This document shows positions 1-64,000 of a stretch of DNA of 64,000 nucleotides, one piece after another. Origin of the DNA: Taiwanofungus camphoratus (Eukaryota; Basidiomycota; Agaricomycetes; Polyporales; Taiwanofungaceae); assembly GCA_003999685.1 (NCBI GenBank), contig CP021229.1:1116001-1180000 (forward strand), written 5' to 3'. Under the pieces are notes generated by a model. It did no database searches. It worked only from the letters and a program-made list of their open reading frames with translations, and had not been told where the DNA came from. The number at the start of each line of letters is the position of its first letter. The first letter of the stretch is position 1. Both the position numbers and the translations under genes were made by a program.

Positions 1-1026
1 GAGCTTTGTTTCTACCGCGTCTAGTCTGAGCGAGTCAATCGACTATCGCCAAACTTTTCAGAGGTGCGGCTCTTCGCATTTTCGAACGCCGGCGATATCA
101 AGTTTCGCAGCTGCAGCTCTTCGGATCTTGAGTACTAGCCTTGATTGACTTTTGCCTGCTAACATGTGCATGTGGATACTGTCCAGGGGAGCTGGTTGCA
201 CAACAGATGACTTGCGAGATACGTCTGGAACTCGTGCGATTCATTTCTCTCATACAGGATGGAGCATTACTCTGCACAGGTTTCCTTTATTTTGCGAGCA
301 ACAGAATTTAGTCATTTTTGCAGGCCAAGAGCCCGCCCGGTATCGATCAATCATCATCATCATCATCGAGAACTGAGATCCGCCGAGATTATTTACTTGT
401 GCCTCGCTTCACCGCCGGATATACATGCCAGCTTGGAGAAACTGATGATACCCCACAATTCCGTGCCCTGATATCGCTAGGTATGTATGTATGTCACGTT
501 GCAGCCCCTCCCAATTCTACGAAGACTGGCCGCCGTTAGCGAGGGCGTCTGGCAAGCAATATGAACTTGACTTGGTTCTCTTCCGTGACCAAAGTTCCGT
601 CGGACCTTAGGACGGTACAGGGTTTGAACCCTTCTTTGAGGGCTGCCGAGCTAGGGGCGCAACTTGGGGGTGCTGATGGGTGTTCACGCTTCCCAGGTTG
701 GTTTCGGCGAGAAGACTGCGAAAACGGTGGCGGTTGTCCTGATCTGGGCAGTACGCGGGCGGTCACGCCTCACGAGACCGCGTCGGTGTCACAGTGTGGG
801 AAGAGAATACCCGATGTGGACGTAGTGACCGTTCCTTGAGTTCGGAGTGACGTCACGCTCGTCGGGCCGGAGACACAGCGAGAGTGGAATGGGAATCGGT
901 CAGCGTCCTTCACGCTAGATAAATACCAGCCCGAAGGTAAGACACATCTCCTTCTTTCATCTCAACCACCACCGTCTCTCCTTCTCTGCCCACATACCTG
1001 AAACATAGGATAACAGATCGGACAAG
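1..1026. other. Left flank, no convincing gene
   Basis: Only short overlapping reading frames without recognisable domains are present. A short (ATC)n run lies near 348-367. A TATA-like GATAAATA at 918-925 sits about 100 bases upstream of the dehydrogenase start at 1027 and is a plausible core promoter. A 92-codon frame at 561-839 has no recognisable family and is not called. Confidence 0.5.
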
Positions 1027-2510
1027 ATGCCGGAAGGAACGATGAGAGCACTCTGGTACAACAGCGTACGTTCGAATTCTATAGTCCCCGGTTGATTTAC
1101 CTGCGTTGCACCTATCGGACCGACAACGAGCTCATCTGACATCCACTGACTCCAATGTAGCCCCGGGACTTTCTGGTAAAGCAGGTGCCAATTCCGAAGT
1201 GCGGGGATGATGACCTGCTTCTCAAAGGTCCGTCGTCGTTCACTTCTTTCAGGGTCACTAGATAAATGGATTGCGGCGATTTCAATTACAGTGACATGCT
1301 GTGGTGTATGTGGGACGGACGCACACATCCACGACGGTGAATTCATCGCCAAATTCCCGGTACGTAGTGTCTAGTTGCCGTATCGTTAAAATCCTCATTC
1401 CTTGTGAATAGCTCATCCCTGGACATGAGGCGATCGGAAAAGTCGTGGAGATGGGCAAGAATGTCAAAGGTTTTGAGTTAGGCGACCGTATCGTTGCCGA
1501 TGTCGGCATGTCGGTACGTCGTCCTAATTTGAGTGCATCCGTCCTACGTTCATGGCAAACATGCCTAGTGCGAGAACTGCTTCTACTGCAGACGCGGAGA
1601 GCATGTGCTGTGCGAGAACTTCCATGCGCGTGGTGTGACAATGGACGGCGGTTTCGCCGAGTACATCGTCTAGTGCGTAACGCTTGCAGCGTCCCAATCT
1701 ACCTTGCGACGGCTAAACTTTTCTCCTGTGCAGCCCACAAAATAAGTGCTACAAGGTTCACAATCTCACCGACGAAGAGTCGACGCTCCTCGAGCCCGCA
1801 GCTTGCGCGATCCACGGGCTGGACAAGCTCAACCCTCCTGTCGGCATTGACGTGCTCCTCCTCGGGGCCGGACCCACAGGGCTGATTCTCGCGCAGCTGC
1901 TCAAGCTCAACGGCGCGCACAAGGTCGTCATCGCGGCGAACAAGGGCATCAAGATGGACATCGCGAAGCAGCTGAATGCGGGTGACGAGTACGTCGAGCT
2001 CGACAGGCAGAACCCTGACCCGCAGTGGGAGCAGCTGAGGAAGGACAATCCGTATGGGTTTGACGTTGTCGTGGAGGCGACGGGTGTGGAGAAGATCGCA
2101 CAACAGAGCATCAACTACGTGAGGCGCGGCGGCACGATTATGATCTACGGCGTGTATGAGAACAAGGCGATGGTGCACTGGCCGCCATCGAAGATCTTTG
2201 GGGACGAGATCAAGGTATTTCAAATGAATTTCATAAATCGCGTGATGCCATGACACTGATGGTGCCGTAATTCTATAGATCCTCGGTTCGTTCTCGCAGG
2301 CGTACTGCTTCCCCCGCGCGGTCGCGTACCTCGATGGAGGCAAGATCAATGTGAAGGGCATGGTACGCCCTCTTGTCACCCTCCTCCTTTTCTGCTTTTC
2401 ACGCCTTGCTGTCTATACAGGTCACCGATACGTTCAAGCTGGAGGATTATCAAGGTGCTCTCGACAAGATGAACAGCCGAGGGGCACTCAAGATCGCGAT
2501 CACGCCCTGA
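1027..2510 (+). CDS. Zinc-type alcohol/polyol dehydrogenase (MDR family), copy 1
   Basis: Predicted NAD(P)-dependent medium-chain dehydrogenase of the sorbitol/arabinitol/butanediol dehydrogenase type; substrate unknown. Eight exons (1027-1065, 1161-1227, 1292-1359, 1412-1513, 1569-1672, 1734-2214, 2279-2362, 2421-2510) sum to 1035 bases, 344 residues. The GroES-like half contains GVCGTDAH and PGHE (catalytic zinc ligands) and [15 protein letters not shown], the four-Cys structural zinc lobe. The Rossmann half contains [20 protein letters not shown]. The start is the first ATG of the only frame that joins all exons; a second in-frame Met lies five codons later. A paralogue at 45270 has the same exon lengths except for two extra introns. 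The motifs make the family certain; the physiological substrate cannot be read from sequence. Confidence 0.9.
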
Positions 2511-3087
2511 AATTTGGTGTAGCATAATTTGGAGAACAGCAAAGGCAGTGGTGTATTGGTAGGCGTAGCACGAAACAATGTATCTAGTCTTGGTGGGCTT
2601 CTAGCTAAGTTGCGTGATACCCTTGTCCACTTTCTATCTGTGCACGATCCCAGTCATGCACTGTCATCTGTCAGCTTCGTGCCAGGCCAACGCCTTAACC
2701 TCAAGGCTTATACGATGATTTTGCAAACAAGACAATCTGTCCTCGGTGGAACTTTACGTCAAGCGATTCCGATTGTCAGGAACAATCTGGTCCAGTCTAA
2801 GCGCCCGCTGCCAGCGTACTACTGGTTTCGTGAGGCATGGTGTATGTTCAGATAGGATGCATAGTCAGAACTCGGAGAGAGGACGAAAGACAATACCTGT
2901 TCATCTCAATCGGGATATTGGTTATGTACTTAGAACGATTGTTACAATATAAGTGAAAGTGCAGACCGGAATCTCGAGGTAGAATTGTGTAATTGGACGG
3001 AGTGTGCTTATATAGACAGGATCAACAAAGCACAATCAAGAGTGATGTGGGTAAAATGCATTGTCTAAAGGGGTGCACCTAGAACGT
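2511..3087. other. Intergenic, nothing recognised
   Basis: Lies between the convergent dehydrogenase (+) and F-box gene (-). It holds a 108-codon frame without recognisable features. It presumably contains the 3' ends of both transcripts. Confidence 0.5.
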
Positions 3088-4599
3088 CTAAAGACGCGGT
3101 ATATCAAGCAGCTGTCTTTCAACCAGACGTCCTAGGGTTTTTTCCGTTCTTTCGATCTCCGGACTGTTCTTGTCAACGCGGGAAATGATTCGATACCAAG
3201 TAGACGAAGGCTTGACGTCAAGGGGGCAGAAGGAGAAGTAGTCCTTCGATCCCATCTGGATGTACTCCAGCGTTGGGATACCAACCGCTAGCGCCTTTAC
3301 CAGCCCCGAGAAGTGACGCTTGCGAGCAACAGGGCAACGCACATCAACCCAGATGGACAATGCGACCAGTGGTAATGTTCTCATTGCTGCTACAATGCTG
3401 TTCTAGAGGATGGATTATTGTAGTCAGCAGAGCTTCGGCTGAATCAGAGCACGCTGCAGAATGATACATACTGTCCAGGACTCATCAGGGGAGGCTTGCT
3501 CGAGTCTCATAAACCTCACAGCCGGTGCTGCTCTTGTGACCTGCAGTAGCTCTTCGAAGCCTGGATCAAGAATAGAGAGAGACAGAACTACAGGGCACAT
3601 CCACTGTAGTGCCGGCAGAACTTTCAGAAGCGATGCCCGATTGAAGGAATACGTGAGTTCGAGGCGACGAACAAGACAGACCGGAAGATTTTGACGACCA
3701 TCAATTTGTAGATAATCCAGGTTGGACCAAGTCGCCGATGGTGCGACACTTCCATAGGACACAGCACCGGAAAGCTGGATTGAGCGCACATTAGGGAAGG
3801 CGCATGAAAAAGCCGACAAATCCACAACAGAGCCACTGATCTTCAGGACTTGAACAGAAGAATAGGGGTTGTCAACATTCACTTCATTCATCCAGTCAAC
3901 AAACGACTGAAGATCCACGTATTGGAGAGACCTGGTAAAAGTATGGGATACAGCAGCATTTCGAAATGCTTGATGGTCTCCAGCTTAGGGACGATCAGAC
4001 CCTCCAATAAACAGCTTACGTGGGCACGACGCCGTCTTGGCCAGTAGTCGAAACGCGTACTTGTGAGGGTTCCAGAGGTGGATGACATCAAGGTGGGGTA
4101 AAGCAGCCCACGCATCCACAAAGGATGGGACGGTTGCAAACAGCTCTTCTGTATCAGAAAGATGAATCTCCTTGAGATTCGTTGCATGCCGTAGTACTTC
4201 GGCCAAGGAGAGGATAAAGGTGACATCATTGGCATGATCATATCCCCGCCCCCGATGGTATTCGTATCTCTTGAGCCGGAATATTTGCATGCACAAGATT
4301 CGACGTGAAATGTCCGCGAGCATGTATGAGCAGAATTCCAGAATATGAGGGTCTCCACCCGAACTACCAAAGAACAGCTCAACCTCGGAAAGATAGCGGG
4401 GCATGGCGATTCGATTTGCACAACGACAAGTCATGGCGAGTTGCAGGGCATCCTGTGGATTCAAGAAAGAAAGGATGCCTGCTAAAATATTTTCGTCCAG
4501 AGATAGGAGCGTCGGAAATGGTCTGGCGGTAAATCCTGTCAGCAATACGGCGATTCGAGTCTGTTCAGACGACGCATACCCAACCTCGTCAATGTCCAT
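3088..4599 (-). CDS. F-box/leucine-rich-repeat-like protein
   Basis: Probable substrate adaptor of an SCF ubiquitin ligase. Three exons (4599-4001, 3931-3472, 3402-3088) sum to 1374 bases, 457 residues. Near residues 30-70 the stretch SLDENILAGILSFLNPQDAL and the following LAMTCRCANRIAMPRYL fit an F-box (L-P/D-x-E-I-L...L...A..C+..). The rest alternates hydrophobic and polar blocks such as VQVLKISGSVVDL and VRSIQLSGAV, as in degenerate LRR repeats of basidiomycete F-box proteins. The start chosen is the ATG giving MDIDEVGY; upstream in-frame codons give no earlier ATG. F-box genes of this kind are numerous and variable in Agaricomycetes, so no specific target can be inferred. Confidence 0.72.
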
Positions 4600-5272
4600 C
4601 GATATAAAGCCGTTTCCCTTGTAGATATTCAATAAGGAATTTCGAATCCGTCTGTTCAAGATTCTTGTTGACAAGCTGCCTTAGTAGGGCTCGTTAGACT
4701 TCCCTAGAATTGAAACATACCTGCAGAGCTCACCAGATTGACACTCTCGAAGTCAATAGTGGACGTATGCACTAGCCTCGGTCTCGATGGTAGTCGAAGG
4801 TAAAGAGCCTCGGGTCTAAGCTGTACAATAGTGATAGTTTGGGCCACTGCATTTCAGCTTGGACGTCCACAATGCTTTCACGGCCACTTTTGTCGCCCAA
4901 AAGCGGCATTGGCGAATTACGCAGAGTGCCAGGGTTATGGTTTCGTTGTACTTTGATGTATGTCAGCAATCTCAGTATCGTCCTCCAAAAGAATAAGTAT
5001 GATGTCGGGTGGTGCCCGGTTACCGGTAAGTATCCTAGATTTGATTCGAAGCTAAACCGAGGAGTAGCACTTCAGGTTGGCCTCGCTAAGACTCGGTTCA
5101 CAAGCCCTCGCAATTGCTGTTTGCGAGCATCACGGTCGAAGGTGGCTCCTCAATCCTCATCTTTGTTTTGGAAATGGTCTATAGATATTGAGATTGCTGG
5201 TGTTCAAGTGATAATTCAACTGGGTTATAACAAAAGTACTACTAGACATTGTCTGACAAATTCTGCGCAAAC
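4600..5272. other. Intergenic between F-box and RBR genes
   Basis: Both flanking genes are on the minus strand. A 65-codon minus frame at 4772-4969 could be an upstream exon of the F-box gene, but no splice join supports it. No recognised regulatory motif. Confidence 0.4.
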
Positions 5273-7598
5273 TTAGCGCAAAATTAGGCGATGCTCATGC
5301 ATGCGGTGTCGTCTCCTTGTCATCGCGGCCGCATGCCGATCATAGTCTTGTTCGAGCCTGAAGAATCGTCTACAGCAAGCATACACTGCGTGCTGCCGAA
5401 TATTGCCGAGATGATGTTGCAAATCTGCAAGCGAATCCAGGTTCTCGTTGCAATAGCCACACCTCAGGGTGGTAATCATCTGTGTGGTGAACCTGTGACC
5501 AGTACTCAATACACCTGTTTGTTGCAGAGAAGACAGGGACAAATATCATATTAGATTGAATGCAACGACAGATAAGAGAGCGGATGAAGCTCACCATCCT
5601 CTTCCATCCAGTTTAAGGCATCTCTAGCAACAGGGACAACCTCGCGCTCAACATGTGGTTGTGCCCTTTCGCGTTCTTCGAGCAGCATGTCCTCGTCCCA
5701 CAGCGTGCAAGGCGGATTACGTGTGCAGCGCTTCACTCGTATGTCCCACAGCGCTGACAGGCCAGATAATGGTATGAAACAACCGGAATGGGATACGTGG
5801 GCATGACTCACAGCCACATTTGAAGCAGAAGTGCGTATTGCATCTGCATTTTATGTGATTGCAGCCAACGTCAGCTCAACAATGAACTAACAAATAGCGT
5901 AGAAAAGTTTCAGATTGGGCAAACTCAACGTCAAATTAAGACGACATACGGAACAATTTGGACATCTGCGCCAATTCTTGACCTGCCGCACGGAAAGCTA
6001 TCGGCACCAGATAATCTCGTAAATGTGACTGGACTGACCTTCATGAGTTGCAGTGCTTGTTGGTCCTCTGGAGATCGTTCATCTAGCGGAAGAGCCTGAA
6101 TATATTGAATATCAAAAAGTCAGCCTGGGCCCAATTGAGAATACTGTTCGCACTTGATATTCCTCACAAGTCATGTCTGGTACGCCAAGAAGCGGTAGTA
6201 AGTGAGAGAACATCAAGAACAAGCGCAACTTACTGTCATGCCAGATTACATGACACGAGACACACATGGCTATGGCGCATGATGGACAAATGGCCCGTGG
6301 CTCATCTGGGTTGTCATGAAGCTGCACCAGCGCCGAACAACGCGGATTTGGGCAGTAATGACGAGGCAAACTGTCCAATAACTTTTGGTGGTGCTACAAG
6401 TCATGACGGAAAATTCTGATTGTCAGCACTTTTCAGACTTTCTGAGCCTGGCACAAGTGACTCACCCAGAGCACCATCTCCTGCTCCGGCAAGATTTTCT
6501 CCGCAATCTCATCCGGGATGCCACCAACCCACTCTGTAATTGGACACTCAGGACACCTGATGGGGAATACTACTGTCCCGGAGTTCCCTCCCCCATCGCC
6601 CTCTGGATCGAGCATTTTCCGTATATACGCATCAAGGTACACCATGCAGTATGCGTGTGATCCCGGGCAGGTGAGGCGCAGTCCGAAAGGCAAGCGGGAT
6701 GAGGAATTGGCTGACGCAGAGGCAGCTATCGGAGAGTATGTCACTTGGAAGGACTCCATGCAGATCCCACATGTAGGATAAGGTGTAACATCTTCGTAGG
6801 CCTCTACTTTGACAGGATATAAATGTCAGATGCTTAGTACTCAGAGCACAAAAAAATTATAGAAAACTAAATGAAAACACTGACTGTCTGCGTCTGTTTG
6901 GTGTTCTAATTTTTGGACTTTTGCAAATGGAATGTTGGCTTCAGGACTTGAACAGCGACGTTTACCCTTTCCTTTACCACGGCTCTTGCCTTTGCTGTTT
7001 GGGTCCAATGACTATGGTCAACACCAGAGGTCAACGACTCCAACACTACTGCGAGCCACTTTCATGCTCACCATGATCTGATCAATGACCTCCTGTCCGA
7101 GAACTCTATGCAACGGAAATAACAATAAATCATGCAATGTTTGACCCGAGACTAGGGTATTCACTTTTCAGCATCCTGAAAAGATGCATCGTCGATATCA
7201 GCTCGACCAGTGTCATTGATATCCTGCAGTTTCCTGGCATACTCGGCATCCAAGAGGGCTTTCTTCTCAATAGCTGCAATCCTTTGTGCATACTGTTGAC
7301 TCATTATAGTGTTTACGTCTTCCGAATGCTGCAGTACTTGGGCATAGGCTGCGTCACCACTGACACGAGCGTCCGCTATTGACCATTCCAGTGCAATATC
7401 ACTGTCTGTCAAAAATCCTCGCACTGATGCCGCTGGTTCGTGAGGGATTTGACCTGCAGCAAGAGCAGAGTCAGCAAGTGCTTGGTTCAGTTGCATCCTT
7501 TCAGCCTCCTGGGTGTAGAATGAAGTGCGGAGATCTTCTTCGAATAGTTGAGCAATGAGAAGCTCGGTAGGTGCGTCAACTTCGTTCGACTGCACCAT
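5273..7598 (-). CDS. RBR-type (RING-IBR-RING2) E3 ubiquitin ligase-like protein, copy 1
   Basis: Predicted RBR ubiquitin ligase. The N-terminus from MVQSNEVD is Ala/Gln-rich and probably helical. RING1 starts with TCGICMESFQ and continues to CPGSHAYC and RCPECP. The IBR contains HYCPNPRCSALVQLH and CPSCAIAMCVSCHVIWH. RING2 is RRCPNCS followed across an intron by VGCNHIKCRCNTHFCFKCG, where the Cys of GCNHIKC is the expected catalytic residue (compare parkin C431). After RING2 is a tail with RCTRNPPCTLWDED, then, on a last exon, CGYCNENL...QHHL...CCRRFF...YDRH, resembling a C2H2-type finger. RING1 has Tyr where copy 2 has a Cys ligand (CMVYL versus CTACL, codon 6637-6639). Multi-exon; internal boundaries approximate. 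Confidence 0.82.
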
Positions 7599-8427
7599 GG
7601 ATTAGATTGTATACAAGAGCTGTTCTTGGACGCCGTGAAGAAGAGATTTCACTTCTAAACACGAAGTTTCAATGTATGAGCCGGAGATGGTAAGTTTGTT
7701 AGTTGACCGTTCCTTGAAGGTCTGCCGCGGCCAATGAATTTCTCAGTGATCGGCACGTGATGTTGTTGACCAAGGAGTTCGACTGGCGCCTACACGGTAA
7801 GTACTTACGACGGAACCACGATGTCCAAGCACACCTTTGAATGATCAGGGCCAATTTCAAGTGCCTTACGCTACGGAATCAATCCTCCACATCGTACGTG
7901 ATAGGCGACGGGGTTATTGTAATAGTTTATGCTGATCGACTTCAATGACTTCACTCCTCAAATCTGAACGGTAGACTCACATAGAGGGTGCATTTATCTG
8001 TAAATAGTGTAAGACTAATAGTAGCATTGTTTACTGTGCCCCATGCAGTGTCATAGCGGACCAAAGGAATGCTCAATGTCTGTTTGAGTCAAAAAATACA
8101 GAAAAGCAGAATCGCTGACGCCCATAAAGCCGCTTGAGCAAAAGGAGACTATCGCGAGTTGAAAGCTTAGCTCGTCCAAATTCGATCCAAGACGACCATT
8201 CTCCCGAGCTGCTCTTCCAATACTCGGCGGTAAGATCGTCGTCGGCCCACGTGAACATCGCATACATCAGGCTCACGAGATGGCTTGCTGTTGTATCCGA
8301 GTCCAATGTTCGATACTCTTGTCGGCGCCATCGTCATCTCCTCTTCCAAAAGCTACTGATTCTCTGGATTATGCGCCTCATCTTCAGCCTTATCATTGTA
8401 AAACCCGTGTCTATTTGCGAGATAGCT
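7599..8427. other. Spacer between the two RBR genes
   Basis: Holds the CCAAT sequence at about 7730 upstream of RBR copy 1 and minus-strand frames at 8051-8349. One of these (8073-8306, 77 codons, Trp/Ser-rich) could be an extra 3' exon of RBR copy 2, but I could not join it in frame. Nothing else recognised. Confidence 0.4.
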
Positions 8428-10432
8428 CTAGGGTGCAATATACAAGTTTGCGTGGTCATACTCACCACGGTCATACATCCAGTTCACATTGTCGACCGCA
8501 ATCATACTGTTAGCAGAGTCGGCATCTTCGTCATCATAAGGAGGCGGGGCTTCAGCATCGTAGAAAGGGCGTGCCGCGTGTTGGCCTCTCGGTTGTCCGT
8601 AATTGCGCTGGCCTTCATCAAGTAGCAGGTCCTCATCCCAAAGCGCGCAAGGCGGCTCGCGCGAGCATCGTTTGCGCCGAACATCCCAAAGGGCTGAGGA
8701 GAAAGATCGATATGAATTTACCATCATTCCTAGATAATGGCTGAGGGCTTTAACTTACAGCCGCATCTGAAACAAAATTCAGCTTTGCATCTACAAATCA
8801 TGTGGTTACAGCCCACTGTCAATTCGATAATGGACTGTAAAGGCCATCGATATAAGACGTCAATTAACCCATTATGACCGTTAGCGACATACTGAGCAAT
8901 TCGGGCACCGGCGCCAATCCTTGACCTGAAGTGAGGGTGAATCTACATTCGAATAAAATCATGGCAAGAGCAAGCCTCGATATCACCTTCATCAGCTGCA
9001 TTGTTTTCTGGTCTTCTGGGGATCGTTCGTCGAGCGGGAGAGCCTACGCCAGGAAGAAGAGGTTAATGTAGATGTAAAATTTCCGCAATTGATGATCGCA
9101 CTTGATACTCCTCACAGGTTAGATCTAAGACGCCTCATATCAGAAAGAATGGCCACCTAGAACATCTTAAACCTACTTTGATGCCAGACGACTCCACATG
9201 GGACGCACATCGCAACAGAGCAAGATGGGCAGACAGCTTGCGGCTCGTTTGGATCATCATGCAACTGCACCAAGACGGAACAACGCGGGTTCGGACAGAA
9301 GTAGCGTGGAAGGCTGTCTAGCAACTTTCGATGGCGCTGCGGGGGTTAGGATAGGCTCGTCACAAGCGGCTTGTGCACTTCGTCAATTTGAGAGAAGAAA
9401 TACTCACCCATAGGACGATCTCACTCGCAGATAGGACTCTCTCTGCTACCTCGTCCGGGATGCCATCAGGCCACTCATTTGTAGGGCATTCTGGGCATCT
9501 AATAGGAAATACTACCATTTCGATGCTTTCTCCCCCGTTCCCTTCCGGATCGAGCTTATTCCGAATGTACGCAGCCAGACATGCCGTACAATACGCGTGC
9601 GAACCGGGGCACGGGAGATGTAACCCATACGGAAGGCGAGAAGAAGACTTGGCTGAGAGGGGTGCAGCTAGATTGGTCTGCGCTATTTGAAAGGGCTCCA
9701 TGCAGATGCCACATGTCAAATGTTCCCTTCCAGGCGAAGAATCCACCCAATCCACTGCTCCATTCGACATGAGCGATGTTGCGTATTAGGGGTGTATTGT
9801 CTTACCTTGAACGTACTGGGCTTCAATCGGTTCGCACAGGTGATTGAGTGAACCGTGTGTGTTGGAAACAATGTAACCACGTCTTTCCTTACCCTCTCGG
9901 ATAAGCCTTGCTTTACCCTTCGAGATGACGTGATTCTGGGAAATAATCGAAACGTCAAAAATAAAGATCTGTACAATCTACTCACTGACGCTAAATTAAT
10001 TGACTCCTGGACACGTAAACTACAACATTGAAGTCAGCATAAAAACTCGTGATGTTAGGTCCCTACTTACTTCTCGGGAATGCGCAACGCTACACCATCG
10101 GTTGGAGACCAGTTATTGAATTCGGCTTCCTGGAGGCTTCGTGCGAGCTCTGCATCTAACAGAATCCTTTCTTCCGCTACTGCTAGGTTCCATGCACACT
10201 GTTGGCTGGAAATGAGAACCATATCTTCCTCGTTCTGCAGCGCCTGCGCGTACGCGGCGTCGGTACTGATGCGAGCAGTGTGGGATCTCCATGCATTGTT
10301 GTCATGGAAGGGCATTCCAAAGGTGGGAGCGTCTGCATCATTCATCGTATGGGACGCAGCGATGGTAGAGTCAGCGAAAGCCTGCTTGATCCGTAGTTGC
10401 TCCACGCCTTGGTCGCGAGTGAAGGTACGCAT
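8428..10432 (-). CDS. RBR-type E3 ubiquitin ligase-like protein, copy 2
   Basis: Tandem paralogue of the adjacent RBR gene. From ATG at 10432 (MRTFTRDQGVEQL) there is an Ala/Gln-rich N-terminus, then RING1 with LTCGICMEPFQ, CPGSHAYCTACLAAYI and RCPECP, an IBR with CPNPRCS, LVQLHDDPNEP and CPSCSVAMCVPC, and RING2 with TVGCNHMICRCKAEFCFRCG including the predicted catalytic Cys. The C-terminal tail shares ALWDVRRKRCSREPPCALWD with copy 1 but then ends at 8428 after a short acidic segment, without the C2H2-like tail of copy 1. The N-terminus begins about 24 residues later than in copy 1; an in-frame stop lies just upstream of the ATG. Start and internal splice sites are moderately certain. Confidence 0.82.
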
Positions 10433-11014
10433 CTAGTCGTCAAGGTGAAACGAGGAAATCAGAGGTTCAGTGTCCGAGTTCTTGTGCGTCATAACATAGG
10501 GGTCATGCTTGAGCTACAAGCGGCCTAGACATGGATATCAAAATTGGTGGCCAGCACTGGATCTGCGAGCCTCAAGGATACAGCATAAAGTTCATGCAGC
10601 CACATCATATCTCATCCAAGAATCAGGAAATGAATTGAGGCATTGGGGCATCGGCAACGTTCTTGGTGGTCGATATTTCAGCCTCTTCGATGTACACAAC
10701 TCCGGCGCTCGGGCCTGCTACACCTAGATCATGCCAGCCGCGGGTCAAGCACTAGTGGCGCAGCAACTACCTTGCACTTGTAATATGTGGCCAAGTCAAA
10801 AATCGAAATTCAGGCGAGAGAGCTCCTGCGGGAGTAGTGGTTCTCGGAACTGGGAAACGCGAATTTCAAACGCGTGCATGCGATAAGATAAGCACGTGCG
10901 GGCGTCTATCTGGTCGAGTCAAGTTCATCTCTTCAGAATTCACAAAGTTGGGCGTGCAGGAGCTGGTTGCCCCCACAATTCTTGCCTGGTGGTATCTATT
11001 CGTTTTCACGCTTG
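10433..11014. other. Divergent intergenic region between RBR copy 2 and LYS2
   Basis: Shared upstream region of a minus-strand RBR gene and plus-strand LYS2. It contains the motif cluster listed separately at 10882-10921. No coding features recognised. Confidence 0.5.
10882..10921 (+). promoter_or_regulatory. GATA/E-box/GCN4-like motif cluster upstream of LYS2
   Basis: Two overlapping GATAAG hexamers (10882-10887 and 10887-10892), an E-box CACGTG (10893-10898) and GAGTCA (10916-10921, reverse complement of the Gcn4/Cpc1 core TGACTC) lie 94-133 bases upstream of the LYS2 ATG. GATA factors act in nitrogen regulation and Gcn4/Cpc1 in general amino-acid control in fungi, so such sites would suit a lysine biosynthesis gene. 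Seen: the motifs. Inferred: their function. Confidence 0.35.
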
Positions 11015-14000
11015 ATGGAAAACGATTGTGTAGCTCGGGTCACATCCCGTCTACAAAACCTGCCGTCCATATCTCTGCCTACGGACTATCCTCGACCCGC
11101 GGGTGGAAATAGGTTAGTGGAGGCTGCATTCTCCGCTGATCTTTCAGAACAGACGTGTCTCGGTCTTCTAAAGTTGGCGCTATATAATGAAAGTGAAGAC
11201 GGAGAAGACGACGAAAATGTTGGCAACGAAACACCTTCTGCCTTCCACTTGCTCCTTGCTGCATTTTCCGTACTGCTTCACCGATACACAGGCGACACTG
11301 ATCTAGTTATCGGCTCATCGTCTGCATCTGCCCGCGATCCACTTATCCTTCGAATATCTGTCAATCCTGATGACCCCTTCTGGGCGGTGGTACGCAAAGT
11401 GCAGCAGGTTGAGCAGGAAGCGGAGGCCGACGCTCTACCGTACGAGACCATCATGCGGGCGTTGGGAAGGGACAAGGCTGATATTACAGAAAGCTCCCGC
11501 CCTCTCTTCCGCGTACGCTTCTTTGACGAGACAGACGCGCCGCAAGAGAATTTCCTGCGTTCTACGAGTCTGACGTCCGATCTTACTGTCTTTGTCACTC
11601 GGAAGCATGACTCGAGTCGCAGTTCGATAGCGCCTCATCTGACGCTTCGTCTTCTGTACAACTCTTTGCTGTTCACCCCGGCTCGTATCACGTGCATCGT
11701 GGACCAGCTGTCTATCCTCTTGCGCAAGGTCGCTGCGAACCCTATTTCTCCAATAGGCACCGTACTGCTATTGACTCCCGCACAGCGCGCGACTTTGCCA
11801 GATCCTACTGCAGACCTAAACTGGTGCGACTGGAAGGGTGCTATCACTGACGTCTTTTCGCGAAATGCACGGCAATGGCCCGATCGACCCTGCGTCATCC
11901 AGTGCCTACCCCCAGTAGGTTTCAACGAATCGCAGGGAAAGAGGACATTCACGTACGGGACAATCCTCCGAGCGTCCAACATCCTCGCGCACCATCTGCT
12001 GCAAGGAGGCGTACAGCGGGAAGAGGTGGTAATGGTCTACGCCTATCGTAGTGTTGAACTGGTCGTCGCTGTGATGGCCGTACTGAAAGCGGGCGCGACG
12101 TTCTCCGTGATAGGTGCATTTTGTTCACCTATCTATTTCGGAATATATTCGCAACTCACTGGGAGATAATATTTGTCTGGTTACGACGACGTAGACCCTG
12201 CGTATCCTCCATCTAGGCAGACAATCTATCTCAAGGTAGCCCAGCCCCGTTCGTTGGTAGTCTTGAAGGGGGCAGGGAAGATCAGTCCGCCGGTCCGCGA
12301 ATTTATTACTTCTGAGCTCCATATCCGTGTTGAAGTGCCTGCTTTGGAATTGCTGGCTGATGGTGAAATCAATGGTGGGTTGAACACCAGCGGTGAGGAT
12401 GTACTGAAGCCACAAGTTCACATGGGCGGCACCGATCCCGACGTAATTCTGGGCCCGGACAGCGTGGGCACGCTGTCGTTCACTAGTGGAAGTACGGGTA
12501 TTCCGAAAGGCGTGCGAGGAAGACACTTCAGTCTTACACATTTCTTCCCGTGGATGGGAGAACGATTCGGAATTGGCGAAAATTCGAAATTCACGATGCT
12601 TAGCGGTATTGCTCACGATCCCATCCAGCGTGATAGTGAGTCCCTCAGTTACAGGCGTTGAATAACTCTTAAATCGTTTCAGTGTTTACACCTCTGTTCT
12701 TTGGCGCGACATTATACGTCCCCACCGCGGAAGACATCGGTACGCCGGGGCAATTGGCGGAATGGATGGCAGACAATGAAGTGACTGTCACCCACCTTAC
12801 ACCCGCCATGGGTCAGCTGCTCTCGGCACAAGCTATGCGTCAGATCCCCTCCCTCCGCAATGCGTTCTTTGTCGGTGACGTGCTCACCAAGCGCGATTGT
12901 CTTCGTCTCCAGTCGCTCGCTGCTAATGTGAGAATTGTCAACATGTATGGCACAACCGAGACCCAACGTGCGGTGTCGTACTTCCTCATTCCTAGCGTTG
13001 CGGAGGATGCTACGTTTTTGGCGTCGCAGAAAGACATCATGCCCGCAGGGGAGGGCATGGTGGATGTGCAACTCCTCGTTGTAAACCGGAACGACAGAAA
13101 CTTGCCGTGCACCGTCGGTGAGGTTGGCGAAATCTATGTTCGCTCGGGCGGACTGGCGGAGGGATATTCGGATCCTGAGGCGACAGCGGAGAAGTTCGTC
13201 GAGAACTGGTTTGCAGTCAGTTCCCCACCACGCAAAGACACCCTCCACGAGTCTCCCGATGGCCATCCACGGCCCGAGGCCCAATTCTGGAAAGGTATAC
13301 GTGACAGGATGTACCGCTCTGGGGACCTTGGGCGTTACTTGCCCAACGGAATTGTAGAGTGCACAGGCCGTGCGGACGATCAAGTGAAGATTCGCGGGTT
13401 CCGTATCGAACTCGGAGAAATCGACCTGTATCTCAGCCAACACCCTCTCATCAGAGAAAATGTGACTCTCGTGCGGAGAGATAAGGACGAAGAGAAGGTT
13501 CTCGTTAGCTATTTTGTACCTGTGAGTGGCCCCCAGTTAGATGAGTTCGCCAGCGATATACCCGAAGGCGAGGATGAGAAGGGTCTAGTCAGCGGTATGA
13601 GGAGGTACAGGCGATTGATCAAGGATATCAGGGAATACCTCAAGAAGAAGTTGCCAAGTTACAGTGTTCCCACCTGTACGTGTGGTCTGACTTCACCACG
13701 AGCGATCGACTCATACTTCTATCCCAGTGTTCGTTCCACTCAAGCGTATGCCTCTCAATCCGAACGGGAAGATCGACAAGCCAGCCTTGCCGTTCCCTGA
13801 TACAGCACAAGCAGCCACAGCTGAACCACATCGTGGGCCATCTGCAACGCCCACAGAGGAAACCATTCGCGGCATCTGGTCCCGCATCCTGCCTAACCCG
13901 CCATCTCCTATTCCTCTCGACGAGAGCTTCTTCGATGTCGGTGGTCACTCCATTCTAGCGACACGCCTCATTTTTGAAATTCGCAAGGCGTTCCTGGTAG

Positions 14001-15642
14001 AAGCCCCTCTTGGGCTTGTCTTTGACAGGCCGACAATTGGTGCCCTCGCTGCATCAGTAGATGAAATACGCACTGCCGACTTGGGTTTTGCGAGCAAGGA
14101 CGGCGATACAACGGCAGCGACGACGCCGACATCCCCGACGTCGCTCACCTCCACTGACCTAACTAAGGCGCTCAAACGAACCGCGGCACCGCGGAGGGTT
14201 CCATATGGCGAGGACTACGAGAATCTGCTTCTAAAGTTGCGCCCGTTATATCCTGCATTACCGGCAGATTACTCGAGTCGACCACTCACGATCTTCTTGA
14301 CTGGTGCTACCGGGTTCCTGGGTGCCTTCATCTTGCGAGACCTCCTGTCGCGTCCAGACCGAGTCAAGAAAGTCATATGCCTTGTCCGGGCGCCTGATGC
14401 GAACAAAGCCCTCGACCGTCTACGGGATGCTGTGACTGGACGTGGCGTGTGGAATGAAGACTGGGTCAAGACCTCAAGGCTGGAAGCCGTCAGGGGCGAC
14501 CTAGACCAGGACTTGTTTGGACTCGAACAATCTGCATGGGATCATGTCGCCGACGATGCCGATGCTGTCGTACACAATGGCGCATTGGTGAGTACATGTG
14601 CTGTTCCTGGGTGCTATGTCGAGATCCGCTAATTTGTTGTTGTCAAATCCAGGTGCATTGGGTATACCCTTATGAACGACTGCGGCCTGCAAATGTGTTA
14701 GGGACTCTCACGGCGATGGAGCTGGCTGCTACCGGCAAGCCCAAGTTGTTCGTGTTTGTCTCATCGACGTCTGCCATCGATACGGATTATTATGTCCAAT
14801 TGTCTGACTCGTTATCTCGAGACAAGGATAGTCGTGGGGGTGTCCCAGAAAGCGATGACCTCGAGGGCGCCAGAACGTCACTCAAGACAGGCTATGGGCA
14901 AAGCAAGTGGGTTTCAGAAAAGCTGTTGTTCGAGGCAGGCCGGAGGGGGCTGAAGGGACATATTGTCCGACCCGGATATGTCGTCGGTGATTCCCGATCC
15001 GCCGGTAAGTGTGGTGCCTGATACTCGTGTCGTGACATTGACGGATGGTGGCGTTCCGCAGTAACCAACACGGACGACTTCATCTGGCGAATGGTCAAGG
15101 GCTGTATCCAGCTTGGGTTAGTGCCTGACATCAACAACACAGTCAACATGGTTCCTGTCGACCACGTAGCGCGTTGCACTGCGCTCGCCGCAGTTGAGCC
15201 CTTGCCCGAACACCGGAACGCGCTATCTGTACTGCATGTTGCCGCCCACCCTCGGCCTACCTTCAACGACTTCCTCTCATCGTTGGCTCGGTACGGGTTC
15301 GGCACCGAGCGCAGCGAGTATCTAGTCTGGCGCCGACGGCTCGAGCGGCACGTCATGGATGTCCAAGATAACGCGTTGTTCCCGTTGCTACACTTTGTCC
15401 TTGATGACTTACCCACGAGCACGAAGGCGCCGGAGCTGAATGATGCCAACATGCGCACACTCCTAGCGCCTCACATGGAAGCGACCAATCGCACGGTGGA
15501 CGACGAGCTGATGGGCAGATACTTGGCATGGCTCGTGGATGCAGGGTTCCTGCCTCCTCCTGCTCACACAGATGCTGAGAAAAAGCTTCCGCAGCTGGCC
15601 AATGGGTCAGTCACGAGAGCAGTAGGACGCAGCGGAATCTAG
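11015..15642 (+). CDS. LYS2: L-2-aminoadipate reductase (alpha-aminoadipate reductase)
   Basis: NRPS-like A-T-R enzyme of the fungal aminoadipate lysine pathway: it adenylates L-2-aminoadipate, loads it on phosphopantetheine and reduces it with NADPH to the semialdehyde. Six exons (11015-12113, 12195-12635, 12683-13675, 13728-14587, 14653-15004, 15062-15642) sum to 4326 bases, 1441 residues, close to yeast Lys2 (about 1390). Adenylation motifs: [45 protein letters not shown]. The carrier domain has [14 protein letters not shown] with the Ser that would carry phosphopantetheine, added by a Lys5-type transferase. The reductase domain has [12 protein letters not shown] for NADPH and [11 protein letters not shown] (Tyr/Lys pair). 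The ATG at 11015 is chosen because MENDCVARV matches the start region of the family better than the in-frame ATG at 10967. Confidence 0.97.
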
Positions 15643-16175
15643 TTCGCAGCAAAAGTATGCTATAAGTAGAATCTGTAGAACCTATAATCACTTTGAAATA
15701 ATTATCTTGATTAAGTATGTCCGAGCAATGTGGGACGCATTTGATTACTCTTCGGTGGGCGCTGAGCCGGTGCTATCCTGAGACACCGGTACGACCCCTA
15801 GACTAGCATGTCCATACGGATATCGCAAACGAGGTAATAAAATCGGAAATTCTATCCTCAACGAGAATCTCAGTGAATACTTCACAAGCGATGTACGTGA
15901 CTCATGCCACATAAATTGGGTACTGCAGCAGGTATTCCGCCGAACGGAAGTTTGCACTGGGAAACCGCGGACCTGAAGTACATCCAAAAAAGGGAGCTTA
16001 TACAAGCGGGACACTCCGGCATAAACGCTATGAAGAGATCAGATCTTCCTGACTTGTCCATGACAATTTTGAGGAGGTACATAACTCTTTCATATGGGCG
16101 GAGATATATCGCCCCCTCCCCCTACCCTTCGTGCACAGCGCAGGCGAGGCTGTTATCTGCGGTCTTCTTGGCTCG
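15643..16175. other. Intergenic between LYS2 and the membrane protein gene
   Basis: Contains the LYS2 3' end. Reading frames here (for example from 15904) lack recognisable motifs; they could be 5' leader of the following gene. Confidence 0.45.
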
Positions 16176-18051
16176 ATGCATTGGAGATACTTTGATGACC
16201 ATGCCGCTGCGTACATACGAATCGCAGCCATCTCTGTTGCAGCTTATGAGTACGTATTACCCAATTGCAGACTCGTTTCAGGTATTTATGGTGCTTTACA
16301 TGGAATAGCTATATCATAACACTTCCTGCCGAGTGGCGATTTTACAAGGGCCAGCGAGGGTGGAGGTTGAGCGCGGGGTGTACTCTATTCATTCTCATAC
16401 GGTATTTTACACAACAAAGCTCAGACTTAACATTGACTTTCGTACAGATACATAAGCATCGTTACCATGTTGGTCAGCACTGTTGGATATTTCGCGCGCT
16501 TCTCTCCAGCAACATGCCAAAGATACTTCCTAGTATCACCCATCTTCAAGGGTCAGGAAAGCCTACTTGTTCTTTCTCACGTGCCAAAGCTTTCTTGATG
16601 CGTCCGTCCCCTGCTAGTTGTCCAAACGATGGTGTCTCAGATAATATTGGGTATCAGGTAGTTTCTATTCCCTCACATTCGGATTTATCTCCAATACCTG
16701 TGTAGGACACTCAACATCTCACGACGTGAACCATGGGTCATGTGGACACTGTTAATTCTCTTTACAGTTGTTACTGCAGTTCGTTTGTCTGCGTCCCCAC
16801 TACCATCCGTAGTCTGATGTACTTTACGCCATCAGATGGAATGGTTCACCAACTTGTATGATCGCACTTGTAAGTGTCATTCCCTGAATCTCCTAGTCTA
16901 TCACTAGAAAAGTCTCTTTCCGATAGATGTTCAAAACGAGGTGAGTCATACTAGTGGTAGCCGTACGTTGATGTCTGAGGACCCTCCTCGGTCTACTTAT
17001 CATTTCCAGAGACATAAGTAAGCTCGTTCAATGTGTAATACAATCTCATTCGACATCCTGACCGCTTTCTTTACCCCCAGTTGTATTGGAGGTGATAACT
17101 TGAGGCATATGTCTGTTTGGCTGTACTATGTCATGGCAATGATCTATGATATTGTTACACTCGGTATCTCAGCCTTTTATTTGCTTCGAGTTAAACCTCC
17201 ATCTGGCAGGTAAGAAAGTACCTGGCAATCCATTGACATTGTCTAAGTTCTTGTGCGATCTCTTGCAGAATGTCTCAACTTGTCAAATTGTTCAGTTTCA
17301 TTCATCCTATTGGTTTATCCCTACTATATGTTGATCACCTCCCTGCCAGGATGTTGTATGATGGCATAGGTTACTTTGTCCTTTTGACGGGTATGCATTG
17401 TATCTGCTTCTGGAGCCTGTTGAATTCAAGTTGTTTGCATCAGCCGCAAACATCCTCAATCTCATCCTATACCGTACGAGCGATAAATTCACACAGGTCA
17501 GTCCCATTCTCTTCTCACCACCAGCTGTTATGCTCATAAGGTCTCTGACTCAATCCTTAGTCTTCTGGGTTAGTTGACTTATGTCATTTTCGATGCTGAG
17601 TATCATACTGAACGTTTGTGACACATCAGAGCGTGTATGGCATACGCAGTAACATGGATCATGAGCCAAAGGATTCTTATCCACCTCCGTGGTACGTAAC
17701 TGACCGAGAACACACTACAACTTGGTGCGCGTACTGACCACGCACATCCCAGATGCCGCGGAGAATCACAACCGGACGTCTGCCACGCACGTCATCTCGC
17801 GGCCGCTGCAGTCTGCACGCGACATCTCGCACGCGATGCGCTCACAGTTTGAGACGAAGGACTGGCTTGACGAGGAGCTCGGCATTACGCCGTCAGACCG
17901 GTCACTCTCGGATCTCGAGCACGGCTTCACGGACGTGCTCGACGTGCAGGTGCAGATCGAAGAGAGCGTGACTGTCGAGTACGTTCAGGACCTGTATGAG
18001 CGCGAGTCCTACCGCACCCCGCAGGCCATGTGGAATAGAACTCCGAGGTGA
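16176..18051 (+). CDS. DUF6533-type multispan membrane protein
   Basis: Integral membrane protein of a large Agaricomycete family of unknown function. I infer 14 exons: 16176-16249, 16309-16401, 16448-16551, 16618-16657, 16706-16778, 16836-16869, 16927-16940, 17010-17017, 17081-17209, 17269-17390, 17444-17496, 17561-17568, 17630-17691, 17753-18051. They sum to 1113 bases, 370 residues. The N-terminal DUF6533 signature reads AYDYIITLPAEWRFY, then LFILIRYISIVTML. Later family hallmarks are EWFTNLYDRTY, HMSVWLYYVMAMIYD and a C-terminal cytosolic tail. About seven hydrophobic segments are visible. Two exons are only 8 bases and one is 14; skipping them breaks the frame of conserved blocks. The start ATG is the first in the frame of the DUF6533 exon. 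Confidence 0.85.
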
Positions 18052-18647
18052 TGACACCATTATTCTGATGACTAGATGGTGAGTACCTTTCCTGGATCTA
18101 GCGAGTGGGTGAATGTCAATGTTGGATGCTGATGCACATGGCCTGTGAAGATGGCATCAATGACAATATTTATTCTTCCTTCACGATGAAATACAGCTTT
18201 CCATCGCTTTCGACGGTATAACACAGCATACCAACTATTCTATTCACGTTTATGGCTGTGAAATGTCTGGGTGAGATGGTGTCAGGTTTATAGCCATGTG
18301 TCAGTCGGCATGATCGAGTCGGTGCAGTAGACACCTGGTAGGAGTGATATAAGTAGCCGTTAATAGTTATCCAAATGCTATAATCTAATCTCGGATATGT
18401 GACTAAACAGATTTGTTGGGTTTCAACACATGTACGTTAGAGAGGGGAATGCGATGGAATGACGTCAGATAGGGTTGGTCCCAGATCGCTGGCATCTGAT
18501 GCTCCGTCAATTGGAATCCTACTAAGAATATGTACTGCTCATTTGCGGTAGAGACAATCATGAAACCTAGACACATCAGAAGATACGTATGAAGACAATC
18601 CTTAGCTCCTAAGGGCTAGCGTTACTGACACCTAGGTACGACTTTGG
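18052..18647. other. Intergenic between convergent genes
   Basis: 3' region of the DUF6533 gene and of the GNAT gene on the other strand. No recognisable coding or repeat features. Confidence 0.5.
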
Positions 18648-19441
18648 TCAGCTCACTTTCGTGCCTCTTGCAAATATCCAGGCGGGCCAGTCTCCCCATG
18701 GTGAAGGCATGACTTTGTGGCCTTTCACCGTAAATCCCATCCTCTCGTAAATAGGGACCTGATGGGAAGTGTCAGTCGGACTGTCGACCTTTGGCTGGAG
18801 CTGTGGTGCTTACGTTACGGATGTTGGTTGTACCTAGGGCCATGGTCTCTCCTTCTTTGGCCTAATATATTGGAATGAATACATTACTGTTTCGGCGAAT
18901 GACCGTTGACTTCGCACCTTATCAAACACCAGTTGAAAAAGAGCTTTGGCTATGCCCTTGCCTTGATAGTCGGATCTGACAAAAGCAAAACTGCACCAGT
19001 AGCAGTTCAGCTCTGCCTATAGAAGCCACACAGTGTCACTGATGGCAGCGTACTTATGTCAGGTGAGCAACGCCGACTTACGTCCGGGATACCGAGAAAT
19101 TCGTCAATGACTTTGGGAAATTCTTCACCAAGCTACTCCCCATCAATCTGACTGTTTGTTTCACTCTCATAACCAAGGACTCACTACTGTCGGGTAGTAT
19201 TTCTTTCCTTCTTCAGGCAATGTTTCCAAGAAGGCGTAAAAGCCAAGCTGGCGCTGCTCTTCCCTGCAACGACCCTGAACAAGGCCGATCTGCAAGCAGA
19301 AAACACAACTACTAACGTTTCCCACACATTCCGGCCAGGCGGTAGCCACAAGGTAAACCCTACCAAGGCTCCGTCTTCATCGGTCGCCGTATACATCTCT
19401 CCTGCAACCAGCGCGATAGGCTTAATCATCGCACGAGCCAT
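18648..19441 (-). CDS. GNAT-family N-acetyltransferase
   Basis: Predicted acetyl-CoA-dependent N-acetyltransferase; acceptor unknown. From the ATG at 19441 the order is MARAMIKPIALVAGEMYTA, then a beta-strand segment VGFTLWLPPG typical of fungal GNAT proteins, a helix-rich middle (QLGFYAFLETLPEEGKKYYP), the acetyl-CoA binding motif A RSDYQGKGIAKALFQLV (Q-x-x-G-x-G/A type) and a C-terminal YERMGFTVKG block. At least four short introns are needed. The first exon is uncertain: DPAAISFTAGDISRISD is readable upstream of the chosen ATG in the same frame but no start codon precedes it before a stop, so an additional 5' exon may exist. Confidence 0.7.
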
Positions 19442-20569
19442 GTCGGAGATACGACTAATGTCTCCAGCCGTGAACGATATGGCTGCAGGATCTACCAGAC
19501 ATCAAAATCCATTCGGGATAAGCTCCTGTCCAAGTTTCAGATAGAAATGGACCGACCCGCTGGCATAAGGGCAGAAAATAATTGGATTGCTTCCTCGACC
19601 AAGGTTTCTATATTTTCCAGTCAACATACCTAATGCAAACGAATGGGGGCTGGGAGTGGTACACACCGCTGGGCCTTTCTACCTGTTTCACGGTGACATT
19701 GGGAGGTGCCATCCTGACGATTGTCAACCTCGAATGAGAACTTGAGCAGACTATTATATGCTTTTTCATGTGGATGACTAAGCGTGCGCGTTTCAGGACG
19801 GTCAGACCTATTTGCCCACCAATACCATTTCGAGTCTGAGCGCTTTACGCATAGTACCAGTCGAGTCAACCTAGGGACTAGCATGGAGATCGTCCAGATA
19901 GCCATCCGAGTGTAAATCCGTGGATATGTTCAAGCTATCCACGGGTGGGGTCCGTACGGTTGCAGATGCATCCACAGTTGGGGTGTACATTCGTTGGTAA
20001 ATGTGACCATTGGGTTGAGTACACTGGGTGTCGAGATCATGCATTAGTGAGATGAGGTATTGCGCGACGGTGATCATCGCGTCGGTCGGCGATCAGCCCA
20101 CATGTACATAAGTTGATTCTTCGTGATCTTCCAAGTCATACCGCAAACCCCGGGCCAGTCGGACACCAGCTGGCTCATGCGGCTGAGTCCTATGTGATGA
20201 AGCCAGGTGGGTGCGACGCCCTGTCTGTGCTGTCGTTGGACGCACACAGCTGGGAGCAACAGGCTGGACGAGTTAGAGCCAGGCGCACGTTCAAAATCAT
20301 CAGGAAAAACCTCCCGGCCTGATTAGCACTAAGTAGTATCTATTGCACTCTGGTTCACTACTGCGCTATATGCCGGCTATTATGAAACTACTCTGGGCCT
20401 CACAATGCTATCATCACTAATACCTCTACAAGGCTGCTATTTTGTACTGAGCTTGAGTATAAACAACTATTTCCGAATGTACCTACTAGTCAATTATATA
20501 TAAAATGTGGCTCGGCGTAGAAAATATGTACCTCCAGACATTATACATCCGAAATATTGATGTTCAAGA
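19442..20569. other. Intergenic, no gene recognised
   Basis: Minus frames at 19630-19905 and 19871-20077 have no recognisable features. The region lies between the GNAT 5' end and the 3' end of the transposase gene and should contain one terminus of the transposon, but I found no convincing terminal inverted repeat by eye. Confidence 0.4.
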
Positions 20570-23500
20570 CTAGAATAGGGTCATATATGCTTGTCGGTCT
20601 GTAAAGGGATTGAGCCAGAATGAAGGGCTCTTGTCAAGCACATAACTACTTGACCAATCTCGCGGTGCAACGGGACCAAAGTTCGGGTACAAATGGCAAC
20701 TCCGCTTTATGTCCCGGATATCAATAATACTTGCGAGACGAGCACCGTTGCGGATGCAGCGTGATACCTTGTAGAGCCCGTGTATTCGGTCAGGATTTGT
20801 GAATGCCGTGAACCACTCAATGTAGGCAAGATGTGCTGGGCATGACTGATTGGGAAACAAGTCTTGGATGTGCCTCTGAGGGAGCGAGAAGACAAGTCGA
20901 ACCTGTCCGACACGATAGCCTGATGTTTTGTCAAATAGTATTAGGTTTGATTACACAGGAGTTATGCTCGGAATTGTACCTGCAACACCTATGGAGCTGC
21001 CACCACCCTCATTGACAAGTACAGTATCAAAGCGCCCAGGGACATCGCGCTTCTGCTTATCCTTGCGTTGAGGGCATGCATGAACAACATCCATCATCTG
21101 ACCAGAGATATTGAAGGCTTGTGCATTGTCAATCCAGAGTTTGATCTTGTGGTAGACAGGAACAGTTCGGAATGCAAAATAGATGCTTGCTGATGCACGC
21201 TCGACTTGCATTGTGGTCAAAGATGGGTCACGATGCCTGATAACAAACCGAGCGAGTGCATCACGAAAGTATGTAGCTCCATAGTCTGAGATGATAAGGG
21301 AAAATGGCACAGCCTTCACTGATGGATTTCGTGACATATGAATTGGTGGTTTGCCTGAGTCCACCAATGCCTTGGGGGGAAGCGGGTTTGATACTTGAGA
21401 CCTGATGCGCCACTGAATGTAGGCTTCATGACGCCCAACCTTCTCTTTTCTTTCCAGCCAGACCGTCATTTGAGTGAACTCATCCTTTTGGTTTGTTGCC
21501 CGATATGCATTCTTCGCAAGGTTAATGTGAAGCCGTTCTGAGTACTGGGTGTCATAATTGTCTGTTGTACCGAACAATTGGATAGATGCTAGATAGTGAT
21601 CAAGTGCATGAAGTTTTGGCAGTCTGAAGTGAAGGCGGATACCGAGATCAACAAATGTAGACTTATTAGCATGGAAGCGTGCCAAGGAATCCGTAAGGAG
21701 CTTTAAAGTCTCAGATGTGTGTGCGGGGTACTGAGCGAGGTAGAGGAAGTCCAATAGGGCACGAACAGCTCTGATAAGTCAAACAGCTGACTGTCCTGCA
21801 CGAAGGGGTAAGCCGATAATCAGTCCAAGTAGCACACGACAGATGTCAGCATGTTCTTTTCCGGTCACCTTCTGAAGAGTTGTGATACCCTTCATAAACC
21901 GCCTGACATTGTGATTGGGGGGAAGACGTCGACATCGCGCATCAAGCTCCTCGGGGCCATAAGCTTCCTTGATCCATCAACAACATGCTTGATGACACCC
22001 TGATATAATTGATGCAAAATGTCTGGTGTGATTGAGACAAAGATGTTTACATATGGTAGATCTTCCCAAAATGGATGCATAATCGGTTTAATGCCAACGT
22101 CCTTGCATGCTTGAGTGAATGCAGTTGGCCCTTGATCAATTGCAGAAAGAGCGTCATGAACTTTGTCCAATTCTCGAAGCTCACGGGAAGTATCCATTGA
22201 CTCGCCAATTTCCTCTCGGCTGATAGAGCACTTTGGGCAGTCTCCATTCTTACAGCACATTACAAGCAACTGCTCAGGATAATCCCCAACATATGTGGCA
22301 AGAATCGGATGCCCCCTGCGAATGATACCATCACCACTTGTGATGTTGATGCCCAGTTCACCTGCCCTTTTTAATGGTGCCAATATGCGCTTCATACAGG
22401 CATGAAACAGATTTGCGAGGGTGCGCCGATGAGCTGCCTTGTTCGTAATATGATCAAGACGAGATGTTGGCAAATACGCAAGCAGGATTTGGCCATGACG
22501 TGAAGGCTTGTGGCGAATATCTTTGGGTAGATTGCCAATTGTGAGATACACTGGGTACACTGCCTTGTTCCCAAACAGAGTAAGCTGTGTCTTATCAGAA
22601 GATATGATCACAGGTATGATTGTAGCCCCCAGGTGTTTTTTTTCAACTTCATTCTAGTGTTCATCATTCAGTTTCGTGATGTGATTCATTAAAAGTACAT
22701 CAGGAATTACCTGCGTGGCCCACCACCATTTCCCTGTGTTCATATCAAAGTAGACTCGAGTGCTCATGCTAGCATCTGTGTAATGACGTTCAGGAACGAG
22801 CAAGAGAAAAGGTGTGAATTCAGGATCTCCATAAAGAGCATGAATGCATTGAATGATATTTTGGTAGTACACTTCAAATGCCTCACCAGCAACCACAATC
22901 TCACGTCGTTTGAATGTAGGACGGCCTGAGGGAAGACATTCATCAATGAGTTTGTTTAATTCACAAGTGTTTTTGTATGACAGATTGAGCAGAGTGGCTA
23001 CCTAGTGAATTTTTTGTCAGTGTTAGTTAAGTGCTCATCCAGCTTGAAAAACATAGCACTTACATTCTCAATGCCCAGTAGTTCAGATACTACAGTGGAA
23101 CCTGGCCCCCTCATTTTTGCCCATCGTGCAATCTCCTAATCAAGCTGTGAATTAAATGGTGCCCAAATATTTCCGCCATTGTTTCGATCATGTAGAGAAG
23201 TCTTGTACTTGATGTAGTCTGAAGATTCTCGAGTTTTGGAGATGGGAGCACCTGCGCGATCGCTAGGAAATGTGATGATATGTGTCTTCTTTTGTACGTC
23301 CAGATTAATTGCTTGTTGCTCAGCATATGGATGGCCTGCATTGTCTGCACTTTCAGCATCTTCATCTATGATGACATTATGCTGGAAATGTTCTGCTATG
23401 GGGGGTTCCCATCCTCCCTCCTCCAATTCATCATCCTCATCATCCTCATTGTTGTCCTCATCATCCTCATCAAAGTCTGTTTTAACATGCTCCTCCTGAT

Positions 23501-23900
23501 CATTCTCGTCAACCTCAAAATCACCTGCTGTATAGTTGCCAAAGAAGTCACCCTGAAAATGACTCAGAGGAGTCAAAGGATTTTCATCTTCATCATCAGA
23601 GTTACTTGCGAGATCAAGCGCAATGTCGTATTGGTATTGGATTTTTCTACATGTCGCTTTTGTTGTCTGAAGAAGATGATTTGTATAGCCCCTTGATGAG
23701 AAGGTACGACCACATCCTGGTCAATTAGGCATAAAGAAAATTGCTTATTGAACAACAGTACTGAGCAGACCTATGACAATTGTGCTGTAGGCAGAACGTA
23801 GCAAGTTGATAATAGGGATGGAAACTCAAAGAATGTCGGGAGATTACGAAAGCTGAGCCACATCAACCAGTTTTCGGTTGAAATTGCTACCGGTTCGATC
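20570..23900 (-). mobile_element. Plavaka-type DNA transposon (CACTA superfamily), decayed
   Basis: Transposase gene of the Plavaka group found in Agaricomycetes. In minus-strand order: a zinc-finger-like start (GCGRTFSSRGYTNHLL near 23700), an acidic linker encoded by a TCATCC-like repeat (23410-23480), then WATQ joined over an intron to NEVEKKHLGATIIPVIISSD, PVYLTIGNLPKDIRHKPSR, GDYPEQLLV, a CCKNGDCPKC zinc knuckle, and the C-terminal core AYIEWFTAFTNPDRIHGLYK ... FGPVAPRDWSSSYVLD with the stop at 20570. The copy is not functional as it stands: the frame shifts near 21975 and an in-frame TGA lies at 21779-21781. Terminal repeats and target duplication were not found, so outer limits are approximate. 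Confidence 0.85.
23412..23480. repeat. Imperfect TCATCC/TCCTCA microsatellite coding an acidic tract
   Basis: A run of TCATCCTCATCC-like units lies inside the transposase gene. On the minus strand it encodes Asp/Glu-rich residues (DEDDEDNNEDDEDDELEE). Acidic linkers of this type are common between the zinc finger and catalytic core of such transposases. Confidence 0.8.
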
Positions 23901-25189
23901 TAAAACTGTTGTTAGAGAATGGCAAGTGAAAAAGATACATTGATCATCCTTACTAAATTGGCCAGCACAGCAGCTTTATTTTGCAACCCTCTCTTGCTTA
24001 TAATCTCGTCTCCCCCTCCTTTCTGCTCCTCTTCCATTTTAGCCTTTAATCTTCCTCATTTCTCATCTATTCTGAGCAGCTTCAGTCGGTCTTCATGCAG
24101 TCTTATAAGGACCACAAGAAGGCTGACCCAAATCCATTATCCACTGTCAGCGTGGCAGTGCATGCAGTTAGAATGACAACACGGCGCTCTATACCACAAT
24201 CTGAGATGGCAGCTGACAAGATCAACAATGATCAGACAGAGAATGTCTCTGCTAGTGAGACATGATGCAATCACTCATGAAGTATTCACTAATTGACTTG
24301 ACAGTGAAACCTGGGAGACCACAGCGTCGGGCACAAAAGACAGCACTGGAAAATCGCAGTACAGTGTATTTCTTCCTAGAAAATGACAACTATTGAGCAA
24401 CAATTGACAGTTTGGATGAAAGACCAACCTCAAAGCCGTAAACGAGCACCGTCAACCACAGGTGGCACAGACTCTACTAATTTTGTGAAACGTTGATAAG
24501 TCTGGTACTCCTCTGCGCCCCGAAAGCACCTATTTTCGGTTTTATATGCGCTTCTAGACTACTCTACAGATCATCAGGACAAAGATCCACCATCCGTGCA
24601 TCATAATGCCACCCAAGAAATCCAGTCAATGCATCAAAACATCATTATCTAGACTTCGGATATCAGAAGTTCTACAGCGCACCTCAGAAGCCTCTATCCC
24701 ACAGAGCAGTCCCTCATACTCTGTAATGCACTCTTTCAGCTCGTCCTAGCATCCCTCTTATGTCCCCAAGTCCTTCTTGTTGGCCAAGGAAAACCGAGCA
24801 AAAGTCCTTCAGTCTTCGGTTTTCGGTCGTCGATCTCGAGTCCTTCGGTTATCGGTCTTCAGTCCTTGGTTCTGGTTCTTGGTCCCTCGGTCCGAAGTGC
24901 CAGCCTCTTGTTCATGATGTCCATATGATCTCTTGATCCCTGTTCCCCCCCAAGGCCTGGTTAGATAGCCTACCTTCCATATGATGATCTCTAGATAAGC
25001 ATCCCTCACCTTGTGCCATTCCCCCGTAACCTTTCTACCGCATTCAGTGTCCCTGTTTCATGTCCTACTTCAGTTTAGTTCCCCATATGGTACACGGATC
25101 AGATCCTAGATTTTACGATTTTTGGTTTGTTTTTGGTTTCTTCAGTTTTATTTTGCGTAAGATACTTTGACACCACGGTGATACAATCT
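23901..25189. other. Non-coding AT-leaning flank with short degenerate repeats
   Basis: No sizeable frame. At 24805-24900 the text is built from variants of TCGGTCTTCAGTCCTTGG. Segments at about 24960-25085 resemble, in direct orientation, the inverted-repeat arm at about 27560-27690 (shared ACCTTTCTACCG and CCCTGTTTCA blocks). Probably old transposon-derived DNA. Confidence 0.45.
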
Positions 25190-26946
25190 AGGGGACCCTG
25201 GTACCTAGGGAGTGCTCCGCAACGTGGCTGTGGGGTAGTGTGATAACTGTGAGGGTGTGCAGGTAGGAGCTACAACCTGTATGATATCGGGAAACCTGTA
25301 TGTCTTGTTTTTGTAAGTAGGGGAGTAAGGGGTCAAGGGTCCTGCACAACAGGATCTTGTTCCTAAGTGCTATACTATCCCTAAGGCCTTGCGAGGCCCT
25401 CCGAAGTACGCGAAGTCCTTCGCGATTCTGCGAAGTCCTTCGAAGTTTTTAGCTAAATCGCGCGAGCTGACTTCGTAGGCTGTATAGAGTTAGGGGGCAA
25501 TACGCCAATGGACTATAATTTCTACTAAGCGGCAGAGGGTACAAGACTGCTGCGAAATCCTTTTAGCTAGAGTTAGCTAAAGGGCGTAAGGCTTAGAGGT
25601 TTGTTAGAGCGAGGTGGGCGAGGTTTGGCTAGCGTAGGAGACTTGTAGGAGAGGTCAGATGGTTCGGAGAGCTAATACTTGGAATAGGGATGAGGGAACA
25701 AGGTTGCTGGCAGCTCTGAAGTGTCTGGTGACTTCGAGGTGTGGGTCGGAGAGTTTGAGGGCGTAGAGAGATGTACTATAGCCTGAAACTAAGGCTATGG
25801 GAGAGTCGTAGGGCTATTTGTAGGACGTAGGGATGACGCAACGTGAGCCTAAGGGTATAACTAAGGCGGAGGCCCACCAGGTAGATGCTATATGAGGTGC
25901 CGAAAGGTGCGAAGTCACGGCAACTTCGTGGATTGTAGTGTGTAATTCGGGAAGCGTAGACGTGGTTCGTAGATATATCGCGAGCGTAGACGTAGTTCAA
26001 AGGTACTGAAATGAAGCTGGGGTGGAGACTTAGGGACCTTAGGACTGTTCCTAAGGTTGTACTCGCGGCGCTTTCCTGAGATCGGAGCTACAGGGGAACT
26101 GGTATTCCAAAGAGAGAAGCGTGCACTGAGGGGTCTCTGTCTCACATAGTAAACTACCTCTGACTAAATAGGGGAGCGTGAGGTGAACTAATCTTGCGCG
26201 AAGTGATCCTTACGAGTCCGAAATGTGTACTAAAGCGCATGGACTCCGAAGTGAACACGAGGAGGATAGGAACTAATTAGGAACTGAAACAGGGGAACTA
26301 CGTACGGTAGAAAGGTGACCAAGTTCATTCACGAGGGCGGGATGACTATCCGAGATCAGCCATGCGCTGTGATCACCTACCTTAGTGGGCTAAGAGTGCA
26401 CAAAGTTCTTAGCAGCGGGACTTGGCCTAATCGGGGCAGGAGGTGTCCTAACTGGGTGGAGGGTCATATGGGTACGCCCTAGGATGACCTTATGGCATAG
26501 GATCGAGACCCATGGGGGTGCACAAGGCTTCCTAAGTCCAACTTCCGGAACTTCGGACTGTTTCAGAGCCTATCGGAGGTAGCTGCAATTACAAGAGCTA
26601 GGAGAGACTTAGCTAAGACTTCTTAGCTAAGCCCGGGATGAGTGACGTAGTAGATAGGACCTAGATCCAATGGAACAGTATGGGAGGGCCGGCAGTGTCC
26701 GATAGTGGACTTAGCAGGAGTTAGGGACTTCGCGTCTAGCATTCGAAATCTTGTAGCACCTCATGTGACTTCGCAAGACTTCGTAGGGTGTTAGGAGGGT
26801 TTAGGAAGGAGAGAGGGCGTTAGGAATATTATAGGAACCTATCCCTCCTGTCGTAGGCTGTAGGAGAGTCTTAGAGTGGTCGGTTGGGGGATTAGAAAGC
26901 TTCTAATAATCGCGATTCGGGGCCCAGGAGGCTACAGGACTCATCA
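25190..26946 (+). repeat. Left arm of a large inverted repeat
   Basis: This segment pairs as reverse complement with 27003-28420 and, after an interruption, with 29583-29868. Matching blocks visible by eye include GGGGACCCTGGTACCTAGGG (25196 on) against its complement near 29855, and GGTCGGTTGGGGGATTAG (26879 on) against 27058. Divergence looks like roughly 10 percent, with small indels. No long reading frame. A 56-base spacer (26947-27002) separates the arms. Confidence 0.85.
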
Positions 26947-27002
26947 ACGGACCCCTTATGTAGTCTCCTGTACCTACCAGACGGGGAAGAGAAGATACAC
27001 AC

Positions 27003-28420
27003 TGATGAGTCCTGCAGCCTCCTGGGCCCCAAATCGCGATTTTAGGAGCTTTCTAATCCCCCAACCGACCACTCTAAGACTCTTCTACAGCCTACAACAG
27101 GAGGGATAGGTTCCTATAATATTCCTAACGCCTCCCTTCCTTCCTAAACCCTTCTAACACCCTACAAAGTCTTGCGAGGTCACACGAGGTGCTATGAGGT
27201 TTCAAATGCTAGCCGCGAAGTCCCTAACTCCTGCTAAGTCCACTATCGGACACTGCCGGCCCTCCCATACTGTTCCATTGGATCTAGGTCCTACCTACTA
27301 CATCACTCATCCTGGGCTTAGTTAAGAAGTCTTAGCTAAGTCTCTCCTAGCTCTTGTGATTGCAGCTACCTCCGATAGGCTCCGAAACAGTCCAAAGTTC
27401 CGGAAGCTGGACTTAGGAAGCCTTGCGCACCCCATGGGTCTTGATCCTATGCCATAAGGTCCTCCTATGGCACATCCATATGATCCTCCACCCATTTAGG
27501 ACACCTCCTACCCCGATTAGGCCAAGTCCCACTGCTAGAAACTTTGTACACTCTTAGCCCACTAAGATAGTTGATCACGGTGCATGGCTGCTCTCGGATA
27601 GTCATCCTGCCCTCGTGAATGAACTTGGTCACCTTTCTACCGTACGTAGTTCCCCTGTTTCAGTTCCTATTTAGTTCCTATCCTCCTCGTGTTCACTTCG
27701 GAGCCCACATGCTGTAGTACACATTTCGGACTTGTAAGGATCACCTCACACAAGAATAGTTCACCTCACCCTCCCCTATTTAGTCAGAGGTAGTTTACTA
27801 TGTACCAGAGAGACCCCTCAGTGCACGCTTCTTCCTTTGGAATACAAGTTCCCCTGTAGCTCCAATCTCAGAAAAGTGCCATGAGTACAACCTTAGAAAC
27901 GGTCCTAAGCCCCTAAGTCTCCACCCCAGCTCTGTTTCAGTATCTTTGAACTACATCTACGCTCACGATATATCTACGAACCACGTCTACGCTTCCTGAA
28001 CTACGCACTACGATCCACGAAGTCACCATGACTTCGCACCCTTCAGCACCTCTTATAGCACCTATCTGGTGGGCCTCCGCCTTAGTTATACCCTTGGGCT
28101 CACGTTGTGTCATCTCTACATCCTACGAGTAGCCCCGCAACTCTACCGTAACCTTCATTTCAGGTTATAGTACATCTCCCTACGCCTTCAAACTCCCCGA
28201 TCTACACCTCAAAGTCATCAGACACTTTGGAGCTTCCAGCAACCTCGTTCTCCCATTCCTATTCCAAGTATTAGCTCTCCGAACCATCTGACCTCTCCTA
28301 CAGGCCTCCTATGCTAGCCAAATCTTGCCCACCTCACTCTAACAAGCCTCTAAGCCTTACGCCCTTTAGCTAACTCTAGTTAAAGACTTTGCAGCACCTA
28401 CGAAGTCAGTTCGTGCGCTG
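27003..28420 (-). repeat. Right arm of the large inverted repeat, inner part
   Basis: Reverse complement of about 25470-26946. The match stops at a GCGC near 28415, where a block of about 1.16 kb (28421-29582) interrupts the arm before pairing resumes at 29583. Non-coding. Confidence 0.85.
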
Positions 28421-28668
28421 ATGCAAACTATAACACTCCAACCCCACCGGGGTATGACCTAGAGAAGCTGGAAGGCTATAGAACTAGTTAGTGTAAAGGG
28501 GAGAGTCAGCAGCAAAGGGTTCCCGATCTCAAATGGGTCGAGAGACGTCTACGAAGGTCTTCGACAACCTTCTATGTGTGTCGCGACTGCTCGACGTAGC
28601 TTTGATGCACTACTATGCTGTACTATACTAGGGAGAGACTTAAACGTGAGAACTTAGCTGATACGCAG
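28421..28668 (+). repeat. Second inverted repeat, left copy (about 245 bp)
   Basis: Reverse complement of 29870-30115 at close to 90 percent identity by eye. Shared blocks include CTATAACACTCCAA at its outer edge, GACCTAGAGAAGCTGGAA, AGTCAGCAGCAAAGGGTTCC and TGTCGCGACTGCTC. Lies immediately inside the break in the large right arm. Confidence 0.85.
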
Positions 28669-28880
28669 CCCTTCGAAATACTGTAGACAGCGGACTTGGG
28701 TTAGAGAGAGATGCTAGCGCAACCCTTCAATGTAGCTCGAAGGCGGATGTAAGACTGAACACAACTTCTTCGACGGATGTCGAAGACGGACGAGACGCAA
28801 CCCTTCAAGATACTGTAGAAGGCGGATAGTAGACGCAACTCTTCGAACGTAATCAAAGACGGAAGGATGCAGTAGAACAC
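28665..28880 (+). repeat. Degenerate tandem repeat, about 35-55 bp units
   Basis: Around five units begin with GCAACCCTTC-like sequence, each followed by a short inverted partner ending in GGCGGA or GACGGA (for example GCAACCCTTCAAGATACTG then TAGAAGGCGGA). Each unit can form a small hairpin. No reading frame is maintained. Confidence 0.6.
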
Positions 28881-28999
28881 AGTAGGTGACTAAATTGAAG
28901 GTGCTCTTCTTGAGCTCTACAGGATAGGGGAAAACTTCTCTGTTGTTCTGAGACACTATACCTCGCGTTTATGCTACTGTACTATAATGTAAGGCGCAT

Positions 29000-29583
29000 C
29001 GGGAGTGGCATAGTACGAGTGGCATCCTAACTACTTGCGTACTACGAACTACGGAGTGGCATGAAATATACTAAGACAAGACCTGGGGCCGTAGCATTAT
29101 CGAGTACATCGAGTGGCGCGTCGTAGCAGATCGAGCGATATCGGAGTGGCGAGACCGGTCACGTGCGAGGACATTGAGTGGCAACTGCGTGTGGCGTATT
29201 GTGCGTAGAGGGACCGGTACACCGGAACATCAGACCGGAACTGGCGGAGTGTCAGTGGCGTGATTCGAGGCTATTGGAGAGTCCCGCGGTGGCTTTTCGG
29301 ACTGTATCGGACACGTCGAGTGGCGTCGAAGCCATGACTAAGGTCCTAGGGTCGAGTGAGGGCGCTCCGTGGGGCCTAGAAGGGCCTGGCACCTATCACC
29401 AGTACATCGGAACACCGGACCGGAACTGGCAGAGTGGCGGTGGCGTGATTTGAGGCTATCAGAGAGTCCCACGGTGGCTTTTCGGGCTGTATCGGACGTG
29501 TCGAGTGGCGTCGAAGCCATGACTAAGGTCCTAGGGTCGAGTGAGGGTGCTCCGTGGGGCCTAGAAGTGCCTGGCGCCTATCA
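29000..29583 (+). repeat. GAGTGGC-rich block ending in a 185-bp tandem duplication
   Basis: The heptamer GAGTGGC (or GAGTGGCA/G) recurs about every 25-60 bases from 28998. From about 29214 two direct copies with a 185-base period are visible (anchors GTAC at 29217 and 29402; shared AGCCATGACTAAGGTCCTAG and GAGTGAGGGCGCTCC/GAGTGAGGGTGCTCC). The copies look about 90 percent identical. Confidence 0.8.
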
Positions 29584-29868
29584 GCGCTTTAGCTAAAACT
29601 TCAAAGGACTTCGCAGAACTTTGAAGGACTTCGCGCACTTCAGAGGGCCTCGCAAGGCCTTAGGGATTGTCTAGCACTTAGGAACAAGATCCTGTCACAC
29701 AGGACCCTTGACCCCTTACTCCCTTGCTTATATAAAACAAGACATACAGGTTTCCCGGTATCATACAGGTTGTAGCTCCTCCCCTCACATCCCCACAGTT
29801 CACACATTACCTCTTAGCCACATTTCGGAGCACTCCCTAGGTACCAGGGTCCCCTAGGTCACATCAGC
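29583..29868 (-). repeat. Right arm of the large inverted repeat, outer part
   Basis: Reverse complement of about 25190-25470. Shared blocks include CACTTAGGAACAAGATCCTG, GACCCTTGACCCCTTACTCC and AGCACTCCCTAGGTACCAGG. Together with 27003-28420 it restores the full length of the left arm (about 1.7 kb). Confidence 0.85.
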
Positions 29869-29869
29869 G

Positions 29870-30115
29870 TATCAGCTAAGTCCTCACGTTTAGCCTCCCC
29901 TTTGTATGGTACTGCATAGTAGCGCATCAAAGCTACATTGAGCAGTCGCGACACACATCATAGGTCATCGAAGACCTTCGTAGACATCTCTCGACCCATT
30001 TGAGACTGGGAACCCTTTGCTGCTGACTCTCCCCTAGCACACTAACTAGTTCTATAGCTTTCCAGCTTCTCTAGGTCGTATCCAGTTGGGTTTGGAGTGT
30101 TATAGTGCGTATCAG
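29870..30115 (-). repeat. Second inverted repeat, right copy (about 245 bp)
   Basis: Reverse complement of 28421-28668. It directly abuts the outer end of the large right arm and ends near TTGGAGTGTTATAGTGCG, the complement of the outer edge of the left copy. Confidence 0.85.
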
Positions 30116-31218
30116 TGCACACTCAAGAATCACCATTGTATACATACTGTGTGTTTTTTATGACTCCAAGATGTTATGAGTTTAGTGTATGTTTTTCTTG
30201 GATTCCCAAAATTTCTTGTTAAGCAGACTGGCATATACACATTTTTATATTATATGCAGGTCTAGAATTGAGCTTCAAGAGTGCGAAGTCTGGTCAGACT
30301 CAATTTAAGTGGTACCTCCCACATGTCTGATCATACAGATGACCCTGATTCTCAGGAAGCTCAGGATCTCCCTCACAATGACTTCAATGGCATATTGGTC
30401 CTTGGTACAGACATGCATGAGACCTCAACCGACCTTAAGCTTTACTAAAGTCAGCAGTAAGCTACAGTCTTCAGCAAGTCACAGCACCCCCTTTCCAGCC
30501 CAATGAGACTGACCAATGTTTGTGTCATTAGAGGGCATTGCATGAGAAGAGAAGCTATGTTTTTACCAGAGTGCCTGTTGCAGGCTTTTATAGTGGTTTG
30601 GGGCCCCACTGGTGAATATTCAAGTAAGTACAGGATTCCCTTAGTAAGTAAAATACTTTCTATAGTAATGTATTTATAATTATCTCCACAACAGTTTGAA
30701 AATGCACTATGCCGGGGCTCATAGACTGTTAAGAACAATCAATGTTGCATACCTGCTGCAGAAATGTATGGAGTTGCAGAGAGTTCTTGATGACCAGCGG
30801 AGTATTATCGATGATTCGAGAATCCCCCAGCACTCAAATCATCACGGATCAATAAACCGATTAGAACAAAAAATCCAAGCCGACTGATTCAAGGCTTCAA
30901 CCTTCTAGAGTCCGTGAGCCTCTGACCGTCACGGCGTTGCCATGAAGACGGAGTGAAGTATGGGTCCATGTTTACATATATTTGGACATATGGGTGCATA
31001 GTTCTGCTTGCCATTCAATCTGGTCTCAATTGCTTGTCGATTGCAGTTTGTACCTTTACTTCTTGAGTTCGACTTGTGGGTCCACTAGCAATCCCGTCTC
31101 TTGATTGCGGTCGACCTCGAAGGATATAAACATGACACCGAATGCCGACATGTTTCCAGCATCCCACCCTCCTTCAAACGTAGTCCCGTACCATCCCCAC
31201 CTATAAATCCACGCCAAA
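30116..31218. other. AT-rich intergenic region with promoter of the PPxY gene
   Basis: 30116-30900 is AT-rich with short frames and no recognised domains. 31040-31130 holds the block conserved with the paralogue's promoter (see the regulatory entry). Confidence 0.45.
31050..31130 (+). promoter_or_regulatory. Promoter block shared with the paralogous gene
   Basis: TTCGACTTGTGGGTCCACT, then CTTGATTGCGGTCGA and AAGGATATAAA (TATA-like, 31120-31130) are found in the same order and spacing upstream of the paralogue on the other strand (about 56471-56540). The TATA-like element is about 90 bases before the ATG at 31219. Confidence 0.6.
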
Positions 31219-31927
31219 ATGACTTTTCAATCCTTGTCTTCCTCCAAGTTTCGCACAGTCTTCGGCATCTGGAGGAAAGCGCCTCCCGCGGAGCGGGACC
31301 TTGAAGCTCAGACTGAGGTTGTCGGTCCGCGTGAATACTACCTCCACATCGACATTTCTACGCCTCCTGCGGCCCGCACCCACACTCCCCACGCCCAGCC
31401 TTCTTACTCTACCGAGGACGAGGAGGGCACCGACCCAGTCGACGATTTTTTTGGCGTCGTTCGCTCTTCACACCCATCACGCTCTTGCACAGGCACTCAG
31501 GACAGCCGGCATGACGCAGCGCGTATCATAGTTCAGAATGATGATGTGCCACCGCCTTACACATATGCGTCGGACCCGCCTGCCTACTCCCGTGTGGCAG
31601 AGCATCCAACCCTTGCGATGTATCTGTTCAGGTTCGGATTCTGTAAGTCTGCGTGGTCTCGCTGTCCTCGAAAGCCTTTACTTATAAAGCTGCTCCCGTC
31701 CAGTATTCCCACTTTTCTGGATCGCTGGCTCGCTGATCCTGATTTCTCCACTTCGTGCACCAGAGGATTGGGAGCTCTCTAAGACGGAGGCAGAGCGACA
31801 GGAGCTCATTGTGACAATGAGGCGCTCGGAAGTGAAGTGGGCGAAGCGCTGTCTCATCGCTCTCTCAGTGTTCCTGTCAGTCGTCCTGGTGGCAGTGTTG
31901 ATCGTAGTATTCGTGAAACGATCATGA
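31219..31927 (+). CDS. Small PPxY-motif membrane protein, copy 1
   Basis: 215 residues from two exons (31219-31642 and 31704-31927; 648 bases). The N-terminal half is polar and disordered, with DPVDDFFGVVRS. Two proline motifs follow, PPPYTYASDPPAYS, of the PPxY type bound by WW domains of Rsp5/Nedd4-like ligases. Then comes MYLFRFGFLFPLFWIAGSLI (a probable membrane segment spanning the splice junction), a charged helix (DWELSKTEAERQ...EVKWAKRC) and a C-terminal hydrophobic segment before a short basic end. The layout suggests a two-span or hairpin membrane protein with cytosolic PPxY motifs. Function unknown; a role as trafficking or ubiquitin-ligase adaptor is only an inference. Confidence 0.85.
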
Positions 31928-32302
31928 GCGCTGCTGTATGATGAATGGACTTGTACCCTCTTCCCAGGCGACTTTCCACGATCACGACCATTCCCTCCAT
32001 CCAGTCATCGTAATGTTCGCACATTCGCCAGAGGACCATTGTCGTTGATCTTGGGTCAGACATCGACCCAATCCACACGGCCTAGTGCAAGTCCTGAAGC
32101 TTGCGCCGTCCGGTAACAACATCCATATATCGCTCATTCCGAGAATTACCCCCACCGCGTCTTCCACTCGATCGTTTACACTGCATATTTCACATCAGTC
32201 TCTCTTTCACATTTCCCGGTATCCTGCTGGAGCAGCTCTGTATCGTTATTTCAATAATTTGCACACCTGTACAGAATAGTGTAACTGCCTTATCAACTAC
32301 GA
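31928..32302. other. Intergenic, nothing recognised
   Basis: 3' flank of the PPxY gene; no features beyond short frames. Confidence 0.45.
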
Positions 32303-33180
32303 TTACAAACGCACAAAAGTAGTGTCCCAAACATCATCGAAAGAGACATACAGAGCCTCAGTACACCATCTGAGAGGTGTTAGAGGCACTTGGCTAAGGC
32401 ATCCGCCACTCACACCGCGCACACCATGCAGATGGCCTCTGCTCGCTTTAGCATCGGTACTAGCTTGACAAGCACGACCACGGGTGGGCGGATCGCGTTG
32501 CCCACAGTGATGCAAGTGTGTGCACCCGGAAGCAATGATTCCAAGTTTTCCACACCTTGCTAGCGGTCTACGGCAGAGGGCCTCTATTGTCCCTTCGCGC
32601 AGTTGCCAGATCTCAGGCTCCCTCTCGTCGTCGGCCCCGTCATAGACCACAGCAAATTGATTGTTCAACTTCTCCTGGGACCTGTGACACAACCCACAAC
32701 AGTGCATTGAGGACAATCGATTACGAAGTTCAACTCCCGGTCTTGTTCATAAATTCTGGTAGTGGGGCATAGCGTCTTCCGAAGAATGGTGAGTGCTTAG
32801 CTAGGATTTTGCGACATTTCCGAGTCGTACATACCAATGTCGAAAGCACGTTGGCGATTTGTGAGAGTCTCTTTGTACTTGCACAATCTCGAGTACTTGT
32901 TTTCGAGGGAGCACAGGGTGCATTTGCAGCCGGTACTCAGTGTCAGTGATTCTACAGTACTTACTTCGGCGACGTCGCCAATTTTGACTGTTGCATCTTG
33001 GTGAGGAGTGACAGACATGTTGCATTCGAATAATAGTGCACCATGCTTACTTGATCGGATCATCTATTGAGGGATTGGGCGCTCTGTCTTTCTGCGTGTG
33101 GTCCTAATTGACGCACGGGAAAATGTTATTGAGACATACTTCATTTTGGCAGGCAATCGCAGTTGCCCTGTCTCGAGCCT
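32303..33180 (-). CDS. Possible cysteine-rich hypothetical protein
   Basis: Weak call. Minus-strand exon-like stretches contain KIGDVAEVSTVESLTLSTG followed by CKCTLCSLENKYSRLCKYKE (about 32840-33000) and, farther on, IDCPQCTVVGCVTG-like and EPEIWQLREGTIEALCR stretches (about 32560-32720). The Cys pairs could bind zinc. Candidate donors GTATGT (after TTCGACATTG near 32840) and GTAAGT are present, but I could not join all pieces in one frame. No family recognised; it may be a degraded gene. Confidence 0.25.
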
Positions 33181-34188
33181 TCTTCATGTATAGAGTACTT
33201 CTCTGTGAGTGGCTGGTGTCCTGATTGTTGGCGAAATCCCACACCACCGATCGTCTGGTAAACAAGCTCATGGTATATAGCATACGAACACTGGGTCTGA
33301 TCACAAGGTACATCGATGATAAGTATCTTACAAGTGAGCCACTGGCAGCTTTCCTCTGCTTGTCGCTCCCTCCTAGCATAGCATTGCCGAGATCCTTTCT
33401 CTCGCCACCGTAAATTTCTTATTCGTATTTGTGCCATGGGAAGCCTTGATTCAGAGTGTAAACGAGTTCACCACTTTAGGATTTAACTTCCTGCATGTAT
33501 TCTTGAGCTCCCCCATGGAGGACGTGAGTGTTCCTACTCATAGTGGACACCACGAACCTAAATCCGTCCCTGATAATAGTCTAGGCATGTCAAATATGTC
33601 GGTTGATCATATTTACGCATTGATGTGGAGGTTCAGTTTAAATTCTTGTCATTCGGGGAGACGCCACCAGAGCAGGGCGGTTCATCTGCCGGTATGCAAC
33701 CTAACTAAGGTATGCCTTCATACTTCCGTCATATCAGCATAGCCTGGACGACAGAATGCTGTATATCTGAAACAACTACCAGCTCTCGAGACGCCGTGGG
33801 TGCTTTTATTCTCTAGACGACGTGCAGCTATGAAGGTCTCAGGCTGGACTCTTCTATGCAGCCTTCGATCGAGCAGCATCTTGCAAATCAAGCATTATGT
33901 ATAGGAGTTGGAGGCAAGCCTCTGCGTATGAACGAGGTATCCATGAAAAACCTCATTTTCAATTTCCGCAACATAATGTCTTAGAAGAGAACAAGCCAAT
34001 GCATATACTCACGACTGTTCTGTTCTGTTCTGTGGACGATGAAACCCGAGCCTATGTAACGTCTGCATCAATCAGTACTAGAACAGAGAGAAATACCATA
34101 TCAAGCATATTCTGGAAACAAGCCTGTACGCCTCTCAGTTAGATCAAAGGGAGAGATACGACTCAGTAAGCAGTATAACTAAGAGGCA
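33181..34188. other. Intergenic, no gene recognised
   Basis: Short frames only (for example 33431-33742 and 33897-34142) without recognisable motifs. Confidence 0.4.
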
Positions 34189-35811
34189 TTAGGCAGGCGG
34201 AGGTGGAGGCGCCGCGTCACTAGGCGCCGGAGCCCCTCCAGGGGCTGTTGGGGAGGCACCGGTAGCCGCGTACCCTTGCTGAGCATAATATTGAGCGTAC
34301 TGTTGCTGTTGCTGGGCTTGCCAGGCTTTGAATTCCGGGGAGTTAACGTCATAGCCATAGGCAGCCCTGGGCGATTTCAGTCGGTAAACGCGATTAGCAA
34401 TTGAAACGAGCAAAACCATACCAGTATGCCGCGTAGGCATCTACATCATTTGCATTCGGGACTGCCCCTCCTTGACTGGGAGACGCCTGAACGCCTGGCA
34501 TGGCAGGCGCACTGCCATCTGGCGGAGGCGGTGGAGGTTGTTCGCCCGGTGGCGGCGGAGGAGGCGCACTGCCGGGTTGTGGAGGAGCATAACCCTAGGA
34601 TATCAAATGTTAGTGATCACACAGGAATGATACAGACCGACACCAATAGCAAGTAGGTATGACTGTCGCAGTTCAATAGCCGCGGTAAAGGGTCAAAAAG
34701 AGAATGAGTGAAGTATACATACGGCGTAAGCACTGTAGGCAGCGTACTGGATCTGTGCTTGGTGTAGCTCCATTTGCTGTTGTTGCAGGACCGCTTTCAT
34801 CTTGGTATGTTCAGATCGAACCACTTCGAGAAGATCTTCCGTAAGTACTTTCGCTCGAGCGACTTGACCTTCATCAGGTCCACTGTGTAATAGTTGGCAG
34901 CATTAGGTATCGCATGACAAAATCACTTACGTGACATGAATATACATTGGCTCGTCATGTTCATGCCCTGTTTCTTGATCGACGAAACCAGAGCCGATGC
35001 CTTTAATTTGAACGCGGGTGCCCGTTTCTTGCTGGATATATTTGACAAACATGCCCTAAGGTCCATCCAACCGACCTAAAGGTCAGCGATTCGAATAGAA
35101 ATAAATTCAGAGATGGCTTACCGACGGCCCCACAACCTTGGCTCGCACATTGAAGTTCCTGATAGTCTCGATGCCCACAGGAATCTTCTCCTCTGGCCAT
35201 TTGCGCTTAAGAATGGATACATGAGAAGATCTGTGACCCCTTAAATCCGTTTTCGCCTACCCTTTCCCGGAGGCGATCTTTCTTGTCCTCTACCAATGAG
35301 CCCATGTCTATTGCAATCAATTCGTTGACCTTGTCAATGGCTTTCTGCAAGATTTCTTGAGTAGTAGCGGAGATGTGGAGGTACAGAGGCGGGTCCTTTT
35401 CCGTCGCCTTCGATCTGTCTGGATACCATGTACCCTTCGTACTTATTGAAGCACCAGTCTCTTCGTGAACCTAATGCAGAATAAGAATGACAATAGTCAA
35501 GGATATCTTCAATTCTCACTACGCACTTGCATTTGTGTAGACCCCTTCGTTAACAAATATCTGTTTCTCACATCATTGATGTCGATGTCGTGGGTGAAGT
35601 CTCCGTCATGCGGATCTTTCTGGCCTAAAGGTGTTCCTCCCCCAGAGCTTCCTGAGCCTGCAAACTGCGCGGCGATTTTAGCAGCAATAGCGGCTGCGGC
35701 TGCGGCTGCTTCTGAGGCGGACTTTCCGTCTTCCGTCTTGGTTGCCTTGGAAGGGGTGTCTCCATCTGAAGCCTCTGGTGCTGCTTGGTCCCACTTGCGT
35801 TTTGCTGACAT
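34189..35811 (-). CDS. KH-domain RNA-binding protein, KHDC4/BLOM7-like
   Basis: Likely nuclear pre-mRNA splicing factor; the human relative KHDC4 (BLOM7) works with PRP19. From ATG at 35811: MSAKRKWDQAAP, an Ala-rich stretch AAAAAAAIAAKIAAQFAG (relatives have a similar Ala-Ala-Lys-Ile block), INDVRNRYLLTKGSTQMQ starting a KH-like unit with TGASISTKGTWYP and DPPLYLHIS, then a KH domain with FNVRAKVVGPSGMFVKYIQQ and TRVQIKGIGSGF. The C-terminal third is low complexity: PPPPPPGEQPPPPPPDG, Gln/Tyr-rich WQAQQQQQYAQYYAQQGY, ending PPPPPA. At least six short introns. The start is 169 bases from the divergent helicase gene. Confidence 0.85.
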
Positions 35812-35980
35812 TGTCGAGCTTGCTCGTGCTTTACTGGCAAAAGGAACCTGACGGGTACGAGACCCGTGCCCTGTTATTTGTGATTGTATCTCAAAAGTCA
35901 CGTGCACAGGTCTATACTTGCACTTTTTTTTCAGAAAAGTTTCCAGTCCACAACCGCCGCGAGCTGTCCAAAGCTCGACC
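35812..35980. promoter_or_regulatory. Short bidirectional promoter region
   Basis: The 169 bases between the start codons of the KH protein (-) and DEAD-box helicase (+) must hold both core promoters or overlapping 5' leaders. CACGTG occurs at about 35900 and a T-run at 35927-35934. Both products act on RNA, one probably nuclear, the other probably mitochondrial. Confidence 0.5.
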
Positions 35981-38361
35981 ATGGCGGCTTCATTATGGGC
36001 GAAAGCCTCGGTCTCGGCAGCTGGCATTGTGTTTCGTGCCAGCCGGTATGCTCCCAAATTGCAACGTGGTATATCTATCCCAAAGCATCGCGACACTTTG
36101 CCTTACTGACCCGCACCCCAGTCTCTTTGGCAGGCCCAATTACTGCCCACCGGTTTAATACCACGTCTGCTGTGTTGCAAAAGGAAACATTAGAAGAAAA
36201 CACCCTCGATCGTGTAGCCCCGGAAACTCGTACGAATTCGGAACCCGAGGCGAAGAAATCCCTCCATTCTGACCAGCCGGAGTTCACCACACTGAAAGGC
36301 AATGTTTCTTCGGAAACACTCAAGGCCATCACCGTCAGTCCTTACAAGCTGAAACATATGACTCCTGTCCAGACCGCCGTCCTATCTCTTCTTCCTGCGC
36401 TTGCCGAACCCTACAAACCTCAGTCACCTGAAGATAATGCGCCTCGCCCTTCGCGGGACTTGTTGGTGAGGGCGAAGACGGGCACAGGAAAGACACTCGC
36501 ATTCCTGGTCCCAGCTATCGAGGCGCGTCTCAACGCCCTTCGTGCACACGGCAAGCAAGCGGTTACGGATGCAGGCCTGGTGAGCGATAAACGAATCGAG
36601 GCACAAGCCAGACGGATTTTCAGTCGGACCAACGTTGGCACATTGATTATCAGTCCGACGCGCGAGCTGGCGACACAGATCTCTAACGAGGCACTGCAGC
36701 TATCTTGTCATCACGATTTTGAGGTCCGGCTGATGGTTGGGGGTAACAGCAAACAGCAGCAAATGCGAGACTTCATGCGGGGTAGACGGGACATTGTTGT
36801 TGCCACTCCGGGTCGTCTGAGGGACTTGCTTGAGAACGAGCCGGAAGTCTCGAAGAGCATTTCGAAAGCGCAGTTGGTGAGTTGTCCTATCACGTGATAA
36901 CACAACGGCATCTTAACTCCTCGCTTGCAGTTAATCCTGGACGAAGCTGACACTCTGCTGGATATGGGCTTCCGGGATGACATCGACGCTATCACAAAGT
37001 TCTTGCTTCCGACTCCCCAGAGGCAAACGTTCATGTTCTCTGCTACCGTGTCTACTCAGATCAGGCAGGTTGCGCGGGCAACGTTGGAGAAAGACCACCA
37101 TTTCATCAACTGTGTTACTAACGATGCGCCTCCCATTCATGCACACATTCCCCAATATCACACCGTCCTGCCCAGCGCTGGTCATCAGATTCCGCATATT
37201 CTCCGCCTGCTTGCACATGACCAGTTGTTGAACCCCGGGGCATCGAAAACCATCGTCTTCCTACCTACGACGAAGATGACCCAGCTCTTCGCTACTCTCT
37301 TACGCCAATTGTCCAAGACCTGTCTCCCGGCGGGTAGGGATACACATATATACGAGATACACTCCAAGCGCCCACAGAGATCGCGAGACAACACATCCAC
37401 GGATTTTCGGAAGGACAAGTCGGGTGCTTCTATTCTCATCTCATCTGACGTGTCTGCGCGCGGCGTAGACTATCCTGGAGTCACTCGTATAATTCAAGTC
37501 GGCATCCCGTCTGCCTCAGACCAGTATATCCACCGCGTGGGTCGTACAGGTCGTGGGCTCAACACACATGGTCGCGCCGATCTGGTGCTCTTGCCTTGGG
37601 AAGTTGGCTTCGTAACATGGGAATTAACTCACATTCCCCTTAAGCCGCTTACCACCAATGAGCTCAAGAATCAGGTCACAGAGCTTGCAAAAAAATACGA
37701 CGAGGATCCCGACGCATCGTTTAAAGATGTCAAGACTACCCGGCCATCCAAGGAATTCTCCGACCGTACCCGCTTCGCGGATAGGGGTCCAAGGCAGTTC
37801 AATGCCCCCTACACTCCCGTACTTGAAAATATTCCCGAGAGTATCAACCAGCTACTTCCTCAGCTCGACGAAGAGGCCATCAAGGAGACAATGGCCTCCC
37901 TTTTAGGCTACTATGTCTCTAAATCCGCCGAGCTGCGCGTGCAGCGGCCTGTCATTGTGCAAGGATGCAAAGACTGGACAGTGGACGCAATGGGGCTGCC
38001 GACACCACCATATGTCTCTGACGCTTTCTTGGACCGACTGGGTGCCAACGACGGCAGAACCAAACGATTTGGCCAAAGCCGGGACAACGAGCGTAGGTTT
38101 AGCAGGTCCGCAGGAGGGCCGCACTGGGTGGGAAGAGGTAACCAGAGAAACAATTCCGGGGCAGGGGATCGAGGCTATGAACGATCGTCAGACAGGTCCT
38201 ATCCCAGACGAGATGGAGGCTATGAACGATCATCAGACAGGTCCTATTCCAGGCGAGATGGAGGCTTTGAGCGGTCATCAGACAGGTCTCATTTCAAACG
38301 GGATCCGAGAGATCCCTCTGGCTCTCCAGATGAATACAGGAGCCAGAGGTACCGTGGTTGA
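35981..38361 (+). CDS. DEAD-box ATP-dependent RNA helicase, MSS116-like, probably mitochondrial
   Basis: 757 residues from three exons (35981-36068, 36122-36876, 36931-38361; 2274 bases). The N-terminus MAASLWAKASVSAAGIVFRA is basic and hydroxylated without acidic residues, as in mitochondrial presequences. Helicase motifs in order: MTPVQTAVLS (Q), AKTGTGKT (I), PTRELATQ (Ia), TPGR (Ib), LDEADTLLDMG (II), FSAT (III), IVFLPTTKM (IV), SDVSARGVDYPG (V), YIHRVGRTGRG (VI). The C-terminal tail is Arg/Ser/Gly-rich and carries three 15-residue repeats of the form GYERSSDRSYPRRDG, typical of RNA-binding tails that assist Mss116 in group I/II intron folding. Assignment to the Mss116 group rests on overall similarity and the presequence. 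Confidence 0.92.
38171..38305 (+). repeat. Three 45-bp in-frame tandem repeats in the helicase tail
   Basis: Units start with GAGGCTATGAACGATC-like sequence at 38171, 38216 and 38261. They encode the (G)YERSSDRSY+RRDG unit; the third has F for Y and diverges after RSHF. Being a multiple of three, copy-number change keeps the frame. Confidence 0.9.
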
Positions 38362-38805
38362 ATGCTCGGTTTTGCGACCCTATTGTGTCCGTGAGATTGC
38401 TTCTAAGGGATGCAGTTTGGTCATTGTATAATAGTACGGTATCTGCGCAACATGCATGTAATTTCGGTCATCGCATACTTATTCTCATATAGATTCGATC
38501 ACTCATCAGTATAGATCATATGCAAAACGGGAATTTCTCGTGTATATACTGATTTTCATCTACGAGAATCGGAGGTATGTTGTATAAGACCAGGAAGAGC
38601 ACAGGTCTGAATTGCCAGTTGGATGACGAAGTACGAGGTCAACCCACGGGCCCCTGTTTTGTGTTTGTCCTCCACCTCATTCATTCATCCATCGCTGCTT
38701 TCATGTCCCGATCATTCTGGATTTCATGTGAATTCGGAGCACGTCGCTAGGTCCAGTAAGAGGGAAATGACGTATATAAATCCGAACAAGACCGGAGCAG
38801 TGACA
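38362..38805. other. Intergenic, convergent 3' region
   Basis: 3' flank of the helicase facing the GST relic. Nothing recognised. Confidence 0.5.
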
Positions 38806-39677
38806 CTAGAGAACCTGCGCGTACTGTTGAAGACTCTAAAACAGTCGTTCCCATTTCCCGTCATTCCGGCTTCTGATCTTGTCCCATCCTCCCTTAGGAC
38901 CAGCCTTCTCAAACCAGATAAATACTGGACCAAGCACGAAATCAGCATACCTGGGTTCTTCAGTACTAAACAGCCACTCTTATCCGTGGTCGATAACATC
39001 GATAAACGCAGACAACTCGTCGAGGCCCTTCTGCAGGTTCATCCACAACGTCTCCTGCTTTTCAACAGGAAACATTTCTTCGAGACCAATGCCTATGGCA
39101 TATATGGGTGTATCGCTCCTCCGTACACATACAAGTGGGCGGAAACTTACCAAAAATAGACTTCCGGGTCGCGATGAAATATTCTTGTTCCCGGCCCTCT
39201 AGGATCAGTGTTGGGCATGACCACGAAAGCTATGTTCATTATGGCGTGCCTGCCGATCGCAGAAACGTACGATACCTGGGCATCTCGGGAGTCACCAGGA
39301 TAGATGGAATGCTCGGGGTACGTGGTCTCGAGATAGTCGGCAATTATGGGGGAGTCGGAAAGGACCGCAGGAGATTTTTCCTCAACTTCGTCAATTATTG
39401 CAGGGGCAGTATAGAACGGTAGCTCTGCGCGGGTTGGTGGCGCACCGACAGAGGCCAGGACGTCCGAGATGTCGGGATAAGGAATTCATTCAGTGCGGTA
39501 GAGAAGCTGTTCGTAATTGAGGATGAACCCATAGAAAGAGGCAAAATTCAGACTTCGGCCTACTCAAAGAAACGCGCAGACGGTGGGCTGCCTGAGTCTC
39601 CAAACATTTGGTGACCAGGCAGGGGGATTCAGCTTGCACCCGACATCGTAAAGCTTGATGAGATGTTTAGCAGTCAT
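38806..39677 (-). pseudogene. Glutathione S-transferase-like pseudogene
   Basis: The minus strand starts with MTAKHLIKLYDVGCKLN, PAWSPNVWRLR, then ILNYEQLLYRTE and IPYPDISDVLASVG, matching the start of basidiomycete GstA-like proteins. It continues with YTAPAIIDE and LSDSPIIADYLETTYPEH (N-terminal thioredoxin-like domain), then LEGREQEYFIATRKSIFG and ADFVLGPVFIWFEKAG (C-terminal helical domain). In-frame stops interrupt it: TGA at 39486-39488 where the family has Trp, TAA at 38990-38992 and TAG at 38836-38838. The acceptor expected before ILNYEQ lacks an AG. The domain order is complete, so decay is recent or the gene was lost in this strain. Plus-strand frames here are shadows. Confidence 0.82.
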
Positions 39678-40339
39678 GATGATAATCTCTCAGCGGTGAC
39701 CACGCAGCCGTGCCCATCGTCTACTTCGAAATAAGTGTCCGCAGCATCTTATCGGGAGAACTCAACGTTTGTTCCCTCCTGTTACTCGGACAAAATCTGC
39801 TTTTGACCATTTCAACTTCTGTCGGCTTTAACTCAGGGGAGGTTGATCAGGCTCCTTTTGAAATCTTGCCGCGGAGCACAAAGTGAAACATGGCGCCGAT
39901 ACGCCCTGGGGCCCGAACACAGCATGTTTACTACATAATCTTATTTCGTTCTTCAGTGAACCGGATGATGAGACCTCGTCAGGGACTCGGATCCGTGATT
40001 TGTTTTCGGGCTTAGAATCTTCTAGGAGGCAAGTCATGATTCGGGTACAGTACGGGCATAGTAGGTCCGTAGTACACTTCATTTGTTCTCAAGTCATTGT
40101 CGATGCGCGTTGTCAAAAAGATAGCAACCTGTTAGAAATTAAACGATTGCCTTTTTGTGTCTATATATTTTGTGCCCACAGCCGTTGCCGGACTCAGGGA
40201 CTCGGACATGTAATTGTGGGCGAGATATCAAGAATGCCTCCGTATCTCAAGGTTCCATGTCCCGCAAAATGTCGAAGGGTCCTGCCCGGCGAGCTCTCTG
40301 ACAAAGCGCTCACATTGCAGACAGTTTAATGGTTCTTTT
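39678..40339. other. Intergenic, nothing firmly recognised
   Basis: A 148-codon plus frame at 39883-40329 has no recognisable domain or codon pattern and is probably chance. Confidence 0.4.
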
Positions 40340-41966
40340 TCAGGCTGACACACTAGCACTATACAACCCGATGCCATTCCCGATCGTTTCGATAACTTCC
40401 TCTACACCCTGCTCGGCTCTTGCTAGCCCAAACCCATGATCGACCTCTTTATGCCCAGCAATGACCCGCTGCCAGCCCTTGCCATCTCCTTTCTGATGCT
40501 CCAAGGCCACCTTGCATACTCCTTCCATCGTAGTGCAACCAAAATAGCCCAGACCGCCTTTCTCTGGCGGTGCGCGCGCACGGGAATCATCGAATATGAG
40601 ATGGACAACCGTAAGAGCGAACATTGAGGGCTGCAAGAAGACAATGTCACCGCTGAGCGCAGGTACAAGGCGCGCAAGGAAAGCGAAAGGAGACTTGAGC
40701 ACAGAATGGCGCAGGAGATAGTACAACTCGACGACATGGGCGAGCGCGAGCATGGCGGTTGGAGAAAGATGCTTGAAGACAGTCTCGCCATTGGTCAGGA
40801 CAGTTACTGCATTGTAGATGTCGCCGTATGTCGGAGGTGGGCCTGAGTCCGCGACACAGAACGCTGCTCCCCCAACGTCTGGATTCTTGCTTCCCTGCTG
40901 CAGCTCGATCAGGCGCTGTTCGTAGCATAGATGAGCGAGTGAGCAATTTTCGACAAATATAAAATTCTGCATGATATTCGCTATCCAGGTCGGATTGAGC
41001 TTCTTCGCCAGATATAGTCCAACTAGAAGATCTCCGCCGGGCCCATAAATACCATTCCCAGGTCTTATGCAACCTGTCTTCATGACACCCTGGCCAGAGG
41101 GTGTTCCATCAGCTTCACGCACAAGAAGCTCTGCTTTGCGCTTAGAGACGGCATAATTCGAGAAGAAATGTTCGTGGCGCTTAGGTATAAGCTCGTCGTC
41201 GTCGTTAATGGGCTGAACAACGTAGTCCGGCTCTTTCTGCCACGGCCAGAGCCAGAATCTTGTGCGTCGTACTGAAATTGAGCCAGAGGACGTATATACA
41301 AGGGTCGGAACGCCAATGCGACGAGCTGCATCTATAATATTCTGCGTGCCCTTGACATTCACTTGGTCGGAATATGCAAGAAGGTCAGGATGTCGCTCAA
41401 AGAACCGAATAGTTGCTGCCGTATGGAACACGGTAACCTCTGGCTCTGGCTCTCCAGGCCCGCTTGAAGACGTTGGCGGCCATGGTTTCCGGAATGCAGA
41501 GTCAACTGCCTGAGCATCGGATATATCAACTTGCAAGAAATCTACATCTTTGGCAGCACCCTCCGTAAGGTCTTTGCGGATAGGTGGGCGAATGTCGAGA
41601 ACCCGAATTCGACGAGGATCTTCCCCTCGTTCGATTAAGTGTAGGACAATCCATCCACCCAAGAATCCTGCCTGCGATGATAATCACGCTTAACATTGTG
41701 ACAAGAATAGGATCCACATAACGTCCACTCACGCCACCTATCACAATGTATCTTCGACCAGTCCTGGGTGGAAGTTTGCCTCGGAGCAGCGACTTTGGAC
41801 TCCCCACCAAGCTCTTGTGCGTACGCTGCAATTCGTCTTCAGTCCAACGGTCTGGAGAGAATGCGGCAGCTTCTGGTGGTATGCGTGATAATTTGGCGTC
41901 GTTTCCTCGTACGTAGAGGACGAACAGTACGAACGAAAAGACTAACAGCCAAATCACTGTGCCCAT
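40340..41966 (-). CDS. 3beta-hydroxysteroid dehydrogenase/isomerase-family protein (ERG26-like)
   Basis: NAD(P)-dependent short-chain dehydrogenase of the sterol-4-alpha-carboxylate 3-dehydrogenase type. Two exons (41966-41733, 41671-40340) sum to 1566 bases, 521 residues. MGTVIWLLVFSFVLFVLYVR is an N-terminal membrane anchor, not present in all Erg26 proteins. The nucleotide-binding loop is GGAGFLGGWIVLHLIERG, split by the intron; the catalytic pair is in NYAVSKRKAELL; TGCIRPGNGIYGPGGDLLVG is a family hallmark. Its length is greater than yeast Erg26 (349), due to the anchor and insertions. It could be a sterol enzyme at the ER or a related dehydrogenase with another substrate. Confidence 0.82.
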
Positions 41967-42394
41967 GACTGTAGCGAAGCGGCCGTACGGTCGCCAGAAC
42001 TGAGGCGACCGATGGGTAAGCCATGTATAGAACGTAAACTCTCACAGCACTCGAGACTCGGGACAGGAAGCGGCTTATAGAACTTCATGTGTAAGCTGCC
42101 TTTACTTATTGGGTGTTACTACAGTAAAATTTCAGTACGATGTTCGAGTCTCCACTGAAGGAGACAGCAATAGTGGTGCTACAGTTTGGTTGTGTACGCT
42201 GTAATAAGCTACTATGGGCTTACAGGAGATTAGCGAGATTTGAGATACGTTGGCGCAATGCACGCAACATCATTCAGAATCTCCGAGCTTCGAGAATTTC
42301 AGTGGTCTAGCTTCCCTGACATACCATCTTCTGATGTATGATCCATTCAGCGCAGTCAACTGCTCTCATAATACCTGCCTAGACATCACGCAGA
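41967..42394. other. Intergenic
   Basis: 5' flank of the ERG26-like gene and 3' flank of CTP synthase, both minus. Nothing recognised. Confidence 0.5.
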
Positions 42395-44953
42395 TCACTG
42401 ATCGCCATTGAGTAGAGCTTCTTCGCCTGGTGGAGGAGGCTCCGCGCGTCGTAACGCCTCCTCACTGACCATTGCCTCTTTGGGATGGGGTGGACGGAAG
42501 CCATTCATCTGATATACAATTTGTTCTCGGAGAACTTGCTGGCCTGAAGCTGCCGCCACGAATCCTAGGAAAGGTGGCGAAGGGTTTAGAGGGCGAGTAC
42601 AGAACTCCGGGTGCGCCTGGAGGCCAACAAAGTATGGATGATCTATGTCCCGTGAGTAGTCAGTGCCACGAACAGTGTTGTTGGAATGCATGTATTCAGA
42701 CAGACTAACCAAGCAGTTCCAGCACCTGCATCCGCTCCCCTTTCTCATCCCTCCCGACAAATGTCAAACCACTTTTGGTAAGCTTTTCGATCACTGCGGG
42801 GTTGACCTCATAGCGATGCCGATGCCTTTCCCAAATTTTATCTGCTGCGCTATACAGCTGCGACACTTTTGACCACTCATCTGCTCCGGGCTGGAAAACG
42901 GTAGGCCGGAGCCCGAGACGCATAGTGCCACCCATGTGTGTCTTGGAAATCTCTGGCATAAAGATGATAACTGGATATTTGGCATCTTTATCGAACTCAG
43001 TCGAGGTCGCGCCTGCGTTGTTTCGTGATGGACAGTCAGCATAAAGTAGTGACCTTACTCAATCTGCCAAATAATACCTTCCCATCCACAAACGTTTCTT
43101 GCCCATTCTATGACAGCAAGTTGAAAGCCAAGGCAGATACCCAAGAAGGGGACTTTTTTTTCTCGGGCCCATTTGATGGCCAGCATCATGCCTTCCGTAC
43201 CACGCACTCCGAAACCACCAGGTACTAGAATACCCCTGTCAAAGGGAAAGGTCACTTAAGTTCTAGTGGCAACTCGCTAGGTGCATACCCTGCCGAGACG
43301 ACCGCTCTCCAAGCATCATGATACTTCGCGGGATGTGTCACTTGTGTTTCTGGCTCAAGATCGGATGAGTCAACCCACTTCAGCGCGCATTAACAGAGTA
43401 ACAATACATAAGCCATGATCAGGCGACTCAAGTAAAATGAGAAAGGGCACCTTCAAAATGAGTTTTCTGCTGCATCGGAATGCGGAATGCTCCAAGGACT
43501 TGGTCACGGACATGTACGAATCTTGCAGATCAGTGTATTTGCCTACGAGGACTATGGATACATCATCGAACACCCGTTCTTGACTAACACGCCATACATC
43601 CATATGTCAACACGTTGATTCATTATCCCGAGAGATGAAAAGACAGACACACCGTTTTGTCAGCTCCTTCCAACTGCTTCCGAGAATCGCCCCTCTAGTT
43701 CTCATCTCTGGACTGATTTGCACGCTAGCGAGGTTCAAGCGCTTTTGGAGATACTCAACGATGCCCTGCGATTGCAGAAGTAGTGGTACGTGATACACGG
43801 ACGAGACGTCGTGTACACCGATGACTTGCTCCGGGGCAACGTGGCAAAACATGGATATCTTAGCCTTAGTAGCAGGCTCAAGTGGTTTTTGAACGATGAG
43901 ACGGCAGGCAATCTTTTAACATTTTGGGGTTAAGAATCACCGACGACGTCAGAAAATGGAAGATGGTACGAACCAGATCGGGGAGGAGGCCCAATCCCCG
44001 CAGCGCGTGGACGGTGGTCTGAGTCGGTTTCGTTTTTTGTTCGCCGTGCATGTCAGGCACCAAAGATACGTGAATCAAAGCGAAGTTCTCATAACCGACG
44101 CGGAATTGAAATTGACGCATAGCTTCTACAAATGGTGCTGACTCGATGTCGCCAACCGTGCCACCTAACTGACGTATGCGAGTTTGTGAGATTGCTAGAC
44201 TGAATCAAGAGAGGAAAATGTACCTCAACAATGCACACATCTGGTTCTTCTCCAGTGTCGTCAACGGGTATTTTTGCTACTCGTTCGATCCAATCCTGAA
44301 TGGCGGTAGTAACATGTGGAACGATCTAGTCAAGGGGATGACTTCAGTTTAGTTAGGCCCGTCGCACATAAGACGACTTGATATTGCAATTAAGGTCCAA
44401 GGCTCCAACAACTGAGCAAGGGAACAACTATCAGAGTTTGCTCACCTGCACTGTCTTTCCAAGATAATCCCCTCTCCGCTACAGAGAATTTTCAATAAAA
44501 AGGGGGCAAATTAAAGCAGGAACATTCAACCACGGACCTCCTTTTCAATCACTTCACGATAGATCTTTCCCGTTGTAATGTTGTTGTCTCTAGAAAGGGT
44601 GACATCCAGATACCGCTCATAATTACCCAGATCAAGGTCGACTTCGCCCCCGTCGTTCAGAACGTATACCTCGCCTGGTCCCACTCTTAGATATACTGTG
44701 CTTCACCGCTCAAAGTTCAGTCTCACCGTGTTCTTGCGGTCGCATAGTTCCAGCATCTATGTTCATATAAGGGTCTATCTTGATAGCAGTGACTTTCAAA
44801 CCGGTCGTTTTCAGGAGCAAGCCTGTCGAAGAGGCTAGGAATGATCTTGAACACGATGTGCCGATATAGAGATGTGATTTGTTGATGCATACCAATCACG
44901 CCCTTCCCTATACCACTAACGACTCCTCCAGACACTAGAATGTACTTGGTCAT
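42395..44953 (-). CDS. URA7: CTP synthase
   Basis: Converts UTP to CTP using ATP and glutamine-derived ammonia; cytosolic, last step of pyrimidine nucleotide synthesis. Twelve exons inferred: 44953-44893, 44834-44727, 44675-44538, 44478-44456, 44325-44224, 44168-43974, 43912-43653, 43583-43451, 43377-43289, 43235-43078, 43012-42710, 42642-42395. They sum to 1818 bases, 605 residues (yeast Ura7 579). Synthase domain: [62 protein letters not shown]. Glutaminase domain: [24 protein letters not shown] with the nucleophile Cys, and GLQAHPEF with the His-Glu pair. One exon is only 23 bases. The start Met aligns exactly with the family. Confidence 0.96.
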
Positions 44954-45269
44954 TGCTGGTCGTGATGGTGCAAAAGCAAGAGTCTGCGTATGAAGAAATT
45001 TCGAACGCCGGATTTGGCAAGGCGTAGGCGCGAGCCAAAAACCGCGACACGCTCGTACCAAGTCACGTTCTCCTCGTCTGACCTACGGTCCGAATTGACT
45101 GCGAGGATTCAGACTACTTATACTTATCATGTTGGCTATATTTATGGGCTGCCGGCATGGTCGAGCAGAATGCCAGCGCATCGATACATATCGATTCGGG
45201 CGGCTTTTGAGTAGACTAGATTCTTCCCAATCACCAGCACAATCGCGCTGAAGTGGTGACAGTGACAAA

Positions 45270-46860
45270 ATGGCGGCGACTATGAATGCTTTGTACTACC
45301 ATGCAGTATGTGGATATGCATTTCCCAGCCAGATGAGTGTTGATCCGCGTGGAGTAGCCCAGAAACTTTGAGGTGCGGCAGGTAACCATCCCGCAAGTGA
45401 GAGATGATGAGGTGTTATTCAAAGGTACGTCGGGTTGCGGCGCATATCGTAAACCGAGGCTCTACTGAAGGGACGAAATGACCATGATCAATTGTAGTCG
45501 TATGCTGCGGTACCTTAGTCTACTTCTGTGCAATGCATCAGCAGCTGAGACACATCGCGAATAGGTGTCTGTGGTACAGATGGACACGTGCATGAAGGAG
45601 AATTCATCACAAAATTCCCGGTGAGAATTATTTCCTTGAGCTGTTATCTAGAAGACCTGACCCTTTGTTCACCCATAAGCTGATCCCTGGTCATGAAGTT
45701 GTCGGTGTCATAGCAGAGGTTGGGAAAAGTGTAACAGGTTTTGCCAAAGGCGACAGGTGCGTCGCTGACCCTGGTATGACAGTAAGCTTCTCTCAAGCTC
45801 CTCTATGTAATGTACGTGAACACGCATCTGATCGATTTCTAGTGCGAGTCATGCTTTTACTGTCGTCGTGGGCAGTCTTTACTTTGCGAGAACTTCATCG
45901 GGAAAGGTGTTAGTACGGAAGGTGGCTTTAGCGAATACGTTGTCTTGTTAGTATTTCCTCTGTCAAGTATCATGATCCTAATGGAGTTGGACAGTGAGGC
46001 GAGGAAGGTGTACAAGATTCACAACCTCACGGATGAAGAAGCGACACTTATCGAGCCGGCGGCCTGCGCCATTCATGGAATGGACAAGCTCGATACCGCA
46101 GTCGGGGTAGAAGCTCTAGTTATCGGGGCTGGACCTACCGGTCTCATTTTAGCACAGCTACTCAAGTTGAATGGCGCTAGCAAGGTGGTGATCGCAGCTA
46201 ACAAGGGTATCAAGACGGATATAGCAAGGCAGCTGGATGCTGGTGATGAATATGTCGAGCTCGATAGGGCAAATCCTGAACCACAGTGGGAGAAACTCAA
46301 GAAAGAGAATCCATATGGCTTTGATATCGTTGTAAGCGAATAATTCTACGTAGGACATAAGAAGCCTTGCAGTTGTTCTTCCAGGATAGGATAAGCACTG
46401 ATAACTATGTCTCAATACCAGGTTGAGGCCACGGGCTCAGAAAAGATCGCTAATGATGCAATAAATTATGTACGCAGAGGAGGAACACTTATGATCTATG
46501 GGGTTTATGACAATGCCGCGCTCGTTCATTGGCCACCATCAAAGATTTTCGGCGACGAAATCAATGTAGGGTGATTTCGCTTGGGTGATAACTATCCGTC
46601 CATTCATTGAGACGTCATGCGCCAGATCATCGGTTCATTTGCCCAAGCCTATTGTTTCCCTCGCGCTGTCGCATATCTTGACAGTGGCAAAGTGAAGGTG
46701 AAAGGCATGGTGCGTGCTCTAACTACCCATTAGGACCCTAGAAATCTGACGTGGTTTTGGAATTAAGGTGACGGACGTGTATACGATTGCTGATTATCAG
46801 AAGGCCTTGGACAAGATGAATAGCCGAGGAGCACTCAAGATAGTGATAAAGCCGCAATGA
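45270..46860 (+). CDS. Zinc-type alcohol/polyol dehydrogenase (MDR family), copy 2
   Basis: Paralogue of the gene at 1027, same length (344 residues). Exons: 45270-45305, 45358-45424, 45498-45509, 45565-45620, 45680-45781, 45843-45946, 45995-46331, 46422-46565, 46626-46709, 46768-46860; total 1035 bases. Catalytic zinc motifs [14 protein letters not shown] and PGHE, structural zinc lobe [15 protein letters not shown], nucleotide-binding [19 protein letters not shown]. Exons 3+4 (12+56) equal copy 1 exon 3 (68), and exons 7+8 (337+144) equal copy 1 exon 6 (481), so copy 2 has two additional introns at otherwise conserved positions. Divergent from CTP synthase (316 bases between starts). Substrate unknown. 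Confidence 0.9.
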
Positions 46861-47869
46861 CCGCAATGAGACGTTTCAGATGAATGGTCTGATCATCTGT
46901 GAAGTAAACTAGCCGCGTGTGGTCACAAAGTCGTACAATAACGAAGTTCTTCCAATGATCCAATCTCCTAATTCTTAAGTGAATCTTTGTCTAGCTCTAT
47001 AGATCATATCCTGGAATAGAACGATGCTGTGATGATCGTTACTCAGAACCAGGGTCAGGTCGACTCGACATGGTCTTCGAGCGTTCAATGACGCCTGCCC
47101 GTGCATGTGGTCATTACCTTCGCCTATTGTTGTTGCACATAGCATCAAAATCGATGTTCATTTCACTGCGGAGCGATGTTTGACAACAGTCCCTTGTCTA
47201 TCGGCCCTCTGACATGTACATCCACCGAGGAGTAATTACTAAGGGCATCACAGGTTCTTATCGTGACTCTAATTCGGACAGGGATTTGCGGTATGTTACA
47301 TAGTACGTAACGATTGTTGCTTATCAGTAACAACCATCGCTGAAAGAGTGCCAGAATTCTTATAGCATAAGTTCAGAAGTAGGAGCCAAACGTGAAGGAA
47401 TATCAGACGCTCGGCGTGAAATTCTTAGGCCGGAGCATCTGTGACCATAGGCTCCATTCCTCGTTCTACACGGCAATGTGAGAGATACCCCCATTCAAGG
47501 TTGCACTACTTGACCTTCAAGCGCAATGCTCGTCATACACCACTCCTTAATGTCTCATTGGGCAATAACAATTTCGCCTTCTTCCGTCTCTGTGATTATT
47601 CCAACGTCTTTGTAACCTTTTGGACCGGGAAGAAGCCAAATTTGAGTGTCAGCGCTTCGATAGGTCAACTTCTAGAGACGACGTCCTGGGCGGTATTTAT
47701 ATGCCCCCAGGAATGGGCAGATAATGGTTCTCATTGACACCTATTCATCAAGTGGAAGACGATGATATGTTGCTCAATCTCACTGATCTTCAGTAATGTG
47801 CTGATAGATATTATTAACAGTCTCGTGTTGTGGTATATGGATCTATTTCTGGTCATCAGGTGTGGGCCT
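46861..47869. other. Intergenic between ADH copy 2 and the decayed copy
   Basis: A 98-codon plus frame at 47441-47737 has no recognisable features. No other signals. Confidence 0.45.
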
Positions 47870-48990
47870 TGTTCGAGATGAACAGGAGTCTGAGGTTTGG
47901 ACGGACATCTGCATAAAGGAAACAGTTCCTTCACATAGCAGTGAGTGCCTAGACTGGTCTACAACGTGCTTTAGCTGGCCTTTCTCTTCTCATGACAGGT
48001 AATCCCTGGCTATGAAGTTGTTAGCATCGTGTCCGACATAGGCAAGAATATTACAGGTTTCCCCAAGGGGGATCGCCGTGTTGCCGATCTCGTTTTAACG
48101 GCCAGTCTCAAAGACGGGTGTCACAGATTGTGTGGCTGACCTTGTTATGGTGCGGCTCTTGCTTTTTTTGTTGCCAAGAGAAGCATGTACTCTGCAAGAA
48201 TGGAGAATCGACGAGCGCGCATGCGGGCAGGCAGGGAGGCTTGAACGGATACGTTACGTTGTGGTATTCTGTCCACTATATTCTATGAATATAATTGATA
48301 TAAGCACAGTGCGGCTAAAGATGCATATAAGATGCATAGTATCACGGACGAAGAAGTGACTCTCATTCAACCTGCCTCATCTGCAATTCAAGGTATTAAC
48401 AGACTTGGTTCAGCGGCTGGCATGGAGGCCTGAGTCATTGGCACGAGCCCCAGCGGTCTGATTCTAGCGCAACATGGAGCCGTCACTATGGTAGTTGCAT
48501 CTAACAAAAGGCTTAAGATGGACATTGCGAAGCAGTTAGAAGCTGATAACAAGTATATTTATTGGACTTGATAGGGCAAAACCTGAACCGCAGCAGGAGA
48601 GTGTCAGGAAAGATTTTCCGTATGGCTTTGATGTCGTTGTGAATGTCGTTTGGTTCAGGATAAAACCCATCTATCTATACTAGCTGAAAGTCGGTGATGA
48701 CCCTCCTCCAATGCTAGGTCAAAGCTACAGGTGCGAGAGCCATTGTTAATGACACCATCAAATATGTGAGGAGAGGAGGGACACTTTATAGTCTTTATGA
48801 TGGTGCAATTGCTGTTCAGTGGTCCCTGTCTAAGTTATCCCCTGGCGAGATCAAGGTGGGTGCCTGTTTCTACAGTTGTATACTTGAATGTCTTCACCAA
48901 GCTCCTGAGATAGGATTTTGTGCAAAATTTGCAGGGCAGTCATACGCTAGTCGTACAAGCTGACCATAGGTTGACTGGTGTGTGACTGTC
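47870..48990 (+). pseudogene. Decayed third copy of the zinc-type dehydrogenase
   Basis: Collinear fragments of the neighbouring dehydrogenase: VWTDICIKET (for the CGTD...H block), VIPGYEVVSIVSDIGKNITG (PGHE is now PGYE, losing the zinc-ligand His), GDRRVADL, then LIQPASSAIQGINRL, LAQHGAVTMVVASNKRLKMD with a deletion inside the nucleotide-binding loop, KATGARAIVNDTIKYVRRGG, and LSKLSPGEIK. The structural Cys lobe is degraded, frames change between blocks and stops occur (for example TGA after the EAxVIG block near 48430). The 3' exons cannot be found. A tandem relic of copy 2, older than the copy 1/copy 2 split would need for intact genes. Confidence 0.8.
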
Positions 48991-49648
48991 CTGTGACTGA
49001 CTGCTTCATATTCAGCCACCGAAAGGCAAGAAATTCAACTAGTTGACGGTCAAGTTATGCAATTTTGGTACCAGAAAGGCGACTAAGGCCGACTTTCGTT
49101 CTTTACAGAGCATCATGAAGAACGAAAGAAGTATCTTGGCTGCCTTGGGATACCACACAATCTGTATTTGCCTTGGATAGTTACATATTTGAATTCTAAT
49201 GGGGATGCACCTGTTGATCATTGGCTTGGAAACAATTACGTTTGCTCAGAACAGACTAAGCCAATGTCAGCAGGAAGAGAACACACAAAAGCGACCAACG
49301 CCAGATATGCACCATATCTACACACGCTAGTTAAATGTCAAAATCTGTCCAGAACCTGAAACTCTCAAGCACCGAGTGTACAGAATCCAAACAGTGACAG
49401 ATTGTTTTACATGGGAGCACAACACCAGTAATACTTGCTGCAAATACAAAAATGTGGAGCAACCGAATGCCATTCCCATCCACCAGTTTTAACTCGGCAG
49501 AGAGCATGTGATCAACAAGCTACTGGACAGCCGGGACCATACAGCCTATCCTGCACCGTCGGTGTATATCCTTCCCCGAAGTAACTTCTCGGAGGGATGT
49601 CTGGATCCAGACATGTGCTGAGGGACAACGAACGCTAAGCGACCACTG
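48991..49648. other. Intergenic with an unassigned coding-like stretch
   Basis: On the plus strand 49095-49240 reads FTEHHEERKKYLGCLG then NLYLPWIVTYLNSNGDAPVD, protein-like but without a start, splice context or recognised family. It may be another gene relic. Confidence 0.3.
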
Positions 49649-50897
49649 TCACAAAGCTCGTGCCTTCACTGGCTCCGACGAACGTGCATCTGCATTGGTC
49701 GGCGAGATCGACATCTTCGACAGCTCGCCTGATTTTGTGACAGAGAGCTCGCCGCTCTTGGTCTGGTCCGAGTCAAGCTCGTCTATGTCCGAGTTCATGG
49801 TGTTGAGCACGATGGGGGGCTGCGTGCCGAACCGCAGCGACGTGAGCTGCGTCTGCCCTGCAGTGTTCCGGCGCTTGGTCGATGAGTCTGTGAATCCGGG
49901 CGCGGACTCAAGGTCTTCGCCATGGCGGATGACTCGGACTAGCCAAGTCACGAGCACCGCAAGGTTGCAGATGATGAGGGATGTGGAAGCCTGTAGGGAT
50001 GAGTCAGTGTATGGTACGGCGATTGTGCGGCTGGCGCACCTCGATGTGGGCGGTAATGCCCTCGCCATCCCGGTCCGGGCTAAGCTCGAACCCGGCGTGC
50101 ACGATGCTGACAATGGTGGTAATCAGGCTTGCCGAGAATATAGTGATGAGCAGCTTTCGCCGTGAGGAGGAGATACTGATATCCCAGAGTAGGCGAATAG
50201 GGAGCGCTACCAAAATGATGTCGGCGGTGATGTCCGCTATAAGAACAGAGTGAGTTACCGCAGATATGCAAGGAATAATAGAGGAAACTGAGACGAGCTA
50301 CTTACTGGCTAGTTCCACTGCACCCACCGCTTTTCCCAGTACGCATTGTACTCCAGGTTTAGTTTTCCATGCGGTGTTATGTTCGCAGACATATGTCTTC
50401 TGTACAAGCATCACGATCCACATAGCAATAAAAAGTGCAGCGCAAGCGCTTGCGTAGCGTCGTAACGTCATTAAATTCGGAATGATCCTCATAATTGAGA
50501 AGAGAATGCTCATGCGAGCTGACCTATCCACGCAGCCCCTGTAATTCAGCTTTGGCCAGTATCCAGATGATCCGTGCTCACCACAACACGCAAGTAAATG
50601 ATACACTTGTGAGATAATAACCTATCACTCGAGTATGTTGCGGAGCATGTATATCAGACCGTATCCACGCTCCTCCCGTCATGAAAAAGACTGAGAAGAG
50701 GGAGAACGCGGCCCAAGCATCATCGGATCCCAGATGTCTTCTGGTCCATCGGTAGAATAATCGAAGGAGTGTGAGGATCACCGCGATCCCTGGAAAAACC
50801 GTTGCAACAACTACGGTGAACTGTTAGTCAATTCTGAAGAGAGGGGGGAACGTGGGGAACGCTGCACTCGCTCCTGATGGTCCTAATGAATGACATG
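49649..50897 (-). CDS. Rhodopsin-like seven-span membrane protein of basidiomycete type
   Basis: Integral membrane protein, function unknown. Minus-strand exons read VVVATVFPGIAVILTLLRLF followed by YRWTRRHLGSDDAWAAFSLF (the DDAWA block is typical of fungal rhodopsin/Pth11-like proteins), ARMSILFSIMRIIPNLMTLR, ALFIAMWIVMLVQKTYVCE, then DITADIILVALPIRLLWDIS, LLITIFSASLITTIVSIVHA and SLIICNLAVLVTWLVRVI, giving about seven hydrophobic segments. The C-terminal tail is Ser/Thr-rich with a short internal repeat (TKSGELSVTKSGELS). Stop at 49649. The start is uncertain; an ATG at about 50897 (MSFIRTIRSECS) with a 41-base intron ending at a CTAACAG branch/acceptor gives a plausible first exon. Confidence 0.75.
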
Positions 50898-51315
50898 GCC
50901 GCAGGATGCGCCGCTGGTAGGCAGAGGCTGTGACCTCCGGGCGCAAGAACGCGTTCGCGTGCAGACTCTCGCTAGTAAATCTGGATGTTGAAGGCAAGAA
51001 CTGAATTGACTCGTCAGTTATAGCTATCCCAGTGGGAGCCGGGGCTTCATAGCGTAAATCACGGCTCGACGAGGACAGTCCCGCTCTTCCGCGCATGGAC
51101 ACTTTCCTAAAACGGTCTTCCTGGAAATAATCTCGATAGCCGATGCGCCATCAGTACCTTAATCACATTACATAATGATATCTGTATTTTCCTCTATAAT
51201 AGCTCAGACATTTTACCTGCAATTCCAATCCTCCATTGGTAACCCATTGGCCTGACCCTTCTCCGGATCTACACGAGTCATCGTGAGGGGAGCAGGCTGA
51301 ATGAAGGTAGCGTTG
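50898..51315. other. Upstream region of the membrane protein gene
   Basis: A 92-codon minus frame at 50824-51102 overlaps the inferred start region and could be an alternative first exon, but shows no family features. Confidence 0.4.
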
Positions 51316-51592
51316 CGACAAGTCGAGTTCGAGTCGAGTCATAAACTCGACAAAACTCGAAAATCCGAGTTTCTTCGAGTTGCGAGTAGGGTGAAACCGG
51401 GCCGTGCCAGGCAGCTAATGGAATCCAAGCACCGTGTAAAGTCTAGTAAGAGCAAACCGGCCAATCACTGCGTGAGATCATGCTTATGTTATCAGAAACA
51501 ACTCGTCGAGTCGTTCGAGTTATTCGGATGTCCGAGTTTTTGAACTCGGCACACGAGTCGAGTCGAGTTCCGAGTTCAACTCGACTCGACCG
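51316..51592. repeat. CGAGT-rich foldback, MITE-like
   Basis: Both ends are built of CGAGT/ACTCG units in opposite orientation: GTCGAGTTCGAGTCGAGTC at the left and GAGTTCAACTCGACTCGAC at the right, with further CGAGTT units inside both flanks. The middle (about 51390-51480) is not repetitive. The ends would pair as imperfect terminal inverted repeats of about 70-90 bases. No coding capacity; possible non-autonomous DNA element. Confidence 0.6.
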
Positions 51593-52450
51593 CAATACTA
51601 AATGAAGAAGCTAGCACGAAGCAGAAACCATGCGCCTTACCGAAGCGATCCGATACGTGTGAGTGCGTCCACTCTGAATCAAAAGCTACGATGGGATAGG
51701 CTGCTAATGATTTGACAGACTGATACGATACTTCCCGGAGCCGATTAGGGTCTGAATAGGGGCCTTGTCAACACTCAGTCTTTAGGCCCACAATATTTAT
51801 CCATCCAGCGTCGGATGCATTTCACTCCAGCCTAGTCTTTGGGTCTCTGGTTGTTGTGGTCCAGTACTCATGCCCCCCCCCCCCCACACTGTCTAGACCA
51901 GCATTTCATAAGTCTATGCCGTCGCTCCCATGGACTCGGCTTTAGCTATTTCGGAAGCGTCGTGGAGGGTGCACCTCCTGTGAGCATTATGAGCATGCAC
52001 TGAAAACCCTCCGCAATCCTTCGATACCTGCTCAATAACTAAGGCACAAGGACGCGGAAAGGGGCACGGCCTCTTGAGTAATAATAGTTATAAGTAGGAG
52101 GATGACCAGCAGGAATGTCTTCGTCTCAACCTGGTATCAGTCTTAATCCATACCAGAGCAAATATTTGAAACGGTGGAACGGCGCCATCCCTCAATGATA
52201 ACCCGAACCCCATATTCCGCACTAACAACTTCCAAACATCCGCGAATATTAATTCGAATCAAGTTTTAGCATGTCGTAAAGGGCACCCGAGATGCATATA
52301 GCATATGCTTACGATGGTTGTGTGAAGATACCAACACATCCAAGAAAGATGGCTCATGCCAGCGACACGATGATGCTGCACGTGAAGAGATCGCGATGCT
52401 GCAGATGGTGCAGAAGCATAACAACATGCAGCTTGATCGGACATGCCTGG
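51593..52450. other. Intergenic, no gene recognised
   Basis: Contains a run of about 13 C near 51871-51883. No sizeable or recognisable frame. Confidence 0.5.
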
Positions 52451-54249
52451 CTAATCTTCCACAACGTTGTCATCCATATCGACATCAGTCTGTTGTTCCT
52501 CCACCTGCTCAACGCTGATGTGTCCCGCGGATCTCCACACGAGACCAGCGGTCATTTTCCATAGCCGGATCCGACCATCATTGCCTGCGGACGACAGGAT
52601 CGTCCTGAGAGATTATCACAGGATCAGCACGAGATCACGCATCAGAAGCGCATCTTATCAGCACGCACCCGGTGATGTTCCACTCGACCCTCCCGACGCT
52701 CGATCTGAAAAGAAAAGGGGGAGTCGTCAGCACAGGATGACGCAGCAGACGCGTGACTGCTGACTTGTGGTCATCGAAGTCGCCGACAATGCTTGCCGAC
52801 CACTTGCCCTCGGTGCCGTCCGCATCGCCATCCCCCTCCATCTCGTCGCCCAGCGCGGGTGGTTTTACGCGCCATATTCGGACGTGTCCGTCTCGGCCGC
52901 CCGTCGCGATGAGATGATATGAACGGCCGCAGGAGGGCGCCCATGCGACGGATGTAATCGCGAAGGGCGCGGGGGCATCGCTCTCCGTTGGTGTAGATGG
53001 AACTTTCGCAGCAACTTCTCCGGAGGACGGTAAAGGCGTGGGATCCAATGTGAGAAGCGTCATTGGTCGGTGCGATGGCGACAGCTGAATTATCTGCACG
53101 CATCCATGGTGAGTAAGTGGGAATCAACAATACGTCTGTGGGATTCGAGGAAACAGAAGTACTTTGACGACACCGTTAATTCCACAACCTGCGGCAATGA
53201 CCTCTCCCCAATATCTATCCTTACACCAGGATATACACCACCCGCCATCGGCCTGGGACGGCGGCAGCTTCAGCGAATTTCCATGAGACAACTGTATGAC
53301 TGCAAGAACCCACTTCTCGGTAGCCCAGTCCTGGTCTGCTAGGCATCTGATTTTGTTGTTGCTGTTGCGCCACTGCATGCATGGCTAGTGAGACTGATGC
53401 ACCATCTAGTATAGCTGACGGCTGCGTCGGGGTAGCGAGAGTGATAGTAGGAGCGACCGTGCGAGTAGTTGAAGAGGAAGAAGGGAGGGCCAGGACGTCA
53501 GCTTCCTCGGCAAGTTGCCAGGTAGTGAGCGAGGGCTGCTCGAGGCACTCGTAGACGCGGATATGGTTGTCGGACGAGATTGTCGCCTGTGTACATACAC
53601 CCAACGCACGCCGCGTTCCAAAATGAAGCGTCAGGGTGTGGGTGTGGTTGAATGGAGATTGGGAGGGTGCTGCTCAGCAAACGTACCAGTTTCAGTCCAA
53701 AGTGCTGAGGCGCAAACTCCACCGCGCGCACAGTTCCCTTCGCATCCACAAGCGTGGCGCGTTCCACCCACTTTGAAGAGCTCGACGGACCTGCGCCTCC
53801 GTTGATTTGTGGACCATCGGTGTCTGCTGCGGGCATCTGCTCCCACACCTTCACTGTGCGGTCGAAGGACGCGGACGCGAGGACGGTGCCGAATTCAGGG
53901 TGCGCCCAGCTAACCTTCGATATGGCAGCGTCATGCGCCTAGACATAGTAGCACGGTCAATCAGCCTGTTTACCGTAGTCGATTCCTGGAAGGATAGGAT
54001 ATACACACCTTCCAGTCGTCCTCTACGCTCCAATTTCCGCTACTCTCATCTAATTGCCACACTTTGATCCTAGCAACAAGAATGAGGATACAAAGTATTT
54101 ATAGATCCTCATATATATGTCCGCCAACATAAGGAGAGTCCGAACCTTTGGTCAAGGCTGCAGGTCGCTAGGCGGAGGCCGTAGAAGTCGTAGGTCGCGT
54201 CGGTGACCAGGTCATTGTGGGCATTAGTGATGAGTCCAGTTTGCAGCAT
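52451..54249 (-). CDS. SEH1: WD40 nucleoporin SEH1
   Basis: Component of the Y-shaped (Nup84/Nup107) nuclear pore complex and, in fungi, of the SEA/GATOR2 complex at the vacuole. From ATG at 54249: MLQTGLITNAHNDLVTDATY and DFYGLRLATCSLDQ, then IKVWQLDESSGNW, WKAHDAAISKVSWAHPEFG and LASASFDRTVKVWEQ, which form the characteristic first two blades of Seh1. Later blades: ATISSDNHIRVYECLEQPSL, CKDRYWGEVIAAGCG, PFAITSVAWAPSCGRSYHLI with ATGGRDGHVRIWRV, and the last blade LSSAGNDGRIRLWKM. The stop at 52451 follows an acidic tail (VDMDDNVVED). Several short introns; the join before CKDRYWGEV is uncertain. A Ser/Thr/Gln-rich loop (SSSSTTRT...QQQQQNQ) is inserted mid-protein. Confidence 0.9.
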
Positions 54250-55652
54250 TATTAGCTTTAGTTGTAGCGTATGTGAATTGAGAGATCGTTATGTTTGATT
54301 CAGGCTGGCACAGAGTTATTGGGCAGCAGACTTTAGTTTCAGGACTCTGGTGAGTGAGCTTCCGCTTCTAGTTGAAGTCGAGACGAGACGCGTCTGCTCC
54401 TTCGCTGCAACCGCCACCACAGTACCAGGTCTCCCCGAGCCACTACGCTCTGGGGCGTCGTCTACTTTTGCCTGTCGTGGGCCATCGTACCATTCGATCA
54501 GAAAAGGGCACGCTGCTGATCTCTTTTTTTTTGAACGCGGGTGCTGCGTGCTCTTCAGCCTGTTGATGGTGCATGGATACTCAGTTCATACAATTTTGCA
54601 GCCAATCAGACATTTTCGTCACATGCGAAAGCAGCTCCTGGTCTTTACCTTCAATGTGATGACCGAAACTAAGGCCGACGTTCAAATGTTTGCATCATTT
54701 TGAGCAACACAATCTGATCACATTTTCGTGGTTGTGCTTGTCAAGCAGTCGATGCCAGAACAAGTGGAAGCCACCTGCAGGCGCCTGCTGTCTGACAACA
54801 TGTGCCTTGGATGTGAGTTTTCGACATGCTTTTCAGGTGATTGTAAGCCATGTACAATGGGTTCTATTTGGATATGACTATGCTTCAGGAGAACCCTCCT
54901 TCTGCTACACGTTGATGAGGATCGTTATATAGCCTTGCCATCTCCCAATCAAATAGCATATCTGCCCGAGACATTGTTGAACCGTGGTTGAACGCTTCGC
55001 TGGCAGATGGATCAAATGTTTAGCTCTACTTCCTTTCCCCACCGCCACCCGTTTGCTGGCGAGGTGACTGCCTTTGACGAGAGGCAATTTACGACATTTC
55101 GCGTTGGATGGGAACGACTTAATAGCTAAGATGGTATCCGAGGTAGGAGGTTCTTTTGATCTATTCTCCATTAACGAGAAAAGAGTAAACCGGCTCTTAT
55201 TTCTGTGATACTCGAAGATCGCGTCTGCGAGGTACCACTGTAACTGACAATCATTGCTATTCTTCGCTGTTTAGCAAGTTGAGTCATTCAGAAAAGCAAA
55301 TAACTACTGGTACAAGGATACAAATAATGTGATAACGATACATAGCTGTCGCGTAAGAGTTGTGATGTCCGGCATCCGAAACAGTGAATTGAGAATGACC
55401 CGGATGCTTGTTTAGAAGTGAGTGTGGGGAGCCTCAATGACTCGCGAACATGGGGTAATTTCGGTATGAGAATGTTCGAGTGAGCGGATGGGGTGAGCTA
55501 ATCCAGATGGAGGTCGGGTGGGACTCGAGGCGAGTGGGGGCGGTACGCGAAAGTGGGTGATAGCAGTGAAACAACTCCAGACGACGAAGAGAGATAGAGA
55601 TGGCATGCAGGCGCAAAGGAGGATGGACGAGTCTTTTTCGTGTACACCGCGT
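54250..55652. other. Intergenic, no gene recognised
   Basis: Plus frame 54350-54703 and minus frame 54905-55171 have no recognisable features. Contains the SEH1 promoter and the 3' flank of the PPxY copy 2 gene. Confidence 0.45.
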
Positions 55653-56367
55653 TCATGACCGCCTCACGAAGACCACAGTCAAAACGACCACAAGCACGGC
55701 AACTGCGAACACGGAGAGCGCGAGCAGGCATCGCTTCGCCCACTTGACCTCCGCGCGCCGCATCGTCTCGATCAGCTCCTGCCTCTCCGCCTCCGTCTTG
55801 GAGAGCTCCCAGTCCTCCGGCGCGCGGAGCGGCGAGATGAGGATGAGGGCGCCGGCTAGCCAAAACAGCGGGAAGACTATATGGTAGCGATGAGCGACGG
55901 AGCTTTCTTTCAACAACGTAGAGAAGGGACTTACGGAACCCAAGTTTGAAAAGATACATCGCGAGCGTGGGGTATTCTGCCACGCGTGAGTACGCAGGCG
56001 GCTCGGACGCGTATGTGTAGGGCGGGGGAACGTCGTTGTGGTGCACCAGGGCGTGTGCGGCGTCGTGTCGGCTATCTTGCGAGCCAGCGACGGGACGCAG
56101 CCGACGGGAGGGGCGAACAACGCCAAAGAAGTCGTCGACTGGGTCGGTGCCCTCCTCTTCGTCGACTTCAGTTTGAGAAGGCAGTGTGCGAGGCGCATGC
56201 GTGTACGCGGCGGGCGGCGCGGAGAGCGCGATGTCGAGGAAGTGCTCGCGTGCTCCGACGACAGTTTGAGCTTCTAGGTCCCGCTCTGCGGAGGCTACTT
56301 TGCCCCAGCGGCCGAAGACGGTGCGGAGTGCGGAGGACGAGGACGCTGCGTTTGACTGAGAAGACAT
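55653..56367 (-). CDS. Small PPxY-motif membrane protein, copy 2
   Basis: 218 residues from two exons (56367-55935, 55876-55653; 657 bases), with the single intron at the same place as copy 1 at 31219. Shared features: SALRTVFGRWGK, AERDLEAQT, DPVDDFFGVVRPS, PPPYTYASEPPAYSRVAEYP (two PPxY-type motifs), membrane segment FPLFWLAGALILISPLRAPE, charged helix TEAERQELIETMRR and a C-terminal hydrophobic segment VFAVAVLVVVLTVVF before RRS. Identity to copy 1 is about 75 percent overall and higher in the membrane half. Its coding strand is more GC-rich than copy 1. Function unknown. Confidence 0.86.
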
Positions 56368-57762
56368 TTTTGCAGGGAATGTATGGGTGATACGAAGCTC
56401 TGACTAGGACTGGATGCTGGACTTGTCGGGAGGCGGGATGTTGAGATTGTCGTGGGGTCAGATGCCATACTTATATCCTTCAGCTCGAGCAGCAATCAAG
56501 AGGAGGGATTTCCGGTGGACCCACAGTTCGAAGTGAAGAACTCCAAGTGCGATTGCAGTCGAAGGGATCGAGGAGTGGGCGATTGGTGAGTAGAAACGCG
56601 CACCCACAAGCTCAAACGTGGACCCACAACTCACGCTTCACATCTCCATGGCGACATGGTATGGCATGAATGCTCTGTGTGTCGACGTTGGGCCATGTTG
56701 GCCATGCCGTGTCTGACTTGTTTAACTCGGTTCTTGCTTCCCTGGTTTGAGTGGAAAAGTTACAATCTACATGTGACTGCATGCGAGAGGACTGCTCTGG
56801 CTGGGCCTGCGGTGTCGACATGCTTGCCGTTCAATAAGCGCGGATCGCTGTCCTCTTTCAGCTTGTTTACTTTTGAATGATCCTGAAATTTGTTTGATTC
56901 AGAACGATCCCCTCGACTGCTTGTTGCCGAATGTCTTTTGAAGCCTTGCTAATATGGCATAAATGTCTTTTCCAAGAGGATGTACTCAACGAACCTACCT
57001 GTGCCTGCAATAACCTTCGCTGTTGTTGCTTCGGTGCCAACATGGATTGGTCCTTTCACCCGTTGATGATAGTCACAATATGCGAGGCTTCCCATTGACT
57101 TCGGCGTCAAGCCAATGGATGTTAGATATATCCGACTCACAATGCATCCGTTGCTCTTGGTATGTCTCCCCATAAATGCCAAACGATATATCTGCAATAG
57201 GAGAAAGCATGTCTGGGGGCTGTGTATCTAGGACTTTAGTCTCATCAGGCACCCATGACGGTCTCATCCGTGTACGTCGATGACTGGGAACACCATTACT
57301 TCGTTAATTTACAAACAGGAACATCTCGCGACTGAAGATGTTGGAATTGTCTGAAACCGCAGGATCCTGTGCTTGATCGCGTTCCTTTGCATTACCGGTG
57401 GGCATTTCAATTGATCACGTGATTATTTACGCGCCCGCTATCTCCGCGTTATTTGTCTTTTGTTTCCATCCCACGATCGGCAAAAATGAACTACATAATC
57501 CATGTTCGTCTATCATTGGGTGTCTTTGTTTCCCTGCTACCAAGCCCCTGGCAGTTGGCAGCCCATCTGCCAGTTCTATGTCACGCTCGACTTTTTGCGG
57601 TGTCGCGCGCTGTTGTATCCGCATTTGTCTCCGTTTCCCCCTCTACCGTCCCTAGATCCCCCTGCGCTATTCCAGAGACGCCAGCACCCATAGCTGTCTA
57701 TAAGCTTCATCCATTGCAACCGACCCCCTTTCCTGGTTCCTTTCCCCACTAGTTGATCGACA
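56368..57762. other. Intergenic with a coding-like relic
   Basis: 56471-56540 is the promoter block shared with PPxY copy 1. On the minus strand 57000-57270 reads SWVPDETKVLDTQPPDMLSP, then DISFGIYGETYQEQRMH and EVNGKPRILR-like sequence, protein-like but with no recognised family and with stops at its end; it may be a gene or transposon remnant. The S1/P1 nuclease promoter lies at the right end. Confidence 0.35.
56471..56540 (-). promoter_or_regulatory. Promoter block shared with the paralogous PPxY gene
   Basis: On the minus strand CTTCGAACTGTGGGTCCACC, CTCTTGATTGCTGCTCGA and GAAGGATATAAG follow in the same order as at 31050-31130. The TATA-like element lies about 105 bases before the ATG at 56367. 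Confidence 0.6.
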
Positions 57763-59311
57763 ATGCGAGCGCAACCTACACACACGTACGCCGCTCTCGC
57801 GGTTTTCACCCTCGGTCTAAGCGCATTGCCCAGCGCGCTCGCCTGGGGCGCCGCAGGACACGAGATCGTCGCGACTATCGCGCAGATGCACCTCCACCCC
57901 GCCGTCCTCCCCGTCCTCTGCGACATCCTCGACCCGCCCTCCGCCCAGTCCCCCCGTTACTCATCCTCAGCAGACTACCCGCCATGCCACCTCGCCCCGA
58001 CCGCCGCTTGGGCGGACCGCGTGCGCCGCTCGCCCGCGTACCGCTACACCGCTCCCCTGCACTATGTCGGCGCGCTGGACGACTTACCCAGCGAGGCGTG
58101 CGAGTTTCCGGGCGCGAGGGGATGGGCCGGCAAGCGCGACGGGAACGTTCTCGCGGCGGCGCGCAATTCCACCGCGACGCTTGCGGATTTTCTGGACGGC
58201 GAGGCGGGCGCGAGGGAGGGCGAGGAGGCGCTGAAGTTCCTTGTGCATTTCGTAGGTGACATGCACATGCCGCTGCATTTGACGGGGAGGGAACGAGGCG
58301 GAAACGGCGCGAGGGTCACATTTGACGGACGCGTTACGAGTGCGTTCTACGTGACACATTCTGTCCAGCAATCAAACGTGCAATTTGCTAAGCTTGCGTC
58401 TGACAGATCTCCACAGTGTATGGGACAATCTCCTCATCGCGCAGGCTCTCCGCACGGTCCCCGCAAACTATACCAGACCGCTCGCTGGGCCTGGTGCACC
58501 TGCAGTCGAGGCGCACCTTCGCGGGGCAATTTATGATCCGTACGTGAGGCGGATCATGCACGAGGGCTTTGGCATCGGTGCGAACGGAGCGGGACGATTT
58601 GGCCCAAAGGCGCACGACGAATGGCTCGAATGTCCCGCTGAGGTCGCGGATGAAGAATCGGCAACAATCTCTTGGGTGCTCGAGAAGGTACAGACGCTTC
58701 TCGGATACGAGCTGTTTGGAATAAGGCTGGGGGAGAGCGAGAGGAGACACCGCGCGACGGAGCTGAGGCTTGCGAAGCGAAACAGCGGACGGGGCCTGGG
58801 CTGGCTCGGTTCGCATACAAGCAGCGACGAAGACAGGTGGGACGACAGCGTGCTCTGCCCGTACGCGTGGGCGTATCCCGTTCACGAGCTCAACTGCGCG
58901 CTGCCCATCTGGCCTGCCGCGCTCGACAAGGCGTCCCCCGCGTCCGCGGACCTGCACCACGGCTGTGCTTCGCACGACCACAGCCACGACCACGACCACG
59001 ACGAAGACGAGTATGAGGCGAGCGCGAATGGGGGCCCGCGCCCACACCCGGACCTGCTCGAGCTCGATACGCCCGCGTACGCGGGGCACATCCGCGCGGA
59101 GTGGGTCGTCGAGCGTCTCCTCGCGACCGCGGGCGTCCGCCTCGCGGGCATCCTCAACCGTGTCGTCCTCGGCACGGCCTCTGCGCCGGACGTGCGCGCG
59201 CGGGAGGGAGCCGATGCGGCGCTGCGCCGGAGGGATGGTGGGGCCACGTCGCCCTGGGGCATCTGGCCGCCGCCGGATTTGCGAGGCGCGTCCGATGAGG
59301 GGCAGGCTTAG
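57763..59311 (+). CDS. Secreted S1/P1-type nuclease
   Basis: Zinc-dependent single-strand nuclease/3'-nucleotidase. Two exons (57763-58339, 58407-59311) sum to 1482 bases, 493 residues, longer than the usual 270-350. MRAQPTHTYAALAVFTLGLS is a signal peptide; cleavage after ALA would leave Trp at position 1 (WGAAGHEIVATIA), the residue whose amino group binds zinc in P1 nuclease. Other ligands: PLHYVG, FVGDMHMPLH and LHSVWD. The first exon ends at ACGA so that VTNLHSVWDN is restored across the intron. A late insertion has a His/Asp run (HDHSHDHDHDEDEYE), and the C-terminus has a poorly conserved extension. The coding region is clearly more GC-rich than its neighbours. Family certain; length extension noted. 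Confidence 0.9.
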
Positions 59312-60871
59312 ATAGGGTTTGGTTTAGACAAGCAATGGGATTGTGGACTGTATTATGGACTGCTCGAGTTTGGAAGGGGTTGATGCTGTGTGTTTAACTT
59401 GTATATACAGTATGTGGATGACGGTGAGACAATCGCCAGATGCAAGTCTTCGATATTGAGGGAACGTGTGTGCGGGAGACGGCATGGTCGCGCATGCCGC
59501 TCGAGAGGAACGCTTGCCTGTTGATACATTCGCGGTGATAGGGCTTAATGTTATAAAAAAAATGAGGATTGCTCTGATGGCCGTCCTCTTCCACGAAAAG
59601 AGTAGTCAATAGCCAATCCGAATGGTATATCCAGCTCTCGTCGATGGAAGACCGCTCAAGTACCATCTCCTTGCGAAACTCAGGAACGTCTTGCACCGGA
59701 CACTATATCTTTTGGTAGTTCCTGGATCGAGGGGTGGCATGCTATAGATCAATATGATATTCCTCATTGCCGGCCTTCGACTTGCTTTGGAGACTGTCAG
59801 TATCGAGGTACACACTCACCAAGAACGTTGAACTGGTCCTCTCAGTCGCATACTACAACATCTCGCTGTTATGCCTACTTGCGTATCATGTCCGGAGCAC
59901 ATATATTGAGCTGACTTACCGTGTAGGCACAGGAACAGAAGGGTACCCGGAATGCAGATAAGTAATTTGTTTGTAGGGGCCGGGAGGATGTCGAGTTCCG
60001 CATGGCGTGGCTACATCCATAGACACAGAAAGATTCTGGCAGCATAAGGATATGCAACCAGACCCGCTCTGTAGAAGACTCCTGGAGAATAATCCGATAT
60101 TCTGTTGTGAGCTTAAGAACATCTGATTACTGCAGTCCCACAACCCGCTTCACTGTGCGTTCCAGCAGGCGACCTTGTCCAGAATAGACTTACCCACTTG
60201 CTGCCTACCTATGCTGACTTGTATTGTGCACTATACCACGTTGACGAAAAGAAGGAATCAGACTCGGAGAAGCCGCGTGTTATCGACCGTGACTCTTGTT
60301 ATTTCCGTCTACTCTGGCAGCTGGTCAAATGCGTTACAATGAGTCTCAAATCTAAGGCCTTTAGGTCTTGACTGAACGCGCAGTATGATGAATGAATACA
60401 AGGCCTGAGATGATCAGTGGGAACGAAGAACCGCCATAGGAACACAGACGGGGCCTTTCTGAGCTTGCCCGAAATTGGAGAAATGAAATTGCCGCTAGTC
60501 GTTCTATGTTTTCACAGACCTCCATCAAGCTTTCGGATCCTCGACCTGCACAGCGTCTACTCAGGATAATGTTGTTCAGAGGGATCATTCACAATCATAA
60601 GGAGTGAACTCCAGAAGACTACTGTAACAGACGCAGACAGGAGATAACCGACATGAGCTAGCTTAGCGCTCAGTGCTCACTGCCCCGGGCAGCTGCCAAG
60701 TAGAACAACCGACCTGTCGTGAGATTTTGCAGTGCATAGTGATTGATTGATCGTTTTTTGACGCTTGGGCGATCAGGTATATAACAAGCACCTCCACGGT
60801 CCGGAGGGAGGTCGGGTTGGGCAACAACGCATTGGTCCTCTCAATCGATATCCCCCAACCTACGCAGCAGC
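59312..60871. other. Intergenic, no gene recognised
   Basis: A 100-codon minus frame at 59394-59696 and shorter frames around it have no recognised domain. Otherwise nothing seen. Confidence 0.45.
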
Positions 60872-63800
60872 ATGCCAAACAGCAAGACCGGTGATTCACC
60901 CATCCTGACAAGAGTGTTTTCGTTCTTGGGCCAAGATGATCATCCAAGCCCTGCAAGGTCCGACGATCAAGCGAACCGACAAGCAATCTGGCCACTGAAA
61001 TGGTTTCGCAAACGGTCCGTCTTACTCAACAAGTCGGAAGCTGAAGGCCAGCATCTTGCCATCGAGTCAAGCCAGAATTCACAGCAAGCGGACATTGTCG
61101 AGCCCAATCTAAACAGCAGACTTCCGTCGGATGGCATCGCTGTCAGCTCGCCCATGTCCATCCTTAGGCGGCCTGCAGAATATCCCTTCAATATTCATGC
61201 TAGGTCAACCCCCGCAGCGCCCACACTTTCGATACCCCCTTTAACGAACAACTCTGAAGAGCGTTTGAATTCGTATTCTGATGTCCCGCCATCCCCCACA
61301 CTTTCTGTTCGTTCTTCAATACCCTACATGCATGATCTTGCACGTCTCGATGACAACCCTGACGAGCGCAGCAGAATACTCGAGCTCTGGGATCCGCGGA
61401 AGGAGAGCGCCGTCAGCTTGCCGCTGGTACAAACATCCTCCTGTGCTAGCTCACCAGTGCATTCACTTCTCTCTACCGGACCATCTTCCTTCTCGTCTGC
61501 ATACCTCTCGCATGGCTTCGCAGTGCGCAAGAACAAAGCCGAAGAGCGCAATGTTCTTTCGTCCTTGAATTCGCTCATACCAGACTGGAGAAAGTACGGG
61601 CGACGGCGGCGAGGAAGCTTAGGCAGTTTACTGAGTATGGAGTATTCCACTGAGGGTACTGAATCCGATTCAAACATGCGACTTAACTTTGGATCAACCT
61701 TTCAAAGAAAATCAGCCGGAGGCTCGTTAGCGGGTAACCTGTCGGAACTGGAGGACGTAGCGAGTTCAGATTTCGATTTTGAGGACATAAAAAATGGATG
61801 GTCAAATGAGTATCGAATACTCACGCAGGGGTTCCACAAGCCTTTGCTTATCTATAATGTATGTTACTTCATCCATCAGAATGAGTGTGTGGATAATTAA
61901 CCATGACGAATCTGGTAGGAATCATCTCAGAAGCTCATTTCACTTTGTGACTTGTATGCGCGACACGGTTTAGAATTAGACATGTCATCCAGTGACCGGT
62001 CACAGGGTCGGAACTCTATTTTGGAAGCACAAAAGTCGTCTCAGTCCTTAATGCTGCTTTGTAGACTTCGTGCTGAAACAACATTGCGGTTGCAGATGGT
62101 GCCATATGATATCTACCAGTATCAAGATCTGGGCATCTTTAGATGTTGTCTCTGTCCTCGTGCAGTGGGCGAGCATAAAGGGGACCCTGGAGATGTTACA
62201 TCACATACGCCCTGATGGCATTCGTACATTGGTCTGTATCGCTCTGACTTCTCATCTTCTTTACATTCTTACGTTTAACACTATTGTCAGCAACAAGAGA
62301 GTTTTGCTAATGAATTCTCTGTACATTCATACACATTCCGACCTCGTATCGAAGAGACAATGGACGCCGTAAGGTTTGTATTGTCATCCAAGGAGCTTGT
62401 CCAATCTATCATGCATCTCGAGGTCCCTGATTCGCAGTCATTGGTTGACCTTTTCGATCAGGTAATTGTACTTGAATTACTGCTCCGAATGTCCCACCTC
62501 CTCAAGTTGTAAACGTAGGTCTCGAGCAACTTTGAAGCACACGATCGTCTGTCCACAACGCTCTTTCACACCCTTAGAAAGTTGTGTGCCAATCAAAGTC
62601 TCCTACCCAAGTCATTTCGTCTATCGTCAAAGAATTTGAAAATGAAGGGCAAGAAGCCCGTGGCTGCGGGGGGCTTTGCAGACGTCTGGCGTGGAAAATA
62701 TCATGACCAAAAAGTAGCTCTCAAAGCGTTTCGGATACACGAAAAAGGGGATCTACGAACGGTTTATAAGGTCGGTGACCGTCTCAACTCACGAAAGCTA
62801 CGTGTTTCTAGACGAAGTTCTGCAGTCATTTTGCAGAGAGGCCGTACTGTGGAAACGCCTTCGACATCCAAACATAACCCCGTTTTATGGCATCGACACT
62901 CGTATTTTTTCGCTGTGTATGGTGTGCCAATGGATGCCTAACGGATGCATCACCGCATTCTTGATAGATAATCCTCATGAATTCCGGTTGGCATTGGTTG
63001 GTTATGAAGTGGTATTCATGTAAAAACTGCACTGACATTATCCCTTAAAGCTGGTGGACACCGCAAGGGGCTTAGAGTATTTACATTCCAGAGGCGTAGT
63101 GCATGGTGATCTTAAGGGTGTAAGCAGTGCGATTCCCTTCGACGGTCTCATCTGATTAGCTCGATTTACCGTTAGGCAAACATCCTCATCAATGCTGACC
63201 GGCGCGCTTGTCTCACTGACTTCGGTCTTACTGCTGTCACATACGATCCGGACACTGTGAACGCTATGTCAACCACTTCGACAGTGAATGGATCCACACG
63301 TTGGATGGCACCGGAGATCCTATATCCAGAACAGGCTGGGCTCGAAAAGGCCCGCTCTTCCTTAGAAAGTGATATTTACTCTCTTGCAATGGTTGTGTGG
63401 GAGGTACATCATGTCACTACTCGTCAATCTTTTCTTGTCTGAATTCATTGAAGGTTTTCGCAGGTTCTGTTCCATTCTCCGAACATGCCCGCGACGCTAC
63501 TGTTATTTTCAAGATCTGTTCAGGGGCGCGGCCTGAGAGGCCTTTGCATGCAACTGATTTGGGTCTCTCTGATTATGTATGGCGTCTAGTAGAGATATGC
63601 TGGAGTCAGGAATGGCAAAGTCGGCCACCGGTCAGTGTTGTCCTTCAATGTCTGGATCGCGCATGCGATGCCTTCGTCGATGGGCATGACGTCGACGAGA
63701 CTAATGATCGTAAGTGTACCTGCGCATAGAGAAGATGGCTGGCTTTGCAACTCAACCGACTCGTTTAGCACTCCTCGAGTGGGCAGAAGAAATAGCCAAA

Positions 63801-64000
63801 CTCCCCGGCAAAAAACAGAAGGCGGACTCGGCCAAGACCGTTAGGCATGAGGACTTCTTTTGGCAGGTTGATATTGACTCTGGCTTGAGCGGCGGATGCG
63901 ACAACTGATGATCTATGATTCTTCATACAGGTTCAGAGTCCGAGTTATCCGTCTCCAGTAGCGGAGGCGAGGCCATCTAGCCATCTTAGTTGGTTCGATA
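60872..64000 (+). CDS. TKL-like protein kinase with long disordered N-terminus, 3' end beyond window
   Basis: From ATG at 60872 (MPNSKTGDSPILTRVFSFLG) about 330 Ser/Pro-rich residues are probably disordered. Then follow helix-rich exons: KLISLCDLYARHGLELDMSS, WASLDVVSVLVQWASIKGTL (about 62130-62225), MDAVRFVLSSKELVQSIMHL (62360 on) and VSSNFEAHDRLSTTLFHTLR. The kinase domain has AAGGFADVWRG (Gly loop), VALKAF (ATP-binding Lys), FCREAVLWKRLRHPNITPFY, RGVVHGDLKG and ANILIN (catalytic loop, HGD rather than HRD), LTDFGLTAV, TRWMAPEIL, and C-lobe IYSLAMVVWE, RPERP, VEICWSQEWQSRPPV. After an inferred intron it reads LLEWAEEIAKLPGKK and possibly stays open to the window end. The N-terminal part could be a separate gene; a start at 62360 would then apply. 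Confidence 0.72.

Follow-up and report, generated by a model that had tools for sequence, protein, structure and literature searches.

A long non-coding palindrome of Taiwanofungus camphoratus, probably a nest of mobile elements inserted head-on

What gives rise, in a fungal genome, to a non-coding palindrome of about 4.7 kb with arms of about 1.75 kb? An initial annotation of a 64,000-nucleotide stretch of T. camphoratus DNA (contig CP021229.1, positions 1,116,001 to 1,180,000; hereafter the window) described such a structure and considered a giant foldback transposon, an inverted duplication or a source of long double-stranded RNA. Self-blastn and a repeat search of the window bear out the palindrome almost exactly at its noted place. 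Self-blastn aligns 25548-28396 with its own reverse complement at 89.4% (E 0.0) and 25175-25461 with 29870-29584 at 86.8%, and the repeat search finds the arms as ungapped pieces with 86-95% complementarity. The arm match, put by eye at about 90 percent, amounts to 90.1% identity in a global alignment that excludes the interruption at 28419-29583 (167 mismatches in 1,694 base pairs); when the ends are set slightly differently, 1,531 of 1,698 positions are identical. The 56-base loop (26947-27002) and the outlying right-arm piece reported at 29583-29868, which aligns at 29584-29866, were likewise correct. The 1.16-kb interruption of the right arm had not been described as a unit, nor had the inverted copy of its first 250 bp that lies just after that arm. 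Judging from the divergence of the arms, an assembly artefact behind the palindrome is unlikely, since a chimeric inverted duplication should give near-identical arms, whereas 10% divergence is seen here.

Further evidence comes from the ends of the individual parts (Table 1), in which the left arm is called element A, the inverted right arm A', the interruption C and its partial copy C2. Each arm has TGAT at its start and ATCA at its end. With its flanks, A reads ACGG-TGAT...ATCA-ACGG and C reads GCGC-TGAT...ATCA-GCGC, and for each of the two a search extending 8 bases to either side yields a single 4-bp TIR+TSD solution, at zero shift. Among random boundary pairs in the window such a match within 6 bases either way occurs in 589 of 200,000, and together with TGAT at a frequency of 2e-05, figures to be read with the pattern having been spotted by eye before the statistical test. 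The TIR+TSD search gave no solution in 5 of the 7 intervals tested. Neither A' alone (ACAC versus GCGT) nor A' plus C2 (ACAC versus GTGC) is flanked by an exact 4-bp repeat, and truncated C2 has no solution. Thus the combination that marks a non-autonomous TIR transposon, inverted termini with a flanking target repeat, was found for A and C and not for A'. Moreover, it is only the right arm that C breaks; at the matching point the left arm runs through without interruption and represents the empty site of C. By eye, TGAT and, at equal distance (bases 23-28), GGCCCC are common to the 3' ends of A and C, and 6 to 8 of the first ten 5' bases of the two elements agree, four of them being TGAT. Both elements are G-rich on the strand that starts with the 5' end (GC skew 0.27 for A and 0.17 for C).

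Table 1. Parts of the palindrome and its surroundings (window positions; TSD, target-site duplication).
Feature	Position	Strand	Basis
ACGG, left 4-bp TSD copy of A	25175..25178	+	flank sequence; sole 4-bp TIR+TSD solution, 8 bases either way
Element A, left arm, 1,768 bp, non-coding, TGATACAATC...GGACTCATCA	25179..26946	+	boundaries, alignment, no coding signal
ACGG, right TSD copy of A, first four bases of the loop	26947..26950	+	flank sequence
Loop, 56 bases, putatively the sequence separating the two insertions	26947..27002	.	repeat search
Element A', inner part, right arm, inverted, about five sixths of the family	27003..28418	-	nhmmer, A 273-1769 at 28426-27003; self-blastn
GCGC, left 4-bp TSD copy of C	28415..28418	+	flank sequence, TIR+TSD search
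Element C, 1,165 bp, non-coding, TGATGCAAAC...GCGCCTATCA, within A'	28419..29583	+	nhmmer, TIR+TSD search
GCGC, right TSD copy of C	29584..29587	+	flank sequence, TIR+TSD search
Element A', outer part, family 5' end, inverted	29584..29866	-	nhmmer, A 1-284 at 29866-29584; self-blastn
C2, truncated second C copy, about C positions 2-250, inverted, ends at the A' end	29867..30114	-	nhmmer, C 2-250 at 30113-29865, E 4.4e-55; self-blastn
Possible weak relic, third A-family copy	24985..25082	-	nhmmer, 8.1 bits, bias correction 7.4, E 0.0015 window-wide

Because TGAT and ATCA are the ends of each arm, and a 4-bp target repeat flanks the left arm on both sides, the mobile unit appears to be the arm and not the palindrome. 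The palindrome is therefore very probably a nest of non-coding mobile elements in which A and A' were inserted head-on, 56 bp apart, and the whole looks like four insertions from two element families. Two copies of one non-autonomous family of about 1.7 kb would have inserted in opposite orientation, whereby the inverted repeat forms automatically. The second element type, C (1.17 kb, with the TGAT...ATCA ends of A), would then have inserted into A', which adjoins the truncated copy C2. The right flank of A', GCGT, is C2 sequence, and A' may earlier have inserted into C2. It may also be that A' and C2 were mobilised or truncated together, since their outer flanks, ACAC and GTGC, correspond only on the assumption that a GCGC repeat decayed at CpGs. 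The elements would have moved by cut-and-paste or by an integrase-type transfer of strands, with a stagger of 4 bp, the enzymes presumably being supplied from elsewhere in the genome. A simple and checkable account, two opposite insertions, thus replaces the proposed giant foldback element.

No coding signal was found in the palindrome, and the earlier statement that neither arm carries a long reading frame is confirmed. At 103 aa, the longest stop-free stretch, which lies in the left arm, agrees with what the composition of that arm leads one to expect: 300 simulated arms average 102.8, and 62% of them do not exceed the observed length. None of the ten stop-free stretches scanned, out of 16 listed, matches Pfam at E<=1, and the window contains neither an Rfam match at gathering score nor a tRNA. 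The words TATAAA, TATATA, AATAAA and ATTAAA are absent from both strands of A and C; both elements do contain the shorter TATAA, A three times and C twice. Within C we found a 185-bp tandem duplication at 29213-29583 and nine GAGTGGC words.

As to class, a short-TIR derivative of a DNA transposon is for A and C the reading to which we lean. Solo LTRs of LTR retrotransposons are a tentative, less probable alternative: they too are non-coding, have TG...CA ends and a 4-bp repeat, as found on A and C, and the short terminal inversion and strong strand asymmetry would suit them, as would the 3-6 bp TSDs given for LTR elements in the available text of PMC10045372. On the other hand, no partner copy in direct orientation exists in the window, and the lack of TATAAA, TATATA, AATAAA and ATTAAA argues weakly against solo LTRs, TATAA being present. 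A literature word search, in which such descriptions are easily missed, retrieved neither a basidiomycete solo LTR with a 4 bp target site duplication nor a fungal DNA transposon combining a 4 bp TSD with TGAT/ATCA.

Among DNA transposons, the non-autonomous elements of the agaricomycete Marasmius oreades resemble A and C in having target repeats, defined ends and no protein domains, but most of them span less than 1,000 bp according to the consulted sections of PMC8290104, whereas A and C are larger (1.2-1.8 kb). Compared by description only, TGATR...ATCA with a 4-bp repeat matches no group named in those sections. A Plavaka transposase match (PF18759) lies close to the nest. PlavakaB (CMCT clade) has 5'-CATCA...TGATG-3' ends and 2-3 bp TSDs in the available text of PMC12730594; the letters TGAT/ATCA thus stand at the ends of both and a Plavaka match adjoins here, but A and C read 5'-TGAT...ATCA-3', in the opposite sense, with a 4 bp TSD, and PlavakaB termini as described there were not found on them. 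The inverted exact matches of at least 12 bases between the two sides of the Plavaka gene (15901-20954 versus 23721-31200) measure 14, 13, 12 and 12 bases. We rejected the palindrome as part of a neighbouring Plavaka element: convincing enclosing termini are missing and the longest match (14) lies inside A, although very short or decayed termini are possible. The Plavaka protein pattern matched 3 stretches of viral contigs, none of which was confirmed as a relative.

Using nhmmer, neither a third full A copy nor a further full C copy was found in the window, and no A or C end beyond those listed, including any that could belong to a related autonomous element. Weak matches outside the nest, e.g. 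62741-62798 (E 0.065), were not accepted as copies. For the possible relic beside the nest, the best of 300 shuffled flanks reached 1.9 bits versus 8.1. Patterns from the arm or C have no exact match in viral contigs (3 patterns) or genome contigs (2 patterns), nor does 25181-28412 have a blastn match at E<=1e-5 in plasmid records; these collections consist of viral, prokaryotic and plasmid sequences and hence say little about a fungal family. A and C are an ordinary kind of element, whose families may be unnamed. Should these ends and 4-bp repeats prove consistent across the genome, the fungus has two non-coding families, with enzymes that would come from elsewhere.

It remains to weigh the nest against accounts that treat the palindrome as one unit. 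Foldback elements, reportedly including Tetris of Drosophila virilis and Tm1 of nematodes, share long inverted arms and a short centre with the present structure, so that one foldback-type transposon measuring about 4.7-4.9 kb, mobilised whole with the arms as its long terminal inverted repeats, would fit the anatomy. By eye, the interval 25174-30117 even reads CAC...GTG flanked by CAC, like the 5'-CAC...GTG-3' termini with 3-bp TSD given for EnSpm/CACTA in the available text of PMC12730594. Yet the right end belongs to C2 rather than A', so that the sequences at 25174 and 30117 agree by eye over only about nine bases and need a gap of 2 bases; neither A..A' nor A..C2 has a 4-bp TIR+TSD within 8 bases of its outer ends; and the target repeat of A flanks the left arm on both sides, its inner copy lying inside the loop. 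The unit of movement here thus appears to be the single arm, and a whole foldback element is improbable. Of the original proposal, the mobile element is supported and the giant foldback is not; self-blastn finds one copy of the whole inverted-repeat pair in the window. A local inverted duplication of one non-coding stretch by a replication or repair accident, followed by decay, would account for the lack of an exact target repeat at A' alone and for mismatches that fall toward the loop. Nevertheless, this earlier suggestion has little probability, given the TGAT/ATCA ends of the arms, the ACGG flanking the left arm, the different block with the same ends inserted in one arm and the weak possible third relic. 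Unequal CpG decay also speaks against it: CpG is kept at 38 places only in A and at 11 only in A' (p = 1.4e-4). Non-CpG transitions are balanced (44 versus 43), hence A' is not simply an older copy; the comparison is without an outgroup and does not give the direction of each change. The CpG imbalance fits separate histories, or different methylation histories, of the arms. Between C and C2 the CpG asymmetry is not clear (5 versus 3).

The suggested source of long double-stranded RNA survives as a prediction of folding: 851 nt across the centre fold to one long hairpin at -765.8 kcal/mol, compared to -278.0 (s.d. 9.3) for 20 shuffles. That the locus is selected as hairpin RNA, transcription through both insertions yielding dsRNA that enters RNA silencing directed at the A family, is however highly unlikely, even though mismatches are rarest near the loop. 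Folding itself follows from the inverted repeat, and differences between the arms that leave G-T (67) or A-C (70) are about equally frequent (p = 0.86), thus showing no sign of favoured wobble-keeping changes on either strand. Head-on insertion pairs nonetheless suggest themselves as candidate hairpin-RNA triggers of silencing. We consider it very doubtful that A and C found an unnamed fungal group at superfamily level (TGATR...ATCA, 4-bp CG-centred TSDs) whose mutual insertions create palindromes and thereby dsRNA silencing of the family. Non-CpG mismatches between the arms drop toward the loop from 9.4% to 4.4% (permutation p = 0.0008), a trend that independent insertions alone do not predict; if such a group and its silencing were real, this drop would mark ongoing conversion or hairpin constraint.

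The palindrome is real. Comparison of the window with itself recovers the inverted repeat where the initial annotation had placed it, with a single palindromic match at 25548-28396 (89.4%) and pairing of 25175-25461 with 29870-29584 (86.8%). An end-to-end alignment of the left arm (A) with the inverted right arm (A'), which leaves out the 1.16-kb block C interrupting the latter, gives 1,527 identical positions among 1,694 base pairs (90.1%), in line with the roughly 90% proposed, and the loop indeed measures 56 bases. The sole large indel between the arms comprises 68 bases (around 25480-25547) present in A and missing from A'; either A gained them or A' lost them. The statement that the arms carry no long reading frame likewise holds: the longest stop-free run is 103 amino acids, as much as composition predicts (left arm simulated 300 times), and a Pfam scan of 10 of the 16 listed stop-free stretches returned no match.

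The arm ends are not arbitrary. The inner ACGG flank of A forms bases 1-4 of the "loop", and the left arm is continuous at the point homologous to the C insertion. This pattern of ends and flanking repeats in A and C was spotted by eye and tested afterwards, by moving the boundaries through all shifts of up to 8 bases in both directions and looking for 4 inverted terminal bases accompanied by a 4-bp flanking repeat. A and C each yield a single solution, at zero shift and with TGAT; the remaining five of the seven intervals (A', A'+C2, C2, A..C2 and A..A', C2 being an inverted partial copy of C) yield none. When boundary pairs were drawn at random from the window, 589 of 200,000 had some match of this kind within 6 bases in either direction. 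By eye only, the outermost ends (25174-30117) read CAC...GTG and are CAC-flanked.

Features of the palindromic locus and the adjoining transposase region
Feature	Position	Strand or orientation	Description
A	25179 TGATACAATC to 26946 GGACTCATCA		left arm; ACGG flank on either side
A'	27003-28418 + 29584-29866	inverted	right arm
C	28419 TGATGCAAAC to 29583 GCGCCTATCA		interrupts right arm; GCGC flank on either side
C2	29867-30114	inverted	copy of first 250 bases of C, stops at A' end (nhmmer E 4.4e-55)
Possible third A-family relic	24985-25082		8.1 bits (bias correction 7.4), against a best of 1.9 bits in 300 shuffled flanks
Plavaka transposase match (PF18759)	21895-22653	minus	E 3.7e-88
DUF6830 match	20954-21778	minus	E 6.8e-06

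Given these copies and the possible third A-family relic, the locus is best read as a transposon nest, and a nest of the ordinary kind explains it well. A and C possibly represent a pair of unnamed element families. They may moreover be related, since by eye their 3' ends have TGAT and GGCCCC in common at equal distance, and 6 to 8 of the first ten 5' bases agree between A/A' and C/C2, TGAT accounting for four of them. Both are G-rich on the strand beginning with the 5' end; TpA is abundant in A, while C contains the word GAGTGGC nine times and a 185-bp tandem duplication.

Two family-A copies lying 56 bases apart in opposite orientation would suffice to produce the palindrome, and the inverted duplication originally considered would not be needed. 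Unequal CpG decay supports different histories of the arms: CpG is kept in A but reads TpG, CpA or TpA in A' at 38 places, against 11 for the reverse (p = 1.4e-4; 37 vs 10 in a recount with slightly different ends and TpG and CpA only). As non-CpG transitions are balanced (44 vs 43), A' is not simply the older copy. C and C2 show no clear CpG asymmetry (5 vs 3). The weak point of the two-insertion account is the mismatch between the immediate flanks of A', ACAC and GCGT. If A' had inserted into C2, GCGT would be the remnant expected on that side; the flanks of A'+C2, ACAC and GTGC, could derive from a GCGC repeat, but only via three CpG transitions.

The palindrome resembles foldback elements in shape but differs in that the mobile unit appears to be a single arm, which, together with the failure of the end search at A..A' and A..C2, argues against the giant foldback transposon initially suggested. 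As to the proposed source of long double-stranded RNA, a predicted 851-nt transcript over the palindrome centre folds into a single very long hairpin (-765.8 kcal/mol; 20 shuffles, -278.0 kcal/mol, s.d. 9.3), but this follows from the inverted repeat itself and is no proof of function. Selection for pairing of a one-strand RNA predicts more G-T than A-C differences between the arms, or the reverse, and the counts (67 vs 70) show no such bias. Non-CpG mismatches amount to 9.4% in both outer quarters, then fall to 7.1% and 4.4% toward the loop, with a permutation p of 0.0008 (0.0022 when all mismatches are counted), a trend absent at CpG sites (p = 0.66); the drop could stem from arm-to-arm conversion near the loop or from a conserved family 3' end. 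Regarding class, A and C would also fit solo LTRs, sharing TG...CA ends and a 4-bp repeat; 3-6 bp repeats are given for these in PMC10045372. PlavakaB, described in PMC12730594 with ends CATCA...TGATG and 2-3 bp repeats, was rejected as an identity for A and C, which show TGAT and 4-bp repeats.

The Plavaka and DUF6830 ORFs adjoin the nest (20954-22653, minus strand, perhaps reaching 23720); long terminal repeats flanking the Plavaka ORFs were looked for and none were found. PMC12730594 and PMC8290104 place Plavaka families in Agaricomycotina, and together with the Plavaka match this makes a mushroom-forming fungus the probable host, although Plavaka is reportedly named in work on other organisms as well. 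Elsewhere in the window, an NRPS-like reductase is spread over consecutive plus-strand ORFs at 10892-15639, which give matches to condensation, AMP-binding, PP-binding and, known as Male sterility protein, NAD_binding_4. Self-comparison further reveals an inverted duplicate (31060-31931 / 56540-55649, 69% identical) overlapping ORFs 31207-31779 and 55501-56403, both without Pfam match. Diverged direct duplicates lie at 6037-6774 / 8985-9716 (65%) and 1750-2069 / 46011-46333 (75%), the last copy overlapping ORF 45843-46340, which matches FAD-binding and Zn-dehydrogenase weakly. Near the end of ORF 36901-38358 (DEAD and Helicase_C matches), a 45-bp tandem repeat, corresponding to 15 codons, is present in 2.7 copies (38167-38288).
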